NCBI GenBank assembly: GCA_947476895.1
Contig: CANJRX010000002.1
Span: 62,001-126,000, forward strand
Length of the DNA stretch: 64,000 bases
From: Fidelibacterota bacterium
Lineage (GTDB): Bacteria > Pseudomonadota > Alphaproteobacteria > Rhodospirillales > Rhodospirillaceae
Direction of reading: 5' to 3'
The position numbers were made by a program, and so were the translations under genes. The notes beneath the pieces are model-generated. The model had not been told where the DNA came from and did not search any database. It was given only the letters and a program-made list of their open reading frames with translations. This document shows, in pieces, positions 1-64,000 of this stretch (its first letter is position 1; each line of letters opens with the position of its first letter).

Positions 1-625
1 TCTTGTAGCCCCGTTTCAACACGCGCTCGGCCCAGTCAATATCTTCGCCGAAATTGATGCGGCCGAATTTGTCGTTTTCCCAGATGCTTTTGCGTAAGGC
101 CGAACACACATTGTCAAAATTGCACAGGGTGTAGCGCTCGACCGGCGTCATGGCTTCGAAGGCTTCAGGGCTGCGCAGCGAACGCACTTCGCGCTTCAGG
201 CGCGCTGTGAAATGGGCATTCAAGTTGCGCGCGGTGACCACGTCGGCATCGGGCTGCGGGATTTGGCGGCCGTAAACGCCGGCAACCATTTTGTCGTCCA
301 GCGCCGCGACTAGTTTTTCGATCATATGTGGATCGTTAGGAATGGCGTCCTGAACCGTGAGAACGATGCAATCAGTACTAGCTTGAGAAATGGCAAAGTC
401 GCGCGTCGCGCCGTGATTGAACTCAGACGGCGGAATCGTAAAGACCTTAGCGCCTGCGGCGCGTGCGGTCTCAATCGTGTCGTCGGTCGATCCGGAATCA
501 ACGATTAGGAATTCGACCTCGTTCCAGCGGGCCTGCTTTTGAAAGCCGGCAACAACACGCTTCCACAGCTCCCCGCCGTTCTTGGTGGGGATCACAAGCG
601 AACAAAAATAAGGCGTATCCGTCAT
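1..625 (-). CDS. Glycosyltransferase family 2, rhamnosyltransferase-like (3' end outside window)
   Basis: This gene starts at the ATG at 625 and runs off the left edge, so only the first 208 residues are visible. The fold is GT-A: VIPTKNGG at 11-18, IVDSGSTDDT at 41-50 (nucleotide-sugar binding) and the acidic LTVQDAIP at 89-96 in place of the usual DxD. The FNHGATR stretch around 69-75 is typical of GT2 rhamnosyltransferases. It begins 11 bases after the stop of the tandem methyltransferase and belongs to the same minus-strand operon as the dTDP-rhamnose genes, so adding rhamnose to the growing glycan on the cytoplasmic side of the inner membrane is the likely role. Acceptor and linkage cannot be told. 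Confidence 0.88.
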   Translation of the reverse strand, partial: MTDTPYFCSLVIPTKNGGELWKRVVAGFQKQARWNEVEFLIVDSGSTDDTIETARAAGAKVFTIPPSEFNHGATRDFAISQASTDCIVLTVQDAIPNDPHMIEKLVAALDDKMVAGVYGRQIPQPDADVVTARNLNAHFTARLKREVRSLRSPEAFEAMTPVERYTLCNFDNVCSALRKSIWENDKFGRINFGEDIDWAERVLKRGYK

Positions 626-636
626 CACGAAATCCG

Positions 637-2415
637 TTACGAGAAGATCTTACGAAGGCGCGCGGCGGTGGCGCGCAGGAATTGGCGGGCAAGGAAACGG
701 GGACTGCTCAGTTCAGCCTGGCGGTGCGCCTCGAGGGTGCGCAGTTCATTTGTTCTCGCATGCAATCTCTCAGCCGCCGCGATTTGCTCTTCCTTGAGGA
801 GTTCTTCAGACGCATCGCGTTCGGCCGTCACCCAGGTGAGTTTCCGCGAAAGGCCATATGCGCGCTCGCTTTGCTCATAAGCCGCAAGGCGCGTCTGGTT
901 GAGCGTGTTGGCTTTTTGCATAAATTCGGAGATGTAGTCGGTTTCCTGATCGAAGAGGATGCGTGCTGGAACGACGGGCAGGGCTTTGCGGGAACACAGG
1001 GCGATGAAAGCCAGCGGCTTCGCGGTCACGTCACCGCCGGCGACTGTTCCTGTCGCAAGGCGCTCGTCAGCTTTGTCGTGATCGATAGAGATGCCCACAT
1101 GCACGAATTGGCGCAGAATTTGGACATTGGGAAAATGCGGCGCGAGCAGTTCGCGGAATTCGGCTTCCGACATCTCGCGCAGGTGATAGGGGTTTGCGCC
1201 GTAAAGTGCAGTCACATCCGGGTTGGGCGTGGAGATCAACAGAAGGCCGTCGTCTTTCAATAGACGCGCGATATTTGCGACGGCGGCTTTTTGTGCGGCG
1301 TGATCGACGTGCTCGATCATCTCGAAACATGTGACCAGGTCGAAAGACGCGGCGGGCAACGATGCACCCAGGTCTTCATGACGGCGGAAGGTGAGGCGCG
1401 GGTTGTGATGGCTGGCCCCCGCCCAAGCCAGGGCGGGGGCGTCTATATCAAGGCCGGTAACTGAGGCTGCGGTCTCAGCCATGAGGGCTGAGCCGTAACC
1501 CGTGCCACAGCCGAAATCTAAAACAGCCTTATTGGCGACCAGTGTCTTGGCCAGGGCATAGCGCGGCAGATGTTCGTATTCCGCAAGCTTCGACCAGGTG
1601 CCCGGCACATAACGCTCGCGCATAAACTCGGCGAAGTCGCTGCCGCGCGCCGTGACCATGAGACCAGCGCTGACAGAGAGGTCAGCGCTGCTGGGGGCTT
1701 CGCCACGCACATCAATATTGGAGAAGTGCAAGTGCGTCAGAAGATGCGTGAGCGCGGGCGCGGTGTAATGCACAAGGTGCGACGCAGGGTGACGGAACGG
1801 CCAGCCCGCAGGATCGCGCTTCGCGTCGGCTGAGCCGGCGTTGGGGGTGGTGATCACCACCACCGTTTTCGCGGTAATCGCGCCGATGGAAAACAGCTGA
1901 TAGAAAGCCGTATAGGGCGACGGCAAGTGCTCGATGACATCAAGCATGAGCACAAGATCGAATTCATGCGGGATCAGATCGCCGATGGTTTCCACGACAT
2001 ATGCGCCGCCGCCCAAGCGTTCTTGCGCGATTTTGCGTGCGTGTGCCGAAGGCTCGACGCCGAAGCACCTCCAGCCGGCTTTCGCAGCCGTGGCCAGGTG
2101 ATTGCCGTAGCCGCAGCCCAAATCTAAAATCGAAAGGCCCCCGCGCTCGGCAAATGGCGCCAGGATAGTGCCCATCTGGTCGCCGGCTGTGGCGGTGTGC
2201 GCGTCGTAGTTTTCGTAGCCGCCTTTTTCGCCGCCTTCAAACCACGCTTCGCGGTCGTAATAGGCTTTCAGCTCCGCAGCCGTCGGCATCGGGAATACGT
2301 GATCGGCGGTGCAAGCGGCGCAGGTATAGACGTCCTTGCCGTCAACGCGACATAGCAAGCTGAGGCGCGCAGTCTCGCCGCACACAGGACAAGCATGAGA
2401 TGTATCAACCGTCAT
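637..2415 (-). CDS. Tandem SAM methyltransferase with C-terminal coiled coil, candidate polysaccharide chain terminator
   Basis: The protein has 592 residues from the ATG at 2415, which overlaps the wzt stop by 11 bases; an in-frame extension upstream lies inside wzt. It opens with a zinc-finger-like part (Cys9, Cys12, Cys32, Cys35). The first class I methyltransferase has ILDLGCGYG at 96-104, and the second has VLDFGCGTGYG at 298-308 with FEMIEHV near 364. The last 100 residues (493-592) are helical and charged, read as a coiled coil, and end in a basic amphipathic tail. Lying beside wzm/wzt, it resembles WbdD-type enzymes, which cap an O-polysaccharide with methyl groups and set its length through a coiled coil. 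The methyltransferase fold is certain; the capping role is inferred from position and architecture. Confidence 0.82.
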   Translation of the reverse strand: MTVDTSHACPVCGETARLSLLCRVDGKDVYTCAACTADHVFPMPTAAELKAYYDREAWFEGGEKGGYENYDAHTATAGDQMGTILAPFAERGGLSILDLGCGYGNHLATAAKAGWRCFGVEPSAHARKIAQERLGGGAYVVETIGDLIPHEFDLVLMLDVIEHLPSPYTAFYQLFSIGAITAKTVVVITTPNAGSADAKRDPAGWPFRHPASHLVHYTAPALTHLLTHLHFSNIDVRGEAPSSADLSVSAGLMVTARGSDFAEFMRERYVPGTWSKLAEYEHLPRYALAKTLVANKAVLDFGCGTGYGSALMAETAASVTGLDIDAPALAWAGASHHNPRLTFRRHEDLGASLPAASFDLVTCFEMIEHVDHAAQKAAVANIARLLKDDGLLLISTPNPDVTALYGANPYHLREMSEAEFRELLAPHFPNVQILRQFVHVGISIDHDKADERLATGTVAGGDVTAKPLAFIALCSRKALPVVPARILFDQETDYISEFMQKANTLNQTRLAAYEQSERAYGLSRKLTWVTAERDASEELLKEEQIAAAERLHARTNELRTLEAHRQAELSSPRFLARQFLRATAARLRKIFS

Positions 2416-3601
2416 AGCTGATCCACTCGCAGGGATGAATGAACTTGCCCCACGTCGGATAGGGCGCCCGCACCGCAAAGCGCAGCGTCAGGTCGGTGAG
2501 GGCGTAGCACAAGGTATAATCCGCCGAACACGCGCCCACGGCCACGCGGTATTCGCCGGGGGCGAGGCTCAAGGGCGCAAGCCGGACAGCGCCGCTCAAG
2601 GTTTCGCCGGCTTTGGCCGCTTTCCAATACTTGCCGTCGTCGCGGCTGGTTTGGCCAATCACCCAATCGCCGTCGGAACGATAGATGCTGATATTGAAAA
2701 CAACAGGACCGAGGTCTTGTTTGGCGAGCAAGGTAAAGTTGATGTCCAGTGTTTGACCGGGCGCAAATTCACCATCCGTGCCGCCGCTGATCTTTACATC
2801 TGTAAAGACAGCCTTGCCGGTTTCCTGTTGAATAAGGATGGGCTCGTCTTTGGCTTTCGGGGCATTTTGTCCCAGCATGTCGGCGTAATAGTCTTGCGAA
2901 ACGCGGATCGGATCGCCCACGGCTTTGACGTGTCCGTGGTCCAGCCACAGCACACGCGAACACAAAAGCTGCAGCGTGCTGATGTCGTGGGTGACGAACA
3001 GAATGGTGACGCCATCGGCCACAAGCTTTTGAATCCGCTCAAGGCACTTGTTGCGGAAGGCGAGGTCACCGACGCTCAAAGCCTCGTCGATGATCAAAAT
3101 TTCCGGGCTCACGTGAATCGCCACGGCAAACGCCAGGCGCACGAACATACCGCTCGAGTAAGTCTTCACTGGCTCGTCGATGAACGCGGCTAATTCGGCG
3201 AAGGCGACAATGTCATCGAAGCGCGCCGCAATCTCACTCTGCGTCATGCCGAGGATAGCCGCGTTAAGGAAAGCGTTTTCGCGGCCGGTAAACTCAGGGT
3301 TAAAACCCGCGCCAAGTTCAAGAAGCGCCGCCACGCGGCCTGACACCTCAATTGTGCCCGACGTCGGCGTGGCGGTGCCGCAGATCGCTTGCAACAGCGT
3401 CGACTTGCCGGCGCCGTTACGACCGATAATACCCAGCACCTCGCCGCGTTTCACTTCCAGCGAGACGTCGCGCAAGGCCCAGAAGTCGCGGAAATACTTT
3501 TTGCGGCGGAAGATGCTTTGCAGCAAGCGGTGATGCGGGCGCTCGTAAATCTGATAGCACTTCGAGACGTTGCTGACGCGAATGGAGATTTCAGAGGACA
3601 T
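2405..3601 (-). CDS. wzt: Polysaccharide ABC exporter ATPase with C-terminal cargo domain (Wzt)
   Basis: The 398-residue ATPase powers transfer of a lipid-linked polysaccharide across the inner membrane. Walker A GRNGAGKS is at 60-67, the signature is the Wzt-type YSSGM at 148-152 rather than LSGGQ, and Walker B ILIIDEA is at 168-174. After about residue 265 comes a beta-rich domain in the position of the Wzt carbohydrate-binding domain, which in known systems reads the modified chain end. I chose the ATG at 3601 because it overlaps the wzm stop by 11 bases and puts the first motif at the family's usual distance. The adjoining tandem methyltransferase could make the chain end it recognises. 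Confidence 0.93.
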   Translation of the reverse strand: MSSEISIRVSNVSKCYQIYERPHHRLLQSIFRRKKYFRDFWALRDVSLEVKRGEVLGIIGRNGAGKSTLLQAICGTATPTSGTIEVSGRVAALLELGAGFNPEFTGRENAFLNAAILGMTQSEIAARFDDIVAFAELAAFIDEPVKTYSSGMFVRLAFAVAIHVSPEILIIDEALSVGDLAFRNKCLERIQKLVADGVTILFVTHDISTLQLLCSRVLWLDHGHVKAVGDPIRVSQDYYADMLGQNAPKAKDEPILIQQETGKAVFTDVKISGGTDGEFAPGQTLDINFTLLAKQDLGPVVFNISIYRSDGDWVIGQTSRDDGKYWKAAKAGETLSGAVRLAPLSLAPGEYRVAVGACSADYTLCYALTDLTLRFAVRAPYPTWGKFIHPCEWISYDG

Positions 3602-4424
3602 CCGCAAATCCTTTGCGTGTTCTCTGGAAGAAGGCAAAGCCGATTACGGCGATGACAACGCTGCACGCGACGAATATCGCGTAATGCGACCAGTTCGGCA
3701 GCGTGCCCCACACCAGGACCTCACGGGTTTGCTCAACCGCGAGCGTGAGCGGGTTCAGGTACAAAATCGGACGAAGGTTCTCCGGCAACGCCGTAAGCGG
3801 ATAAAAAATCGGCGACATGAAAATCAGCGCCGAAGTCGCCACGCCGACAATCTGGCCCACGTCACGCAGATAAACCCCGAACGATGCCAAAAGCCATGAG
3901 AGGCCCATGGTGGTGAGGATCAGCGGAAATAGCACGACGGGAAGAAGGATGGCCGTGATGGGCGGCACGCCAAAAAAGATTCCGTAAAACAACAGCCAGA
4001 CACAAAGACTAACCGCGAAGTGAAACAGCGCCGCACCGAGGTTCACCCAGGGCAAGATCTCCAGGGGAAACGCGACCTTCTTCACATAATTGGTATTGGC
4101 GAGGATCAGCGAAGGTGCCCTGTTCAGGCATTCGGCGAACAGCGTAAACACCATCAGGCCCGCAAACAGCACCACCGCGTAACCGGCGGTGGATTGTTCG
4201 GCTGCGAAGCCCTCGCGCCCCGTCCAGCGCGTCTTGAACACGCCGCTGAAGACAAAGGTGTAGACCGTCAGCATCAACAGCGGATGAAAGAACGACCAGA
4301 TGATGCCAAGCGCCGAGCCGCGGTATCGGCCCAGCGCATCACGCGTTGCGAGCAAAACCACAAGCGCCCGGTTGCGCCACAGACTAGCGATCATCTCGGT
4401 AGGCGATGCCGGCGTCGTGGCCAT
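3591..4424 (-). CDS. wzm: Polysaccharide ABC exporter permease (Wzm)
   Basis: The 277-residue inner-membrane permease belongs to the ABC-2 polysaccharide exporter family. The N-terminal RDALGRYRGSALG segment leads into the first membrane helix (IIWSFFHPLLMLTVYTFVF), and about five more hydrophobic helices follow. With the Wzt ATPase just downstream it forms the channel for the rhamnose-containing glycan made by this operon. The ATG at 4424 overlaps the rmlC stop by one base (TGATG), which supports this start over the 27-codon longer reading. Confidence 0.92.
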   Translation of the reverse strand: MATTPASPTEMIASLWRNRALVVLLATRDALGRYRGSALGIIWSFFHPLLMLTVYTFVFSGVFKTRWTGREGFAAEQSTAGYAVVLFAGLMVFTLFAECLNRAPSLILANTNYVKKVAFPLEILPWVNLGAALFHFAVSLCVWLLFYGIFFGVPPITAILLPVVLFPLILTTMGLSWLLASFGVYLRDVGQIVGVATSALIFMSPIFYPLTALPENLRPILYLNPLTLAVEQTREVLVWGTLPNWSHYAIFVACSVVIAVIGFAFFQRTRKGFADVL

Positions 4425-4969
4425 CAGCCGAACGTCTCGGCCATAGCCAGTGGCAGCGCGTGTTGATCTTTGGTCGAGAGGGTGGGCTCGCCGTCGAGGG
4501 GCCAATCAATGCCGATGGAAGGATCGTTCCAGGCCACGTAGCGCTCGTGTTCCGGCGCCCAGTAGTCGGTGGCTTTGTAAAAAAACTCTGCAGCTTCCGA
4601 CAATACATAGAAGCCGTGCGCGAAGCCTTCGGGAATCCATAATTCCTTTTTATTCTCGGCGGACAGGATATCGCCGACCCAGCGCCCATAGGTGGGCGAG
4701 GACTTGCGGATATCGACGGCCACGTCGAACACTTCGCCCGCCAACACGCGCACCAATTTTCCTTGGGTCTGCTTGATTTGATAATGCAGCCCGCGCAGCA
4801 CGCCCTTGACCGAACGCGAATGATTGTCCTGCACAAAATTCGGGACAACGCCTGTGGCCTGCTGGAAAACGCGCTCGTTATAACTTTCAAAGAAAAAACC
4901 GCGCGGATCGCCGAACACTTTCGGCTCCAGCAGAACGACTTCCGGAATGCTGAGACGTGTGGCTTTCAT
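4424..4969 (-). CDS. rmlC: dTDP-4-dehydrorhamnose 3,5-epimerase
   Basis: This cupin-fold epimerase catalyses the third step of dTDP-L-rhamnose synthesis, inverting C3 and C5 of dTDP-4-keto-6-deoxyglucose. At 181 residues it has the standard family length. The conserved GVLRGLHYQ stretch puts the catalytic His at 62, and LSTKD near 164-168 supplies the partner Asp. FYKATDYWAPEHE around 130-142 is also typical. Start and stop overlap both neighbours by one base (TAATG with rmlA), so translation is probably coupled along rmlB-rmlD-rmlA-rmlC. A second, more distant homologue lies at 62931-63461. Confidence 0.96.
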   Translation of the reverse strand: MKATRLSIPEVVLLEPKVFGDPRGFFFESYNERVFQQATGVVPNFVQDNHSRSVKGVLRGLHYQIKQTQGKLVRVLAGEVFDVAVDIRKSSPTYGRWVGDILSAENKKELWIPEGFAHGFYVLSEAAEFFYKATDYWAPEHERYVAWNDPSIGIDWPLDGEPTLSTKDQHALPLAMAETFG

Positions 4970-5853
4970 TAGAACGTCCGCTCGGTCAGCAGGCTCTTGA
5001 GGTAACGGCCGTAATCATTCTTGGCGAGGGGTGCGGCAAGTTTTTGCAGCTGCGCGGCGTCGATCCACTTTTGGCGGAAGGCGATTTCCTCGGGGCAGGA
5101 CACTTTCATGCCCTGGCGCTTTTCCAAGGTGGCGATGAACTGGCTGGCTTCCAACATGGACTCATGGGTTCCCGTATCAAGCCAAGCATATCCGCGACCC
5201 ATGATCTGAACCGACATGCTGCCGTCATCGAGATAGAGGCGGTTGAGATCGGTGATTTCCAACTCGCCGCGCGGCGAAGGCTTCAAAGCTTTGGCGCGAT
5301 CGACAACGCTGCTGTCATAGAAATACAAACCCGTCACCGCGTAGCTGGATTTGGGCTGCTTGGGTTTTTCCTCAAGGCTGATGGCTTTGCCGCTCGCATC
5401 GAACTCCACCACGCCGTAACGTTCGGGATCGGTGACGTGATAGGCAAACACCGTGGCGCCACTCGGTTTGTCATCGGCTGCGCTGAGCAGACCCGGCAGA
5501 TCGTGGCCGTAGAAAATGTTGTCGCCGAGCACGAGCGCCGACGGATCGCCTGCGAGGAATGACTCACCAATCACGAACGCCTGCGCCAAGCCGTCCGGCG
5601 AGGGCTGCACGGCATAGCTGAAATTCAATCCCCACTGTGCGCCCGTGCCCAGCAGCTGTTGGAAGCGCGGCGTGTCCTGCGGTGTGGAAATGATCAGGAT
5701 ATCTTTGATGCCGGCCAGCATCAGGGTCGACAGCGGATAATAAATCATCGGCTTGTCGAACACCGGCAGCAACTGCTTCGAGACCACAAGCGTGGCCGGA
5801 TGAAGCCGCGTGCCCGCGCCGCCGGCGAGGATAATACCTTTACGTTTACTCAT
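4969..5853 (-). CDS. rmlA: Glucose-1-phosphate thymidylyltransferase
   Basis: The enzyme condenses glucose 1-phosphate with dTTP to give dTDP-glucose, the entry step of the rhamnose pathway. The 294 residues match RmlA length. The nucleotidyl-transfer loop [10 protein letters not shown] lies at 10-19, followed by [16 protein letters not shown], and [11 protein letters not shown] supplies the metal-binding Asp. It is the only RmlA in the window, so dTDP-sugars needed by the second glycan locus at the right end might also come from here. The ATG overlaps the rmlD stop by four bases. Confidence 0.97.
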
Positions 5854-6746
5854 GCGTTGGTGCCTGGTTGGTGAAGTTCTTCGAGAAACCGGCCGAGATG
5901 GGCGTCCCAGGCCGGCAGCGTTAAGCCAAAGGCGGCCCGCAGTTTATCGGTCGCCAGCCGCGAATTGGCAATGCGCTTCGCCGGGGTCGGATAGGCCTCG
6001 GTCGGAATGGGTAAAACGTTGTCCGGCGCGGCTTTCAGGGCATAGCCCTTGGCGGCGGCCAGGCGGAACAGAAGCTGGGCATAGGCATGCCAGCTGGTCG
6101 CCCCGGCTGCGGTCAAATGGTAGGTGCCGAGCAGGTCATCTTTCCCGGCCAAACGCCTGATCGCCAGGGCCGTGACGTCGGCAATCAGCTCGGCGCTGGT
6201 GGGCGCGCCCACTTGGTCGGAAACGACCTTCAGTTCCGGGCGCGTGCGCGCAAGGTTCAGCATGGTCGTGGGGAAGTTCTTCCCGCGCGGGGCATAGACC
6301 CAACTGGTGCGGAAGATGAAATGACGCGCGCCGGTGGCACGGATCGCCGCTTCACCCTGATACTTGGTAAGGCCGTAATGGCTTAACGGATTGGCGGCAT
6401 CGGTCTCCACGTATGCGGTGGATTTTTTGCCGTCGAAAACATAGTCGGTCGAGTAGTGCACCAGCAGCGCACCGCTGCGTGCGGCCTCTTCAGCAAGCAG
6501 GCCGACGGCGGTCGCGTTGATGAGTGTTGCGAGATCCGGTTCTGACTCAGCTTTATCGACGGCGGTATAAGCCGCCGCATTAACGATGATGTCGGCCTTG
6601 GCATCGCCCACAACGGAACGCAGTTGATCCAGGTTGGCGAGGTCAGCTGTCGTGCGGTCGCACGCGGTCACGTCGCCCAGCGGCGCTAATGCGCGCTGCA
6701 GCTCCCATCCCACTTGGCCGTTGGCACCGAGCAGAAGAATTTTCAT
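5850..6746 (-). CDS. rmlD: dTDP-4-dehydrorhamnose reductase
   Basis: This NAD(P)H-dependent short-chain reductase (298 residues) performs the last step to dTDP-L-rhamnose. GANGQVG at 7-13 is the nucleotide-binding loop. STDYVFDG and the catalytic YGLTKYQGE (Tyr-x3-Lys) are the RmlD hallmarks. I took the ATG at 6746 because it shares four bases with the rmlB stop and starts directly at the Rossmann strand MKILLLG; the longer reading adds 19 residues unlike the family. Confidence 0.96.
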
Positions 6747-7801
6747 TGATACTGTGTCGCTACCCAATCGCGATATGCGCCGCTCGTCACGTTCTTCACC
6801 CACGCCTGATTGTCGAGGTACCAGCGCACGGTTTGGCGGATACCGGTTTCAAAAGTCTGTGCGGGTTTCCATCCCAGCTCGCGGTCGATCTTGGTCGCGT
6901 CGATGGCATAGCGGCGGTCATGGCCGGGCCGGTCGGGCACGAAGGTGATCTGTGTGCGATAGGAAGCCCCGTCGCTGCGCGGCTTTTCGGCATCGAGGAT
7001 GTCGCACAGCGTGTGCACGACGTCGAGGTTCGACATTTCGTTCCAGCCGCCGACATTATAAGTCGCGTCGATCTTGCCGCGTTCCAGCACGGCGCGGATC
7101 GCCGAACAGTGATCGCCCACATAAAGCCAATCGCGCACATTCAGGCCGTCGCCATAGATCGGCAAAGGCTTGCCGTTCAGCGCATTGTGGATGATCAGCG
7201 GGATAAGCTTTTCCGGAAACTGATAAGGCCCGTAATTGTTCGAGCAGTTGGTCGTCATCACCGGCAGCCCATAGGTGTGGTGATAAGCGCGTACGAGATG
7301 ATCCGACGCGGCCTTCGATGCGGAGTAAGGGCTATTGGGCTGATAGACGTGTTCTTCAGTGAAGGCAGGTGCTTCGAAGCTGAGCGAGCCGTAAACTTCA
7401 TCGGTTGAAACGTGCAGGAAACGAAACGCCGTTTTCTCCGCGGGGGTCATGCCGCCGACGTAAGCGCGGACCGCTTCCAACAGGCGGTAGGTCCCAACAA
7501 TATTGGTTTGGATAAAATCTTCCGGGCTGTGGATCGAGCGGTCGACGTGAGACTCAGCGGCGAAGTTGAGCACGGCGCGCGGGCGGTGCTGCGTCAAAAC
7601 TTGCGCGACCTTTTCCGTGTCGCCGATATCGCCCTGCACGAAGACATGGGCGCTGTTGCCCTTCAGGCGCGCAAGGTTCTCCAAGTTGCCGGCATAGGTC
7701 AGCTTGTCGAAATTGACGACGGGTTCTAAACCCGCCGCCAGCCAATCAATCACAAAGTTAGCGCCGATAAATCCGGCGCCACCGGTTACCAAAATCGTCA
7801 T
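6743..7801 (-). CDS. rmlB: dTDP-glucose 4,6-dehydratase
   Basis: The enzyme dehydrates dTDP-glucose to the 4-keto-6-deoxy intermediate using bound NAD. The 352-residue protein opens with MTILVTGGAGFIGANF, carries the catalytic STDEVYG triad segment and the YSASKAASDH Tyr-x3-Lys motif, and ends within the usual RmlB length. The ATG at 7801 is preferred over an ORF 57 codons longer, which would run into the glycosyltransferase upstream. A paralogue with the same catalytic motifs sits at 54416-55372. Confidence 0.97.
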   Translation of the reverse strand: MTILVTGGAGFIGANFVIDWLAAGLEPVVNFDKLTYAGNLENLARLKGNSAHVFVQGDIGDTEKVAQVLTQHRPRAVLNFAAESHVDRSIHSPEDFIQTNIVGTYRLLEAVRAYVGGMTPAEKTAFRFLHVSTDEVYGSLSFEAPAFTEEHVYQPNSPYSASKAASDHLVRAYHHTYGLPVMTTNCSNNYGPYQFPEKLIPLIIHNALNGKPLPIYGDGLNVRDWLYVGDHCSAIRAVLERGKIDATYNVGGWNEMSNLDVVHTLCDILDAEKPRSDGASYRTQITFVPDRPGHDRRYAIDATKIDRELGWKPAQTFETGIRQTVRWYLDNQAWVKNVTSGAYRDWVATQYQ

Positions 7802-7805
7802 GAAT

Positions 7806-8735
7806 TTAAAGCCTGTTGAAGAGGGCCGCGACGTAAAGCCCGATATTATCGACAAAACCCTGCCGGTGCACCCCGGACCGTCGCAGGGCCAGCAGCCGCG
7901 CCGGAAGCGATCCTGAGCGGGCGATGACAAAATCATCGAATATCCGGCGGTTTTCGGGGGGCAAACGCTCACGCACCTGCGCCAGAGCCTGGGTGTTCAT
8001 GTCTCCCCAGCTTTTAAAGCGGCCTCTAAAAAGCACCTGAAAGGCGCGCCACAACCGTGGCAAGAGGCCGACGTTACTGCCCACCACGTTGGCGCGGTGC
8101 TGGCGATACCGCACGCTGGGATGGGAATCGTAAAAGGCCTTTCCTCCAGCGCCGGTCACAAGCAGGTATGTCCACCAGTCGTGACTGACGATGCCCGTGC
8201 AGGCGATGGCGATCAGGTCGCGTGCCGCACGGTTGAAGACCATGGTGTTGCCGCCGCCGATGTTCTGCACCATGGCATTGGCGAAGCTTGGCGGGCGCGT
8301 GGTGAACAGGGGCGCAAAGCCCAAATCCTTATCGTCTTCGTCAATCAGACGCGTGCGCGACATGTATAAAGCTGGTGTTTCCGCAGGTATGGTTTCAAGC
8401 CAGGCCAGCGCTCGCGCAAATTTATCGGCGTCCCACAGATCGTCCTGATCGGCATAAGCGAAATAATCGGCAGCGATGGCGGGGTTGCGGACCAGCGACA
8501 TAAAGTTGGCGACGAAGCCTTGGCGTGGTCCGTCCAGCACCGTCAGCAGTTCGCGGCCCCATTGTGTTCTGTATTGATCGAGGATGTTGCGCGTACGGTC
8601 TTTAGAGCCGTCGTCCGAGGCCCACACGCGCCAATGCAAATGCGTCTGTGTCGCGATGGAATTGAGCTGCGCGGCCAGGAAGCCTTCGCCTTGATAGGTG
8701 CCCAGCAGCACGGCGACCAGCGGCGGGCTATTCAC
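7806..8735 (-). CDS. Glycosyltransferase family 2
   Basis: This 309-residue enzyme is the first gene of the left polysaccharide operon. VAVLLGTYQGEGFLAAQL at the N terminus and SDDGSKDRT near 40-48 form the GT-A nucleotide pocket, and FAYADQDDLWDADKF carries the metal-binding acidic residues. This DQDD signature is common in rhamnosyl- and related transferases of O-antigen loci. The start is GTG at 8735; an in-frame stop lies just upstream, so no earlier start is possible. The gene ends four bases before rmlB. Donor specificity is inferred from the rml neighbours only. Confidence 0.88.
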   Translation of the reverse strand: MNSPPLVAVLLGTYQGEGFLAAQLNSIATQTHLHWRVWASDDGSKDRTRNILDQYRTQWGRELLTVLDGPRQGFVANFMSLVRNPAIAADYFAYADQDDLWDADKFARALAWLETIPAETPALYMSRTRLIDEDDKDLGFAPLFTTRPPSFANAMVQNIGGGNTMVFNRAARDLIAIACTGIVSHDWWTYLLVTGAGGKAFYDSHPSVRYRQHRANVVGSNVGLLPRLWRAFQVLFRGRFKSWGDMNTQALAQVRERLPPENRRIFDDFVIARSGSLPARLLALRRSGVHRQGFVDNIGLYVAALFNRL

Positions 8736-9111
8736 AACTCACGCCCCAAACCATTGTTAATAATACACTTTTCATTGATTTAGCGGCTTTGATCATGGCG
8801 CGAGTCGTGCTGGTCTTTCCCGCCTTTAAGGCGCGCTCAGTGATACTCGAAAACGCCGGAAATCATAACAGGCAAAAATGAGTCCAGCCTGATGGGTGGG
8901 GCGGGAACGGCCGGGCTAATACCTTATTGTTGCAGGATTCCCGAGCCGTTAGACTTGCAGCCTTCGCGGGGGCCAGCCAATAAGAGCAAGACACAAATCA
9001 GCCCTCGATCGGACTTATTTGGAGCGCAATTTTCGCGGATAGTTGAAAGCTGAAACAGTTTCCGGCTTCTGCCATGTGGCGACCGGGAACGTTCAAGGGA
9101 AGGACAGTTAT
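8736..9111. other. Divergent intergenic region between glycan operon and HiPIP gene
   Basis: These 376 bases separate two divergently read genes and must hold both promoters. The part next to the glycosyltransferase is AT-rich. A short palindrome GCCTTTAAGGC lies at 8822-8832 and could be an operator. I see no convincing sigma-70 pair, RNA gene or small ORF. A purine-rich ribosome site (AGGGAAGGA) just upstream of 9112 serves the HiPIP gene. Confidence 0.5.
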
Positions 9112-9444
9112 ATGACGAACGGAAATCTCTCACGGCGCAAGTTACTCGGCCAGGGCCTGCAGCTTTCTGTAGGGGGCGTTGTGTTGGCAGCCGCCGCTGC
9201 TGCTGCCACGAAAACGGCCGCTGCAGCAGACGCGAAAGTTTGCGTCGACATGGCGCACCTGCCGGCGGAAGCGCTGAGCATCCGTGAGTCGCTGAACTAT
9301 GTCGAGAAGTCGCCGGATGCCACCAAGACCTGCGCGGGCTGCGGCTTTTTTGAAGCCAAAGGCGATGGTTGCGGCAACTGCATGATCTTCACCGGCCCCG
9401 CCAATGCCAACGGGCATTGTGATTCTTGGGCCGCTAAAGGCTAA
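9112..9444 (+). CDS. High-potential iron-sulfur protein (HiPIP), Tat-exported
   Basis: This small periplasmic [4Fe-4S] electron carrier probably shuttles electrons between cytochrome complexes and terminal acceptors. The 110-residue precursor starts with a twin-arginine signal (SRRKLL at 7-12, then a hydrophobic, Ala-rich stretch to about 39). The mature part carries CAGC at 74-77, Cys90 and Cys103 in GHCDSWA, which is the HiPIP cluster pattern. Cys44 and Cys87 are two extra cysteines, and Cys87 competes with Cys90 for the third ligand position. I chose the ATG at 9112 for its AGGGAAGGA ribosome site. It stands alone, with no redox partner beside it. Confidence 0.9.
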   Translation: MTNGNLSRRKLLGQGLQLSVGGVVLAAAAAAATKTAAAADAKVCVDMAHLPAEALSIRESLNYVEKSPDATKTCAGCGFFEAKGDGCGNCMIFTGPANANGHCDSWAAKG

Positions 9445-9467
9445 GCGTTCACTTACGCTTGATACAC

Positions 9468-9501
9468 AACGGCGGTCCTTAAGGGGCCGCCGTTTGCTTT
9501 T
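9468..9501 (+). terminator. Intrinsic terminator after the HiPIP gene
   Basis: A hairpin with arms AACGGCGGTCC and GGGCCGCCGTT around a short TTAA-type loop is followed by TTGCTTTT. It lies 23 bases after the HiPIP stop and immediately before the convergent dnaE2 end. Confidence 0.75.
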
Positions 9502-9505
9502 GCGC

Positions 9506-12500
9506 TCAATGAAAATCGCGGCTTTTGACCTTGAGGCGCGGCGCGCTGCCGTCATTGGCGACTTGGGGCGTCTGTTCCAAATCTTCATCGCCAATACGGC
9601 GGAGCCACGGCGTCAGGTCGTAAAGCTCTTTCACCACGATATGAATGATATCGCCTTCGCGCTGAACTCTGCCGGCGCAAGCCAGCATGCGGCTCGCCAT
9701 CACGACCGCGCGGTGGCTTTCAAAGAAGCTCGGCCAGACGACCAGGTTGCCCAAGCCGGTTTCATCTTCCAGTGAAATGAAGACGATGCCGTTGGCTGAT
9801 CCGGGGCGTTGGCGCACCAGAACCAGTCCCGCGATGCGCACCTGATCACCGTCCTTGGCCTGCATCAAACTGCCGAGCGGCTGCCAGCGGGCGCGTGAAA
9901 GATGTGCGCGCAGAAAGCGCAAAGGATGATCGCGCAGCGAGAAGCTGATGGTGGCGTAGTCCTGCAGTACATTCTCGCCGGCGGTTAGGGGTGTGAGTTC
10001 GACGCCGGGTTCGTGCACATGGGGCACCCAGATATCGGCGCGTTTGTCGGCGACGGCGAACAGCGGGAGGGGTTTCCTCAAAGCGCGCACACTCCACAGG
10101 GCCTGACGCCGGTCCACGCCGACCGACATGCACGCATCGGCCTCGGCCAAGGCTTCAAGATGTTGCAGGGAGATTTCGGTCCGAGACCAAAGATCGTCGA
10201 GGTTTTTGTAGGGCGCATGGCGCGCGGCCACAATTTTCGCGGCGGCCTCAGTATTCATGCCGTTGATCATGCGGAACCCTAAACGCACCGCAAAAGTCCC
10301 GTCAGGTTGAGGTTCTAACGTGCAGTCCCAGCGGCTCGTGTTGATGTCGACCGGTAAAACCACAACATCGTGCGCGCGCGCATCGCTGACCAGTTGCGCG
10401 GGCGCGTAAAATCCCAAAGGTTGCGCGTTCAGAATGGCGCAGAGGAACACATCCGGGTGATGGCATTTCATCCACGACGAGGCGTAGACCAGAAGCGCGA
10501 AGGACGCGGCGTGACTTTCCGGAAAGCCATAGGTGCCGAAGCCTTCGATCTGGCTGAAACAGCGCTCGGCAAACTCGCGCTCGTAGTTGTTTGCCAGCAT
10601 GCCTTTGAGGAACCGCTCGCGAAACATCGAAACTTTGCCGTCATTGCGGAAAGTCGCCATGGCGCGGCGCAAAAGGTCGGCTTCGCTGGGTGAAAAACCC
10701 GCGCCGACAATGGCGATTTTCATGGCGTGTTCCTGAAACAGCGGCTTGCCCAGCGTTTTGTGTAATGCCTCTTCTAGCTCCGGCGAAGGATAGGTGACTT
10801 TTTCGAGGCCGGCGCGGCGCTTGAGATAAGGATGCACCATGTTGCCCTGGATGGGGCCGGGGCGAACAATCGCCACTTGAATCACCAGGTCGTAAAATTT
10901 CCGCGGTTTTAAGCGCGGCAGCATGTTCATCTGCGCGCGGCTTTCGACTTGAAACAGGCCGACGCTATCGGCCTTGCACAGCATGTCGTAAACGGCGGGA
11001 ACTTCCTTGGGGATGGTGTCGAGGGTGAGCGGCGTGGCCTTGTGCTCTTTGAGCAGATCGACAGCGCGGCGCAAACAGCCCAGCATGCCGAGCCCTAACA
11101 CATCGACCTTCATCATTTTTAGGACTTCGATGTCGTCCTTGTCCCAGGCGATGACCGTGCGATCTTTCATCGCGGCGTTTTCGACAGGCACCAGGTTGTC
11201 GAGGCGCTCCCTGCTGATGACAAAGCCGCCGGGATGTTGGGACAGGTGACGCGGGAAACCCGTGATTTCCTGCGCAAGTTTGAGCGTCAGGCGCTGCCGC
11301 CAATCGTCGGGATCAAGGCCCAGGCTGCGGGCGCGTTCATGCGCGATGCCGTCCTCGGACCAGCCCCAGACTGAGCCTGCCATAACGGCGGTTACATCCT
11401 CGGTCAGACCCAGAGCTTTGGCGACCTCGCGCACCGCGCGGCGCGTGCGGTAATGAACCACTGTCGCGGTTAAGGCGGCATGATCGCGGCCATAGGTTTT
11501 ATAAATCCACTGGATGACTTCTTCGCGCCGTTCGTGCTCGAAGTCGACGTCAATGTCCGGCGGCTCGCCGCGGTCGACGCTGATGAAGCGGGCAAACAAT
11601 CCGCCCGATGTAATGGGGTCGATTTCAGTGATACGCAGGCAATAGCACACGGCGGAATTAGCAGCGCTGCCGCGCCCTTGGCATAAAATATCTTGCGAGC
11701 GCGCAAAGTTCACAATGCGCCAGACGGTGAGGAAGTAAGGCGCGTACTTCAAATCCGAGATAAGTTTGAGTTCGTCGTTGATCTGGTCTCGCACTTTGCC
11801 GACGACGCCTTGCGGATAGCGCTCGGCCGCACCTTCCCAGGCGAGTTTCTCTAAGGCCTGTTGCGCTGTGAGCGCGGGGAATAACTCCTCATCGGGATAC
11901 TGATACTGCAGTTCATCCAGCGAAAACCGGCAGCGTTCCATAATCTCAGCTGTGCGTTCAACGGCTGCGGGGTAGCCGGCAAAAAGCCGCGCCATTTCCT
12001 GGGGCGGCTTTAAGAAGCGGTCGGCGGACAACTCGCGTTCATAACCTAACGTATCGATGGTACGGCCCAAGCGCGTGCAGGTCATGACATCCTGCAAAAT
12101 CCGCCGCTCAGGGACGTGGTACAGCACGTCATTGGTTACAACGGTCGGCACGCGTGCGGTTTGAGCCATCTCGGCCAAAGCGTCCAGCCGTGGATTTTCG
12201 TTGGGGCGGAAGCGGCGGGTGAGAGCGAGATACACCTGTTTTCGGAAATCGCCGCGTAGCCTGTGCAGAAAAGTTTTCAGCGCTTCTGTCGGTTCGTCGC
12301 CCAAGGCGACGAAGATTTGACCCTCACCCGCCGCCGCCAGGTCTTCGTAATGCAAATAGCATTCACCCTTGGGCGCTCGCTGTTTGCCGACGGTGAGCAG
12401 GCGCGTGAGTCGGCTATAGGCGGCGCGGTTTTGCGGATAACACAGCACACTTGCGCCGTCGGCCAAGTCCAGGCGGCAGCCCACGATAAACCCGATCTCT

Positions 12501-12673
12501 GCTTGCCGCGCTGCGTCAAAGGCTTTGACGATCCCCGCCACGCTGTTGCGGTCCGTGATCGCCAGGGCGCTGATGCCCAATAGTTTTGCCGCTGCCACTA
12601 ACTCGCGCGGATGCGAAGCGCCGCGCAGAAAAGAGTAATTGGTGGTGACCTGAAGTTCGGCATAGGGCGTCAT
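9506..12673 (-). CDS. dnaE2: Error-prone DNA polymerase III alpha subunit (DnaE2/ImuC)
   Basis: This translesion polymerase works with ImuA and ImuB in SOS mutagenesis. The 1055-residue protein opens with a PHP domain (YAELQVTTNYSFLRGASHP). The polymerase active site PDIDVDFEHERR lies near residue 370. A C-terminal OB fold spans roughly 945-1030 (VRIAGLVLVRQRPGSANG), and it ends in the SRDFH tail usual for DnaE2. This is shorter than replicative DnaE. The ATG at 12673 overlaps the imuB stop by four bases. It is the last gene of a LexA-boxed operon. Confidence 0.97.
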   Translation of the reverse strand: MTPYAELQVTTNYSFLRGASHPRELVAAAKLLGISALAITDRNSVAGIVKAFDAARQAEIGFIVGCRLDLADGASVLCYPQNRAAYSRLTRLLTVGKQRAPKGECYLHYEDLAAAGEGQIFVALGDEPTEALKTFLHRLRGDFRKQVYLALTRRFRPNENPRLDALAEMAQTARVPTVVTNDVLYHVPERRILQDVMTCTRLGRTIDTLGYERELSADRFLKPPQEMARLFAGYPAAVERTAEIMERCRFSLDELQYQYPDEELFPALTAQQALEKLAWEGAAERYPQGVVGKVRDQINDELKLISDLKYAPYFLTVWRIVNFARSQDILCQGRGSAANSAVCYCLRITEIDPITSGGLFARFISVDRGEPPDIDVDFEHERREEVIQWIYKTYGRDHAALTATVVHYRTRRAVREVAKALGLTEDVTAVMAGSVWGWSEDGIAHERARSLGLDPDDWRQRLTLKLAQEITGFPRHLSQHPGGFVISRERLDNLVPVENAAMKDRTVIAWDKDDIEVLKMMKVDVLGLGMLGCLRRAVDLLKEHKATPLTLDTIPKEVPAVYDMLCKADSVGLFQVESRAQMNMLPRLKPRKFYDLVIQVAIVRPGPIQGNMVHPYLKRRAGLEKVTYPSPELEEALHKTLGKPLFQEHAMKIAIVGAGFSPSEADLLRRAMATFRNDGKVSMFRERFLKGMLANNYEREFAERCFSQIEGFGTYGFPESHAASFALLVYASSWMKCHHPDVFLCAILNAQPLGFYAPAQLVSDARAHDVVVLPVDINTSRWDCTLEPQPDGTFAVRLGFRMINGMNTEAAAKIVAARHAPYKNLDDLWSRTEISLQHLEALAEADACMSVGVDRRQALWSVRALRKPLPLFAVADKRADIWVPHVHEPGVELTPLTAGENVLQDYATISFSLRDHPLRFLRAHLSRARWQPLGSLMQAKDGDQVRIAGLVLVRQRPGSANGIVFISLEDETGLGNLVVWPSFFESHRAVVMASRMLACAGRVQREGDIIHIVVKELYDLTPWLRRIGDEDLEQTPQVANDGSAPRLKVKSRDFH

Positions 12674-14181
12674 GCGAACACCCCATGCAGGAACCACTGA
12701 TCGTCGCTGCCGGTGATGCTTTTGCGGAACAACCAATAGCGTTCGCCCCGGTCGTTCTCGACGCGGAAATAATCGCGCACTTCGCCGACTTCGCGAGCTG
12801 CGTTCCACCATTCGCCGAAAATCCGCTCCGGCCCGTCGGCAATGCGCACGCTGTGGGATTCGTCGCGCCAGCGGAACTTTGCAGGCGGGTAATCGGGCAA
12901 AAGCGCGATCACGCTGACAGGTTCGGGCGGCGAGAGCAGGCGTGTGGGGCGTGGCCAATGTGCCGGCCAATCCTGAATGGTTGCCGTTTTCATGGGATCG
13001 GTTGCAACGGCGGCGCGCTCGGGGATATCGCGGGCGACGGGCGCGATCTTGAAGACGTTGCGCGCCCCCACGCGGTTCGCAAGCCGGTCCACCAGCTCGC
13101 CCATATCTTTGTGGGCCGCGCCATCTCGTCCGTCAGAACCGAGTTGCACAGGCTGCAAAGGGCCTACCCGCCAAGCATTCAGCGTCACGGTTTCGATGCC
13201 GAAACCAGGGTCGATGGTGGGCAGCTTTTCGGTCAGCAGTTTGGCGATGTGCGATACATCGCGCGACGGGCGCGCCATGGCGATGCGGATGGCCGGCATC
13301 TGGCCGTCGATGCGTACAAAAACCAGATCGAGCTTTTGCGCGCCTTCCTGGGTTTTATCCAGATCTTCGCAGAGGCCACGGGTCAAAATATCAATCGTGC
13401 GCTGCAGGTCTTCCGGGGCTGCGATGGGTTCGGCGAAACTCATACTTCGGCGGCGGGCCGCAGGCGGTGTAAGCGGCGTAATGGCTTCGGGCATGAAGCC
13501 CATAGCCTGATCCAACCGCCGCAATACCATCTCACCGAAGCGTACGGGGATGGTCGCGCGTGGAATACGCCGCAGCTCGCCGATGGTTTTCACGCCCACA
13601 TGGCGCAAAGTCTGCACGGTGTCCGCCGCCAACCGTAAAGCGCGCAACGGCAGATCATCCAGGGCCGATGTTTGCGCGCCGGGTACCAATACCGGATCGC
13701 CGTGGCCGTAGCGCGCCCAGGCCCAGGCCGCGCCGGGTGTTGCGGCCATAGCAGTGCGCGCAGAAATACCGATGGCGCGCAAACGCCGCGTGATGCCTTT
13801 GACCATAGCGTCTTCGCCGCCGAACAAATGCGCAGCCCCTGTGGCGTCGATCCACAAACCATCCGTGGGGCACGTTGCGACCAATGGGCTGTAGCGCAAG
13901 GCGCGCACCGCGAGGCGCTGCAAAGCTTTCGCGTCTTCTGCAAGGCTTGCGGCTTCGGCTTTCACGTCGGGATAAATCACGCGCGCGCGGCTTAGCGCCA
14001 TGCCGGGCGCAATGCCGCAGGCCGCCGCCGCTGCATTGACCGCAACGACGGTGTTCTGCTGGCCTTCCAGCGCCGCAATGACAAAAGGCTTATCCGGTTG
14101 CCAGGCGCTGTCTTGGCGCAGCCGGCGCTTTCGCAAATCCATCGGCCACTGGGGAAGAAAGACGGAAATAACCCTGCGCAT
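12670..14181 (-). CDS. imuB: Y-family polymerase-like protein ImuB
   Basis: ImuB is a 503-residue, catalytically inactive Y-family relative that bridges the beta clamp and DnaE2. The N terminus RVISVFLPQWPMD replaces the acidic metal-binding residues of active DinB enzymes, and PTDGLWIDATGAAHLFGGE is the typical ImuB palm segment. The C-terminal third contains the little-finger-like part. Its start lies inside imuA, a 92-base out-of-frame overlap, and its stop overlaps dnaE2 by four bases, so the three are translated as a coupled unit. Confidence 0.94.
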   Translation of the reverse strand: MRRVISVFLPQWPMDLRKRRLRQDSAWQPDKPFVIAALEGQQNTVVAVNAAAAACGIAPGMALSRARVIYPDVKAEAASLAEDAKALQRLAVRALRYSPLVATCPTDGLWIDATGAAHLFGGEDAMVKGITRRLRAIGISARTAMAATPGAAWAWARYGHGDPVLVPGAQTSALDDLPLRALRLAADTVQTLRHVGVKTIGELRRIPRATIPVRFGEMVLRRLDQAMGFMPEAITPLTPPAARRRSMSFAEPIAAPEDLQRTIDILTRGLCEDLDKTQEGAQKLDLVFVRIDGQMPAIRIAMARPSRDVSHIAKLLTEKLPTIDPGFGIETVTLNAWRVGPLQPVQLGSDGRDGAAHKDMGELVDRLANRVGARNVFKIAPVARDIPERAAVATDPMKTATIQDWPAHWPRPTRLLSPPEPVSVIALLPDYPPAKFRWRDESHSVRIADGPERIFGEWWNAAREVGEVRDYFRVENDRGERYWLFRKSITGSDDQWFLHGVFA

Positions 14182-14872
14182 CGGGAGCCTCGATCATCCA
14201 TTCACCGGTCGCGCCGCTGCGCGACTGGAAGAGTTCAAGCCGCCAGCGTGCTCGGCCTGCTTCGGGAATACTGTGGGGGGCTGAAGGGGCGGGCGTAATG
14301 CGCCAGCGGCTGGCGGCGGCGATGGGTTCAGTCTGAAGTCCGTTGCGACGAGACGGCGTGCGCAGGACAAAAGCCGTGACGCCGGATTTTTCTGCTGCCA
14401 GCTGCAGGCGGCGGCGGCTGGTCAGGTTCAGGCGCTCGACCTCGCCTACCACTGAGGCCAGAACCGGATGGCGCAAGCCTTCTTCCATGACCGCCAGGAT
14501 GTCGTCGTCAGTAGAGGCCGTGACGGCCAGCATTTGGTCGGGCTTTAAACCCACCTGGGCCAAACCCGGGCCATAGAGACCGGCGTTGGTCCGGTCCGCC
14601 CGCTTGCCGCACCACAGGACCTTGCCCAAGCGCCCCGCAATGGCGGCGGTAAAGGCGGTGACGGCGCCATAGCTACTTAAACCGCCGTCGCCCCTGGCCT
14701 CGTGCAGACAGCCCAGCGGCAGGCCCTGTTCGGGCCACAGGTGGTCCAGGACCGGCAGTAACGGCAAAGCTTTAACGCCCTCGGCTTTCCCCACAGCGCC
14801 GCCCAGCCGCTCCAGCTGGCGGATTCGCTGCTTCAGCACATCCAGATCATTGTTTTTGTTAGCCATTTCCAT
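14090..14872 (-). CDS. imuA: SOS mutagenesis protein ImuA
   Basis: ImuA is a RecA/SulA-like accessory factor for the ImuB-DnaE2 mutasome. The 260-residue protein shows the family segments HLWPEQGLPLGCLHEA and AGRLGKVLWCGKRADRTNAGLYGPGL, with the RecA-like core between about 45 and 180. Either ATG at 14872 or 14866 may be used. The C terminus after about residue 230 is encoded in DNA shared with imuB. The LexA box at 14900-14914, 27 bases upstream, marks it as the SOS-controlled first gene. Confidence 0.92.
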   Translation of the reverse strand: MEMANKNNDLDVLKQRIRQLERLGGAVGKAEGVKALPLLPVLDHLWPEQGLPLGCLHEARGDGGLSSYGAVTAFTAAIAGRLGKVLWCGKRADRTNAGLYGPGLAQVGLKPDQMLAVTASTDDDILAVMEEGLRHPVLASVVGEVERLNLTSRRRLQLAAEKSGVTAFVLRTPSRRNGLQTEPIAAASRWRITPAPSAPHSIPEAGRARWRLELFQSRSGATGEWMIEAPDAQGYFRLSSPVADGFAKAPAAPRQRLATG

Positions 14873-14899
14873 GGCTGATCCGATTCCTTCAACTTACAT

Positions 14900-14914
14900 G
14901 TTCTATCTTTGTTC
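14900..14914. promoter_or_regulatory. LexA (SOS) box of the imuA-imuB-dnaE2 operon
   Basis: GTTC-TATCTTT-GTTC matches exactly the direct-repeat operator GTTC-N7-GTTC recognised by alphaproteobacterial LexA. It lies 27 bases upstream of imuA, where a bound repressor would block the promoter. The next gene to the right (15022) is read away from it, so the box could affect both. Confidence 0.9.
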
Positions 14915-15021
14915 TCATGAAGGATGGAGTCAAGCAACTGGAGGGCTCAGGCAGGGCTTAGAGCAAAATTAACCATTTGGGACCGACACTGGACTTGAAG
15001 ATTTACCAATGGAGCAGGCCC

Positions 15022-15243
15022 ATGGGCGCCCAGTTCGAGCAGCTGACATATTCCTCAGAGGTCTCTTTGACCCTGATCGTTGACGACACCCTTCGTCAGC
15101 GCCGCTTTGCCGCGGTCCAGCCGAAAGCCGAACCGATGGAACTCTCGAGCTGGCTCAATGCGCTTCAGCGCCAGTCCGCGCCGCTGCTGCAATCCACAAG
15201 TGCCCGCGATCACCTGGAAGAATGGCTCAAAGCCATCGAATAA
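15022..15243 (+). CDS. Small hypothetical protein
   Basis: I do not recognise this 73-residue protein. The ATG at 15022 has a GGAGCAGG ribosome site at a good distance; a TTG 45 bases earlier is less likely. The sequence is soluble and mildly acidic, with a beta-rich first half (SSEVSLTLIVDDTLRQRRF) and a predicted helical C terminus (DHLEEWLKAIE). It has no signal peptide, cysteines or membrane segment. It is divergent from imuA and about 110 bases from the LexA box, so SOS control is possible but unproven. Confidence 0.6.
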   Translation: MGAQFEQLTYSSEVSLTLIVDDTLRQRRFAAVQPKAEPMELSSWLNALQRQSAPLLQSTSARDHLEEWLKAIE

Positions 15244-15328
15244 AACTTTCCGTCCCCGGACGAAGAGCTCGCCGCACTGCCGGCCCCATAACAAAAACTA
15301 AGACCACACATCATTCAGACGCACATGC

Positions 15329-15363
15329 AAAAAGGGCGGCCCGATTTTCGGACCGCCCTTTTT
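15329..15363. terminator. Bidirectional intrinsic terminator
   Basis: AAAAAGGGCGG and CCGCCCTTTTT flank a CCGATTTTCGGA centre, giving a strong stem with A and T tracts on both sides. It lies between two convergent genes, ending the small hypothetical gene on the plus strand and the Sel1-repeat gene on the minus strand. Confidence 0.9.
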
Positions 15364-15385
15364 CATGTCGCGTTCTAGAAGCGCG

Positions 15386-15991
15386 TTATTTTTTCGGGAA
15401 TACCGGCTTCCAGTCTTTGAACAGTTTTTCCGCTTCGGCGATCTGGGCCGGAGTCATCTTGGCTTTCAGGCGGTCGCGGCGCGAGCCGGCTGAGGAATTT
15501 TCCTTTGACGCCAGATTGAACCAGAAGTGCGCCTGCACCAGATTCAGCGGCACGCCTTCGGCGCCTGTGGTGTAGATCACACCGAGGTTTTGCTGCGCCG
15601 GCATCAAGCCTTGGTTGCCGGCCGCGGTGTACCACTTCACGGCTTCGGGGGCGTTCTTTTTCACGCCCTGGCCCTGTTCGTACATCGTGCCCAAAGCGTA
15701 CTGCGCCTGGGCATAGCCCTTTTCAGAGGCCATCGTGTACCACTTCATAGCGTTGATATAGCTGCGCTCAACGCCCTTGCCGTCGAAGTACATCACACCG
15801 AGGTTGAACATCGCATAAGGCACGCCGCCCGCTGCGGCCGACTGATAAAGCTTCATGGCCGTCGGGTAGTCGCCTTTATTGTCGGCAGCGAAAGCGGCTT
15901 GGGCGTCTTGATCAGGGGTCGCCAGAACAGGGCTGGCGAACAGGCCAGCACAAATCATTCCGGCAAAGAGCAAACGGATCGGCTTCGTCAT
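15386..15991 (-). CDS. Secreted Sel1-like repeat protein
   Basis: This 201-residue exported protein begins with a signal peptide (MTKPIRLLFAG then a hydrophobic core, cleavage likely after ASPVLA near 25). It is built of Sel1-like TPR-type repeats of about 36 residues, for example YAMFNLGVMYFDGKGV, YAQAQYALGTMYEQGQGV and PAQQNLGVIYTTG. Such proteins act as periplasmic scaffolds, but no partner is evident here. The ATG at 15991 follows a GGGAGGA ribosome site, which decides against the 11-codon longer frame. The C terminus is a basic helix ending in FPKK. Confidence 0.87.
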   Translation of the reverse strand: MTKPIRLLFAGMICAGLFASPVLATPDQDAQAAFAADNKGDYPTAMKLYQSAAAGGVPYAMFNLGVMYFDGKGVERSYINAMKWYTMASEKGYAQAQYALGTMYEQGQGVKKNAPEAVKWYTAAGNQGLMPAQQNLGVIYTTGAEGVPLNLVQAHFWFNLASKENSSAGSRRDRLKAKMTPAQIAEAEKLFKDWKPVFPKK

Positions 15992-16135
15992 CGAGGATAT
16001 CCTCCCAGGCATATAAGTTGGCATCAGTGTAACGGGCGAGGGCGGCTCGGGGAAGCCCGCTGTTGATCCCGGGATGCCGCGTACTGTCTTCGTGGTTACA
16101 CAAATCTGTGATGCCGCGGCGCGCCATGCTGGTCA

Positions 16136-16171
16136 AAGCGGGCCGATTAAAGCGGGCCGGGCTAAAGCGGG
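16136..16171. repeat. Three copies of AAAGCGGG at the end of the SDR gene
   Basis: AAAGCGGG occurs at 16136-16143, 16149-16156 and 16164-16171, the first two extended to AAAGCGGGCCG. The third copy includes the SDR stop region. It is probably a small local duplication just downstream of the gene; no function is evident. Confidence 0.55.
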
Positions 16172-17049
16172 AAAATCATATAGCCGTCGGTGGTGCCCTT
16201 GGGACCGGTGCTGAGGAAAAAGTCCAAAAGCAGCGGTAGGCCCGGGGTGACGGCGTATTTGGAAAGATCGGTGATGCCTTCCGACGCCAGCACCTCGTCG
16301 TCGATGAAGAAGTTGCCGGTGCAGGTTTTGGCGTCACGGGTCAGGATGATGTGCGCCGTGTCTGCCACAATTTCAGGCTGGCGGCAGTGCTTGGCCAAAG
16401 CTTCGCCGCCCAGCTCATAGCGGATGGCGGCGGTGTTGATGCCGGTGCGGGGCCACAGGGCGTTCACGCCGATGCCCTTACCTTTGAATTCCTCAGCCAG
16501 GCCGAGCACGCACATGCTCATGCCGTACTTGGCGATGGTGTAGGCGAGGGTCGAGCCGAACCACTTGGCACTCATATCAAGGGGGGGCGACAACGTCAGG
16601 ATATGCGGATTGGACGACTTCATCAGATAGGGCAGGCATTTCTGGCTGCACAAAAAAGTGCCGCGCGCATTGACCTGTTGCATCAAGTCAAAGCGTTTTA
16701 TCTGGGTGTCGAGCGTGCCCGAAATGCTGACGGCGCTGGCGTTGTTGATAAGAATGTCGATCCCGCCGAAATGCGCGACGGCCTGTTTGACGGCCGCTTC
16801 GACCTGTTCTTCTTCGCGGATATCGGCTTGCACGGCCAGGGCCTGGCCGCCGGCTGCGATGATCTCAGCCGCGGCCGTATGAATAGTGCCGGGCAGTTTC
16901 GCATGGGGCGCAGTGGTCTTGGCGGCGATGACGATGTTCGCGCCGTCGGCTGCGGCGCGCAAGGCGATCGCCAGGCCGATGCCGCGGCTGCCGCCGGAAA
17001 TGAAAATCGTTTTGCCTTTAAGGCTCGCGTTCGCGCCGGTGTTCGCCAT
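16162..17049 (-). CDS. Short-chain dehydrogenase, HSDL2-like
   Basis: This 295-residue SDR resembles the catalytic half of hydroxysteroid dehydrogenase-like protein 2. ISGGSRGIGLAIALRAA at about 17-33 binds the cofactor, INNASAVS is the structural motif and YTIAKYGMSM holds the catalytic Tyr-x3-Lys. The stretches LSPPLDMSAKWFG, VNALWPRTGINTAA and TGNFFIDDEVL are characteristic of HSDL2 rather than FabG. Animal HSDL2 carries an SCP2 lipid-carrier domain that is absent here. A fatty-acyl or steroid-like substrate is likely by family but unknown. The start at 17049 has a GGGGAGAG ribosome site. Confidence 0.88.
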   Translation of the reverse strand: MANTGANASLKGKTIFISGGSRGIGLAIALRAAADGANIVIAAKTTAPHAKLPGTIHTAAAEIIAAGGQALAVQADIREEEQVEAAVKQAVAHFGGIDILINNASAVSISGTLDTQIKRFDLMQQVNARGTFLCSQKCLPYLMKSSNPHILTLSPPLDMSAKWFGSTLAYTIAKYGMSMCVLGLAEEFKGKGIGVNALWPRTGINTAAIRYELGGEALAKHCRQPEIVADTAHIILTRDAKTCTGNFFIDDEVLASEGITDLSKYAVTPGLPLLLDFFLSTGPKGTTDGYMIFPL

Positions 17050-17115
17050 GTCTCTCCCCGTTGGCTCTCCGGGCGACACTATAAAGGGCTACGCCTTAAA
17101 ATTGGTAGAGTTTCC

Positions 17116-18939
17116 CTAAGCAGCCTGCTGTTTGCGGTCCGGGATTCCCACGACGGGGTCTTCGGCCGCCACACCTTCGGCGGCGTCGCGGGCGAACATT
17201 TCTTCCAGCTCCTTCGTGCCGGCTTTTGCCAGAGAGCGCATTTTCTCTTCGTCGCCGTAGTGGGTGTAGTGCTCGAACAGGCGTTTTTCGTCGTGTTCGC
17301 GGAAAGCGGTGACGGTGCGTTGGGCTTCGGCGGCATCCATGCCAAGGCCCACCAACACTTGGCGCGCCAGATCCAGCGACGACAGGAAAGTTTCACGCCG
17401 CAGCATCGTCACACCCAGGTCCATCAAGCGGTAGGCATGCTGACGGTTGCGGGCGCGGGCATAGATTTTCAAGTTCGGGAAATTCTTGGCGACGGTCTCG
17501 GCGGTCCTGAGCGACGCTTCAACATCGTCGATGGCCAGCACCATGATCTTCGCGGTATCGGCCTTGGCGGCGCGGAGCAGGTCCAGGCGCGAAGCATCGC
17601 CGTAAAAAACCTCGTTGCCGAATTTGCGCACGAAGTCGACTTGCGTTGCGCTACTGTCCAGCGCCGTGAACGGAATGCGCCGGGCGGCGAGAATGCGGCC
17701 CACGATCTGCCCAAAGCGTCCGAAGCCCGCGATGATCACCGGCTGCTCATCCGTCGGCGCGACGTGATAGGGCTTTTCTTGCGCCGGCACGAAGCCCCGT
17801 GTCAGCCAATCATTCGCCAGACTGATGGCGGGCGTCGCGGCCATCGACAAGCTGACGACCAGCACTAGAAGTTCTTCCAGATCTTTGCCCATGACACCGG
17901 CCGTGACGGCGGCGGTGAAAATCACGAAGGCGAATTCCCCGCCTTGGGGGATGGCAAGGCCGAGGCTTTTGGACGAATGGTGATTGAGGCCCCATATCCG
18001 CCCCAGCCCGTAAACAATGGCGCCTTTGACGATCAGCAAGCCGCCCACCAATAAACCAACCGTACCCGCCGACTCACGCAACAGACCGAGATTGAGCGCC
18101 ATGCCGACCGAGATGAAAAACAATCCCAGCAGCAAACCTTTGAAAGGTTCGATGTCGGCTTCAAGCTGGTGACGATATTCGGAATTGGCGAGCAGCATGC
18201 CGGCGAGGAATGCACCCAGCGCCATAGAGATGCCGACCGAATTCATCAGAAGTGCGGTGCCGCTGACAATCAACAGCGCTGTGGCAGTGAAAAGTTCAGG
18301 CGTGCGTGTCGCCGCAACGGCGCGCAGCACCGGACGCAGAATGAAATTGCCGCCGACGATCACGGCCGCCAGTACGCCCGCAATCTTGAGCAATGTGAAG
18401 GTCACTGAATTCCCGCCCGCGACAGCAGCACCTGCGCCCAACAAGGGAACGACGGCCAGCACCGGGATCGCCGCCATGTCCTGGAACAGCAAAATGGCGA
18501 AAGCCACGCGGCCATGGCGCTCTTTCAGTTCGCCGCGCTCGGCGAGGGTTTGTAAAACGAAGGCCGTGGACGACAGCGCCAGGCCCAGGCCAATCACAGC
18601 CGCCGGGGCCACGCCGATGCCGAGGGCGACTGCGCCGCCGCCAAGTGCCAGGCCGGTGACAACAACTTGCGCGCCGCCAAAACCGAAAACCCAATTGCGG
18701 AAGGTCCACAGGCGGGCCGGCTGAAGTTCGAGACCGATGATGAACAATAGCAGCACCACGCCGAACTCGGCGAAGTGCATGATGGCTTCAACGTCGTTGA
18801 TCATCTTCAGGCCGAAGGGACCGATCAAAGCCCCCGCCGCCAGGTAACCCAGCACGGCGCCCAGGCCGAGTTTGCGAAAAATGGGAACAACGATGACCGC
18901 GGCGCCGAAAAATACGGCCGCTTGTACAAGCATGTTCAT
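17116..18939 (-). CDS. Kef-type monovalent cation:proton antiporter with TrkA-N domain
   Basis: This 607-residue inner-membrane transporter of the CPA2 family exchanges K+ (or Na+) for protons. About a dozen hydrophobic helices fill residues 1-385, with the conserved LGYLAAGALIGPFGL and ALSSTAFVLQTL segments. A cytoplasmic Rossmann TrkA-N domain follows (IAGFGRFGQIVGR near 405), and the tail is soluble. The start at 18939 is supported by AGGAGACG; the longer frame lacks a ribosome site. KefB/KefC proteins are gated by glutathione adducts, but whether this one is cannot be seen. Confidence 0.9.
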   Translation of the reverse strand: MNMLVQAAVFFGAAVIVVPIFRKLGLGAVLGYLAAGALIGPFGLKMINDVEAIMHFAEFGVVLLLFIIGLELQPARLWTFRNWVFGFGGAQVVVTGLALGGGAVALGIGVAPAAVIGLGLALSSTAFVLQTLAERGELKERHGRVAFAILLFQDMAAIPVLAVVPLLGAGAAVAGGNSVTFTLLKIAGVLAAVIVGGNFILRPVLRAVAATRTPELFTATALLIVSGTALLMNSVGISMALGAFLAGMLLANSEYRHQLEADIEPFKGLLLGLFFISVGMALNLGLLRESAGTVGLLVGGLLIVKGAIVYGLGRIWGLNHHSSKSLGLAIPQGGEFAFVIFTAAVTAGVMGKDLEELLVLVVSLSMAATPAISLANDWLTRGFVPAQEKPYHVAPTDEQPVIIAGFGRFGQIVGRILAARRIPFTALDSSATQVDFVRKFGNEVFYGDASRLDLLRAAKADTAKIMVLAIDDVEASLRTAETVAKNFPNLKIYARARNRQHAYRLMDLGVTMLRRETFLSSLDLARQVLVGLGMDAAEAQRTVTAFREHDEKRLFEHYTHYGDEEKMRSLAKAGTKELEEMFARDAAEGVAAEDPVVGIPDRKQQAA

Positions 18940-19046
18940 CAACGTCTCCTGACCACCGACCCCGCGAAGTCCGTAATATGAGGCTTGAACGCCACTCTGC
19001 AAAGGGCGACGCCTCAAAAGACTTGAGAGATTGATGGTGGAGAGAA

Positions 19047-19071
19047 GAAAAAACCGCCTTGCGGCGGTTCT
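19047..19071 (-). terminator. Intrinsic terminator of cysE
   Basis: On the minus strand a perfect 7-bp stem AACCGCC-GCAA-GGCGGTT is followed by TTTTCTTCT, seven bases after the cysE stop. It separates cysE from the Kef gene read in the same direction. Confidence 0.9.
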
Positions 19072-19077
19072 TACTTT

Positions 19078-19809
19078 TTAACCCTCGGCGCGCGCAGGTC
19101 TGCGGTCGCTTCCGGGCTGCCATTGCGTGGCAAGCTTGTCCTGGTCCGAGTGGCCGGCTTCCAATTCCGCCACGCGGCGGCGCAAAGCCTCGACCTCGTT
19201 CAACAGACCGCACAAGGCGCGTGCCGTCGGGTCAGGCAGATCGTTGCAAGGCGAGCCGTACGGCAAGAAGTCGGGTTTGGTGGTGGTGCGCGCGGCAACC
19301 ACTTGCGCCGGAATGCCGACAACGGTGACGCCGGGCGGCACATCTTTCACGACGACAGCGTTCGCGCCGACGCGCGCGCCATTGCCGACGGTGATGCCGC
19401 CCAGAACTTGCGCGCCTGCGCCGATGATGACGTTGTTCTCGACGTGTGGGTGACGGCGGCCTTGCGGCATATCGCCGGGGGCGACGCCGCCCAGCGTAAC
19501 GCCGTGATAGAGCGTGACGTCATCGCCGATGACGGCGGTCTCACCGATCACGACACCGGTCCCATGGTCAATGAACAGACGTTTGCCGATCACTGCACCG
19601 GGATGGATTTCGATGCCCGAAAGCCAGCGGCCGAGTTCCGACACAAAGCGCGCCAGGAACTGAAAGCCGCTCGACCACAGGCCGTGGGCCAAGCGATGGA
19701 ATACAAGAACGCGTACGCCCGGATACAGCAGCGCCACTTCCGCAAGCGAGCGCGCCGCCGGGTCGCGGGCTTTGATGGACTCTAACGTCGAACGCAAACC
19801 GTCGGCCAT
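19078..19809 (-). CDS. cysE: Serine O-acetyltransferase
   Basis: The enzyme acetylates L-serine with acetyl-CoA to O-acetylserine, the precursor of cysteine. The 243-residue protein has the helical N-terminal part ([21 protein letters not shown]) and a left-handed beta helix of hexapeptide repeats ([31 protein letters not shown]) with the catalytic His pair. [17 protein letters not shown] closes the helix. The C-terminal tail is longer than in short CysE forms and ends in a charged helix. It is monocistronic, with its own terminator. Confidence 0.95.
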
Positions 19810-20129
19810 GGCCGTCGCTCCAATAAGAAACCGCGCTGCTTAAACCGCATGAGGATGAAGATTTCCTTCATGCCATGGCTCATGTAGGTGCGCGCGGGCG
19901 TAAATCGAGTCCCATGCCCTATAGCACCGGGTCTGCAAAGATAGGAAAGAAAAATCTTCCAGGACGGGCTGGACGGCTCTTAAAGAGAGAATTATTCTAT
20001 CTACAACCAGAAACCTAAGGACGTCATTTCGAATCGGCCCAGTCTGTCGCGATTTCCGGGCGTCCGGCGTAGTCCCGCAGTTCACGTTCGCTTATGCAGT
20101 TTTTACCCTTTTTGAATGGAGTTGCCCCC
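19810..20129. other. Divergent intergenic region between cysE and the Lrp-type regulator
   Basis: These 320 bases contain both promoters. Apart from a GGAG ribosome site at 20118-20121 for the regulator, I see no clear sigma-70 pair, hairpin, RNA gene or small ORF. The stretch 19970-20010 is AT-richer than the surroundings and is the likeliest promoter zone. Confidence 0.45.
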
Positions 20130-20606
20130 GTGGACCCCATCGACCGCAAAATCCTCGCCCTGCTGCAATCCAACGCTGGACTGTCCATCGCCGACATCGC
20201 CACGAAAGTCGGCCTGTCGCAGACGCCGTGCTGGAAGCGCATTCAGAAGATGGAGCAGGCGGGCGTCATCAAAGCGCGTGTCGCATTGCTCGACGCCAAG
20301 CGCCTCAACCTGGGCCTGACGGTGTTTGTGATTATCCGCACCAACCAGCACGACGACGTCTGGCTGCAAAAGTTTGCCCGCGCGGTGAAGGAAATGAACG
20401 AGATCACCGCCATATACCGCATGGCCGGCGATATCGACTATCTCTTGCGCGTGGTGGTGAAGGATATGGAAGCTTACGACGCGTTCTATAAGCGTCTGAT
20501 CAAGCGCGTGTCCTTGAGCGACGTCAGCTCGACCTTCGTGATGGAAGAGATCAAGTACACCACGGCTTTGCCGTTGGAACCGGCCGCGCAGCTACCGCAG
20601 CCCTAA
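20130..20606 (+). CDS. Lrp/AsnC-family transcriptional regulator
   Basis: This 158-residue regulator has an N-terminal winged helix-turn-helix (DPIDRKILALLQSNAGLSIA, then KVGLSQTPCWKRIQKMEQAGVI) and a C-terminal RAM ligand-binding domain (VFVIIRTNQ to EEIKYTTALPL). I favour the GTG at 20130, eight bases after GGAG, which starts directly at the helix VDPIDRKIL; an ATG at 20094 would add 12 atypical residues. Family members respond to amino acids. The divergent cysE is a natural candidate target, but this is only positional. Confidence 0.9.
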   Translation: MDPIDRKILALLQSNAGLSIADIATKVGLSQTPCWKRIQKMEQAGVIKARVALLDAKRLNLGLTVFVIIRTNQHDDVWLQKFARAVKEMNEITAIYRMAGDIDYLLRVVVKDMEAYDAFYKRLIKRVSLSDVSSTFVMEEIKYTTALPLEPAAQLPQP

Positions 20607-21658
20607 AAAGAGCCCACGCGTTTTAGTTTCCGCCACAGCTTGACGGTTTTTGGTTCGGCGGCCGTGGCGGCATCTTTATGCCAGGCACTGACGGTGCCGC
20701 CGCCGGCGGACACGCGGCGGCGTTCAAGGCCTGCGGGCGTCTCGTTCACCAGTGCGCCCACGGTGCGTTCAGCGACGCTCAAATCATTCAAGTGGCCGAG
20801 GTTATCCTGAAGGTCTTTTAGAATCTCATTGAGATTCGCCGCGCGCCGATGCGGCAAGACAGCGTGGAAAAACTCCACGGCATAGCGAACTTTCTTCACC
20901 GCGATGCGCAGTTCATGGCGCTGGTCCACGTTCAGGGATTCGACGTCGGCATATTCTTCTTTGATCTTGCGCAAGCGCTTGTTCAGAAAACGGCGGCTGA
21001 ATTCAGCGGCCGTCACGCTGCGGCTATCGCGTGTGGCTTCATCACCGTTCGCGCGCCAGCCATGTCCATCGAGCCAGGCTTCCACCCGCGCGGTGAAACG
21101 CCCCGCGCGCGTACCGCGTAAGGCCCTTGCTGCAACAGTGTGAGCCTTCCCTTGCGCGCTGCGGGCTGCCCGCATCAGCTGGGCAAGGGCCGCACTTTCG
21201 GAAACACCTTCCGCGACTGGCTTGGCGAGCTCTTGAATGAAGACGTCCAAATCACGGGCCGGCCCTAGCTGCGACAACAACCATTTGGCTTCGCTGTTCA
21301 ACCAGACGCGCTGGCTTTCGGGGATATATTTCTTGAACGCCGTCAGGGCCGAGCGCAAACGCCGCAAGGCCACGCGGACCTGGTGCGTGCCCACGGGGTC
21401 CTTATCGTTCACAGCGGCGGATAGGTTGGCTTGCCAATGTTTGAGACAGGCCGACACGATGACATAGATCGCGTCGTCCAACGTGGCGTCCGCTTTCAGC
21501 GTGATCGGTTTGGATTTGGAGGGAGCTTTGCGGCGCATCGGTGCGGACGCGCGCTGGAATTTTTTGCCACGCAACTGAACGGCCTTCCCTTTGAGGAGTC
21601 CGGCGCGCGACGCAAAAGCGGCGTCGACTTTAGAATGAGCTGCGATACTGCGCGCCAT
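20603..21658 (-). CDS. CHAD-domain protein
   Basis: The 351-residue protein carries a CHAD domain from about 58 to 300: an alpha-helical bundle with conserved histidines and many basic residues (THQVRVALRRLRSALTAFKK and DQRHELRIAVKKVRYAVEFF). CHAD proteins bind inorganic polyphosphate and can localise to polyphosphate granules. The first 55 residues are Lys/Arg-rich and disordered in appearance, and the usual CYTH triphosphatase partner domain is missing. The stop codon overlaps that of the convergent Lrp gene. No enzymatic activity is implied. Confidence 0.9.
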   Translation of the reverse strand: MARSIAAHSKVDAAFASRAGLLKGKAVQLRGKKFQRASAPMRRKAPSKSKPITLKADATLDDAIYVIVSACLKHWQANLSAAVNDKDPVGTHQVRVALRRLRSALTAFKKYIPESQRVWLNSEAKWLLSQLGPARDLDVFIQELAKPVAEGVSESAALAQLMRAARSAQGKAHTVAARALRGTRAGRFTARVEAWLDGHGWRANGDEATRDSRSVTAAEFSRRFLNKRLRKIKEEYADVESLNVDQRHELRIAVKKVRYAVEFFHAVLPHRRAANLNEILKDLQDNLGHLNDLSVAERTVGALVNETPAGLERRRVSAGGGTVSAWHKDAATAAEPKTVKLWRKLKRVGSF

Positions 21659-21825
21659 GGACTGAGCACTTTAAAAACAGTGGGATCGCGTCGCGAAGGC
21701 CAAGGGACTTTGGCAAATATCCCCCGATCTTGCAGCCACATTTTCGCAATAAAAAAAGCCCAACGATGTGAAGGAATTATGACACTCGCGCGGAAGTAGC
21801 CCTGTGGATAACTTTCGCGACTCGG

Positions 21826-24108
21826 CTAGCTACACTTCGAGTAACCGCAGCTCGTGCAGCTATCGCAGCCTTCTTGGCGCAGCAAAGTATAGGTACCGCA
21901 TTTTGGGCAGGCGCGGAAACGCTTGTCGCGCGCGGCGACTTCTTTCTGTGCAGCCTCTTTAAGGCTCACAACTTTTCCGTCGTCGGTCGCAACACGTGCA
22001 GCACCGGCTTGCGGCAGGAAACCGATTTCCATCATGTGCTGCTCGATGATGTCGCCGATGGCGGCGAGCAACGAGGGCACATAACGTCCATTCATCCACT
22101 GACCACCGCGCGGATCGAACACGGCTTTCAATTCCTCAACCACGAAGCCCACATCGCCGCCGCGACGGAAGACTGCCGAGATCATGCGCGTCAACGCCAC
22201 GGTCCAGGCGTAGTGCTCCATGTTTTTGGAATTGATGAACACCTCGAACGGACGGCGTTGGCCGCGGCCTTTTCCATCTTCCACCATCACGTCGTTGACG
22301 GTGATGTAGATGGCATGATCGCTTTCGGGCCAGCGCAGCTTGTACGTCAGGCCCGGCAAAGTTTCGGGGCGCGCGAGCGGTGTCGAGGTGTCGTCCTCGA
22401 CTTGGACTTTCTTTTCTTTTTTGACTTCCAGCACAGCACCGCGCGCCGCGCTCGGCCGGTAAGTCGTGCAGCCTTTGCAGCCCATGTCGTAGGCCTTCAT
22501 GTAGACGTCGCCAAAGGCCGCGAAGGGAAACTCTTCCGGCACATTGATGGTCTTCGAAATTGAGCTGTCCACATAATCCTGGACGGCAGCCTGCATGACC
22601 AAGTGATCGCTGGGCGCCAGGCTCTGCGCATCGACGAAGTAATCAGGCAGAGCGGCGTCTTCGCCTTTCAGCGAACGGAACAAGCGATAGGCGTAATCGG
22701 AAACTTCTTCGGCCTTCTTGCTGCCGTCGCGCTGGGTGACGTGGCGCGTATAGGCGAAGCTGAACACCGGCTCTAACCCCGACGATACGTTGTCGGCGAA
22801 CAACGAGATCGTGCCGGTGGGCGCAATCGACGTCACTAATGCGTTGCGAATGCCGTGTTTGGCGATGCGGTCTTTCAAGGCCGGCGGCAGCGCACGAATG
22901 GTTTCACCGGCGAGATACTTGTCGCGGTCGAATAGCGGGAATGGGCCTTTTTCTGCAGCTAAATCGATGGAGGCGCCGTAAGCCGCATCGCGGAACGTCG
23001 CCATCCAGCGCCGGGTCATAGCGACCGCGTCGGGGCTACCGTAACGCAAGCCACACATGATGAGCGCGTCGGCGAGACCGGTGATACCAAGTCCGATGCG
23101 GCGTTTCTGTTCAGCTTCGGCGCGCTGTTCTTCCACCGGATATTTGGAAGCTTCAACCACGTTATCCATCATGCGTACGGCGACAGCGACGATCTCTTGA
23201 AGCTTGGTTTCGTCCAGGCGCGCTTCGGCCGTGAACGGGTTGCTCACCATGCGCGCGAGATTGATCGACCCGAGCAAACAGGTGCCGTACGGCGGCAGCG
23301 GCTGTTCGCCGCACGGATTGGTCGCGGCGATGTTTTCACAGTAATAAAGATTGTTACGCGCATTGATGCGGTCGATGAAAATCACACCCGGCTCGGCGTA
23401 ATCGTAAGTCGCCTTGATGATCTTGTCCCACAACGCGCGGGCTTTGATGGTGCGATAGACCTTGCCGCCAAATTGCAGCGCCCAATCCTGATCGTTCTTC
23501 ACCGCCGCCATAAAGGGATCGGTCGCGAGCACGGACACGTTGAACATCGTCAGGCGGCCCGGCGTCTGCTTGGCAGCAATAAACTCTTCGATGTCGGGAT
23601 GATCACAGCGCAAGGTCGCCATCATCGCGCCGCGGCGTGAGCCGGCACTCATGATGGTGCGGCACATGGAATCCCAGACTTCCATGAACGACAGCGGGCC
23701 CGAGGCGTCAGCACCAACGCCTTTGACCGGCGCGCCCTTAGGGCGCAGCGTCGAGAAGTCGTAACCAATGCCGCCGCCTTGCTGCATGGTGAGGGCAGCC
23801 TCACGTAAGTGAGCAAAGATGCTACCCATATCGTCGCCGATAGTGCCCATGACAAAGCAGTTGTGCAGGGTCACGGTGCGGCCCGTACCTGCGCCGGCCA
23901 GAATGCGGCCGGCCGGCAGGAAACGGAAATCGGCCAAAGCTGACTCAAACCGCGCGGCCCATTTGGCCGGATCGCTTTCGGGCACAGCCAACGCCGTCGC
24001 CACGCGCTTCCAGGTGTCCGCGACCGTCATATCCACCGGCGCGTCGTCCTTCTTGAAGCGGTATTTCATGTCCCAGATTTGCTGGGCGATGGGCGACGGG
24101 TCAGTCAT
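21826..24108 (-). CDS. nrdJ: Adenosylcobalamin-dependent ribonucleotide reductase (class II)
   Basis: The enzyme reduces ribonucleotides to deoxyribonucleotides without oxygen or a small subunit, using a radical made from coenzyme B12. The 760-residue protein shows the disulfide pair candidates Cys84 (HNCFVMG) and Cys277, and the active-site NPCGEQP with thiyl Cys266 and Glu268. The C terminus is a zinc ribbon and redox tail (CPKCG, then CDSCTSCGYSKCS). The start has no rival. It agrees with the PduO adenosyltransferase at 41156. I see no cobalamin riboswitch or NrdR box upstream. Confidence 0.97.
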   Translation of the reverse strand: MTDPSPIAQQIWDMKYRFKKDDAPVDMTVADTWKRVATALAVPESDPAKWAARFESALADFRFLPAGRILAGAGTGRTVTLHNCFVMGTIGDDMGSIFAHLREAALTMQQGGGIGYDFSTLRPKGAPVKGVGADASGPLSFMEVWDSMCRTIMSAGSRRGAMMATLRCDHPDIEEFIAAKQTPGRLTMFNVSVLATDPFMAAVKNDQDWALQFGGKVYRTIKARALWDKIIKATYDYAEPGVIFIDRINARNNLYYCENIAATNPCGEQPLPPYGTCLLGSINLARMVSNPFTAEARLDETKLQEIVAVAVRMMDNVVEASKYPVEEQRAEAEQKRRIGLGITGLADALIMCGLRYGSPDAVAMTRRWMATFRDAAYGASIDLAAEKGPFPLFDRDKYLAGETIRALPPALKDRIAKHGIRNALVTSIAPTGTISLFADNVSSGLEPVFSFAYTRHVTQRDGSKKAEEVSDYAYRLFRSLKGEDAALPDYFVDAQSLAPSDHLVMQAAVQDYVDSSISKTINVPEEFPFAAFGDVYMKAYDMGCKGCTTYRPSAARGAVLEVKKEKKVQVEDDTSTPLARPETLPGLTYKLRWPESDHAIYITVNDVMVEDGKGRGQRRPFEVFINSKNMEHYAWTVALTRMISAVFRRGGDVGFVVEELKAVFDPRGGQWMNGRYVPSLLAAIGDIIEQHMMEIGFLPQAGAARVATDDGKVVSLKEAAQKEVAARDKRFRACPKCGTYTLLRQEGCDSCTSCGYSKCS

Positions 24109-24225
24109 GGCGGGGAAAGTGCCTAAAATTCATTCTGGTTTTGTTCTAGTCCGCTTGACGGGCTCCCACAACACCTGGGAATTATAGTTCTGAAATCAAG
24201 GGCTTATGATTCAACGCCGCCGTAT

Positions 24226-24978
24226 TTACGGCGTGCCGAGGTGGGAATCGGCCGCCTCCAATCGGGAGCGGAGCTCAATCAGCATCGTATCCTTGTCCAA
24301 ACCGCGCGGCAGGGCCGGTAGGAATCGGAAGACGATTTCGCCCGGCATCTTCAGGACGCGGGTTTTGCCCCAAAAGAATCCTGAGTTCAGCGCCATGGGA
24401 ATCATCGGCACATCGCAATAGGCGTAAAGCGCGGCAATACCTGGGCGGTAGGGGCGGGTCTCGCCTACAGGCACACGGGTGCCTTCGGGGAAAACAACAG
24501 CCTGATAACCCTCCTCGAGGGCGGCTTGGCTTTCACGCAACATCTTCCGCATAGCGCCTGCGCCGGCGCTGCGGTCGATGCCGACAAACCCGGCGCGGTT
24601 CATGTACCAGCCGATAAAAGGAATCCACGTAAGCTCGCGTTTCAAAATGAAAATCGGATGCTCGATATCCATGAACAGGCGAAAGGTTTCGAACGACGCC
24701 TGATGCTGGGCGGCGATGATGCAGGCGCCGGGCGGTACGTGTTCACGCCCTTCGACACGGCAGGTGATGCCGCAGACGGTGCGCGCGAGCACCATGATGC
24801 CGCCGATCCAGAACCTGATGCCGTGCAGAGTCCAGCGCGGCTTGATGAGGGTCGGCAGAAGAATGATCGAAGAGAATACAGTCCATGCGAGGAACAGAAA
24901 AAAATAGGCCCACGACCTGAGCCAGATCATCAGTGTGGGTGAGGGGTATTGCGGTGATACCCCGGCAGAGGCCGTCAT
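24226..24978 (-). CDS. plsC: 1-acyl-sn-glycerol-3-phosphate acyltransferase
   Basis: This 250-residue inner-membrane enzyme makes phosphatidic acid from lysophosphatidic acid and an acyl donor. Two hydrophobic segments lie near 20-45 and 55-75. The acyltransferase motif is QHQASFETF, the H-x4-E variant of the usual H-x4-D. FPEGTR near 163 binds the phosphate, and VPMIPMALNSG is the last motif. The ATG at 24978 overlaps the YdcF-like gene's stop by four bases, making a membrane-biogenesis operon ftsE-ftsX-ydcF-plsC. Confidence 0.93.
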   Translation of the reverse strand: MTASAGVSPQYPSPTLMIWLRSWAYFFLFLAWTVFSSIILLPTLIKPRWTLHGIRFWIGGIMVLARTVCGITCRVEGREHVPPGACIIAAQHQASFETFRLFMDIEHPIFILKRELTWIPFIGWYMNRAGFVGIDRSAGAGAMRKMLRESQAALEEGYQAVVFPEGTRVPVGETRPYRPGIAALYAYCDVPMIPMALNSGFFWGKTRVLKMPGEIVFRFLPALPRGLDKDTMLIELRSRLEAADSHLGTP

Positions 24979-25607
24979 GGGGCAGCCTTGGCAGCGAGTG
25001 TCGCGTGCGTTTTATCTTCGCCGAGAAGTCCGCTTTGCTGAATGGCCCAAGTCACAAGGAACTTGGTATATTCACGGGCGATCAGGCTTGTCGTGCCGCG
25101 CCAACGCCACCAATCGGCTTTGACGCTGGGCGGAAAAACCGCATGGGGCACGATCATCACGCTCGGCATGGCGGCATGAAACTCCAAGAGACTGCGGCGC
25201 ATATGATAGCCGGCCGTCACCAAGCGGATCGAATGCACGCCGGTTGTTTGCGCCCATGTCGCGGTCTCAAGGGCGTTGCCGGGCGTGTTGGCGGCGACGG
25301 TTCCGATCGTGATGTTGTCGCGCAGTTCGGGCTTCAGCATTCCCGCACGCGGCAGCAAGTCTCCGGTTTTCACCTGCTCGCCCGCGCCCGATACAAACAG
25401 GCGCTCGGCCAAGCCTTCGTCCAGCAAAGTTAAGCCCGTTTCGATGCGCTCGCTGCCGCCGGTCAAAACGACGATGGCGTCCGTGTGGGTGGTCGTGTCT
25501 GCAACCGTCGTCGGAATGGTCGAGGCAAACCACAGCAAGCCCAACGCCCACGCGATGACGCAGGCGAAAGCAAAGCTGATGATCAGGCTGTAGAGAAATT
25601 TTGCCAT
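24975..25607 (-). CDS. YdcF/SanA-like DUF218 membrane protein
   Basis: The 210-residue protein has one N-terminal membrane helix (LIISFAFACVIAWALGLLWF) and a soluble DUF218 domain facing the periplasm: DAIVVLTGGSERIETGLTLL near 43-62, LFVSGAG and ALETATWAQ. Members such as ElyC and SanA take part in envelope and peptidoglycan-precursor maintenance. The position between ftsX and plsC suits a role in envelope assembly. It is 20 bases after ftsX and overlaps plsC. Confidence 0.88.
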   Translation of the reverse strand: MAKFLYSLIISFAFACVIAWALGLLWFASTIPTTVADTTTHTDAIVVLTGGSERIETGLTLLDEGLAERLFVSGAGEQVKTGDLLPRAGMLKPELRDNITIGTVAANTPGNALETATWAQTTGVHSIRLVTAGYHMRRSLLEFHAAMPSVMIVPHAVFPPSVKADWWRWRGTTSLIAREYTKFLVTWAIQQSGLLGEDKTHATLAAKAAP

Positions 25608-25627
25608 GGTGGAAGTCTAACCCAAGC

Positions 25628-26512
25628 CTAGACTTTTTCCGACAGCGTCCGACGCACGGTCATATTGGCCGTTATCATGGCCAAAAGACCTGCCGCCAGG
25701 GGCAGAACGGCAAGTGCAAGCCAATGGCTCATCGGCAGGGTGGCATTGGGCAGGATTTCGGGATCGACGCGGTTCGCGAGCCAGGCCACCAGGGCCAAGG
25801 CCGGAGCGTATAAAGCTAACCCCGCTGCGCCGCCGACGATGCCTTGGACTAAAGCACGGCGTGCGAATTGACCGGCGACGTAGCGGTCCTTTGCCCCGAC
25901 AACGTGCAGGATCTCGATGACTTGTGCGAATTCCGCGAGACTCGCGCGGGTTGCAAAAACAATCGTCAGTCCCAAGGCGCCGGTGACCAGCACCATGATC
26001 GTCAAAGCCAGAACACTGAACCCTTGCGCGAGGCTCATAACGCGGTTGAGCCAGACGCGGTGATCATCGATCACGGCGTCGGGTGCTGCGGTTTTGATCG
26101 ACGCGCTGATGGCGGCGAGGGCCTCGGGTGTGTCGTCGCGCAATTCCACATCGATCAACGCCGGCAATGGCAGATCATCGACAATCGCGCCGTCGCCGAG
26201 CCATGGTTTCAACAAGGATGCGATCTTAGCGCGGGGCAAAGCTTCAGCGCTTGAAACGCCCGGATGCCGTTTCAAGACATCGACGACTTTATTCACAGCC
26301 GCTTGTGTGACTTTGTCGCCGCCTTCGGCCATTGGAATTTGAACGGTAAGCGTGCCGGTGACGCTTTGGTTCCAATCATTCAGTAGAACACCGATATAAG
26401 AATTCACCGTCACGGCGAGCGCGGCCATAAATACCAGCACCATCACCAGCCACAAAACAAAGCGGCTGGCGGTGTCGCGGCGTAAAGGAAGATCAGAGCG
26501 CATTCCAAACAT
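25628..26512 (-). CDS. ftsX: Cell-division protein FtsX
   Basis: FtsX is the membrane partner of the FtsE ATPase and activates periplasmic peptidoglycan hydrolases at the septum. The 294-residue protein has a helix near 18-40, a periplasmic extracellular loop (about 45-160), and three helices in the C-terminal FtsX domain, including FSVLALTIMVLVTGALGL. EILHVVGAKDRYVAGQF is the conserved cytoplasmic coupling segment. It follows ftsE by eight bases. Confidence 0.93.
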   Translation of the reverse strand: MFGMRSDLPLRRDTASRFVLWLVMVLVFMAALAVTVNSYIGVLLNDWNQSVTGTLTVQIPMAEGGDKVTQAAVNKVVDVLKRHPGVSSAEALPRAKIASLLKPWLGDGAIVDDLPLPALIDVELRDDTPEALAAISASIKTAAPDAVIDDHRVWLNRVMSLAQGFSVLALTIMVLVTGALGLTIVFATRASLAEFAQVIEILHVVGAKDRYVAGQFARRALVQGIVGGAAGLALYAPALALVAWLANRVDPEILPNATLPMSHWLALAVLPLAAGLLAMITANMTVRRTLSEKV

Positions 26513-26520
26513 TGCGGGGC

Positions 26521-27255
26521 CTACACTTCAGCAGCGGCGGACGCCGCGCCGAGCGGCGGTAAAACCGTGACCGCGCCGTCATCCAGGTGCAAACGCGGAA
26601 ACGGAAAGCGCGCCACCAGCGGCTCGTTGTGCGTGGCGATGATCACGCTCGCTCCCAATTTGTGAAGTTCGACGAACAGCTGCATCAGGCGCATGGCGAT
26701 GGTGTCGTCGACGTTGCCGGTGGGTTCGTCAGCCAGAATCAATTTAGGACGATTGACGACGGCGCGCGCAATGGCGACGCGCTGCTTCTGTCCACCCGAC
26801 AGCACCGCCGGATGCGCGTTTTTGTAATCTTCAAGACCAACCCAGTTCAGCAATTCCGAAACGTTGCGCTGAACCACGTTCTCGCCGATCCCGGCGATGC
26901 GCAAAGGCAGAGCCACGTTGTCGAAGGCCGACATATGGTCCAGCAATCTGAAATCCTGGAACACGACGCCCAGGTTTCGCCGCAGCCACGCCAAGCGATC
27001 ACGTTTGGCTTTGGTCACGTCTTCGCCGAAGAGGGTCAAGCCGCCTCGGGTCGGTCGTTTGGCCAGGTACATGAGGCTCAGCAGCGAGGTTTTACCCGCA
27101 CCCGAGGGTCCGGTGAGGAAATGAAACGAGCGCTGAGGGATGGCGAGGGAGACGTCGGCCAGAATTTCCGGTCCGTCGTCATAGCGCAGGCCCACACCGT
27201 CCAACTTCACGGTGTCGCCTGAGTATCCCTCGTCCTTCTTGCGCAAGAGCGCCAT
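26521..27255 (-). CDS. ftsE: Cell-division ATP-binding protein FtsE
   Basis: This 244-residue ABC ATPase drives FtsX. Walker A is GPSGAGKTS near 49-57, the Q-loop VVFQDFRLL, the signature [14 protein letters not shown] and Walker [13 protein letters not shown]. The C-terminal Ala-rich extension past about residue 222 is longer than in enteric FtsE. It is the first gene of the operon; a perfect GCCCGG-atgg-CCGGGC hairpin at 27280-27295 lies in its leader. Confidence 0.95.
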
Positions 27256-27592
27256 GCAAATACCGTTCTTTAACGAGGCGCCCGGCCATCCGGGCGGTCA
27301 TAGGTAGTACCCGAAACCTTTGCCCTTGGCAGCCCTTGTTACACAGCTTTCGCGGTCGGCTGTTAGGAAGCAAAAACCGTTGAACCCTCGGATTTTAAGA
27401 CCAAATTCAGGGAGCGTTTAGGTCCTATTAACATGCCTATATGTACTATAAAAATTGCGCCGAGGTGTAAGTAGCGTGTTCCACGCGTAAGTAACGTGTG
27501 TTCCACGCGTAAGTAACGTGTGTTCCACGCGACTTTTGCTGTCGGCGAATACAAAGCAACCCGGGTCAACCTGGGTGCCAGTGGGTCGATGA
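27256..27592. other. Divergent intergenic region between ftsE and the zinc-ribbon gene
   Basis: These 337 bases hold a perfect GC hairpin (27280-27295) in the ftsE leader, an AT-rich stretch around 27420-27455 suited to promoters, and three direct 20-22 bp repeats at 27467-27530. No other gene is seen. Confidence 0.6.
27467..27530. repeat. Three contiguous 20-22 bp direct repeats with internal inverted symmetry
   Basis: The unit GTAAGTAACGTGTGTTCCACGC (two identical 22-bp copies at 27487-27508 and 27509-27530) is preceded by a 20-bp version at 27467-27486 that lacks two bases and has one change. Each copy contains CGTG and CACG arms; the first forms GCGTG-TTC-CACGC. The 62-base distance to the zinc-ribbon start makes it a candidate array of regulator binding sites. 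Confidence 0.85.
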
Positions 27593-27985
27593 ATGCGTAT
27601 TACCTGCCCTAACTGCACGTCGCATTTTGAAATCCCGACAGAGTTGTTGGGAAAGAAAGGCCGCGCCTTGAAATGCGCGAGCTGTGGGCACTCGTGGTAT
27701 CAGTCGGCTCAAGTTGAATCCATGGATCTCGCCTCGATCATGGGCGAGGAATACGCGGCGAAGGCGCAAGCCGCCGCCGGACAAATCCGAAATGAAGTTG
27801 CACCTGCTGCTGCCGTAGCTGCTGCAGCTAAGCGCGCAGCTGCCGCAAACGAAAAGCCGCGTGTTCAAACCTCTGCGCTTGGGGGCCCGCGTTCAAGCGC
27901 GCCGCAAGTGCAGGCCGCGCAAATCGGCGGTGGTTCGCAAGGTGCGCCCGGAGGGCGCCGGTACCGCAGGGCGCCGTCTCAATGA
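27593..27985 (+). CDS. MJ0042-type zinc-ribbon protein, N-terminal part of a probably split gene
   Basis: The 130-residue product has an N-terminal zinc ribbon with Cys5, Cys8, Cys28 and Cys31 (ITCPNC and LKCASC), then Ala/Gln-rich low-complexity sequence. In alphaproteobacteria this ribbon normally heads a protein that continues through a linker and a membrane helix to a DUF3426 domain. Here the frame closes at 27985, while the expected remainder continues in the frame one base back (27982-29913). Reading that other frame upstream gives sensible linker sequence from about 27955, which suggests loss of one G in the GGAGGG run near 27951-27956, or a sequencing error. Otherwise the two parts are translated by ATGA coupling. 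Confidence 0.8.
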   Translation: MRITCPNCTSHFEIPTELLGKKGRALKCASCGHSWYQSAQVESMDLASIMGEEYAAKAQAAAGQIRNEVAPAAAVAAAAKRAAAANEKPRVQTSALGGPRSSAPQVQAAQIGGGSQGAPGGRRYRRAPSQ

Positions 27986-29913
27986 TGAGTCGCGGTGCGC
28001 CGGCCGCCAGACCCCCGCCGAACGCGCAGCAATCATCGTGGATGCAAAAAAATGTACCGCCCGGCCAGCAAGGCGCGCCCGGTCAACCGGGCATGGCTGG
28101 CGCTCCCGGCGGTCCTGCTGCCGCTGCGCTCGGCGGTCAATCTCTGCGCGGCCAAGCTGGTGCCGGCGCGGTCGGTCAAGCCGCAGTTTCTTGGATGCAG
28201 GCACCTCAAGCCGGCGCGCAAGGCGCGCCAGGCGCCCCTGGTGCGGGTATGCACAGTGCGGGCGGTGCGGCGGGTGGTCCCGGGCAACAACCTATGCCGG
28301 GACAATCCATGCAGGGCGGCCCGCAACAAGGTGGTCCCCAGGCTGCGGCCCTCAGCGGTCAATCGATGCGCGGTCAAGCTGGAGCGCCCAGTGGGCCCGG
28401 CGAAGCTGCTGTTTCTTGGATGCCTCAACAAGGCGGGCCTGGTGCACCAGGCGCCCCCGGTGCGCCCGGCCAATCCATGCGCGACCAAGGCGGCGCACCC
28501 ACGGGGGCCGGCGAAGCCGCGGTCTCGTGGATGCAACACGACGAACGCGGTGCGCCCGGCGCGCCCGGTCAATCCATACAGGGCGGCATGCAAGCTGGCC
28601 CCGGCGGTCCTGCGATCTCGCAAATGTCAGGCGAAATTGCAGCGCCCGGACAGGGCTCGCGGTCGATGATGGACGGACAAGCCCAGAGCGGCGGTGGGGC
28701 TCCCGGAAAATCCATGCAGAGCGGTGATGCGGGCGTGCTTGGCGCGCCGGGCCAATCCATGAAAGCTGAAGCCGGCGTGCTCGGCGCGGCCGGTAAGTCG
28801 ATGCAAGCTGACGCGGGCGCGGTCGGTGGTCCTGGCCAGTCCATGAAGGGTGAGGCTGGAGCCGTCGGTGGCCCGGGTCAGTCCATGAAAGAAGAAGCGG
28901 GCGCCGTCGGCGGTCCCGGACAGTCAGTCAAAGGCGAAGCGGGCGGACCCGGTCAGCCTGGTCAGTCGGTGGTTGATGGCGGCGCGACCGGTGGCCCCGG
29001 CCAAGCGGCTGCGGGCGCTCCGGGTGAAGCGGGCTCAAGCGGCGGGCCGCAGGCCGCCAAAGACAAAAAAGAATCCGCTGAACTTAGCTCTGGTGAGCCG
29101 TCGCGCAAGAATGATGACGCAGCTGTGTCAGGCGGGCCTGGATCTTCAGGTGGTCCAGGCGCTGCAGGCGGTCCCGGCGATGGTCCAGGTGCATCAGGTG
29201 GTCCCGGCTCTTCGGGTGGTCCTGGTGCTGCGGAAGACGGCGCGACCGGCGGCCCCGGCTCTTCGGGCGGTCCTGGCGCAAAGGGCAAAGCAAAAGACGA
29301 AGATGATGATCTGGTCGATCCCGATGCGGATCGCCCCAACTTCGGCTCGGCCGAAGACGGTGACGACGAAAACGCAGACGAAGACGAAGACGCCGATGAT
29401 GACACCGTCGCTGAACGTGGCGGCAAGGGTGCCAAAGGCGGCAAGGCTGCGAAGAAAAAGACCGAACGCAAACCGATCGACCCGGCTTACATCACTGTCG
29501 CGGTGATGGGCATTGCGGTGCTTTCACTGGCCGGCATGATCTGGTTGGGCCGCAACGCCCTCATGGAAATGTGGCCGGGCATTTCAGGCTTTTACAAAAG
29601 CATGGGCGTGGCAGCCGAACAGCCCGGCGAAGGCCTGCGCATTTCGGAATCCGCCAAACGCCTACAGCGCATCGGTGGCGTAGAGACGCTGGTTGTGCGC
29701 GGCTTTATTTCCAATATGGCGGACGTTCCCAAGGCCGTGCCGAACCTGCGCCTGGAACTTTACAACGAGAAAAAAGAAGTCATTCAGGATTCAACGACGA
29801 ATGCGCCGGTCGGATTGCTTGATCCGAACGGTTCAGTCGAGTTTGAAGTCCGTATGGAACTGCCGCAGTTGAGCCAAGCCAAAGGCGGCTACGGCGTGGT
29901 CTGGCAGCAATAA
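27982..29913 (+). CDS. Collagen-like repeat membrane protein with DUF3426-type C terminus
   Basis: This 643-residue product is the second half of the zinc-ribbon gene. Residues 1-345 are Gly/Pro/Ala/Gln-rich, with recurring SWM motifs (19, 70, 145, 182) and GQSM-type motifs spaced exactly 14 residues apart from 257 to 330. Residues 383-432 are GGPG repeats. An acidic run (438-475), a Lys-rich patch (481-497) and one membrane helix (503-523) follow, then a C-terminal beta domain like DUF3426 (about 550-643). The usual family protein is far shorter. The topology implies a cytoplasmic repeat region and a periplasmic C-terminal domain. Function is unknown. Confidence 0.82.
   Translation: MMSRGAPAARPPPNAQQSSWMQKNVPPGQQGAPGQPGMAGAPGGPAAAALGGQSLRGQAGAGAVGQAAVSWMQAPQAGAQGAPGAPGAGMHSAGGAAGGPGQQPMPGQSMQGGPQQGGPQAAALSGQSMRGQAGAPSGPGEAAVSWMPQQGGPGAPGAPGAPGQSMRDQGGAPTGAGEAAVSWMQHDERGAPGAPGQSIQGGMQAGPGGPAISQMSGEIAAPGQGSRSMMDGQAQSGGGAPGKSMQSGDAGVLGAPGQSMKAEAGVLGAAGKSMQADAGAVGGPGQSMKGEAGAVGGPGQSMKEEAGAVGGPGQSVKGEAGGPGQPGQSVVDGGATGGPGQAAAGAPGEAGSSGGPQAAKDKKESAELSSGEPSRKNDDAAVSGGPGSSGGPGAAGGPGDGPGASGGPGSSGGPGAAEDGATGGPGSSGGPGAKGKAKDEDDDLVDPDADRPNFGSAEDGDDENADEDEDADDDTVAERGGKGAKGGKAAKKKTERKPIDPAYITVAVMGIAVLSLAGMIWLGRNALMEMWPGISGFYKSMGVAAEQPGEGLRISESAKRLQRIGGVETLVVRGFISNMADVPKAVPNLRLELYNEKKEVIQDSTTNAPVGLLDPNGSVEFEVRMELPQLSQAKGGYGVVWQQ
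28750..28971 (+). repeat. In-frame 42-bp minisatellite
   Basis: Six units of 14 codons (GQSMK-x-EAGAVGGP and variants) start at residues 257, 271, 285, 299, 313 and 327 of the collagen-like protein. The strict 42-base period keeps the reading frame and points to expansion by slippage or unequal recombination. Confidence 0.85.
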
Positions 29914-29925
29914 GCGCCGCAGTTC

Positions 29926-32406
29926 TTAGAACTGCTTTCTCAGGCGCTTCAGATATTCCTGTTCCTGTTCCGGCCGCGTGCGGTCTTCTGCGCGCTTGCG
30001 GATTTCATCCAGAATAACGCGCACACGCTGCGCCATGCCTTTGGTGTCGGGCTCGGTCGGCAGAGACACTTTATCGCCGCCGCGCACGCCTTCACGCGGC
30101 TCCAGTGGTGCATAACGCTCTTCCGTTGCGGCCTGGTTGGGATCGACCTGTTGGCCTTTGCCTTTTTCAAGCATGGCCTTCAAGAACTCCTCTTTCACCT
30201 GGACCAGGCCGGTTTGTAGATCGCCGGTGGCTTTGGCCTGTTCATCGGCCGCATCTTTCCACGCGCCGCGATTGAGGGCGTTGACGGCGTTCTCCATGGA
30301 CTGATCGGCATCAGACATGCCTTCCGGCGTTTTGCCGGTCATGTCTTGCATCTGGTTGATCAGGTCATCGAGCTTGTCGCGTAATTCCTGCTGCTTGGCG
30401 GCGGCTTCTTTTGCGCCTTCCTTGCCGTCGCCGCTCTCGGTGCCGCCTGACATCGCTTCGGCGTCGCCATCATCATCGCCGTGAGCCTGCTTTTGACTCT
30501 CGTCGGCGGTTTCGGACTGCGCTTCGGCAAGCGAGTTCATCTGCTCCATCAGCTTTTGGGCTTGCTTGGAAAGTTCATTCTCTGCGCCGTTGCCATCGCG
30601 CATGGCTTGCAGTTTCTCCTGCAAAGCATCGAGCGCTTTCTTGGCGGCCTCTTCGGCGCCCATTTCTTTGGTCTCTTTTACCTTCTCCATCGCCTGATTG
30701 ACGGCGTCTTCGGCGTCTTTAGCTTCTTTCATTTTGTTCTTATCGCCGGGGTTCTTGGCGGCCATGGCTTTGGAGTATTCAGCGACGGCCTGCTTCAATT
30801 CCTTGAGCAGGCGATTGATTTCTTCCGCCGGTGCGCCGCGCGCCAGGGCATCGCGCAAAGCTTTCTCGGCGTCGGCCAGATGTTGCTCGGCGTTAACCAA
30901 GTTGCCGTCTTCGATGCGTACGGCGGCATGCCACAGAAGATCGATCACGCTGTCGGCCGTCGCGTTCGGCTCTTCATGCGTCATGCGGTATTTGGCGGTG
31001 GCGAGCGTGAGGTAAACAATCGGCTCTCTGCCGAACTCTTCCGGGTGCTGCAGGATGCGGGTGACGCTTTCGAGCGCTTTGGGAATGGTCTGATCGGCGT
31101 CGTCGTAGATGCCTTTGCGCCAGCTGACCAACTCTTTCGATACGGGATGCACGAAGACGCGGAGCGGCAACTTCGCTTCCATCGTATCGCTTTCGCTGCC
31201 GTTGCCGCCGTGATCGGTGACGACCAGGTGGATCACGACATCTTCTCCGGCCCACATGTCCGAGGCCAGGTCATAGGTCGATTTGTGCGAAAAGGTTGTG
31301 GGCGCGCCCGGCGGCACATTGACGGGAAATTCCAGCACGCGATCGTCATCTTTCTTGGTGACCTTCGCGGTGATGGTGTTGATGCCGTAGTCGTCGCGGG
31401 CGAGGTATTCGAGGCTCAAGCGCCAGCGGCCGGCTTCTTCAGGCGTCGTGGGCATGGTGACGGTGGGAGCAGCGTCCTTAATCCACTTCACGTCCCATCC
31501 CGCTAGCATGCGGCCCGATTGGCGAACTTCCAGGCGTGAGAGCGCTTTCAAATCCGTTTCGACGCGTTGGGTTTCGTCGGCAAGCTTTTCGAGCGGCTTA
31601 TCCGTGTCGCCCATTTTCAAGTAGGTGTCGCGCGCGGTGCCTGTGACAACCGTAAGCAATTTGCTGCCCTGGGGAATGTCCAGGGTTTCAAGCGGCTTGG
31701 TGCCTTCGGGCAAGGGCGTTTCAATGTAGGTCGGCGAAAGATTGGTATAGGCCGGCGGCGTGATCCAGACCTTCACGCCGATGTTCGAGGTGTCGCCGCC
31801 CAGCATTGGCGCAATGCCGCGCCAGACGCGATTGCCGATGTCGCCCCAGCCGCCGACGACGGCGACAAACAGCGCGAGGACCACAGCCGCGCGCAAAGCG
31901 AAACGGTCGCGCGTGGCGACGCCGGGGGCAGGGGCTTTCACGCGCAGACGATCAAGGTCGTCGTGCGCACGGGCCTGATGCAAACGCCACATCCATTGTT
32001 GGATGGCCGTGGCGCCGGCAACGAGTGTGTCTTCGACGGTGGTCAGCGGACGGTGTTCGACGGGTGATGTGGTTTCCAGGCGCGCACGGGCTTCGTCGCG
32101 CGTCGGCCAGGTGAAACCGTGCAGGCGCTTCCACACGAGATAGCCGATGCCGCCTGCCACAGCCAAGACGACGATGATGTGCACGACCCAATGCAGCGTC
32201 GGCAGCACGTCGGTCAGCAGCACGATTCCAAATACCAGGAACGCGACGCCGACGACCCACAGCCGCACCCAGATGCGTTCCCACGCCAAGGCCAGCCAAG
32301 CCAAAATCAGGCGGCGTTGGACCGTTCCGCCAGGGCTTGAGGCAGTCGATGCCTCCGGCGATGTGGCGGAAGTTGCTTCAGTTTGGGGGGCGTTTTCTTG
32401 TGTCAT
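29926..32406 (-). CDS. TIGR02302/DUF4175-type membrane protein
   Basis: The 826-residue protein is a conserved alphaproteobacterial family of unknown function. After a Ser/Thr/Ala-rich start come two close membrane helices near 48-92, a third near 170-190 (FALRAAVVLALFVAVVGGW), and a periplasmic beta-rich part (VKVWITPPAYTNLSPTYIETP). From about 470 it turns into long charged helices with coiled-coil character, including an EEAAKKALDALQEKLQAM stretch and Glu/Gln-rich segments, ending at KRLRKQF. The gene converges on the collagen-like gene with 12 bases between the stops. Conserved neighbours lysA-argH support the family call. Confidence 0.85.
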   Translation of the reverse strand: MTQENAPQTEATSATSPEASTASSPGGTVQRRLILAWLALAWERIWVRLWVVGVAFLVFGIVLLTDVLPTLHWVVHIIVVLAVAGGIGYLVWKRLHGFTWPTRDEARARLETTSPVEHRPLTTVEDTLVAGATAIQQWMWRLHQARAHDDLDRLRVKAPAPGVATRDRFALRAAVVLALFVAVVGGWGDIGNRVWRGIAPMLGGDTSNIGVKVWITPPAYTNLSPTYIETPLPEGTKPLETLDIPQGSKLLTVVTGTARDTYLKMGDTDKPLEKLADETQRVETDLKALSRLEVRQSGRMLAGWDVKWIKDAAPTVTMPTTPEEAGRWRLSLEYLARDDYGINTITAKVTKKDDDRVLEFPVNVPPGAPTTFSHKSTYDLASDMWAGEDVVIHLVVTDHGGNGSESDTMEAKLPLRVFVHPVSKELVSWRKGIYDDADQTIPKALESVTRILQHPEEFGREPIVYLTLATAKYRMTHEEPNATADSVIDLLWHAAVRIEDGNLVNAEQHLADAEKALRDALARGAPAEEINRLLKELKQAVAEYSKAMAAKNPGDKNKMKEAKDAEDAVNQAMEKVKETKEMGAEEAAKKALDALQEKLQAMRDGNGAENELSKQAQKLMEQMNSLAEAQSETADESQKQAHGDDDGDAEAMSGGTESGDGKEGAKEAAAKQQELRDKLDDLINQMQDMTGKTPEGMSDADQSMENAVNALNRGAWKDAADEQAKATGDLQTGLVQVKEEFLKAMLEKGKGQQVDPNQAATEERYAPLEPREGVRGGDKVSLPTEPDTKGMAQRVRVILDEIRKRAEDRTRPEQEQEYLKRLRKQF

Positions 32407-32505
32407 GGGGCCGCAGTCTAAGTTTTTGGAATGCCTACTACAATAAACTGGATGTCATGTTGGGGTCAGACGACGCTGACCACCTAACCATTTATAATTA
32501 AATGA

Positions 32506-33774
32506 TTATTCTGCCCAAGGTGGCGATTGCTCGAGGGCCATCATGTCCTCAAAGCTGGGCCGGCGGCGCACTACGGCGTATTGGTCGCCCGAAACCAGGA
32601 CTTCGGGCACCAGGGGCCGCGCGTTGTAGCTCGACGCCATGACCGCGCCGTAAGCGCCCGCGGTCAAAAAGGCGACGAGATCGCCAGCCTTTAGGCTTGC
32701 GGGCAAAGGATAGGCCTTGGCGAAACAGTCGGTGGTTTCGCAAATCGGTCCGACGACGTCTACGGGCGCCGTGGCGCTCGAAGATTCCTGCACAGGAATG
32801 ATGTCGTGACGCGCGCCGTACATAGCAGGGCGCACCAGATCGTTCATGGCGGCGTCGACAATCACAAAGCGCCGCGCCGAGCTGTCTTTGATCGAGATGA
32901 TTTCCGAAACCATGATGCCGGCGTTGGCGACGATCAGGCGTCCGGGCTCGAAGGTGAACGAGCAGTCGATGCCATCAAACACGCGCTTCACCATCGCGCC
33001 GTATTCTTCCGGGCTTGGCGGCATGGTGTTGCTGTTGTGGTCATAGGGCACGCCAAGACCGCCGCCGAGGTCGAGATGGCGGATGTCGATGCCGTCGGCG
33101 CGCAATTGCTGCACCAGTTCGCGCACGCGCTTGAACGCGGCTTCAAACGGCGCAAGTTCCGTGATCTGCGAGCCGATGTGTACAGCGACGGCGCTGGCGT
33201 CGATGCCGGGCAGTTGGCTGGCCTTGCGATAGAGCTTCGGGGCCGTGGCCCATTCGATGCCGAACTTATCTTCTTTGCGGCCTGTCGAGATTTTGTCGTG
33301 GGTGCCGGCGTCGACATCGGGATTAACACGCAGCGCAATGCGCACGGTTTTGCCCAAGCTGGAGGCAACGCGGCTTAAAGTATCGAGCTCAGCTTCGGAC
33401 TCAACGTTGATCTGGCCTACGTTGTGCGACAACGCCAAGCGCAGCTCGGCTTCGGTTTTGCCGACGCCGGAAAATACGATTTTGGCGGGGGCCGCGCCGG
33501 CTTTCAGCGCGATCAACAACTCACCGCCCGAGACGACATCGCAGCCCGCGCCGAGGCTTACTAATGTACGGATCACCGCGACATTGCTGTTGGCCTTCAC
33601 CGCAAAGCAGACAGTGGCGTTAAGACCGGCAAGGCCTTCCGTGAAAACCTGAAAGTGGCGCGCTAAGGTCGCGGTCGAATAACAATAAAAAGGCGTGCCC
33701 ACTTCCGCTGCGATGCGCGTGATGGCGACAGCTTCGGCATGCAAAACGCCGCTGCGATAACTGAAGTGGTGCAT
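32506..33774 (-). CDS. lysA: Diaminopimelate decarboxylase
   Basis: This PLP enzyme converts meso-diaminopimelate to L-lysine. The 422-residue protein has the PLP lysine at 60 (CFAVKANSN), the phosphate-binding HLDLGGGLGVPY, and the substrate-binding GPICETTDCFA with its catalytic Cys supplied to the dimer partner. The start at 33774 follows lptM by 12 bases, so it is transcribed as argH-lptM-lysA. Confidence 0.96.
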   Translation of the reverse strand: MHHFSYRSGVLHAEAVAITRIAAEVGTPFYCYSTATLARHFQVFTEGLAGLNATVCFAVKANSNVAVIRTLVSLGAGCDVVSGGELLIALKAGAAPAKIVFSGVGKTEAELRLALSHNVGQINVESEAELDTLSRVASSLGKTVRIALRVNPDVDAGTHDKISTGRKEDKFGIEWATAPKLYRKASQLPGIDASAVAVHIGSQITELAPFEAAFKRVRELVQQLRADGIDIRHLDLGGGLGVPYDHNSNTMPPSPEEYGAMVKRVFDGIDCSFTFEPGRLIVANAGIMVSEIISIKDSSARRFVIVDAAMNDLVRPAMYGARHDIIPVQESSSATAPVDVVGPICETTDCFAKAYPLPASLKAGDLVAFLTAGAYGAVMASSYNARPLVPEVLVSGDQYAVVRRRPSFEDMMALEQSPPWAE

Positions 33775-33786
33775 TAAGGTCGGCCG

Positions 33787-33927
33787 CTATTGGGGTTTTG
33801 GATATTGGCGCGGGTAGGTCGAGCCGTCCGGCGGCGTGGGCTGCATTTTTTTGCCGCAGGCCGCGAGACCGGCGACGAGGCACAACATCGCAGCGGTAAG
33901 GCCCAGCATTTTTGTGAAGCGGGTCAT
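33787..33927 (-). CDS. lptM: LptM-like small lipoprotein
   Basis: This 46-residue lipoprotein lies between argH and lysA. A basic start (MTRFTK) and hydrophobic core lead to the lipobox LAAC with the lipidated Cys at 24, then [11 protein letters not shown] and a short Pro/Tyr tail. Size and the CG-K-GP/PL-like pattern after the Cys match LptM (YifL), an outer-membrane lipoprotein that helps mature the LptD translocon. The ATG overlaps the argH stop by four bases. LptM identity rests on size, lipobox and neighbourhood. Confidence 0.85.
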
Positions 33928-35321
33928 GGTGCGGTCCTTGTCAAAAAGCGCGTGCGGGCGGCTTCAACTTGCTTACGCACTTCGGACGGCGCGGTGCCAC
34001 CAAAGCTCGTGCGGCTGGCGGCCGAGGCTTCCGGCGTCAGCACGTTGAAAATCTCTTGGGTGATGCGCGGTTCGGCAGCTTGCATCTCGGCGAGGCTCAA
34101 TTCGGCCAGGCCCACGCCTTTGCCTTCAGCCAGTTTGACGATCTTGCCGGTGATGTGGTGCGAGTCCCGGAAAGGAATATTCAAAGCCTGCGTCAGCCAA
34201 TCGGCGAGATCGGTGGCGGTGATCAGGCCGTCACCGCCCACAGCCGCGCGCATTTTCTCGGCATTGGGCTTCATGTCGACGATCATGCCGGCTGTGGCCG
34301 CAAGGCATAGCTCCAGCGTGTCGAACACTTCGAAGACGGTTTCTTTGTCTTCCTGCATGTCCTTCGAATAGGTAAGTGGCAGCGCTTTCATCACCGTGAG
34401 CAATGACATCAAGCCGCCGAAAACGCGCCCGGTCTTGCCGCGCACTAGCTCGGCAGCGTCGGGATTGCGCTTCTGCGGCATCATCGAGCTGCCGGTGGAG
34501 AACTCGTCGGTGAAACGAATGAAACCGAACTGCGCGCTGGACCAATTGACCATTTCTTCCGCCAACCGCGACATGTGCGTGGCAAGAATGCTGGCAGCCG
34601 CCAGGAATTCGAGCGCGAAGTCGCGGTCGGACACGGCGTCCATGGAGTTGGCCGTGGGCCGGTCGAAGTTGAGCTTCTCAGCGGTAAGCGCACGGTTGAT
34701 GGGGAATGAGGTGCCGGCAATGGCCCCTGAGCCCAGCGGGCATTCGTTCAGGCGTTTGCGCGCATCGACCAAGCGACCACGGTCGCGGCCGAACATTTCC
34801 ACATACGCCAGCAAGTGATGGCCGAAGGTCACGGGTTGCGCGGCCTGCAGATGCGTGAAGCCGGGCATGATGGTGTCGGCGTGCAGTTCAGCCTTGTCGA
34901 TCATGACCGACTGCAGCTTACGAATTTCGTCATCAATCGTATCGATCGCCGCGCGCACCCACATTTTAAAGTCGGTGGCGACCTGGTCGTTTCTGGAGCG
35001 CGCCGTATGCAGCCGTCCGGCCGGCGCGCCGATCAAATCGGCGAGGCGGCTTTCGATGTTCATGTGCACATCTTCCAGGGTGCGCTTGAACAGGAAATTG
35101 CCGGTGGCGATTTCCTTTTCGATGCGCGTCAGTCCTTCCTGGATGGCGTCGCCGTCTTCCTTGCTGACAATCCCTTGTGCGACAAGCATGGCACAGTGGG
35201 CGCGGCTGCCGTGCAGATCCTGCTTGGCGAGGCGCTGGTCAAATCCGACGGAGACGTTAATCTCCTCCATGATGGCGGCGGGGCCGGCTGAAAACCTTCC
35301 CCCCCAAATTTTACTTGTCAT
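33924..35321 (-). CDS. argH: Argininosuccinate lyase
   Basis: The enzyme cleaves argininosuccinate to arginine and fumarate in the last step of arginine synthesis. The 465-residue protein starts at [10 protein letters not shown] and has [17 protein letters not shown], the central TRPGFTHLQ-like [12 protein letters not shown], and the flexible signature loop [12 protein letters not shown]. It is the first gene of argH-lptM-lysA and is divergent from tlpA, 79 bases away. Confidence 0.97.
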
Positions 35322-35400
35322 GTGCTAGCCTTGGTCCCAGATAGCCTATGAAATAATCTATCACGTCGCGCGCGTGTCGCCGTGAAAGGGAGACAAAATT

Positions 35401-36021
35401 ATGGAAAACCGCCGGTTTAGAAATTTTGCGGCCTTAGGCGTCATTGCAGGGCTGATTATCATTGCCGTGGGCTTTGTGGCAAGCCGTCCAGCACCCGAAA
35501 CGCCCGCCCCGCAAGCCGCAGCGCCTGTTGCCGAGCCTGCAGCCAAGGCCGAGGCCAAAGTCGACCTTTCGGCCGTGGTTTGGCATGAAGCCCCGATCGC
35601 CCTGCCGGCCACGGTTTTCAAGGACGCCGCCGACGCCGACAAGACCCTGGCCAACTTTAAGGGCAAGGTCATGGTTGTGAACTTCTGGGCCACCTGGTGC
35701 GCCCCGTGCGTCAAGGAAATGCCCACCCTGGACCGCCTTCAGGCCAAGCTGGGCGGTGCCGATTTCGAGGTGCTGACGATTTCCCAGGACCGCGAAGGCG
35801 CCAAGATCGCCAAACCCTTTGCCGAAAAGAACGAGTGGAAGAACCTGGCCTTTTACGTCGAAGCGCCCGGCAAGTTCATGCGTGACGCAAAGCTGAACGG
35901 TTTGCCGACCTCGCTGATCGTCGATAAGTCGGGTCAGGAAGTGGCGCGCGTGGAAGGCGACCTGGCCTGGGATTCGCCCGAAGTCGAAAAGATCATGCGC
36001 GATCTGATGGCGAAGAATTAA
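35401..36021 (+). CDS. TlpA-family thiol:disulfide protein
   Basis: This 206-residue, membrane-anchored periplasmic thioredoxin-like protein has one N-terminal helix (LGVIAGLIIIAVGFVAS), a Pro/Ala-rich linker to about 55 and a thioredoxin fold with WCAPC (Cys100, Cys103). LNGLPTSLIVDKSG provides the cis-proline. TlpA proteins reduce apo-proteins for cytochrome c and copper-site maturation; it could also be a CcmG-type protein. The last 29 bases overlap the convergent PAP2 gene. Confidence 0.92.
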   Translation: MENRRFRNFAALGVIAGLIIIAVGFVASRPAPETPAPQAAAPVAEPAAKAEAKVDLSAVVWHEAPIALPATVFKDAADADKTLANFKGKVMVVNFWATWCAPCVKEMPTLDRLQAKLGGADFEVLTISQDREGAKIAKPFAEKNEWKNLAFYVEAPGKFMRDAKLNGLPTSLIVDKSGQEVARVEGDLAWDSPEVEKIMRDLMAKN

Positions 36022-36661
36022 GCGTCACGGATAAGTCGTGACGCTGGAACCACTGCCGCCATAAGACAGCAGCGACCACAGCGATGTAAAGACCGGCGGT
36101 CACATCGCCCGCGTAATGCGCGCCGATGATGATGCGGCTGGCGCTGATCAGCACAGCGACACTAAAGAATAGCGGGCGCAGCGGCGGGAAGATAAACCCG
36201 AGCGCGAGCATGGCGGTCCAAATAGACTGCGTATGACCCGACGGGAAACCGCAGTCAGCGAGACTGAGTCCAAAGGGATGAAAGTCGTGGGTGCCGTCGC
36301 GGAAGAGAAGGCGCGGGCGCTCGCGGCCGATGGCCAGCTTCAGCGCATTGATGAAAATGCCCGACGACGCCATGGTGACGATCATGAAAATCCAGGCGCG
36401 CGTTTCGCGCAGGAATTTGGCGGGATCAGGCGTGCGGCGTTTATGGCGCAGATAGGCCGCGAGAAGTCCGAGCACGGCGACGGAATACCAAATCCAGCCA
36501 CTGGCAAAATCCGTGATCGCCTCGAAGAACGCCACCCACCAGGTTTCGCGCTGGCTTTCGAAGAACAGCGCCAGCGGAATATCGACCCACGTGATCAGCG
36601 CAGCGGTGATCAGGGCCACGCCCACACCGGCTAACAATAATTGGCGTTGCAGCGCGCTCAT
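35993..36661 (-). CDS. PAP2-family membrane phosphatase
   Basis: This 222-residue enzyme has about five membrane helices and the PAP2 triad: KLAIGRERP, PSGHTQS and SRIIIGAHYAGDV. Such enzymes remove phosphate from undecaprenyl pyrophosphate, phosphatidylglycerol phosphate or lipid A. It overlaps the ArnT-like gene upstream by four bases, so a joint lipid A or undecaprenyl-phosphate remodelling role is plausible. The exact substrate cannot be told. Confidence 0.9.
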   Translation of the reverse strand: MSALQRQLLLAGVGVALITAALITWVDIPLALFFESQRETWWVAFFEAITDFASGWIWYSVAVLGLLAAYLRHKRRTPDPAKFLRETRAWIFMIVTMASSGIFINALKLAIGRERPRLLFRDGTHDFHPFGLSLADCGFPSGHTQSIWTAMLALGFIFPPLRPLFFSVAVLISASRIIIGAHYAGDVTAGLYIAVVAAVLWRQWFQRHDLSVTLNSSPSDRA

Positions 36662-38310
36662 GGCGGCATTCCCATGGGCGTACTGGCGGTAATGACGGCA
36701 AGGTGCACCCAGTCGCCCCGGGAATAATTATAGCCGATGAGTTCGTCCAACTGCATGACGGTGTGGCCCGTTGGGATCAGAGCCGTGCGCACGGTGCTTA
36801 GCATGTCGTCGGGCACGGCGGCGATGGCGCCTTGGGTTGCGGCGATATGCGCCGCTGCGCCGGCAGCATCGGTGAGAATAGTTTGGGTTCCAAGCAAGAA
36901 TACGGCTGAGGGTTCGTGGAAGCCCACCAGCGCCACGGGTACAGTCGTCGGGTGTTGCGCGATGATCTCGGCCAAGCGCGGGCTGATGGCCAACTGACGC
37001 AAATGCGGCAGTACACTCGCAGTCAACGAAACACAGAATAATACGGCCGCCACCGTCAGGCCGCGCGTTGCGCACGCCGCACCTCCGCGGGCAAAACCCA
37101 CGAGCGCAAAAAGTGCCGCGAAGATCGCCGCAACCGCCGCCATGCCAGCGCCAAGCACCGAACCATCTCCATAAAGCTTGGTGACGTAAAGAATGCCGAT
37201 GCCTAAGACCACAGCCAAGCAAGCCCACAAGATGCGATAGGTGACGCCAGCGCGCGTGCCGACCCAGCTTTGGAAGTCTTTGGCTTCGCTCAAGGCCCAC
37301 GCCGTAAGTAAGGCGAGGGCTGGATAGATCGGCATGGTGTAGTGCGGCAATTTGGTTGGCACGAGTTCAAACACGATCCAGGCGGGGATCAGCCAGGCCA
37401 GACAAAACCGCACGGCGGGAACGGCGCGCTGCTTCCACGCAGCGATCACGACAAAAGGGGCGAGCACCGACCACGGCCAAGCGGTCAAAAGTGCTGCGAC
37501 AATATAAGTGCCCGGCGGCGCGCCGTGGCTTTCCTGTCCGCCGATCAATTTCGGCAGAAGGTCTTGGCTGATGGAGTCCGCGACAAAGTTACTCTGTGCA
37601 CCACCACCTGATACAGCGATCAACCAAGGAAGTACGACGGCAAGAGTCAGGGGGATGCCGTAACCGGGCTTCAATGCTTTGAGCCACGTGACGTTGCGAT
37701 CAGCAATGCAAAGCGCGGCAATGGTCGCGCCCGCCACCAGCAGAATCAGCGGGCCTTTGATCAAAATGCCGAGACCGATGCCCAGCCAGAACAGCAGCGC
37801 CGTCGCGAGCGATGGCTTTTCTTTGGTGGTGTAAATCGCTGCGAGCATCGTCATGGCAAGCGTGGTTGTGCCGAGCAGCATGGCGTCGGTCTTCGCGATA
37901 TGCGCTTCAACCACGACGATGAAACTGGTGGCCAGTACCGCGCCCGCTGTTAATCCCGCAGCGGGGCCAAACAAACGTTGTGCGCATCGGCACACGAACA
38001 GAACGGCGAGCCATGCGCCCAGCACCGACGGCAGCCGGTAAGGCCAGGGCGTTGTCAAATCCGCGCCAACGATTTTTACGGCGGCAGCTTGCAGCCAATA
38101 AATGCCGACGGGCTTTTTATTGCGCGGCTCGTCCTGGAAGCGCATGTGCACCCAGTCGCCGCTTTCGCGCATTTGTTTGCTCGCTTGCATGAAGCGCGCT
38201 TCGTCGCGGTCGGTGGGTGGGATTGAGGCGAGCCCCGGCAGAAACAGAACAGCGCAGAGCAGCGTCAGCAGCAGATAGGGGCGCACATGTTGTGACCCGG
38301 GTGCTGACAA
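36658..38310 (-). CDS. ArnT-like GT39 glycosyltransferase
   Basis: This 550-residue polytopic membrane enzyme (about 12 helices) belongs to the ArnT/PMT family, which transfers sugars from undecaprenyl phosphate to lipid A or other periplasmic acceptors. The first periplasmic loop holds PPTDRDEARF with the catalytic acidic pair, followed by RNKKPVGIYWLQ; LVPTKLPHYTMPIYPA is also typical. The start is TTG at 38310 with an AGGA ribosome site, or GTG at 38286. It lies 12 bases after hbd but is functionally unrelated to it. Confidence 0.88.
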   Translation of the reverse strand: MSAPGSQHVRPYLLLTLLCAVLFLPGLASIPPTDRDEARFMQASKQMRESGDWVHMRFQDEPRNKKPVGIYWLQAAAVKIVGADLTTPWPYRLPSVLGAWLAVLFVCRCAQRLFGPAAGLTAGAVLATSFIVVVEAHIAKTDAMLLGTTTLAMTMLAAIYTTKEKPSLATALLFWLGIGLGILIKGPLILLVAGATIAALCIADRNVTWLKALKPGYGIPLTLAVVLPWLIAVSGGGAQSNFVADSISQDLLPKLIGGQESHGAPPGTYIVAALLTAWPWSVLAPFVVIAAWKQRAVPAVRFCLAWLIPAWIVFELVPTKLPHYTMPIYPALALLTAWALSEAKDFQSWVGTRAGVTYRILWACLAVVLGIGILYVTKLYGDGSVLGAGMAAVAAIFAALFALVGFARGGAACATRGLTVAAVLFCVSLTASVLPHLRQLAISPRLAEIIAQHPTTVPVALVGFHEPSAVFLLGTQTILTDAAGAAAHIAATQGAIAAVPDDMLSTVRTALIPTGHTVMQLDELIGYNYSRGDWVHLAVITASTPMGMPP

Positions 38311-38322
38311 GCGGCGTCCTGT

Positions 38323-39228
38323 TTAACGGGTGGGAACGGGCTCGGGGCCGCTGTAGTCGTAGAAGCCCTTGCCGGTTTTGCGGCCCAGCCATCCGGCTTC
38401 AACGTATTTCGCGAGCAAGGGGCAGGGACGGTACTTAGTATCGGCCAGGCCGTCATGGAGCGTGGTCATGATGGCGAGGCAGGTGTCGAGGCCGATGAAG
38501 TCGGCGAGTTCAAGCGGACCCATCGGATGATTGGCGCCCAGCTTCATGGCAACATCGATGGCGCGCACGTTACCGACACCTTCATACAGCGTGTAGATCG
38601 CCTCATTAACCATGGGGATCAGGATACGGTTGACGATGAAGGCCGGGAAGTCTTCCGACGACACGGTGTTCTTGCCCAGCTTTTCGGCAAACACGCGCAC
38701 GGCGGAGAAGGTGTTTTCGTCGGTGGCGATGCCGCGGATCAATTCCACCAGCTTCATCACCGGCACCGGGTTCATGAAGTGCAGACCCATGAAGCGCTCG
38801 GGACGGTCGGTGACGGCCGCCAGGCGCGTGATCGAAATCGAGGACGTGTTCGAACACAGCACGGCGTCGGCTTTGACGTGCGCGCACAGCTGCTTGAAAA
38901 TGTTTTTCTTAAGCTCTTCGTTTTCGGTGGCGGCTTCTACGACCAGATCGCGGTCGCCGAGAATGGCCCAATCGCTACCGGTCTTGATGCGGGCCATGGC
39001 CGCTTGTTTGTCAGAGTCGCTGACAAAGCCTTTGTTGACCTGACGGGCGATGTTTTTGTCGATGTTGCCGACGCTCTTCTTCAGTTGCTCTTCGTTGATG
39101 TCGAAGATCGCAACGTCGAAGCCCGACAGCGCGCATACGTGCGCGATGCCCGACCCCATTTGCCCGGCCCCGATAATGCCGACCTTAGCGATGGTGATCG
39201 GAGTCTTAGACGCGCGCGCATCAGCCAT
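38323..39228 (-). CDS. hbd: 3-hydroxybutyryl-CoA dehydrogenase
   Basis: This 301-residue NAD(P)-dependent enzyme oxidises or forms 3-hydroxyacyl-CoA in butyrate or polyhydroxybutyrate-linked metabolism. The Rossmann loop VGIIGAGQMGSGIAHV lies near 16-31. The catalytic His/Glu segment is GLHFMNPVPVMKLVE, and NRILIPMVNEAI and GPLELADFIGLD form the C-terminal domain. I used the ATG at 39228; a TTG nine bases earlier is less likely. It is co-oriented with etfA-etfB, giving electrons from acyl-CoA oxidation a route to the quinone pool. Confidence 0.94.
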   Translation of the reverse strand: MADARASKTPITIAKVGIIGAGQMGSGIAHVCALSGFDVAIFDINEEQLKKSVGNIDKNIARQVNKGFVSDSDKQAAMARIKTGSDWAILGDRDLVVEAATENEELKKNIFKQLCAHVKADAVLCSNTSSISITRLAAVTDRPERFMGLHFMNPVPVMKLVELIRGIATDENTFSAVRVFAEKLGKNTVSSEDFPAFIVNRILIPMVNEAIYTLYEGVGNVRAIDVAMKLGANHPMGPLELADFIGLDTCLAIMTTLHDGLADTKYRPCPLLAKYVEAGWLGRKTGKGFYDYSGPEPVPTR

Positions 39229-39273
39229 GAGTACCAATCCAGCAAAAAGGGACAGAGAGCGCTTAAAGCAACG

Positions 39274-40203
39274 TTATAGGGCTTTAGTGAGTTCCGGCAC
39301 GACTTGGAACAGATCGCCCACCAGGCCGTAGTCGGCCACCTGGAAGATCGGCGCTTCCGGGTCTTTATTGATGGCAACAATAACTTTGGAGTCTTTCATG
39401 CCCGCCAGATGCTGGATCGCGCCCGAAATACCAACGGCGACGTAAAGCTCCGGCGCTACAATCTTGCCGGTCTGGCCGACTTGGTAGTCGTTGGGCACGA
39501 AGCCGGCGTCTACAGCGGCGCGCGATGCGCCAACGCCTGCGCCCAGCTTATCGGCCAGGGCTTCGATGATCTTGAAGTTCTCGCCGGAACCCATGCCGCG
39601 TCCGCCGGACACCACAATGCGAGCGGACGTCAGTTCGGGGCGTTCGGATTTGGACAATTCGGCGCTGACGAAAGACGACAGTCCCGGATCGGCAGCGGCA
39701 GTAACGTTTTCAATGGCAGCGGAACCGCCGTCGGCTTTGGCTTTATCAAAAGTCGAACCGCGCACGGTGATGACTTTCTTCGCGTCTTTCGACTGCACGG
39801 TCGCGAGCGCGTTACCGGCATAGATCGGGCGCACAAAGGTATCGGCCGACACAACGGCCGAGATATCCGAAATCTGCGCAACGTCCAGCAGGGCCGCAAC
39901 ACGCGGCATGGTGTTTTTGCCCGACGTGGTGGCGGGCGCGATCAGGTGCGAATAGTCGCCGGCGAGGCTGACAATCAAAGCCGTCAGCGGTTCGGCGAGC
40001 GCAGCGCCATATTGATCGGCGTCGGCAACGCGCACTTTGGCGATGCCCGCGATCTTGGCAGCAGCTTCAGCGACTTTGCCGCAGTTCTTGCCGGCGACGA
40101 GGATGTGAATATCACCGCCGATTTTCTGCGCGGCCGTAACGGCCGTGAGGGTCGCAGCTTTCAGCGAGGCGTTGTCGTGTTCTGCAAGGACCAGCGATGT
40201 CAT
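39274..40203 (-). CDS. etfA: Electron transfer flavoprotein alpha subunit
   Basis: The 309-residue alpha subunit binds FAD and passes electrons from acyl-CoA dehydrogenases to ETF-quinone oxidoreductase. The FAD domain is clear from [16 protein letters not shown] onward and ends in the conserved [19 protein letters not shown]. Its ATG overlaps the etfB stop by four bases. Confidence 0.96.
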
Positions 40204-40952
40204 GCGATCACCTTTGCTTCATTACGCAGTTTGTCGATGAGGGCCGCCACGTCGGCGACTTTGGCGCCGCCTTGGCGCTTGGCAGGTTCTTCAACCTTCA
40301 ACGTGACCAGACGCGGCGTGATGTCTACGCCGAGCGAGTCCGGGGCCACGGTGTCGATGGTCTTCTTCTTGGCCTTCATGATGTTCGGCAGCGACGCGTA
40401 GCGCGGCTCGTTCAAGCGCAGGTCGGTGGTGACGATGGCCGGCAGCTTCAGGCTGATTGTTTCAAGACCGCCGTCGACTTCGCGTGTCACCACGGCTTTG
40501 TCGGCTTCCAGCACGACCTTCGAGGCGAAGGTGCCTTGCGGCCAGCCCAGAAGGGCAGCCAGCATCTGGCCGGTTTGATTGGCGTCGTCATCAATGGCTT
40601 GTTTGCCGAGGATGACCAAATTCGGTGTTTCTTTGTCGACCAGCGCCTTCAGGATTTTCGCAACCGCCAGAGGCTGCACTTCGGCGTCGGTCTGCACCAG
40701 GATGCCGCGATCAGCACCCATGGCCAGCGCCGTGCGCAAGGTTTCCTGGGCGCCCGCCGGGCCGATGCTCACGACTACGATCTCGGTGGCCTTGCCGCCT
40801 TCCTTAAGACGGACCGCCTCTTCGACGGCGATTTCGTCGAAGGGGTTCATGGACATCTTCACGTTGGCCAGTTCGACCCCGGTCTTGTCCGCTTTGACGC
40901 GAACCTTAACGTTGTAGTCGACGACCCGCTTAACGGCGACGAGTACCTTCAT
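40200..40952 (-). CDS. etfB: Electron transfer flavoprotein beta subunit
   Basis: The 250-residue beta subunit binds AMP and completes the ETF heterodimer. [36 protein letters not shown] and [18 protein letters not shown] are family signatures. It heads the etfB-etfA operon. The leader contains two hairpins (40984-41000 and 41033-41061), and a TTGACA lies on the minus strand at 41091-41096 without a good -10 partner. Confidence 0.96.
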
Positions 40953-40983
40953 GCGATTAACCTGCGTGTTTTGAAAATCCCAC

Positions 40984-41061
40984 CTGGGGTATGGCCCCAG
41001 TTCACCCGGAAGTCACCAGTGCTTCGCGCCGATCCCCGTCTTCGGTGTATCTGAAAACGGG
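40984..41061 (-). promoter_or_regulatory. Hairpins in the etfB leader
   Basis: CTGGGG-TATGG-CCCCAG (40984-41000) is a perfect 6-bp stem. A second stem pairs CCCCGTCTTC with GAAAACGGGG at 41033-41061 with one mismatch. Neither is followed by a T tract on the minus strand, so they are not simple terminators. A regulatory role is unproven. Confidence 0.4.
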
Positions 41062-41155
41062 GGGACACCACTAGTCCGTCGTTAAAACCCTGTCAAACGA
41101 AACAATATTGCGCTGCAGCATAATATGGAGCCGTTATATTGCTTCGCACACTTTC

Positions 41156-41740
41156 TTAGCGGGTGTTGCCCGGAACCCACAAAACATCGCCTGCCGTAGC
41201 GGCATTCAATTGTCGCGACAGTACAAACAGATGGTCGGAGAGGCGATTGGTATAGGCCAGGGCTAAGGGGTTCACCGGCTCCTCATCCATCAGCGCCGTG
41301 ATATCGCGCTCAGCCCGGCGGACAATGGTGCGGGCGAGGTGCAAATAGGCTGCCGCAGCGCTGCCGCCCGGAAGCACGAACGAGTCGAGCGGCTTTAGCG
41401 CGGCGTTCATGGCGTCGATCTCGCGTTCCAGCCTGTCGACTTGGCTCTGCACGATACGCAAGGTCTTCGCCGGATCTTCATCAGCCGCAATGGGTCGGCA
41501 GAGATCGGCCCCGGCATCGAATAAGTCATTCTGAATGCGGGCCAGCATGGCGTCGCATTCCTTATCACTGCCCGTATGCAGACGCGCGATGCCGATGGCG
41601 GCGTTGGCCTCGTCCAAGGTGCCGTAAGCCGCGACCCGCAAGCTGTGTTTCGGCACACGCGTGCCGCCGCCAAGGGACGTCTCGCCCTTGTCACCGCCGC
41701 GGGTATAGATTTTGGTCAGCCTCACCATGATGCGGCTCAT
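41156..41740 (-). CDS. pduO: PduO-type cob(I)alamin adenosyltransferase
   Basis: The enzyme adenosylates cob(I)alamin with ATP to make coenzyme B12. The 194-residue protein has the N-terminal ATP-binding TRGGDKGETSLGGG, the central SFVLPGG, and RRAERDI, the typical trimeric helix-bundle signatures. Starts at 41740 and 41728 are both possible. It supplies the cofactor needed by NrdJ in this window, though the genes are 17 kb apart. It is divergent from lptG. Confidence 0.95.
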   Translation of the reverse strand: MSRIMVRLTKIYTRGGDKGETSLGGGTRVPKHSLRVAAYGTLDEANAAIGIARLHTGSDKECDAMLARIQNDLFDAGADLCRPIAADEDPAKTLRIVQSQVDRLEREIDAMNAALKPLDSFVLPGGSAAAAYLHLARTIVRRAERDITALMDEEPVNPLALAYTNRLSDHLFVLSRQLNAATAGDVLWVPGNTR

Positions 41741-41843
41741 CTTACGCGGCGATTATGCGCGCTAGAAGGGTTCGTTTCAGGGCGAATACCGTTATGATAT
41801 CGGCAACCGCCCTGCCAAAGACCAGCGTATAAGGCTGCCTCTC

Positions 41844-42950
41844 GTGAACCGCGTCTACCCGACACTGTCCATCTATCTCGGCAGGCACTTCATCGTGTCG
41901 TTCTTCAGCTTGCTCGCGGTGATCGTTGGTCTGGTGCTTTTGTTCGATACGATTGAACTGATGCGGCGCTCCGTCAGCACCGCGACTATGGAATTCGGCA
42001 CCGTCTTCAACATGGCCGTGTTGAAATTGCCGCATACGGCCCAAGCTACGCTGCCGTTCGTCGTGATGATGGCGATGATGTTTGTGCTGTTCCGTCTGTC
42101 GCGCACACATGAGCTGGTGGTCATACGCTCCGCCGGCGTTTCGGTGTGGCAATTTCTCATGCCGCCTCTGGCGCTGACGGCGCTGCTGGGTGTCATCAAC
42201 CTGGCGGTTGTCGATCCTCTGGCCGCCACGATGTACGACTCCTACCAGCGCATGGACGACAACCTCATTCGCGGTCAGGGCACGACGCTCGATATCGGTG
42301 AAAACGGCTTGTGGCTGCGGGAAACGGCGGGCGGTGCGGCCACGGTGGTTTACGCCGCCGCTGTGCGCCAGGATGGCGACAGCCTGGCGCTCACCAAGAT
42401 TTCGATTTTTCAAACCGACAATAAAGAACGGCTCAACCGGCGTTTGGAAGCGGCCAGCGGGGTTCTGGTTGAAGGCGCGTTCAAGCTAGAAAAAACCTGG
42501 GACATCGTGCCGGGGACGCCGGGCGCGTTCCACGAGACCTATACGCTGCCCACCTCCATCACCATGAGCAAGGTGCAAGACAGCTTCGCGGCACCCGAGA
42601 CCATGTCGTTCTGGGAACTGCCGCAGTTCATTCGCTTTTCTGAAGCGGCTGGATTTTCTGCGCGCCCCCATAAGCTTTATTGGTATTCGCTGCTGGCATC
42701 GCCCTGGCTGCTCTGCGCCATGGTGTTGATTGCCGCGTCATTCAATCTTACGTCAAACGTGAAGCTGGTCGGCTGGACCGGGCGCGGTGTGGCGGGCCTG
42801 GGTGTGGGTTTCCTGCTCTATTTCTTCACGCGCTTTCTTTATGCGCTGGGCTTATCGGCGACGCTGCCGCTGGTTTTAGCAGCCTGGGCGCCGGCGCTGG
42901 TCTCCAGCATGTTGGGCCTCGCTTATCTCTTCCACCGTGAAGACGGCTAA
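41844..42950 (+). CDS. lptG: LPS export permease LptG
   Basis: The 368-residue inner-membrane permease extracts LPS together with LptF and the LptB ATPase. It has the N-terminal helices (FFSLLAVIVGLVLLFDTIELMRR), the conserved HTAQATLPFVVMMAMMF, a periplasmic beta-jellyroll of about 140-270 and three closing helices. The GTG at 41844 is used because no ATG fits. LptF, normally just upstream, is not here: pduO lies there instead. The next gene starts two bases after the stop. Confidence 0.92.
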   Translation: MNRVYPTLSIYLGRHFIVSFFSLLAVIVGLVLLFDTIELMRRSVSTATMEFGTVFNMAVLKLPHTAQATLPFVVMMAMMFVLFRLSRTHELVVIRSAGVSVWQFLMPPLALTALLGVINLAVVDPLAATMYDSYQRMDDNLIRGQGTTLDIGENGLWLRETAGGAATVVYAAAVRQDGDSLALTKISIFQTDNKERLNRRLEAASGVLVEGAFKLEKTWDIVPGTPGAFHETYTLPTSITMSKVQDSFAAPETMSFWELPQFIRFSEAAGFSARPHKLYWYSLLASPWLLCAMVLIAASFNLTSNVKLVGWTGRGVAGLGVGFLLYFFTRFLYALGLSATLPLVLAAWAPALVSSMLGLAYLFHREDG

Positions 42951-42951
42951 C

Positions 42952-43641
42952 ATGACGTCTTCTGCTTTTGATATGCGCGAACATCCCGGACGCTGGGCCC
43001 TGGCCCTGCTGTTCATTTTGATGATCGTGCCGGGCCTGACGGTCCCAAGCATCGACCTTGATCTCGCCGGTGTGTTTTACAACGGCACGGGCTTTACCTG
43101 GAGCACGGACGGCGTCCTGGAGTTTGTGCGTGTCGCTGTGCCCGACATCATCGTCGGAAGTTTCGCGGTGTGTGTTCTGGTGTGGATTGTCGGGCGCATA
43201 AATCCGGAGTGGCGGTGGCGTATCTCGACGCCGCACATCACCTATCTTTTGCTGTCTCTGTTGGTGGGGCCGGCGTTGATTGTCGAAGGCCTCCTGAAAC
43301 CGTTCTGGGGCAGGGCGCGACCAAAGGACATCGAACTGTTCGGTGGCGAGCAGGCCTATACGCTGCCATGGCAAATCGCGAATGAGTGCGCGCACAACTG
43401 CTCTTTCGTGTCGGGCCACGTCGCCGTCGCATTTTGGTTGACGGCCTATGCTTATCTGCTGCCAGCGCGCTGGCGCGCCATGGCTGTGGGCGTGGGCGTG
43501 CTGCTCGGCCTCGGCATGGGTTTCGTGCGCGTAGCACAAGGTGCCCACTTCCTCAGTGACGCGATCGCTGCGGGCTTCATCGTGCTTCTGGTGAATGAAG
43601 TGCTGGCGAGCTTCATTCTGAACCGCCGCGCCACTTCATGA
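42952..43641 (+). CDS. PAP2-family phosphatase, possibly lipid A type
   Basis: This 229-residue membrane protein has about five helices and PAP2 motifs KPFWGRARP, SFVSGHVAVAF and VRVAQGAHFLSDAI. The long insertion between motifs 1 and 2 (DIELFGGEQAYTLPW) and the NxCS-like turn before SGH recall lipid A phosphatases (LpxE/LpxF group). Directly following lptG fits lipid A processing. A GTG 15 bases upstream, inside lptG, is an alternative start. Lipid A as substrate is inference. Confidence 0.88.
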   Translation: MTSSAFDMREHPGRWALALLFILMIVPGLTVPSIDLDLAGVFYNGTGFTWSTDGVLEFVRVAVPDIIVGSFAVCVLVWIVGRINPEWRWRISTPHITYLLLSLLVGPALIVEGLLKPFWGRARPKDIELFGGEQAYTLPWQIANECAHNCSFVSGHVAVAFWLTAYAYLLPARWRAMAVGVGVLLGLGMGFVRVAQGAHFLSDAIAAGFIVLLVNEVLASFILNRRATS

Positions 43642-44057
43642 AAAAACTTTCTAAATTCGTGGGTGGTTTGCTGGGCGGCAAAGAGTCAAACCTATGGCTT
43701 CCCAACGATCGGCCCTATCCACGCCTTACAGAGGCCGATGCCCCGGCGCGCGAAGGTATTTATGCCGTCTGGCACCTCGGCGTGCGTCCGCAATGGCTGC
43801 GGGTCGGCGCGACAACGGACCTAGGCGCAGCATTCCGCACGTTGGAACAAACGCCGTGGATCGTCACGCATCAAGGCAATGCGGGCATTTATGTCGCCTG
43901 GGGCTTTCCGCCGGCCACGCAATACGCTGGCATGGTCCGCCACCTCACCGAGACACTGACGCCCGCTTTTCAGGGTGAAGTGCTGATGGAAGACCTGGCC
44001 CTCGATGCCGTTGCGCCCGCGATTGTCTGCGCGCTGCCGCCTGGAACACGCACATGA
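43638..44057 (+). CDS. Unknown protein between PAP2 and type III PKS
   Basis: I do not recognise this 139-residue soluble protein. It overlaps both neighbours by four bases (ATGA), so it is translated with them. A basic, Gly-rich N terminus (KKLSKFVGGLLGGK) precedes a compact part with GIYAVW at 40-45 and RVGATTDLGAAFR at 55-67. The spacing faintly recalls a GIY-YIG fold, but the catalytic Arg and Glu are not evident. Its position suggests a helper role in the lipid pathway. Confidence 0.65.
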   Translation: MKKLSKFVGGLLGGKESNLWLPNDRPYPRLTEADAPAREGIYAVWHLGVRPQWLRVGATTDLGAAFRTLEQTPWIVTHQGNAGIYVAWGFPPATQYAGMVRHLTETLTPAFQGEVLMEDLALDAVAPAIVCALPPGTRT

Positions 44058-45112
44058 CCGATCTGACCGTTTCCATGCACGGTATCGCCACGGCCTATCC
44101 GCCTTATCTTTTCAAACAAGACGAGGTGATGGCAAAAGCCGCCGAAGTTTTCCGTCATCGCGGCGAACTCATGCAGCGCATGGCCAAGAGTTACGGCAAC
44201 GCCGGTGTCAAACAGCGCAACTCATGTGTGCCGCTTGAATGGTATGCGACGGACCACGGCTGGCCGGAACGGACGCAGCTGTTCGAGGAAAATGCCGTAA
44301 AGCTTCTAACGGAAGCTGGCGGCAAAGTTCTAAAAGATGCGGGCGTGAAGCCCGAAGATGTGGCTGCCACTGTCGTGGTGTCCTCCACTGGCATCGTAAC
44401 GCCGTCGCTGGACTCCCTTCTGCAAGGACCTTTGGGTTTATCGCCTACGGTTCAACGTTTGCCGGTCTTCGGGCTTGGCTGCGCCGGTGGGGTCATCGGC
44501 CTGTCGCGCGCGGCCGCCATGGCGCGCGCTTTGCCCGGTCAGTGGGTGTTGTTTCTCTGTGTGGAGCTTTGCGGGCTGACGTTCCGCCCCGTGGACGACA
44601 GCAAAGCCAACATTATCGGCACAACCATCTTCGGAGACGGCGCAGCAGCTGTATTGGTGCGGGCCGATGAAAAGCCAGCACCCTCATTGGGCCACATTGG
44701 CGCGTGGGGTGAACACACCTGGCCCAATTCGCGCGACATCATGGGCTGGAAAGTCGAAGACGACGGCTTGGGCGTGGTGTTCTCGCACAGCATCCCGGTG
44801 CTGGTACGCGAACGCATGCGCGGCGTAACCGATGCTTTCCTCGCTAAGCATGGTCTAGCGCAAAAGGATCTGGCGGGTCTCGTCGTGCACCCCGGTGGCG
44901 AGAAGGTTCTGGAAGCGCTGGAAGCTTGCTATGGCCTCACCAAAGACGAACTCGCAGACTCGCGCGAAGTTCTGGCCGAACACGGCAACATGTCGGCGGT
45001 CACAGTGCTGGCGGTTTTACAAAAGACCGTGGCGCGCGGCGCGAAAGGCCGCCATCTCATGACCGCACTTGGCCCCGGCTTTTCTGTTGGCATGTGTCTG
45101 CTCGATCTATGA
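44054..45112 (+). CDS. Type III polyketide synthase
   Basis: This 352-residue chalcone/stilbene-synthase-fold enzyme extends an acyl-CoA starter with malonyl-CoA and cyclises the product to a pyrone, resorcinol or phloroglucinol. The triad is visible: Cys143 in VFGLGCAGG, His279 in VVHPGGEKV and Asn312 in EHGNMSAV. GTTIFGDGAAAVLV is the family's conserved segment. The methyltransferase overlapping its 3' end reproduces the bpsA-bpsB pair of Bacillus, which makes methylated alkylpyrones. The starter unit cannot be predicted. Confidence 0.93.
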   Translation: MTDLTVSMHGIATAYPPYLFKQDEVMAKAAEVFRHRGELMQRMAKSYGNAGVKQRNSCVPLEWYATDHGWPERTQLFEENAVKLLTEAGGKVLKDAGVKPEDVAATVVVSSTGIVTPSLDSLLQGPLGLSPTVQRLPVFGLGCAGGVIGLSRAAAMARALPGQWVLFLCVELCGLTFRPVDDSKANIIGTTIFGDGAAAVLVRADEKPAPSLGHIGAWGEHTWPNSRDIMGWKVEDDGLGVVFSHSIPVLVRERMRGVTDAFLAKHGLAQKDLAGLVVHPGGEKVLEALEACYGLTKDELADSREVLAEHGNMSAVTVLAVLQKTVARGAKGRHLMTALGPGFSVGMCLLDL

Positions 45113-45600
45113 CAGCAGCGCTTCTCGCCTACGTCGTGATTGAGCGGTTGCTGGAGCTGGTGATCTCTCGCCGCAATACGCACCGCTTGATGGCCGAAGG
45201 TGCTGAGGAAATCGGTGCTGATCACTATCCCTTTATGGTGGCGATGCATGTGAGTTGGCTCACCGCCATCGTCCTCTGGGTCTGGACGCTGCCGCATGAC
45301 CTCAATGTGCCGTTCGTGGTGCTTTATCTCTTGCTCCAGCCCTTTCGGTTTTGGGTGATGGCGAGCCTGGGCCGCTATTGGACCACGCGGGTCATCACGC
45401 CGCCGGACGCACCGTTGATTAGGCGCGGACCATACAGGTTCATGCGTCACCCGAATTATGTCGTGGTGGTTTTAGAGATCGTCACATTACCTCTGGTATT
45501 CGGCGCCTGGCCGCTGGCGGCGGTTTTTTCGCTGCTGAATGCGGCGATGCTGTGGGTGCGTATTCGCGCCGAGAACCAAGCCCTCACCGCGCGCGGTTAG
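45109..45600 (+). CDS. Isoprenylcysteine carboxyl methyltransferase-family protein
   Basis: This 163-residue, multi-helix membrane methyltransferase of the ICMT family has the SAM-binding C-terminal motifs RRGPYRFMRHPNYVVVVLE and RIRAENQALTARG. Bacteria do not prenylate proteins; homologues beside type III PKS genes (BpsB/YpbQ) O-methylate the polyketide. The ATG shares four bases with the PKS stop, which strongly couples the two. It converges on recX with a four-base overlap. Confidence 0.9.
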   Translation: MTAALLAYVVIERLLELVISRRNTHRLMAEGAEEIGADHYPFMVAMHVSWLTAIVLWVWTLPHDLNVPFVVLYLLLQPFRFWVMASLGRYWTTRVITPPDAPLIRRGPYRFMRHPNYVVVVLEIVTLPLVFGAWPLAAVFSLLNAAMLWVRIRAENQALTARG

Positions 45601-46187
45601 TTTTCGTTCCCCTCGCCCTTCATGACGCGCTTGGCGACGTCATAGGGAAAGCCCGCGCGACATATCGCCGCCAAATCTTTTGTCGCTTGTTTGCGCCGGG
45701 CGTCGGCGTCGCCCTTCTGTTTGCCATAGGGACCAAGCCTGCGCCGTCGCGCATAAGCCAGTGCCGCTTCCCAGGTCGCGTCGCCGTCCGAGTCCGTCAC
45801 GGCAGTGGCCAGCAAGGCTTTGTCGATCAAGTCTTGGGCAACACCTTTAGCCCGCAGCGCCGCGCGAATTTTGCCGGGGCCTTTGGCAAGACGGCGTAAA
45901 GAGGTCGCCCGGCCCAGGGCATAGCGCGCGTCGTTGACCGCGGCGGTGCGCACCATCTTGGCGACGATCTCTTCGGCCCAGGCGGCGTACTCGGCTTTCT
46001 CGCCGCCATGCACACGCCGTGCCCGCTCGGCGCGCCGTAGTAAGACTTGCTTCAGATGCGCGGCCGTCGCGGCAAAGCGCTCCACATGGAACTTGGCGAT
46101 GTTTTCCATGCGCTGTTTCGTCATGACGCGGACCGGAGCCCGCGCCTTGGGGCCGGCCTCGCCCTTTTTGGCAGGTGGTGAAACCAT
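45597..46187 (-). CDS. recX: RecX-family regulatory protein
   Basis: This 196-residue basic, helical protein matches RecX, which modulates RecA filament growth: repeats such as HVERFAATAAHLKQVLLRRAER, DARYALGRATSLRRLAKGPGKIRAALRAKGV and AYARRRRLGPYG. The ATG at 46187 leaves a 22-base gap to the divergent permease; an ATG at 46211 would overlap it. RecX is usually near recA, which is not in this window. The Lys/Ala-rich N terminus is variable. Confidence 0.86.
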   Translation of the reverse strand: MVSPPAKKGEAGPKARAPVRVMTKQRMENIAKFHVERFAATAAHLKQVLLRRAERARRVHGGEKAEYAAWAEEIVAKMVRTAAVNDARYALGRATSLRRLAKGPGKIRAALRAKGVAQDLIDKALLATAVTDSDGDATWEAALAYARRRRLGPYGKQKGDADARRKQATKDLAAICRAGFPYDVAKRVMKGEGNEN

Positions 46188-46209
46188 CAGACCGGTATAA
46201 ACTAGCCCC

Positions 46210-47037
46210 ATGCACGATCAACAGCTTCGGCCTTCATCAACCTTCGACATCCCCCTCCCGCGCACCATGGGTGCGGTCAATTGGGGCGGTATGCGCGAGC
46301 TTTACCTGAAGGAAGTGCGGCGCTTCTGGAAAGTCATTTTCCAGACGGTCGCAGCCCCGGTCATCACCACGCTCATGTTCCTGTTGATGATGGTGTTCGC
46401 CTTCGGGCGCGGCAGCACGCAAATCGCCGGTTTTCCGTTCGAGGATTTTCTGGTGCCCGGTCTGGTCATCATGACGATGATCCAGAACGCCTTCGCCAAT
46501 ACATCGTCGTCGATTCTGGTCTCGAAGGTGCAGGGCAATATCGTCGACGTGCTGATGCCGCCTTTGAGCGCATTGGAGTTGATGGTGGCCTGGACAATGG
46601 GCGGCGTTACGCGCGGCATCGTTGTGGGAATTGCTTGCACCGCGTCCATGGCGTTCTTTGCGCATCTGCATCTCTACAGCATTGGCATGATCGTGTTTCA
46701 TTCCGTAGCCGGCTGCCTGTTCATGTCCATGGTCGGCATCCTCACGGCCGTCTGGGCGGACAAGTTCGATCACATGGCAGCGGTGACCAACTTCATCGTC
46801 ACGCCGCTGACGTTTTTGTCGGGCACGTTCTACACAATCGACCGCCTGCCGGAATGGGCGCAGTTCCTGGCCCACTTCAATCCGTTCTTCTACAACATCG
46901 ACGGGTTCCGCTACGGCTTCCTCGGCCACGAAGCCAGCCGGCCCCTGACAGGAATTCTCGTCCTGATCGGCGTGAACGCCGCGATGTGTATCTGGACCTA
47001 CCGGATGCTTAAGAGCGGCTACAAGCTCAAGGCCTGA
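46210..47037 (+). CDS. ABC-2 type transporter permease
   Basis: The 275-residue permease has six hydrophobic helices and the ABC-2 segments ELYLKEVRRFWKV, NTSSSILVSKVQGNI and PLTFLSGTFYTIDRLPEWAQFL. It resembles YadH-type exporters of unknown cargo. The matching ATPase gene is not adjacent. If the ATG at 46210 is right, a TATAAA at 46196-46201 would start transcription at or next to it; ATGs at 46267 and 46291 are alternatives. Confidence 0.88.
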   Translation: MHDQQLRPSSTFDIPLPRTMGAVNWGGMRELYLKEVRRFWKVIFQTVAAPVITTLMFLLMMVFAFGRGSTQIAGFPFEDFLVPGLVIMTMIQNAFANTSSSILVSKVQGNIVDVLMPPLSALELMVAWTMGGVTRGIVVGIACTASMAFFAHLHLYSIGMIVFHSVAGCLFMSMVGILTAVWADKFDHMAAVTNFIVTPLTFLSGTFYTIDRLPEWAQFLAHFNPFFYNIDGFRYGFLGHEASRPLTGILVLIGVNAAMCIWTYRMLKSGYKLKA

Positions 47038-47083
47038 CGCCGTTTCTGGTCCGTTTTGTGACAGGAGGCCGGGGTCCTGGCCG

Positions 47084-47111
47084 TTGACAAAACGCCGGTT
47101 TGGCGTATGAA
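47084..47111 (+). promoter_or_regulatory. Sigma-70-like promoter upstream of argD
   Basis: TTGACA (47084-47089) and TATGAA (47106-47111) are separated by 16 bases. The expected start near 47118 is just ahead of the hairpin at 47123-47152. Confidence 0.6.
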
Positions 47112-47122
47112 TCCAAATCGTC

Positions 47123-47152
47123 GGGCGGTCTGAGGGCCGCCCTCATTTTTTT
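47123..47152 (+). terminator. Intrinsic terminator or attenuator before argD
   Basis: GGGCGG and CCGCCC pair across an 8-base loop, followed by TCATTTTTTT. It could end the permease transcript or attenuate transcripts from the promoter at 47084-47111. Confidence 0.75.
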
Positions 47153-47218
47153 CCGTTTTGTGATGTTCAGGGCCGTTTGTCTTGAACGAAGTTGTCGCCG
47201 GTCTTGGAGGGCGAAGAC

Positions 47219-48427
47219 GTGAGTATTTCCGCTGTGATGCCAAACTACGCACGCATGGACTTGGTCTTCGACCGAGGCCAGGGCGCCATGCTGTACACAG
47301 CGGACGGCCGCAGCTTCCTCGACTTCGGCGCCGGCATCGCCGTGAACGCGCTCGGCCACGCGCACCCACATCTTGTGATGGCGCTCAAAGCCCAGGCCGA
47401 GAAGTTGTGGCACACCTCGAATCTTTACCGCGTCGCCGGTCAGGAAAAGCTGGCTGAGCGGCTGGTCGCTAATTCGTTCGCCGACACGGCCTTCTTCTGC
47501 AACTCCGGCGCTGAAGCCATGGAGTGCGCGGTCAAGATGGCGCGGCGCTATCATCAGGCGCAGGGCTTTAAGGATAAGTACCGTGTGATCACGGCGCGTG
47601 GCGGATTTCACGGCCGCACGCTGGCGATGATTTCCGCCGGCGCGCAGGAAAAGCATTTGGACGGCTTCGCGCCTAAAGTCGACGGGTTTGACCAGGTGCC
47701 GTTCGGGAACTTGAATGAAGCGCGCGCCGCCATCACGCCGCAGACCGCGGCTGTGGTTGTTGAAGCGATCCAAGGTGAGGGCGGGATCATCCCTGCTGAT
47801 CCTTCATACCTGCAAGGCTTGCGGGCCATGGCCGACGAGTTTGGCCTTCTGCTCATTATGGATGAAGTCCAGACAGGCATGGGCCGGACCGGAAAACTCT
47901 TCGCCTATGAATGGGCTGGCATAACGCCGGACATCATGGCGTTGGCGAAAGGTCTTGGCGGCGGTTTCCCCGTAGGCGCCTGTCTTGCCACCGAACGCGC
48001 CGCACAATTCATGACGGCCGGCACGCATGGTTCGACCTTTGGCGGCAACCCGCTGGCGATGGCCGCAGCGAACGCTGTCATGGACGTCATGCTCGAGAAA
48101 AAATTCCTGCCCAGCGTCAATGCGGTTGCAGAGCAGCTGTGGGCTAAGCTCACGCCCGTGGTCGCCAAGCATACGAAAGTTTTCGAAACCATCCGCGGCA
48201 AAGGCCTCATGATCGGCCTCAAGTGCAAAGTCCCCTACACCGACGTGCTCACCCAGATGATGCATCAGGGTTTGCTCGCCGTCGGCGCGGGTGACAACAC
48301 GATCCGCTTGCTGCCGCCGCTCATTATCACTGAAGCCGAAGTTGATGCCGGTGTGGCGATGATCGATCGCGCCGCGACAGCGGTGGTCGCCTCGTCCCAA
48401 TTACCAGCTGAAGAATTTTCCGAATAA
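47219..48427 (+). CDS. argD: Acetylornithine aminotransferase
   Basis: This PLP enzyme makes N-acetylornithine from the semialdehyde and may also serve lysine synthesis as succinyl-diaminopimelate aminotransferase. The 402-residue protein has [40 protein letters not shown] and the PLP lysine in [17 protein letters not shown] at 47219 is chosen for its GGAGGG ribosome site; a TTG 27 bases earlier is weaker. It leads the argD-argF-hslO operon. Confidence 0.95.
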
Positions 48428-48448
48428 GCCGATTGCAAGGCACATCAC

Positions 48449-49363
48449 ATGTCCGCCCCGAAGCACTTTCTCGAACTGAACCTCTTGCCGCCGGAAACCC
48501 TGCGCGCAATCTTGGATTCAGCCGCATCCATGAAGGCCAGCCGCAAGACCGGCGATACGGCTGCCAAACCGTTGGCCGGCCGCACGCTGGCGATGGTGTT
48601 TGAAAAGCCTTCGACCCGTACGCGCGTCTCGTTCCAGGTCGGTATGCAACAGTTGGGCGGCGATGTCGTCTCGCTGTCGCCCCAGGACACGCAGTTGGGC
48701 CGCGGTGAATCCATTGCCGACACTGCACGCGTCTTGTCGCGCTATGTCGACGTGATCATGCTGCGCACCTCGGCGCCCGAAAAGCTGCACGAGCTGGCGA
48801 AATACGCCACGGTGCCGGTGATCAACGGCCTGACCGATGAATCGCATCCGTGCCAGATCATGGCCGACATCATGACGTACGAAGAACGCAAAGGTCCTAT
48901 CAAAGGCGCGGTGGTGGCGTGGTCGGGCGACGGCAATAACGTCGCCACCAGCTTCATTCATGCCGCTGCGCAATTTGGTTTTGAACTGCGCCTCGCGTGC
49001 CCGCCCGGACTTGATCCTAGCAAGACGGCCATTGCCTGGGCGCAAAGCAAAGGTGCGAAGATCAGCGTCGGCCACGATCCCAAAGCCGCGGCCAAAGGTG
49101 CCGACTGCATCGTCACCGACACCTGGGTCTCGATGGGCGACGAAGGTGCTGCCAACCGGCATAAGCAGCTTGAACCTTTCCAGGTCAACGAAGCCTTGAT
49201 GGCTTTGGCCAAGCCCGATGCGCTGTTCATGCATTGCCTGCCGGCCCACCGCGGCGAGGAAGTTACCGACGGCGTCATTGAAGGCCCTCAGTCGGTGGTT
49301 TGGGACGAAGCTGAAAACCGCCTGCACGCTCAAAAGGGCGTGCTGCTGTGGTGTCTGAGTTAA
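48449..49363 (+). CDS. argF: Ornithine carbamoyltransferase
   Basis: The enzyme joins carbamoyl phosphate and ornithine to citrulline. The 304-residue protein shows STRTR at 55-59 (carbamoyl phosphate), HPCQIMAD and the ornithine loop [11 protein letters not shown]. It starts 21 bases after argD and its stop overlaps the hslO start (TAATG). Confidence 0.97.
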
Positions 49364-50349
49364 TGTCGGAAACGTCGCCCGGCGCTGCGTTAAGCGCCAA
49401 TCCAGCGGCCGATGTCTGCGTGCCTTTCATGGTCAATGGCGGCGCGTTCCGCGGCCGGATCGTGCGCCTGACGGCGTCGGTCACGGATATCCTCACGCGC
49501 CAGAGAAGCCCCGCGCCGGTTTCGGCAATACTCGCCGAAGCCATGGCGTCTGCCGTGGCTTTGGCCGGCGGCCTTAAATACACCGGCGTCTTCACCTTGC
49601 AGGTTCAAGGCAAGGGGCCAGTAAAAATGCTCGTGACCGACGTCACCAGCGAAGGCGAGCTCAGGGCTTGCGTTAAATACGATGCCGCTGCGGTGGAAGC
49701 TGAAATGGTCCGCACGCGCTCCGGCGGATTGGAACCGCACCTCCTCGGACCCGGCGGCCACTTGGCCTTTACGGTCGATCAAGGCCCGGATACCGAGCGC
49801 TACCAGGGCATTGTCGAGTTGTCCGGCGAAAGCTTGGCCGAGACTGTGCACCACTATTTCCGCCAATCCGAGCAGCTTGAATCGGCGCTGAAAGTTGCCG
49901 TCGCCACACCCCAAACACCGGATGAGCCGTGGATCGCCTCGGCCCTTTTGCTGCAACGGATGCCGGAAGAAGGCGGGCTTAAACACTTAAGTCGCGATGA
50001 GGCGGAAGACGCGTGGCGGACGGCAGTTATCCTGTTGGGAAGCCTCAAAAACTCCGAACTGCTTGATCTCACGCTATCGCCGGAACGCCTGCTAACGCGA
50101 CTTTTCTTTACAATCGGCGTTGTACCGAGTGCACGGCGGCCTATAGACTTTCAATGCCGCTGCTCGCGCGAGCGCAGCGAACGTATTCTTGCCTCATTTC
50201 CGAGTGAAGAAGTGCGTAGCTACGCTGAACACGGAAAAATTCATATGACCTGTGAATATTGCAATTCGGATTATGTGTTCGACATCGATGAGCTCGACGC
50301 AATTATCCAAAAGCATAGGACAGAAACCGAAAGGCCCGAATCACCATGA
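49363..50349 (+). CDS. hslO: Redox-regulated chaperone Hsp33
   Basis: This 328-residue holdase protects unfolded proteins during oxidative stress. The N-terminal beta domain is followed by the C-terminal zinc switch, with FQCRCSRE and MTCEYCNSDYVF giving the CxC plus CxxC ligands. ATG at 49363 is favoured by the one-base overlap with argF; a GTG 15 bases upstream is possible. Confidence 0.94.
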   Translation: MSETSPGAALSANPAADVCVPFMVNGGAFRGRIVRLTASVTDILTRQRSPAPVSAILAEAMASAVALAGGLKYTGVFTLQVQGKGPVKMLVTDVTSEGELRACVKYDAAAVEAEMVRTRSGGLEPHLLGPGGHLAFTVDQGPDTERYQGIVELSGESLAETVHHYFRQSEQLESALKVAVATPQTPDEPWIASALLLQRMPEEGGLKHLSRDEAEDAWRTAVILLGSLKNSELLDLTLSPERLLTRLFFTIGVVPSARRPIDFQCRCSRERSERILASFPSEEVRSYAEHGKIHMTCEYCNSDYVFDIDELDAIIQKHRTETERPESP

Positions 50350-50945
50350 GCACACGTTTTCAATTCAACCACGCCCTCCGCGCGCTCGCCGTTATCGCCG
50401 CGCTTGCTGGTACGGCAGCGGTCGCCCACGCGCAGTCTGCGCCGACTTTGGTATTCGCTAATAAAACGGCGTTGAACGTCGATGCGACCTCCCTCGACCT
50501 CAAGATTGAAAACCTGCCGCCGCGTGAATACCCGCATATGGGCTACCGCTCCGAGGTCAGGTTCGATGATGCCGCGCGCGCCTGGGCCGCCAGCCACTTC
50601 ATGCTGACCGGCAACAGCGTCAACCAGCTGCGCGTCACCATCCGCAAAGGCGACATCGTCGAGAAATTGCTGCCCGTCAAAAAGGGCATCAAGGGCTGGT
50701 TCACGAAGGATCAATCCGCCGAATATGAAGCGACGCTGGATGTTGAGCTGTCGATTGTGGATGCCAATGGCATGGTTCTGTCATCTGCCAGCGGTAAATC
50801 CACCAGCACGCGCACGGTTCTCGAAGGCACGACCGACGCCGACAAGCAGCAGGTCTGGGCCGGCATGATCGTGTCGGCGTTCGATGCTTTGGATAACGAA
50901 CTGCAACCGCAGGTGCGCCAAGTAATGGCGCAGTTCATTCGTTAA
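50346..50945 (+). CDS. Exported protein of unknown function
   Basis: This 199-residue protein has a clear signal peptide (to about AHAQ at 27-30) and no lipobox, so it is probably periplasmic. The mature part is of mixed alpha/beta character, with VNQLRVTIRKGDIVEKLLPV and EATLDVELSIVDANGMVLSSASGKSTSTRTV; the latter resembles the outer strand-rich part of secreted beta-sandwich proteins. I do not recognise the family. It overlaps hslO by four bases and is followed by the convergent folE. Confidence 0.8.
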   Translation: MSTRFQFNHALRALAVIAALAGTAAVAHAQSAPTLVFANKTALNVDATSLDLKIENLPPREYPHMGYRSEVRFDDAARAWAASHFMLTGNSVNQLRVTIRKGDIVEKLLPVKKGIKGWFTKDQSAEYEATLDVELSIVDANGMVLSSASGKSTSTRTVLEGTTDADKQQVWAGMIVSAFDALDNELQPQVRQVMAQFIR

Positions 50946-50961
50946 AGCTGGGCGCTAAGCT

Positions 50962-51579
50962 CTATTTGCCGATAATCGCTAGGAATTCGCGCCGGGTCGA
51001 TGGGTCGTCCCGGAAGGCGCCCAGCATTGTCGATGTCACCATGGCGACGCCGGCTTTGTGCACACCCCGCGTCGTCATGCACTGGTGCTCGCCCTCCACG
51101 ACGACAGCCACACCTTTCGGATGAAGCGTATCGTTGATGGCGTTGGCGATTTGCGCCGTCATCTTTTCCTGAATCTGAAGGCGCTTGGCGTAGGCCTCCA
51201 CCACGCGCACCAGCTTTGAGATGCCCACGACGCGTTTGTTGGGCAGATAGGCGACATAAGCTTTGCCGATCACCGGCACCATGTGGTGCTCGCAGTGGCT
51301 CTCGAAGGTGATGTCCTTCAGGACCACCATCTCGTCGTAACCCTCGGTCTCTTCGAAAGTGGTGCGCAGGATTTCGACCGGATCTTGCTGGTAGCCCGCG
51401 TAAAATTCTTCGTAAGACCGCACCACGCGCTCGGGTGTGGCTTCCAGGCCTTCGCGATCGGGATTATCGCCGGTCCAGCGAATGAGAACGCGCACCGCCG
51501 CCTCGGCTTCAGCGCGGGTCGGGCGGACATCGCCGTCGCCTGCCGCGGCTAGGGATGGCTTTTCAGGAACAAAGGTCAT
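50962..51579 (-). CDS. folE: GTP cyclohydrolase I
   Basis: The enzyme converts GTP to dihydroneopterin triphosphate, the first step of tetrahydrofolate synthesis. The 205-residue protein has [10 protein letters not shown] (zinc ligands Cys96 and His99) and HQCMTTRG with Cys167. The first 25 residues are a variable tail. It follows apaG by 25 bases, in an operon that begins with the riboswitch-controlled metZ. Confidence 0.97.
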
Positions 51580-51604
51580 GGGCGCATCCTTGGTCTGGAT
51601 AGGC

Positions 51605-51997
51605 TTAGTTTATGGCCGCCGTATCATAGGGACTATCGAGAGAAAAAGCGGGTATTTCAATATCGAAGCATTCTCCGCCGGTCGTAGTCATCTGGTAGCT
51701 ACCAGCCATGATCCCAGACGGCGTTTGCAGCGGGCACCCACTGGTATATTGGAACGAATCGCCGGGTTTTAGAACGGGCTTTTCGCCGACGACACCCGGA
51801 CCCTGAACTTCCTGCAGGCGGCCGAACTTGTCGGTAATACGCCAGTGACGCCGCAATAGTTGCACCGTCTCCGTGCCGCCGTTCTCGATGTTGACGCGGT
51901 AGGCCCAAACAAAACGATCTTCGTTGGGCGAAGACTGATCTTCCAAGTAAGACGGGCTTACGGAAACTTTGATACTGCGGGTGACTTTTTCGTACAT
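51605..51997 (-). CDS. apaG: ApaG-family protein
   Basis: This 130-residue beta-sandwich (fibronectin type III-like) protein has the family pattern: [45 protein letters not shown] and [15 protein letters not shown]. Its function is poorly understood; it binds nucleotides or phosphates in some reports. It lies six bases after metZ and 25 before folE. Confidence 0.93.
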
Positions 51998-52003
51998 CGT
52001 GTC

Positions 52004-53194
52004 CTACGCCTGGAAAGCCTGAGTCAAATCGGCGATCAAGTCGTCGACATTTTCCAATCCCACCGACAAACGGATGAAGCCTTCTGTAATGCCGACCTGG
52101 GCCTTCGCTTCCGGCGTAAGCCGCTGGTGCGTGGTCGTGAACGGATGACAGATCAGGCTTTTAGCGTCGCCGAGGTTATTGGAGATATCGATGACTTTAA
52201 GACGATTGAGCAGTCGGAAAGCCGCTTCCTTACCGCCCGCCACTTCAAAGGAAATCACCGAGCCGCCGGCCTTCATCTGCGCCTTGGCCAGATCGTACTG
52301 CGGATGGCTGGGCAAGAACGGATAGAGCAGGCGGGTGATGCCGTTTTGTTTTTCGAGCCAGCGCGCAATCGTCATCGCGTTGTCGCAGTGGCGCTGCATG
52401 CGCAGCTCCAGCGTCTCAAGGCCCTTCAGCAAGACCCAGGCGTTGAACGGTGACAGGCTGGGGCCGGTGTGGCGCATAAACGGCGTGAGCTTATCGACAA
52501 TGAACTGCTTCGAGGCCAGCACCGCACCGCCCAGGCAACGCCCCTGACCGTCGATATGCTTGGTCGCCGAATACACAACGACGTCGGCGCCGAAGGTGAA
52601 GGGCTTTTGTAGGATCGGCGACGCAAAGACGTTATCAACCACCACCAGCGCGCCGGCTTTGTGCGCCAGATCGCAGACGGCTTTCAGATCGATCATCTCG
52701 AGGCCGGGATTGGAAGGCGATTCAATAAATACGGCGTCGGCCGGCGTGGACAGAGCCGCTTTCCACTGCGCGAGATCGCCGCCGTCGACAAAATCGGTTT
52801 TAACGCCGAAGCGCGGCAGCAGTTCGGCGCAGATATATTGGCACGAGCCAAAGATTGCGCGTGACGCCACCAAACGTTGGCCGGTGCTCAAATGTGAGGC
52901 GAGTGCCGCCCACACCGCTGCCATGCCGCTCGACATGGCGCGGCAGTCTTCAGCGCCTTCGATCAGCGCCAGGCGCTTTTCAAACATGCGCACCGTGGGA
53001 TTGCCGAAGCGCGAATAAACGTAACGGTCGATTTCGTTCTTGAACGACTTCTCGGCTTCTTCGGCGGTCTTGTAAACGTAACCGGAGGTGAGAAAGATCG
53101 CTTCGTTGGTTTCGTCGAACTGGCTGCGCTCGGTCGCGCCGCGCACCATCTGCGTTTGCAGACCCCAGTCCCGCTGTTTTTCGTAATCAATCAT
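52004..53194 (-). CDS. metZ: O-succinylhomoserine sulfhydrylase
   Basis: The enzyme makes homocysteine from O-succinylhomoserine and sulfide. The 396-residue PLP protein has RYVYSRFGNPTVRMFEKRLA, the PLP lysine at 212 (YSATKHIDGQGR) and ISNNLGDAKSLICHPFTTTH, with the extended ERSQFDETNEAIF start typical of MetZ. The ATG at 53194 lies downstream of a terminator and SAM-II riboswitch, so SAM represses it. An acetylhomoserine-using MetY-type role cannot be excluded. Confidence 0.95.
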   Translation of the reverse strand: MIDYEKQRDWGLQTQMVRGATERSQFDETNEAIFLTSGYVYKTAEEAEKSFKNEIDRYVYSRFGNPTVRMFEKRLALIEGAEDCRAMSSGMAAVWAALASHLSTGQRLVASRAIFGSCQYICAELLPRFGVKTDFVDGGDLAQWKAALSTPADAVFIESPSNPGLEMIDLKAVCDLAHKAGALVVVDNVFASPILQKPFTFGADVVVYSATKHIDGQGRCLGGAVLASKQFIVDKLTPFMRHTGPSLSPFNAWVLLKGLETLELRMQRHCDNAMTIARWLEKQNGITRLLYPFLPSHPQYDLAKAQMKAGGSVISFEVAGGKEAAFRLLNRLKVIDISNNLGDAKSLICHPFTTTHQRLTPEAKAQVGITEGFIRLSVGLENVDDLIADLTQAFQA

Positions 53195-53232
53195 CGTCTT
53201 ATCCTCGATCCTCAAGGGCCCAAGGGGCAAAT

Positions 53233-53265
53233 AAAAAAGCCCCCGACCGGAACTGGCACGGGGGC
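53233..53265 (-). terminator. Terminator of the SAM-II expression platform
   Basis: On the minus strand AGCCCCCG and CGGGGGCT form a strong stem followed by TTTTTTA. It starts about nine bases after the riboswitch and ends 38 bases before metZ. Confidence 0.92.
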
Positions 53266-53273
53266 TGAAGCCC

Positions 53274-53327
53274 TCGACCTTTTAGCGGTTTTTAACGTGG
53301 CCGCAATCCGGTCTCAAATCACCACGG
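53274..53327 (-). ncRNA. SAM-II (metA) riboswitch
   Basis: Read on the minus strand, CGTGG and CCACG form P1, enclosing GTGATTTGAGACC and CGGATTGC, and are followed by TTAAAA, CCGCTAAAAGGTCG. The GTGATTTG and GCTAAAAGG segments are SAM-II hallmarks. GACC in the loop and GGTC in the 3' part can pair as the pseudoknot. The position upstream of metZ is the classic one. SAM binding would favour the downstream terminator. Confidence 0.95.
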
Positions 53328-53333
53328 ACTATT

Positions 53334-53362
53334 TTCCTACTCCGCCAAGCCTTATCGGTCAA
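53334..53362 (-). promoter_or_regulatory. Promoter of metZ-apaG-folE
   Basis: Minus-strand TTGACC (53357-53362) and TAGGAA (53334-53339) are 17 bases apart. The start site would fall near 53327, the first base of the riboswitch. Confidence 0.65.
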
Positions 53363-53374
53363 GGGGGCGGAACC

Positions 53375-54397
53375 TTACGTCCTCCCATTGCGGCCGAATA
53401 TAGTACGGCTGTTCTGCCGCAGGTCTTTTGAGACAATAACTTGGTAGTCGATGGCTGGAAAAGCATCGGCCACGGCGCGAAATAATTCCATCCACCACGG
53501 CGCATCTTCAACCGTGCAGTGCGCATTCTCGCCATTGGGTAATGTCTTCGCCGCCGGGTACGAAGCGATGTTGGCGAACACGCCCATGCGGGCTTTCTCG
53601 AACAGCTGGCGCACAATCCACGGCAAATCCTGGCGGTCACAGTGCTCAAGGGCATCGACGCAAATCACCAGATCGAACATTCCCGCCGGCAGGTCGCGGG
53701 CAAAGCCGGGATCAAAACAAACGACGCTCTCAACGCCGAGATAAGCACGAGGGTTAGCGAAGGTTTCCGCACCGATGGTGATTTCACCCAGCTGATATTG
53801 CGCGCCGCGTCCGCCGCCGTAATCGAGCAGCGACTTCGCGCCAAGTTTCTGCGCGAAGCGGCGCACGTAAGGCGCAACGATTGAGAATCCGACAAAGCCT
53901 TCGAAGGTCTTAGCGCCCTGGCTTTGCGCGTCAGCCTTGCCGGCGTGATGCATGCCTTCGTACTGGGACAGCAGTTGCCCGTAACGCGGGCTAGGCTGTG
54001 CAGCGGTAAAGGGACTGTTCACGGCCCAAGCTGGTGCGGCGGCCGTGTTTGGAATGACTGTGATGGGTCGTTGGGCAGCGGCTGTATCATAAGCCGCGAT
54101 GGCTTGTTCGCGCTGTCCGAGCTGCGTGAATATTTGCGCGAAGCTCATCAGGAGATCGTAGTCAGCGGCTTTTGCGTGCCGCGCAAATATCCCGGGGGCT
54201 TCGTCCTTGCGGTCGACGGCCACTAAGCATTTTGCAACGAGGGTTGCCGCCGCGCTGGTGGGATTGGCGAGCAGCGCGCGCTCGGCTTGGGCGAGCGCTT
54301 CATTGAGCTGCTGCGCAGCCCCTGCCATATCGCCTGCTTTGGCGCTGGCTATGCCAAGGTCATACAGATGCGAGGGGTCGTGTGATGTTTCGCTCAC
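53375..54397 (-). CDS. SAM methyltransferase with N-terminal TPR-like repeats
   Basis: The 340-residue protein has TPR-like helices at about 10-115 (LYDLGIASAKAGDMAGAAQQL, LLMSFAQIFTQLGQREQAIAAYD) and a class I methyltransferase-like domain after about 175 (SLLDYGGGRGAQY, then VICVDALEHCD). The start is GTG at 54397. It is the last gene of the right-hand glycan operon and closes 13 bases before the metZ -35 element. The substrate is presumably a sugar or glycan intermediate. Confidence 0.82.
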   Translation of the reverse strand: MSETSHDPSHLYDLGIASAKAGDMAGAAQQLNEALAQAERALLANPTSAAATLVAKCLVAVDRKDEAPGIFARHAKAADYDLLMSFAQIFTQLGQREQAIAAYDTAAAQRPITVIPNTAAAPAWAVNSPFTAAQPSPRYGQLLSQYEGMHHAGKADAQSQGAKTFEGFVGFSIVAPYVRRFAQKLGAKSLLDYGGGRGAQYQLGEITIGAETFANPRAYLGVESVVCFDPGFARDLPAGMFDLVICVDALEHCDRQDLPWIVRQLFEKARMGVFANIASYPAAKTLPNGENAHCTVEDAPWWMELFRAVADAFPAIDYQVIVSKDLRQNSRTIFGRNGRT

Positions 54398-54415
54398 GTG
54401 CGAATCACTTGGCGA

Positions 54416-55372
54416 TCAACCGAAGCCGGAATACCGGTAACCGTTCTTTTTGTACCAGTTCACGATCGCCGGAAGATCATCCTTCACGCTGCGCTTGGGA
54501 ACCCAGCCCAGCGCCGAGATCCGGTCGGCCGTCACGCCGTAACGGATATCGTTGTAGGGGCGGTCCGCAACGTAATCGATCCAATCTTTGGGATCGTAGC
54601 CAAACTGCGCGCAGATCATGCTGGCGATTTCGAGGTTTGAATATTCCTCGTTCGAACCGATGTTGTAGGTCTGCATCAGTTCGCCTTTTTCGACCACGGT
54701 CATCACGGCCCTTGCGGCATCGGGCGCGGAAACGTAATGGCGCTGATTCTTGCCGTTGCCATGTAAAGGAAGTTTTTGCCCCGAGAGCAGCTTCATGATG
54801 AAGATCGGGATGATCTTTTCCGGATACTGACGGATGCCGAAAATGTTGTTGCCGCGCACCATGGTGATGGGCGCTTTGTATGATTTCCAGTAACCGTGCA
54901 CGATCATTTCGGCAGCGGCCTTGCTGGCGGAATAGGGATTGGTCGGCATGATGGGCGAGCCTTCATGGGCGCTGCCCGAGGGAATCTCGCCGTACACTTC
55001 GTCGGTCGAGACGTGAAGGATGCGCGGCACGTTCTCGAAGCGGCAGGCCTCGAGCAGAACGTGCGTGCCAAGGACGTTGGTGGTCGTGAACTCAAGCGAG
55101 TTGCCGAACGAATTATCGACATGGCTTTCAGCGGCGGTGTGAATCAAAAGGTCGGCGCGCGACAAGGTGCGGCGGCACAGGCTTTGATCACAAATGTCGC
55201 CAACCACGACATCGATCTTAGACTTCTGCTCGGCATCTTCGAGATTACGCAAGTCGCCGGCGTAGGTCAGTTTGTCGAATACGACAATCTGCGCCTTCGG
55301 ATAAGTCTCGGCCAACAGGTCAACGATGTGGGAGCCCAAAAATCCGGCGCCACCTGTCACAACGATTTTCAC
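54416..55372 (-). CDS. NDP-sugar 4,6-dehydratase or epimerase, RmlB-like
   Basis: This 318-residue extended SDR opens with KIVVTGGAGFLGSHIVDLL and keeps the dehydratase signature STDEVYGE and catalytic YSASKAAAEM. NNIFGIRQYPEKIIPIFI and RHYVSAPDAARAV also match RmlB-type enzymes. GTG at 55372 follows a GAGGATAA ribosome site. It is a paralogue of the true rmlB at 6743 and may make a different 4-keto sugar. The nucleotide (dTDP, GDP or UDP) cannot be decided. Confidence 0.88.
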   Translation of the reverse strand: MKIVVTGGAGFLGSHIVDLLAETYPKAQIVVFDKLTYAGDLRNLEDAEQKSKIDVVVGDICDQSLCRRTLSRADLLIHTAAESHVDNSFGNSLEFTTTNVLGTHVLLEACRFENVPRILHVSTDEVYGEIPSGSAHEGSPIMPTNPYSASKAAAEMIVHGYWKSYKAPITMVRGNNIFGIRQYPEKIIPIFIMKLLSGQKLPLHGNGKNQRHYVSAPDAARAVMTVVEKGELMQTYNIGSNEEYSNLEIASMICAQFGYDPKDWIDYVADRPYNDIRYGVTADRISALGWVPKRSVKDDLPAIVNWYKKNGYRYSGFG

Positions 55373-55377
55373 GTCTA

Positions 55378-56316
55378 TTATCCTCTAAGCTGAAGGTGTT
55401 GGTCGCATAATTCCAGAATACGCGTAACCTCGACCGAAGACGATAGATCATCTTTGTCGACGACGCGCTTTCTGGCCTTATCGATGAACGAATCCAATGC
55501 GGCGTTTAAGGGCTTTGCCCCGCCGCTGGAAAGAATTTCCCGCGACGCCTTGGCATAGCGGCCTCCCGGCGCGCGTTGCCACCGGCTTAAGGCGTGAGAG
55601 GGCATGTCGCTATAGAGCAGAACCTCGTTCTCGAACTGCACTACGAAGGCGCGCGCCTTTCGGGCCAGTTCCTGCGAAAAGCGGAACTGCATGGGGACGC
55701 CGTTCCAATTCAACTGAAGGCGCACGCTATCGAAGGCGGCGCTCTTTTGTGGCCAAATTTCGACGGCTTTTATATCGGCCGGGCCGCTGCCCACGCAGGC
55801 GCAGGCCATGGCGACATCATGAGCACCCCAATCCCACAGAATCGAGCAATCACGCGGGCTGGCTTGGGTGTTGCCGGCCAGGGCCACAATGCTTTTGGGC
55901 TTAGGTCGTAATTTCATCTCGCGGATCAGCGCCTGGAACGGCGTGCTGTACAGGTGGATGTAATCGACCACCACCGGCAGGCCGACGTTCTCCGCCTTTG
56001 CCTGGATGCGTTTCATGTCGGCGACCGACAAAGTCGCGGGCTTTTCCACAAAACACGGCACCCCATAGTCGAGCGCTTTGATGCACAAGTCGGCGTGAGA
56101 GGCCGGCGGCGTGCAAATCACAACGCCGTCCAGTTCATGCGCCTTCAAAAGCGCGTCGGCGTTGTCGTAAAGGGCCGTGTCTCCGAGCCACTCGCGCGGT
56201 GTGCCGGTTTGCCGCACGAGGACGGCTTCCAGCTTCACGTCACTGCGTTCGCCTAAGACGCGCGCAATATTCCGCGCCCATCTGCCAGCGCCGAAAAGAG
56301 CCATTCTGAACGGCAT
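55378..56316 (-). CDS. Gfo/Idh/MocA-family oxidoreductase
   Basis: This 312-residue NAD(P)-dependent sugar oxidoreductase has the Rossmann GAGRWARNIARVLGE at about 9-23 and the family's EKPATLSVADMKRIQ. The C-terminal beta-sheet domain includes SRDCSILWDWGAHDVAMA, where the His is the likely catalytic base. It could reduce or oxidise a keto sugar made by the neighbouring dehydratase. ATGs at 56316 and 56304 are both possible. Confidence 0.87.
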   Translation of the reverse strand: MPFRMALFGAGRWARNIARVLGERSDVKLEAVLVRQTGTPREWLGDTALYDNADALLKAHELDGVVICTPPASHADLCIKALDYGVPCFVEKPATLSVADMKRIQAKAENVGLPVVVDYIHLYSTPFQALIREMKLRPKPKSIVALAGNTQASPRDCSILWDWGAHDVAMACACVGSGPADIKAVEIWPQKSAAFDSVRLQLNWNGVPMQFRFSQELARKARAFVVQFENEVLLYSDMPSHALSRWQRAPGGRYAKASREILSSGGAKPLNAALDSFIDKARKRVVDKDDLSSSVEVTRILELCDQHLQLRG

Positions 56317-56325
56317 GGGGTGAAG

Positions 56326-57618
56326 CTAGTTTCGGGTGGTAGCGAGATAGTGGTCGATGTTCTCGCGATTGACTTCGAGCAGTGAGGGCAGCGGGATCAG
56401 GAAGCGCCCGCCGTTGTCCACAAACGCCCGGCGCGTCTCAACGATAGAGCGCGCGAAGTTCCAGGCGAAGATCACGACATAGTCAGGTGGGTTTTCAAAA
56501 ATCGGGGCCACGTCAACGATCGGCACATGTTTGCCGGGCGTGTAGAGGCCTTGCTTAAGCGGGTTTTCATCGGCGAGGTATTCGATGTCAGCAGCGCCAA
56601 GATGAAAGTGGTGCATCATTGTCGTCACTTTGGCGGGCGCGCCATAGCCCGCGACCCGTTTGCCGGCCGCTTTGGCCTCGGCGATCTTATCGCACAGCGC
56701 CTTGGACGAGGCGGCGATGCGCGCCGCCAGCGCCTTGAACGGCTCCAGCGTCTCAAGTCCTAATTTCTTTTCGTATGACAGCAATTCCTGCACGGATTTA
56801 TCAAGCGGGTAGGGGCCACCGGCGTGCTGTACGAAGAAGCGGATGCTGCCGCCCTGCGTGCTGATGCGCTGTGCGGCAAACAACTCGAGGCCAGCATTCT
56901 TCAGGAAGCCGATTGTCGGCCCCACCGAGTGATAGCTGACATGTTCGTGGTAGATGGTGTCGAACAGGCCCTTTTCGACCACGTCGACCAAGTACGACAC
57001 TTCCCACACGCACAAGCCGTCTTTATCCAGCAAACGTTTGATGCCGGCGAAAACATCCTGCAGCGGATCGATGTGCGCGAGCACGTTGTTGGCGCAAATG
57101 ATGTGCGCGCCCGTGCCGTTTTCGGCTTTTACGGCATCGGCCGTATCGGAATTGAAAAAGTCATTGCGCGTTGGGCGGCCGTTTTCGTTGGCAAAAGCCG
57201 CCAGATTTTCGGCCGGTTCAACGCCCAGCACTTTGATGCCTTTGTCGCGGAACAGCTGAAGCAAGGTTCCGTCGTTGGAACCGATCTCGACCATGAACGG
57301 CGTTTTGTTCAAACACCGGCCCAGCACCTCGTCGCGCAGGTCCTGAAGGTGCCGCACAAAAACCGGCGAGGTGCCCGACACATAAGCGTAGTGCCGGAAC
57401 ATGACAGACGGATCGACGATATCGAGAAGTTGCGCGTGATGGCAGCGGCGGCAGACATACAAATCGAGCGGAAAACATCTTTCCGCCACGCCCAGCTCGC
57501 TGCTTTTCAGGTAAGCGTTGGCTGGAGGTGTCGGCTCCAGCCCGAACGCTACGTCAAAGTCGGGACAATCGCACAGCCGGCATGCGGTGCGTTTGGTATG
57601 AACAGAATCGCCCGACAT
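56326..57618 (-). CDS. Sugar C-methyltransferase (Methyltransf_13/14 type)
   Basis: The 430-residue protein has the three-part layout of NDP-hexose C-methyltransferases such as TylC3. There is an N-terminal zinc part with CRLCDC (13-18) and CRRCH (56-60), a SAM domain with MVEIGSNDGTLLQLF near 111-125, and a C-terminal domain with GAPAKVTTMMHHF and PDYVVIFAWNF. Such enzymes add a methyl group to C3 of a 4-keto sugar, giving branched sugars. It overlaps the cupin gene by one base. Confidence 0.9.
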   Translation of the reverse strand: MSGDSVHTKRTACRLCDCPDFDVAFGLEPTPPANAYLKSSELGVAERCFPLDLYVCRRCHHAQLLDIVDPSVMFRHYAYVSGTSPVFVRHLQDLRDEVLGRCLNKTPFMVEIGSNDGTLLQLFRDKGIKVLGVEPAENLAAFANENGRPTRNDFFNSDTADAVKAENGTGAHIICANNVLAHIDPLQDVFAGIKRLLDKDGLCVWEVSYLVDVVEKGLFDTIYHEHVSYHSVGPTIGFLKNAGLELFAAQRISTQGGSIRFFVQHAGGPYPLDKSVQELLSYEKKLGLETLEPFKALAARIAASSKALCDKIAEAKAAGKRVAGYGAPAKVTTMMHHFHLGAADIEYLADENPLKQGLYTPGKHVPIVDVAPIFENPPDYVVIFAWNFARSIVETRRAFVDNGGRFLIPLPSLLEVNRENIDHYLATTRN

Positions 57619-58094
57619 TAAAACTTGATGTTGACCAGCTTCTCGAGCGGATCGACACGCACCAAGTCGGCCTCATAGACCTCCTGAATGCGGAAGTTAC
57701 GGCCGAGAGTGATCATGTTGGTCGGCTGCGTGAATACTTTGGCGTGCTCGAGCATCGGCGGGGTGAACACCACCTGGCCGCCCACAGCGCGCACAACCGT
57801 CGGGGTGTCTTTGGAACCCACCGGGCGATAGATGTATTCACAGGCGCCATCGAGCAGATAGCAATAGTGCCAATCGGTCTTGTGATAGTGGTTGGCGCGT
57901 ACCGCGCCAGTATTCGAGCGGATGAGCACGCAGCTCTTCATCAACGCATCGAGCACGGGGATCATGTCGCCGCGCGCGTCGCCGTACATCACCTTCATGT
58001 CGAAAACCGGCTGTTTCGGCCAAGCCGCCCGTTCTTCATCGGTCGGAGGATCGATCAGGTGGTGCAAGTCGCTTTTCGTCAAAATCTGGTTCAT
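57618..58094 (-). CDS. Cupin-domain protein, possible sugar isomerase
   Basis: The 158-residue protein has a cupin barrel with ANHYHKTDWHYCYLLDG (metal-ligand histidines) and the second motif ending VVFTPPMLEHAKVF. It could be a sugar epimerase/isomerase or a regulatory cupin; neither RmlC nor WxcM identity is clear. ATG at 58094 is preferred over a GTG one codon earlier. Confidence 0.82.
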   Translation of the reverse strand: MNQILTKSDLHHLIDPPTDEERAAWPKQPVFDMKVMYGDARGDMIPVLDALMKSCVLIRSNTGAVRANHYHKTDWHYCYLLDGACEYIYRPVGSKDTPTVVRAVGGQVVFTPPMLEHAKVFTQPTNMITLGRNFRIQEVYEADLVRVDPLEKLVNIKF

Positions 58095-58151
58095 CACAGC
58101 CGTACTCCATGGCGCGTTATTCGGGCGCGTTATTGGCGGACCCCTAACTAA

Positions 58152-60242
58152 TCAGGAATCCTTAAGAAGCCGTTCTCTATCATGAATTACTTCCATGATG
58201 TGCATATTTAGCATGTCCGCGGGGCGCTTCATATCTGTCAGATATTGCTCAACAAATCGCCTGCTCGCGGCTATCCAGCGGGCTTTAAAAGCAGGATTTT
58301 CAATCAGGGCTAGTGCCCTTTCGACGTAGGTTTTGGTATCGGCGACAAAGGGCAGCAGATCCTCGCCGTCCGGGCCGTTGAAAATCGGCTCGAAGCCGTA
58401 CCTTTGTAAAGTGACACCACCGTCATTTTTCAGCCACGGCTCAGCAAAAATAGGAATGCCGATACGACGGCCCTCTTTTGTGACCAACGTGACGGCTGGC
58501 TTGTTTGCCATCATAGCTTGAATAAGCGTGTGACCGCCCGGGAAAGGGAACGAATCCAGGTAAAGGTCGACCGCGTTGGCGTAAACTTTGGTGTCGACCC
58601 AGCCCACGAAACGGACGCGGGCCGTCAGTCCGCGCACGTCGATACGGCGTTGGATGCTGTCTCTCTGCGTGTGACCTGACCAGATGAAAAGCATCTCGGG
58701 ATGCTTGTTCATGATCGCGGCAATGCAGTTCCAGTATTCGTCGTTGTCGAGCTTCTCTTCACGGCCGATGACGCCGGCCATGAGAGAGAATTGTGATCCG
58801 AGAAGATCCGCGCGGACCTGGTTCACCGTCGCCATGGTCTCGGCGTCGGCAGGCGCGGTGATTTCAGGCCCGAACAGTCCTGGGATGCAGCGCCACGGCC
58901 GCCCTTGAACCTCGCGCACGGGCTCAAAGCCGCCCAGCGTGAGGTAACCGTCGATATTTTCTAATTTCAGCCCGTGATATTTCTGGGACCACCAAATCTG
59001 CACGGGCGCAACGCGCATCCCTAAGAAGAAAATAAGCGGGCCAGAGATGGTCCCCAGGATCACGCAGACATCGGTGCCGGTCTCGCGAAGATGATCGCGC
59101 AGCCAGTGACCACTTTTCACCAGGTCTTTCCAGTTCGGCAGCGCGTAGATCTCAATGCCTGCGTTTTGATATTGCGTGATGTCCTCGTTCGAGCCCGCGA
59201 CGCCGTAATAGATGACGGGCTGGACATCCAAGTCTTCACGCGCGTGCACGGCGCGGGTGTAGTTAAACAAGTTGCGTGTATGCGCAAGCGACGTCAGCGT
59301 CTCAGCAAAGAACGCGACGCGTCGTTTCTTGCCGGTTGCGGGACGCACATTCAAAGGGACTGCAGGCTTCAAAGACTCGGCGTGATGAACAGCTTGATAA
59401 AAGACGTTCATGACCGGCACGCAAAACTCGGCGTATTGCTCTTCGGTGTCCTGGATTTTCAAGAACGTGTAGTAGATGGACAGCAGTAGCGACATCCCCT
59501 TGAAGTTTTCCTGCGCAGCCAATCTTTGCATCAAGGGCAAACCTTGCGTGCTCGCCCAAATATTGGCGGTTTCCAGATCTCCCGTTCTCACTAACGTGCG
59601 CAATAAATCATGGTGAAGGGCGAGATTGTCCGGCTGCATCGCAATGCATTTCATCAGCGATGCGCTAGCGCCGGTAAAGTCACCGAGCTGGCGTTGGGCT
59701 TCCGCCATGCCGGCCTGAGCGCCGAGGTGGCGCGGCTCCAAAGCAATGGTTTTGTGGAACATGCCAATGGCGTCCTGCGGCTTTTCCTGCCGCATAAATG
59801 CAGTGGCGATTCCGAAGTGCGAGGTGACCGATGTCGGCTGAATTTCTATCGCCTTTTTGTAATAGGCGATTGAGTCGTCCAGCTTGTCTTGGCGCCATAA
59901 CGCGCCGCCCATAAAAGTATAGAGGACGAAGTCTCTGGGATGCGCAGGCAACAGCCGTGCAGCCATAGCTTCAACCTCGGCAAACTTCTCTTCTTTGAAG
60001 AGCGTTTCCAGGGTTTGACGGTCTTCAAGGCTTGACGGAATGACAGCCGGACTAGGCGCCGGTGGGGTGCCTTGCGACTTGAGATCGAGAACCTTGGCAA
60101 GGCTGGCCTCGACGTAATCGTTCTGCGGAAACTTTGCCAGCAGACTGCGGTAGATACTTTCGGCCGGTTCAAAATTGCCCGCCGTCGTGTGGTCCGCAGC
60201 CAGCTGGAGCGCTTCTTCAACTGTTAAAACGACTTTGGCCAT
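58152..60242 (-). CDS. TPR-containing GT41-like glycosyltransferase
   Basis: This 696-residue protein has TPR repeats over roughly 1-240 (SVTSHFGIATAFMRQEKPQDAIGMFHKTIAL and others) and a GT41-like, GT-B catalytic region from about 310. The donor-binding part has VRFVGWVDTKVYANAVDLYLD and PFPGGHTLIQAMMANKPAVTL. The architecture is that of O-GlcNAc transferase/SPINDLY relatives, which in bacteria glycosylate proteins or glycans. Its place in this sugar locus suggests it uses the unusual sugar made here. Confidence 0.88.
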   Translation of the reverse strand: MAKVVLTVEEALQLAADHTTAGNFEPAESIYRSLLAKFPQNDYVEASLAKVLDLKSQGTPPAPSPAVIPSSLEDRQTLETLFKEEKFAEVEAMAARLLPAHPRDFVLYTFMGGALWRQDKLDDSIAYYKKAIEIQPTSVTSHFGIATAFMRQEKPQDAIGMFHKTIALEPRHLGAQAGMAEAQRQLGDFTGASASLMKCIAMQPDNLALHHDLLRTLVRTGDLETANIWASTQGLPLMQRLAAQENFKGMSLLLSIYYTFLKIQDTEEQYAEFCVPVMNVFYQAVHHAESLKPAVPLNVRPATGKKRRVAFFAETLTSLAHTRNLFNYTRAVHAREDLDVQPVIYYGVAGSNEDITQYQNAGIEIYALPNWKDLVKSGHWLRDHLRETGTDVCVILGTISGPLIFFLGMRVAPVQIWWSQKYHGLKLENIDGYLTLGGFEPVREVQGRPWRCIPGLFGPEITAPADAETMATVNQVRADLLGSQFSLMAGVIGREEKLDNDEYWNCIAAIMNKHPEMLFIWSGHTQRDSIQRRIDVRGLTARVRFVGWVDTKVYANAVDLYLDSFPFPGGHTLIQAMMANKPAVTLVTKEGRRIGIPIFAEPWLKNDGGVTLQRYGFEPIFNGPDGEDLLPFVADTKTYVERALALIENPAFKARWIAASRRFVEQYLTDMKRPADMLNMHIMEVIHDRERLLKDS

Positions 60243-60278
60243 TTATATTAGGTCACCAGAAGTGCGGTTGTCCGATGA

Positions 60279-60986
60279 CTACATCAGGCCCAGGGGCAAT
60301 CGTTGTTGTCTCGTCACGCGGATGTTTGTCGTCGGAACGAGTACGGCCAGGCAGTGTGAATCGTTCCAACCGTTCTTGAATTCGGCGTCCGGCGTCAGCA
60401 GCAGAAGTTCGCGGAATTTTTCGCGCAGGTGAAAGACGTTGGCGACGCCCTTTTCGACGCCTTCAAAGTCATCAATGATAAACACCGAACTCGGTGTGGC
60501 GAGCTTTTCAATGAACTCCATGTCTTCCTTGCTGACGCGCCCGTCCAAAAGGAACAAATCGATTTTCCGTCCTTCCGCAACCAGGGTCTGAAACATCGCC
60601 TGGCTGGGGGTTTTGCCGAAGTAGCGGATTTTAGAGCCGGCATCGCCGGCCGGCGCACGCCAGGTGTCGTAGCTGTAGTCGCAGGTCGCCAGAAACTCTA
60701 AGGACGGTTTGGCGCCCTGGTACATCGAAAGCGTGGAGCGGCCGATATAGGTTCCGACTTCCGCAATGGCTTTCGGCGCAAAATATCTGGCCAACAGCCA
60801 GATGAGTTCAGCCGACGCGCTGGAGATCGAGCCGGTCTGCGTCGGGAACGATTTTGCGACCTCTAGGGAGTGCGGAAAAATGATGTTCTCGACGTCGGAC
60901 TTCGCTTCGTTTGCGCGCGCACTCGACCGCAGTTCCGTCCAGAATACGCGGGCAAGCATTGCTTCCGATAAGTACAGTTCGTTCAT
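60279..60986 (-). CDS. Class I methyltransferase-like protein (Methyltransf_24 type)
   Basis: This 235-residue soluble protein has a Rossmann-like core: AIAEVGTYIGRSTLSMYQG near 72-90, DLFLLDGRVSKEDMEFIEKL and SVFIIDDFEGVEKG. The order matches Methyltransf_24 proteins found in glycan loci. Modification of a surface sugar is the likeliest role. It lies 36 bases upstream of the TPR-glycosyltransferase. Confidence 0.82.
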   Translation of the reverse strand: MNELYLSEAMLARVFWTELRSSARANEAKSDVENIIFPHSLEVAKSFPTQTGSISSASAELIWLLARYFAPKAIAEVGTYIGRSTLSMYQGAKPSLEFLATCDYSYDTWRAPAGDAGSKIRYFGKTPSQAMFQTLVAEGRKIDLFLLDGRVSKEDMEFIEKLATPSSVFIIDDFEGVEKGVANVFHLREKFRELLLLTPDAEFKNGWNDSHCLAVLVPTTNIRVTRQQRLPLGLM

Positions 60987-61090
60987 AAGTATGCAGTCCT
61001 ACAAATCGCGCTTTATTCGCGCCGCGTTGATCTCAAATGTTAGTCCAACTCCGCCGTGGCGACCAGTGCGACAAGGCCAACGTTATGGAC

Positions 61091-62317
61091 TTAGCGTGCT
61101 TGGAGGCAGGTTTTCGCGAAATCCGCGAGATTGCCCCCCTTAAAAAGGTGTCCCGGCATTCCGGCCGCGCGCGCGGCTTCGATATCGGTCGTATTGTCGC
61201 CAATCAGAAAGCTGCGTTCCTTGTCGACCGGCCAGGCCTTCAATAAGTCCAGGATCATGCCGGGCGCAGGTTTCCGGTGCGAAGAGGTTTTTGTGTATGC
61301 GGGCACCACGCCTTCAGGGTGATAGGGACAATAGGCGAAGGCATCCACGTGAGCGCCGCGCTTGGCCAGTTCCCCGGCCATCCACGTATGAAGCGTTTGC
61401 ACGTGGTCCTCAGTATAAAATCCCCGCGCTACACCGGCTTGGTTCGTGACCACAAACACGTAGTATCCGGCGTCATTAAAAGCCTTAACCGCGTCCATCG
61501 CGCCGTCGACCCAAACGATCTGGTCCGGTTTGTGGGCATATTCAACGTCGTGATTCAGCACGCCGTCGCGGTCCAGAAAGATCGCTGGGCGGCGCATCTG
61601 TGCCGGCACGGTCGACTGAGCTTCTTCCAACGTATTGGGGAGGCCGATGTCCAGCATGAAACGGTCGTAAGCAGTGCCATAGAGCCGGCCGGCCACTGCC
61701 AGCTTGGGCAAGACATCGGACTCAAGCGAGACAAAGCCGCTGCCGATATGGTCCAGCACGGCTTTATTGAGCCAATAAACGCCGCCGTTGATCAGCCCCG
61801 GCCCGCCTGCGGGATTTTTCTCCAGGAACTTTCGAACATATTCGCCGTCGACTTCTACGGCGCCGTAGCGGCTCACATCCTGCTGGCGCTTCAAGGCCAG
61901 GCGGCCAATACCGTCGGCCTTCATGGGGCGGGATGTGAGGTCCAAAAGATTGACGTCGAAAAAACTGTCGCCGTTGAACAGCAGGAATTGATCGTCCAGA
62001 TATGGGGCGGCAAATTTTAAAGCGCCGCCGGTGCCGAGGGGCTCGGGCTCAACAAGGACCGTGAGTTCAACGCCGGGCGCGGCTGCGCGTAACGCGGCCA
62101 GCTCCGGCTCAAAGGCATCGGCTTTGAAGCCGGCCAGAAGCAAAATCCGTTTGAAGTTGTGACGCGCCGCTTCCTGAATCAGATAACTCAGGAACGGGCG
62201 TCCGCCTACGGGAAGGAGAGGTTTCGGTGTGTTCTTGGTCAGCGCGCCGAGACGTGTGCCTTTGCCGCCAACCAGGATCACGCACTGCCGGCTGATCGAC
62301 ATTTCGGCACTCGTCAC
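61091..62317 (-). CDS. Fused heptose-1-phosphate nucleotidyltransferase and heptose-bisphosphate phosphatase (HddC-GmhB)
   Basis: The 408-residue fusion has an N-terminal nucleotidyltransferase (LVGGKGTRLGALTKNTPKPLL at 15-35 and FNGDSFFD at 114-121) and a C-terminal HAD phosphatase (FLDRDGVLNHD at 247-257, CPYHPEGV, and IGDNTTDIEAARAAG). The first would make NDP-D-glycero-alpha-D-manno-heptose and the second removes the 7-phosphate. GmhB normally has a second Cys pair before RKP; here it reads SSHRKP, so the zinc site is incomplete. The GTG start shares four bases with the gmhA stop. HddA kinase is not in the window. Confidence 0.88.
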   Translation of the reverse strand: MTSAEMSISRQCVILVGGKGTRLGALTKNTPKPLLPVGGRPFLSYLIQEAARHNFKRILLLAGFKADAFEPELAALRAAAPGVELTVLVEPEPLGTGGALKFAAPYLDDQFLLFNGDSFFDVNLLDLTSRPMKADGIGRLALKRQQDVSRYGAVEVDGEYVRKFLEKNPAGGPGLINGGVYWLNKAVLDHIGSGFVSLESDVLPKLAVAGRLYGTAYDRFMLDIGLPNTLEEAQSTVPAQMRRPAIFLDRDGVLNHDVEYAHKPDQIVWVDGAMDAVKAFNDAGYYVFVVTNQAGVARGFYTEDHVQTLHTWMAGELAKRGAHVDAFAYCPYHPEGVVPAYTKTSSHRKPAPGMILDLLKAWPVDKERSFLIGDNTTDIEAARAAGMPGHLFKGGNLADFAKTCLQAR

Positions 62318-62901
62318 GTAACGGCGTTTTCGGCGAGTTCACACAGGATATGCCCAATCAGGATATGCATTTCCTGAATGCGGGGCGTCGAAGGTGAGGG
62401 CACCTTCAGACAAATATCGCTTTTGGCTGAGAGTGCGCTTTCGCGTTCGCCGGTCAGGCTGATGGTTTTCATGCCGAGCTTGTGGGCCACGTCTACGGCT
62501 TTGACCACATTGGGGCTGTTGCCGCTGGTCGAAAGCGACACCAGCACGTCGCCCTTTTTGCCGCAGCCGTCCAGCGGCCGCGAGAAGACTTCGTCATAGC
62601 CGAAGTCGTTACCGATGGCTGTCAGCGCGGAAGAATTCGTGGTCAGCGAGATGCCCGGCAGCGGGCGGCGGTTTTTCATGAACCGGCCCGAGAGTTCCGC
62701 AGCGAGATGCTGTGCGTCTGCTGCCGAGCCGCCGTTGCCGCAAAAGTAAATCGCGCAGCCGGCGCGCAAGGCTTCAATCATGATGTCCGCGGCGCGGGCG
62801 ACATCGTCGGTATGCGCCTTCAATTTCTCGAGGTTCGCGATGTTTTGCGTCACAGCATCCAAGATCAATGCCGCATGCGCGCTGGTGGACGAAGAACTCA
62901 T
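62314..62901 (-). CDS. gmhA: Sedoheptulose-7-phosphate isomerase
   Basis: The 195-residue SIS-domain enzyme converts sedoheptulose 7-phosphate to D-glycero-D-manno-heptose 7-phosphate. CGNGGSAADAQHLAAEL and LVSLSTSGNSPNVVKAV are the phosphate-sugar binding segments, and LIGHILCELAE the C-terminal His. The ATG at 62901 has an AAGGAAC ribosome site. With the fusion gene downstream it starts the activated heptose pathway. Confidence 0.95.
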   Translation of the reverse strand: MSSSSTSAHAALILDAVTQNIANLEKLKAHTDDVARAADIMIEALRAGCAIYFCGNGGSAADAQHLAAELSGRFMKNRRPLPGISLTTNSSALTAIGNDFGYDEVFSRPLDGCGKKGDVLVSLSTSGNSPNVVKAVDVAHKLGMKTISLTGERESALSAKSDICLKVPSPSTPRIQEMHILIGHILCELAENAVT

Positions 62902-62930
62902 TTTAATCGTGTTCCTTAAGAGTGACGGGG

Positions 62931-63461
62931 TCACTTCACAAAGTGGCCAACCTGATCTCTGATCGACAGGACGGGATCGGACGTCGGCCACCACAGGCCG
63001 AGCGCGGGGTCATTCCAGACCAAAGTGAATTGTGAATCCGGATCGTAATAAGCGCTTTGTTTGTAGCTAAAGATCGCGCGGTCGCTCAGCACAAGGTGAC
63101 CATTCCCAAAGCCCGCCGGAACAATGACCTGGTGGCGGTTGTGTTCGGACAGCGTGAACGCCGTCCACTGACGGTACTGTTTGTGACCTTCTATATTGTT
63201 GATCACGACGAGATAAAATTTGCCTTCAAGGCAGCTGATCAACTTTGTCGTGCGGCGATCGCCGTGAATGCCGCGCAGGACATTCTTGGTGGAAATGGAA
63301 ATGTCGTCTTCGATGAAGCGCAGGCCCGTGACGCCGTGCGGCTCAAGCGCGGCCGCGTAATCGCGCTCGTTGTACGTCATGGTGTACCAGCCGCGGTGAT
63401 CTTCGAACACGTCGGGCTTTACGAGGAGAACGCCATCCAGTTTGGTCTTTTCGATAATCAC
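62931..63461 (-). CDS. RmlC-like dTDP-sugar 3,5-epimerase
   Basis: This 176-residue cupin epimerase is a distant homologue of RmlC at 4424. It keeps the His of NVLRGIHGD at 66 and the LSIRD Asp near 167. The start is GTG at 63461, just after an in-frame stop, so no earlier start is possible. It may act on dTDP-4-keto-6-deoxyglucose or on a GDP-heptose derivative; the cluster context fits either. Confidence 0.88.
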   Translation of the reverse strand: MIIEKTKLDGVLLVKPDVFEDHRGWYTMTYNERDYAAALEPHGVTGLRFIEDDISISTKNVLRGIHGDRRTTKLISCLEGKFYLVVINNIEGHKQYRQWTAFTLSEHNRHQVIVPAGFGNGHLVLSDRAIFSYKQSAYYDPDSQFTLVWNDPALGLWWPTSDPVLSIRDQVGHFVK

Positions 63462-63580
63462 GCCATCGCCCCGCTAAAAACTGATTTCGCTGCCGGTAAG
63501 GTGGACGCAGGTAGCTAATGAATGGCTAAAGCGCAAGCTTAAGACGCCTTAAAAACCTGATATGGCGATTGGCGAGGCAA

Positions 63581-63597
63581 ATCAACCTTAAGTTGAT
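63581..63597. promoter_or_regulatory. Inverted repeat in the divergent region 63462-63710
   Basis: ATCAAC and GTTGAT flank CTTAA, a 6-bp dyad. It lies between the right-hand operon start and the divergent gene at 63711, where an operator would be expected. No other clear signal is seen in the 249 bases. Confidence 0.4.
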
Positions 63598-63710
63598 ACC
63601 GGAGCTTGGTCTGCATTAGTAAAAGTTAACTGGGCGTCGGCTAAGCTGGACAGAGTGATACGCCTTTGCCATTTAAGCCACCCCGCTTTTATTGAAATCC
63701 CCCGAAGTCC

Positions 63711-64000
63711 ATGAACACCGAAGTCGGCCTTACCAACGTCAGCCTGGAAGACATTTGCCGGGAGCAGGGCCAGCCCTATTACCAACTGGCCGCGCCTAAA
63801 AACATCAGGCGACAGGTGAAGTCCCTTAAGGGTGTCACCGAGGAGCCCTACATTACGGCGCCGATGTATTGCGGTCGGGTCAACAATGTCGTGGTTTTCG
63901 GCAAAAGCTATGTCTGTGACACGCCCGGCCGCGCGGTGTTTTACCACCAGTCCCACCGCAACTACGCGCCGGAAGACTTTGTCCAATACTACACCAGCGA
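63711..64000 (+). CDS. N-terminal part of an unidentified protein, possibly a GT61-like glycosyltransferase
   Basis: The reading frame opens at the ATG at 63711 and has no stop to the window end (96 codons visible). The sequence is soluble and aromatic-rich, with RRQVKSLKGVTEEPYITAP and VCDTPGRAVFYHQSHRN. Proteins of capsule loci of the GT61 type can begin like this, but no decisive motif is present. It is divergent from the RmlC-like gene. Confidence 0.6.
   Translation, partial: MNTEVGLTNVSLEDICREQGQPYYQLAAPKNIRRQVKSLKGVTEEPYITAPMYCGRVNNVVVFGKSYVCDTPGRAVFYHQSHRNYAPEDFVQYYTS

Follow-up and report, generated by a model that had tools for sequence, protein, structure and literature searches.

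GDP-6-deoxy-heptose pathways have been described in Campylobacter jejuni (PMC10680097, PMC7949155), and homologues of GmhA, HddA, GmhB, HddC, the 4,6-dehydratase and the RmlC-type C3/C5 epimerase are all found at the locus described here; unlike in C. jejuni, HddC and GmhB are fused, and E1 alpha/beta pairs, a C-methyl-sugar cassette and a TPR glycosyltransferase (TPR-GT) lie alongside. The sugar C-3-methyltransferases TylC3, TcaB9 and KijD1 share a three-domain architecture, full-length homology and the AHxD and YHEH motifs with the methyltransferase of that cassette, whose partners, however, are a ketoisomerase-like cupin and a Gfo-type oxidoreductase rather than enzymes for 2-deoxy sugars or amino sugars; a 2,3-dehydratase was not seen. 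A C-3-methylated 6-deoxyhexose in a Gram-negative glycan, likewise made via an NDP-4-keto-6-deoxyhexose, is proposed in the in silico virenose pathway of Coxiella; its precursor was left as GDP-mannose or TDP-glucose (PMC3539893), whereas dTDP-glucose is the precursor suggested here by RmlA and an RmlB-like enzyme. SPINDLY, which uses a GDP sugar, OGT (both GT41) and Caulobacter FlmG (PMC7591256) combine N-terminal TPRs with a C-terminal GT-B domain, as TPR-GT does, and match its predicted fold; unlike them, TPR-GT lacks a Pfam GT41 match, is encoded within a sugar operon and coexists with a separate GT41 in the flagellin cluster. The two-carbon branching enzymes AviB1/AviB2 and Pau11/Pau12 (PMC4425429, PMC4753412) are PDH-E1 alpha/beta pairs in sugar clusters, which we liken to the E1 pairs here by gene context; an aldo-keto reductase nearby and the lack of E2 or E3 in the stretch examined are further common features, but here there are two pairs, adjoining a GDP-heptose pathway, in a Gram-negative bacterium. 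The bradyrhizose gene-cluster paper yielded no E1 or GDP-heptose link.

The window, by which we mean the whole analysed stretch of 64,000 nucleotides, comes from a freshwater alphaproteobacterium and contains a ten-gene locus forming a single minus-strand operon from 63461 to 53375 (Table 1). All ten open frames are present on that strand, neighbours being separated by -4 to about 104 bp. The congener G011 has the identical ten genes in identical order, and G001 has nine of the ten on two contigs, one of which ends after seven complete genes and part of the Gfo gene, while the other carries the RmlB-like gene. With dN/dS of 0.02-0.20 for the operon genes (where dS is unsaturated), the ten frames are genuine genes and not chance frames. 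Family searches agree with the gene names given in the initial annotation, which had three more methyltransferase-like proteins following the glycosyltransferase; there are three methyltransferases in total, with MT24 preceding TPR-GT, the C-methyltransferase following it and TPR-MT last. Gene order across genomes, set beforehand as a test, gave a divided answer: the full set was found in 3 of the 19 genus genomes examined and in none of 79 other named C-methyltransferase loci, which include short ones. No published description of this combination was found in the literature searched, most single parts being known.

Table 1. Operon genes and other features of the window referred to in the text.
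Feature	Position	Strand	Evidence
RmlC-like cupin epimerase, GDP-4-keto-heptose type	62931..63461	-	PF00908; best PDB matches Campylobacter GDP-4-keto-heptose epimerases
GmhA sedoheptulose-7-phosphate isomerase	62314..62901	-	NF010546, TIGR00441 matches, E 1e-57, both below cut-off
HddC-GmhB fusion: heptose-1-P nucleotidyltransferase + heptose-1,7-bisphosphate phosphatase	61091..62317	-	PF00483 residues 13-237; GmhB models 243-396
MT24, class I SAM methyltransferase (Methyltransf_24-like)	60279..60986	-	PF13578 weak, below cut-off
TPR-GT: TPR protein ending in a GT-B domain with GT41-like fold; predicted to O-glycosylate protein	58152..60242	-	AlphaFold model pLDDT 82.5
Small cupin, 3,4-ketoisomerase/epimerase-like (QdtA/FdtA fold)	57618..58097	-	model pLDDT 89
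TylC3/TcaB9-family sugar C-methyltransferase	56326..57618	-	PF08421+PF13489+PF08484; PDB TylC3 E 2e-82
Gfo/Idh/MocA oxidoreductase, candidate keto-reductase of cassette	55378..56316	-	PF01408; recurs beside C-methyltransferase
Divergent RmlB-like 4,6-dehydratase of cassette	54416..55372	-	TIGR01181; TDEVYG motif
TPR-methyltransferase (TPR-MT), last gene of operon	53375..54397	-	PF13489 weak + TPR, all below cut-off
GT61 glycosyltransferase, 5' part, heads divergent operon	63711..64000	+	continues outside window (G000:C2:125711-139558)
RmlA of separate standard rhamnose operon	4969..5853	-	TIGR01207 510 bits, above cut-off; RmlD, RmlB adjoin

The first genes of the operon point to heptose activation. 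The GmhA and HddC-GmhB scores fall under the NCBI equivalog cut-offs; the fusion matches the GmhB structures 3L8E and 2GMW and 5XHW, a 6-deoxy-D-mannoheptose pathway protein. For GmhA, an upstream GTG had been taken as the start, but a ribosome-binding site and ATG in the sequence make ATG 62901 the most likely one (195 aa). The RmlC-like protein scores 139.8 against TIGR01221 (RmlC), below the cut-off of 155.75, and shows an RGIHGD plus N121/H123 pattern that is common to RmlC-like proteins of HddA loci, unlike standard RmlC. HGD with Asn121/His123, as in Campylobacter DdahB, occurs in 16 alignment rows (the window and HddA-bearing loci, L112 and L015 being two copies of one congener contig), while the two standard RmlC proteins in the alignment have HYQ and His/Phe at these sites. 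The roles of the epimerase active-site residues, including the C7-contact residues Ile56 and His123, have been described (PMC7949155); compared with the C. jejuni enzyme, the catalytic His, Lys, Asn, Tyr134 and Asp are kept, with Phe at 132 and, at the second C7-contact position 56, Ser instead of Ile.

The locus runs past the window end on the opposite strand, so that the initial annotation had only half of it. The adjoining stretch (G000:C2:125711-139558) encodes GT61, a homologue of heptose 4,6-dehydratase, HddA, NUDIX, two E1 alpha/beta pairs, a methyltransferase, an SDR, an Fcl-like protein and, on the minus strand, an AKR and a B12 radical SAM protein. Its GMD-like SDR has the GDP-heptose 4,6-dehydratase 7US5 as best PDB match (254 bits, next 209), its HddA-like heptose kinase is the one missing from the window, and an Fcl-like SDR (L013:14590-15558) is a candidate C4-reductase. 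By homology, GmhA, HddC-GmhB, the RmlC-like epimerase, HddA and the dehydratase constitute a nearly complete predicted GDP-6-deoxyheptose pathway, in line with the activated heptose and 6-deoxy-heptose first suggested. MT24 sits between HddC-GmhB and TPR-GT in G000, G011, G001 and G010, thus travelling with the heptose block, and TPR-MT accompanies GmhA-HddC-GmhB in G009.

The cupin, C-methyltransferase, Gfo and RmlB-like genes are, judged by their occurrence elsewhere, a separable cassette. Methyltransf_13, SAM and Methyltransf_14 domains are all present in the C-methyltransferase, and AHxD and YHEH are invariant across 11 homologues; we take their histidines to have catalytic roles in the active site. 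Foldseek placed QdtA/FdtA ketoisomerases at the top for the small cupin, followed by RmlC-type proteins, and an NHxHxTDWH motif is conserved. At 326.7 bits the RmlB-like protein is below the TIGR01181 cut-off of 365.1; it stands at about 38-41% against that genome's standard RmlB and groups (99/99) with the cassette RmlB of a marine MAG, at whose locus L137 the cupin, C-methyltransferase, Gfo and RmlB genes stand in the order of the window and heptose-activation genes are absent. Among 80 named C-methyltransferase loci a cupin occurs in 59, a UXS-like SDR in 55 and Gfo in 47. Across many phyla the cassette is found apart from heptose genes, and a UDP-xylose-synthase-like SDR usually takes the place of RmlB; among the longer loci listed only a same-genus locus has the full heptose set. 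A CDP-glucose (RfbG) reading of related cassettes was dropped, their SDR being UXS-like, and a literature search returned no paper on C-methyl-xylose or C-methyl-pentose.

For TPR-GT, SPINDLY and then OGT were the top Foldseek matches (E 7e-23), and fold comparison gave VIA Z 24-26 to OGT/SPY. The GT41 label first given to it holds for fold and motifs but not for the Pfam model PF13844, which matched neither TPR-GT at an E threshold of 0.001 nor its G010 homologue at 0.01. Because the predicted fold is SPINDLY/OGT-like, protein O-glycosylation is plausible, which favours the earlier suggestion of a transferase acting on protein; flagellin, named as one target, is a weakened option since the flagellin cluster has a GT41 of its own. 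An attempt to exclude flagellin through its absence from G010 was abandoned: G010 has FlhA without flagellin and G000 has flagellin without FlhA, and gene absences in such gapped drafts are therefore soft.

We propose that the operon is half of a divergent island for two activated sugars, of which probably at least the heptose-derived one is put on protein in the cytoplasm. The most likely products are a 6-deoxy-heptose and, made separately, a C-methylated hexose. GmhA, HddA, the GmhB domain and the HddC domain would convert sedoheptulose-7-phosphate to GDP-D,D-heptose, from which the 4,6-dehydratase encoded outside the window would generate the 4-keto-6-deoxy-heptose for C3/C5 epimerisation by the RmlC-like enzyme; the Fcl-like SDR, also outside the window, may then reduce it, or, speculatively, the E1-type ThDP enzymes may change the product further. 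The heptose product or its carrier is the probable target of MT24 and TPR-MT, and TPR-GT most likely binds an acceptor protein with the TPR part and takes the heptose-type sugar for transfer from a GDP donor. For the second sugar, the RmlA of the rhamnose operon is the likely source of dTDP-glucose, which the RmlB-like enzyme would convert to a 4-keto-6-deoxy sugar; the cupin would shift or epimerise this, the TylC3-type enzyme would methylate a ring carbon adjoining the ketone (C-3, if it acts like its family), and the Gfo enzyme would reduce that ketone. A point against this scheme is that the operon has no further glycosyltransferase to transfer the C-methyl sugar, a role that the divergent GT61 could fill.

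The initial annotation envisaged one product, in which the C-methyltransferase acts on GDP-4-keto-6-deoxy-heptose to give a C-methylated 6-deoxy-heptose. A shared operon and gene order in congeners would fit a single product too, the 4-keto intermediate is chemically fit for TylC3-type methylation and the operon has one dedicated transferase gene; nevertheless we consider this reading unlikely. Two sugars are favoured because the cassette is widespread without heptose genes, its RmlB-like enzyme grouping with that of the marine MAG, and because G010 keeps the GmhA-HddC-MT24-TPR-GT block while its draft, in which the contig stops just past TPR-GT, gave no match for the C-methyltransferase or for full-length RmlA and RmlB; the RmlB-like enzyme would moreover be superfluous if the GDP-heptose dehydratase provided the 4-keto sugar. 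An elaboration in which the E1-type (AviB1/AviB2-like) enzymes add a two-carbon branch from pyruvate to the 4-keto group of GDP-6-deoxy-heptose, giving a nine-carbon branched sugar that TPR-GT puts on a cytoplasmic or exported protein, is rather improbable. Neither E2 nor E3 lies beside the E1 pairs in the 20 kb stretch examined, and E1 pairs were found near HddA in 6 of 19 other HddA loci examined, so this pathway would be wider in alphaproteobacteria.

An ordinary surface polysaccharide island (O-antigen or capsule), with TPR-GT acting on a glycan or being a bystander, is also unlikely: Wzm/Wzt-like exporter and rhamnose genes do lie within the window, at 2.4-8 kb, and GT61 heads the divergent operon, but a flippase, polymerase or exporter was not seen in the island itself, and the operon's only transferase has the SPINDLY/OGT architecture and is rare (7 of 248 genomes of the order). 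A plain dTDP-rhamnose supply with misread neighbours is extremely improbable and already contradicted. Although the operon has members of the RmlB and RmlC families, standard RmlA, RmlB and RmlD genes, next to one of RmlC type, lie elsewhere in the window, and the operon copies, below their TIGR cut-offs, carry heptose-type residues or group elsewhere; the rhamnose reading of the ten-gene operon was rejected, and the non-rhamnose use first assigned to these enzymes is supported.

A widespread C-methyl-sugar cassette, apparently without a name as yet, emerges from the analysis; it consists of a cupin, a C-methyltransferase and a Gfo enzyme together with a UXS- or RmlB-type enzyme. If the proposed two-sugar scheme is true, GDP-6-deoxy-heptose chemistry, mainly characterised in Campylobacter capsules, would extend to GT41-like protein glycosylation in alphaproteobacteria.

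Sequence and family searches place ten closely spaced genes on the minus strand of this 2.7-Mb draft genome (G000), the intergenic spacing being small or overlapping with a maximum of about 104 bp, between hddC-gmhB and the gene for a Methyltransf_24-like methyltransferase (MT24). The locus described in the initial annotation is confirmed, with corrections; all ten genes recur in identical order in the congener G011, and the congener G001 (contig CAISTS010000027.1, a Lake Erken MAG) carries the first seven and part of the Gfo gene before the contig ends, with its RmlB-like gene on a separate contig. The operon is under purifying selection (dN/dS 0.02-0.20 where dS is unsaturated). A SAM_alpha riboswitch (64 bits) lies between the operon end and a metZ-like gene, upstream of the latter.

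Features of the island and of related loci (positions within the window, G000:C2:62001-126000, unless a contig or locus is named)
Feature	Position	Strand
Wzm/Wzt-like exporter genes with standard RmlA, RmlB, RmlD	2405-8000	-
RmlC-type protein	4424-4969	
SAM_alpha riboswitch	53262-53335	-
Operon: RmlC-like, GmhA, HddC-GmhB, MT24, TPR-GT, cupin, C-methyltransferase, Gfo/Idh/MocA oxidoreductase, RmlB-like, TPR-methyltransferase	63461-53375	-
Divergent operon: GT61, GMD-like SDR, GHMP kinase, NUDIX protein, two PDH-E1 alpha/beta pairs, methyltransferase, SDR	from 63711	+
Two PDH-E1 alpha/beta pairs	L013:5548-9605 (G000:C2:129548-133605)	
AKR, KedN5-like B12 radical SAM	beyond divergent operon	-
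KedN5-like protein	L013:12380-14365 (G000:C2:136380-138365)	
Fcl-like SDR, followed by type II secretion genes	beyond KedN5-like gene	+
Type II secretion genes	G000:C2 about 140-173 kb (L013 end, L110, L111)	
GT41 beside flagellin genes	G000:C11, L196:2046-4136	
Cupin-CMT-UXS-Gfo cassettes (widespread)	L024:8904-12592; L020:7127-10907; further loci	

The island extends past the window edge into a divergent operon and has, by homology, GmhA, HddA, GmhB and HddC functions and a 4,6-dehydratase, like the Campylobacter route to GDP-6-deoxy-4-keto-heptose, which uses the same set (PMC10680097). HddA is the best-scoring model for the GHMP kinase, and the GMD-like SDR best matches the GDP-heptose 4,6-dehydratase 7US5 (254 bits; second best 209, GMD 144); the island's heptose-pathway sequences score under the NCBI equivalog cut-offs. 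The top PDB matches of the operon RmlC-like protein are Campylobacter GDP-4-keto-heptose epimerases, with RmlC only slightly behind, and because this lead is slight the active-site residues were compared (16 rows, two of which, L015 and L112, are one G001 contig). The operon protein and its RmlC-like counterparts at HddA-bearing loci share H-G-D, Lys74, Asn121, His123, Tyr134 and Asp173; the window's RmlC-type protein and one RmlC from a betaproteobacterium carry H-Y-Q, His and Phe instead. At the two C7-contact positions, Ile56 and His123 (PMC7949155), the operon protein retains His123 and has Ser in place of Ile56. Its prediction as a GDP-4-keto-heptose-type epimerase is good but not proven.

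The operon C-methyltransferase (CMT) is a full-length relative of TylC3/TcaB9 with the family motifs. Among 80 named loci its partners are a cupin (59), an SDR (55) and a Gfo enzyme (47), and genes for the cupin, the 353-aa SDR and the Gfo enzyme adjoin the CMT gene both in further families of this order and in Magnetospirillum, Prochlorococcus, Omnitrophota, Elusimicrobia and other groups. Since this SDR is homologous to UDP-glucuronate decarboxylase (E 6e-62), the commonest cassette version should give a C-methyl pentose, the predicted product of the widespread cassette being UDP-C-methyl-pentose; a literature search found no published account of such a sugar. The cassette in the window is of the rarer RmlB type, also found in the same order (cupin-CMT-Gfo-RmlB) in the marine MAG locus L137, and in a tree the RmlB-like enzymes of the two form one group (99/99 support) separate from standard RmlB. 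The initial annotation was right about the heptose pathway and, given these RmlB-like enzymes and the heptose-type RmlC-like residues, about a non-rhamnose chemistry.

Its single C-methylated heptose is probably wrong. No heptose-activation genes occur at the L137 cassette locus; the congener G010 has GmhA-HddC-GmhB-MT24-TPR-GT, its draft genome yielding no CMT, no RmlA above cut-off and no RmlB, and the congener G009 has TPR-MT-GmhA-HddC-GmhB, a genome search finding no CMT match. Mixed loci do exist (L154 with HddA- and HddC-like genes, L136 with a dehydratase-like gene close by), and a full heptose set adjoins the cassette only in G001 among the listed loci longer than 6 kb. The most economical interpretation assigns MT24, TPR-GT and TPR-MT to the heptose and makes the cassette an add-on for a second sugar; this counts as evidence and not as proof, because the G009 and G010 drafts have real gaps.

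The Pfam GT41 model does not match TPR-GT, a TPR protein with a C-terminal GT-B domain whose homologues are rare (7 of 248 genomes of the order). Its AlphaFold model (pLDDT 82.5) matches SPINDLY first and OGT second (best Foldseek E 7e-23), and both also top the structural comparison (VIA; Z 24-26). SPINDLY uses GDP-fucose as donor, which agrees, only as a suggestion, with a GDP-heptose donor for TPR-GT. The flagellin cluster, with a putative FlbT-like gene beside it, has its own strong GT41 (PF13844, 148 bits), a candidate FlmG-like enzyme, so TPR-GT may act on a protein other than flagellin. A secreted protein rich in Ser and Thr (27% S+T), with orthologues in G009, G011 and G001, is encoded about 30 kb from TPR-GT among the type II secretion genes, which are surrounded by genes for some ten TPR proteins; a link of these proteins to TPR-GT is speculative.

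The KedN5-like B12 radical SAM protein is possibly a second C-methyltransferase of the island. No E2 or E3 was seen near the two PDH-E1 pairs, and comparable E1 pairs lie near HddA in six of the 19 other HddA loci examined. These E1 pairs adjoining a GDP-heptose pathway, located outside the stretch initially annotated, are the most surprising element of the island.
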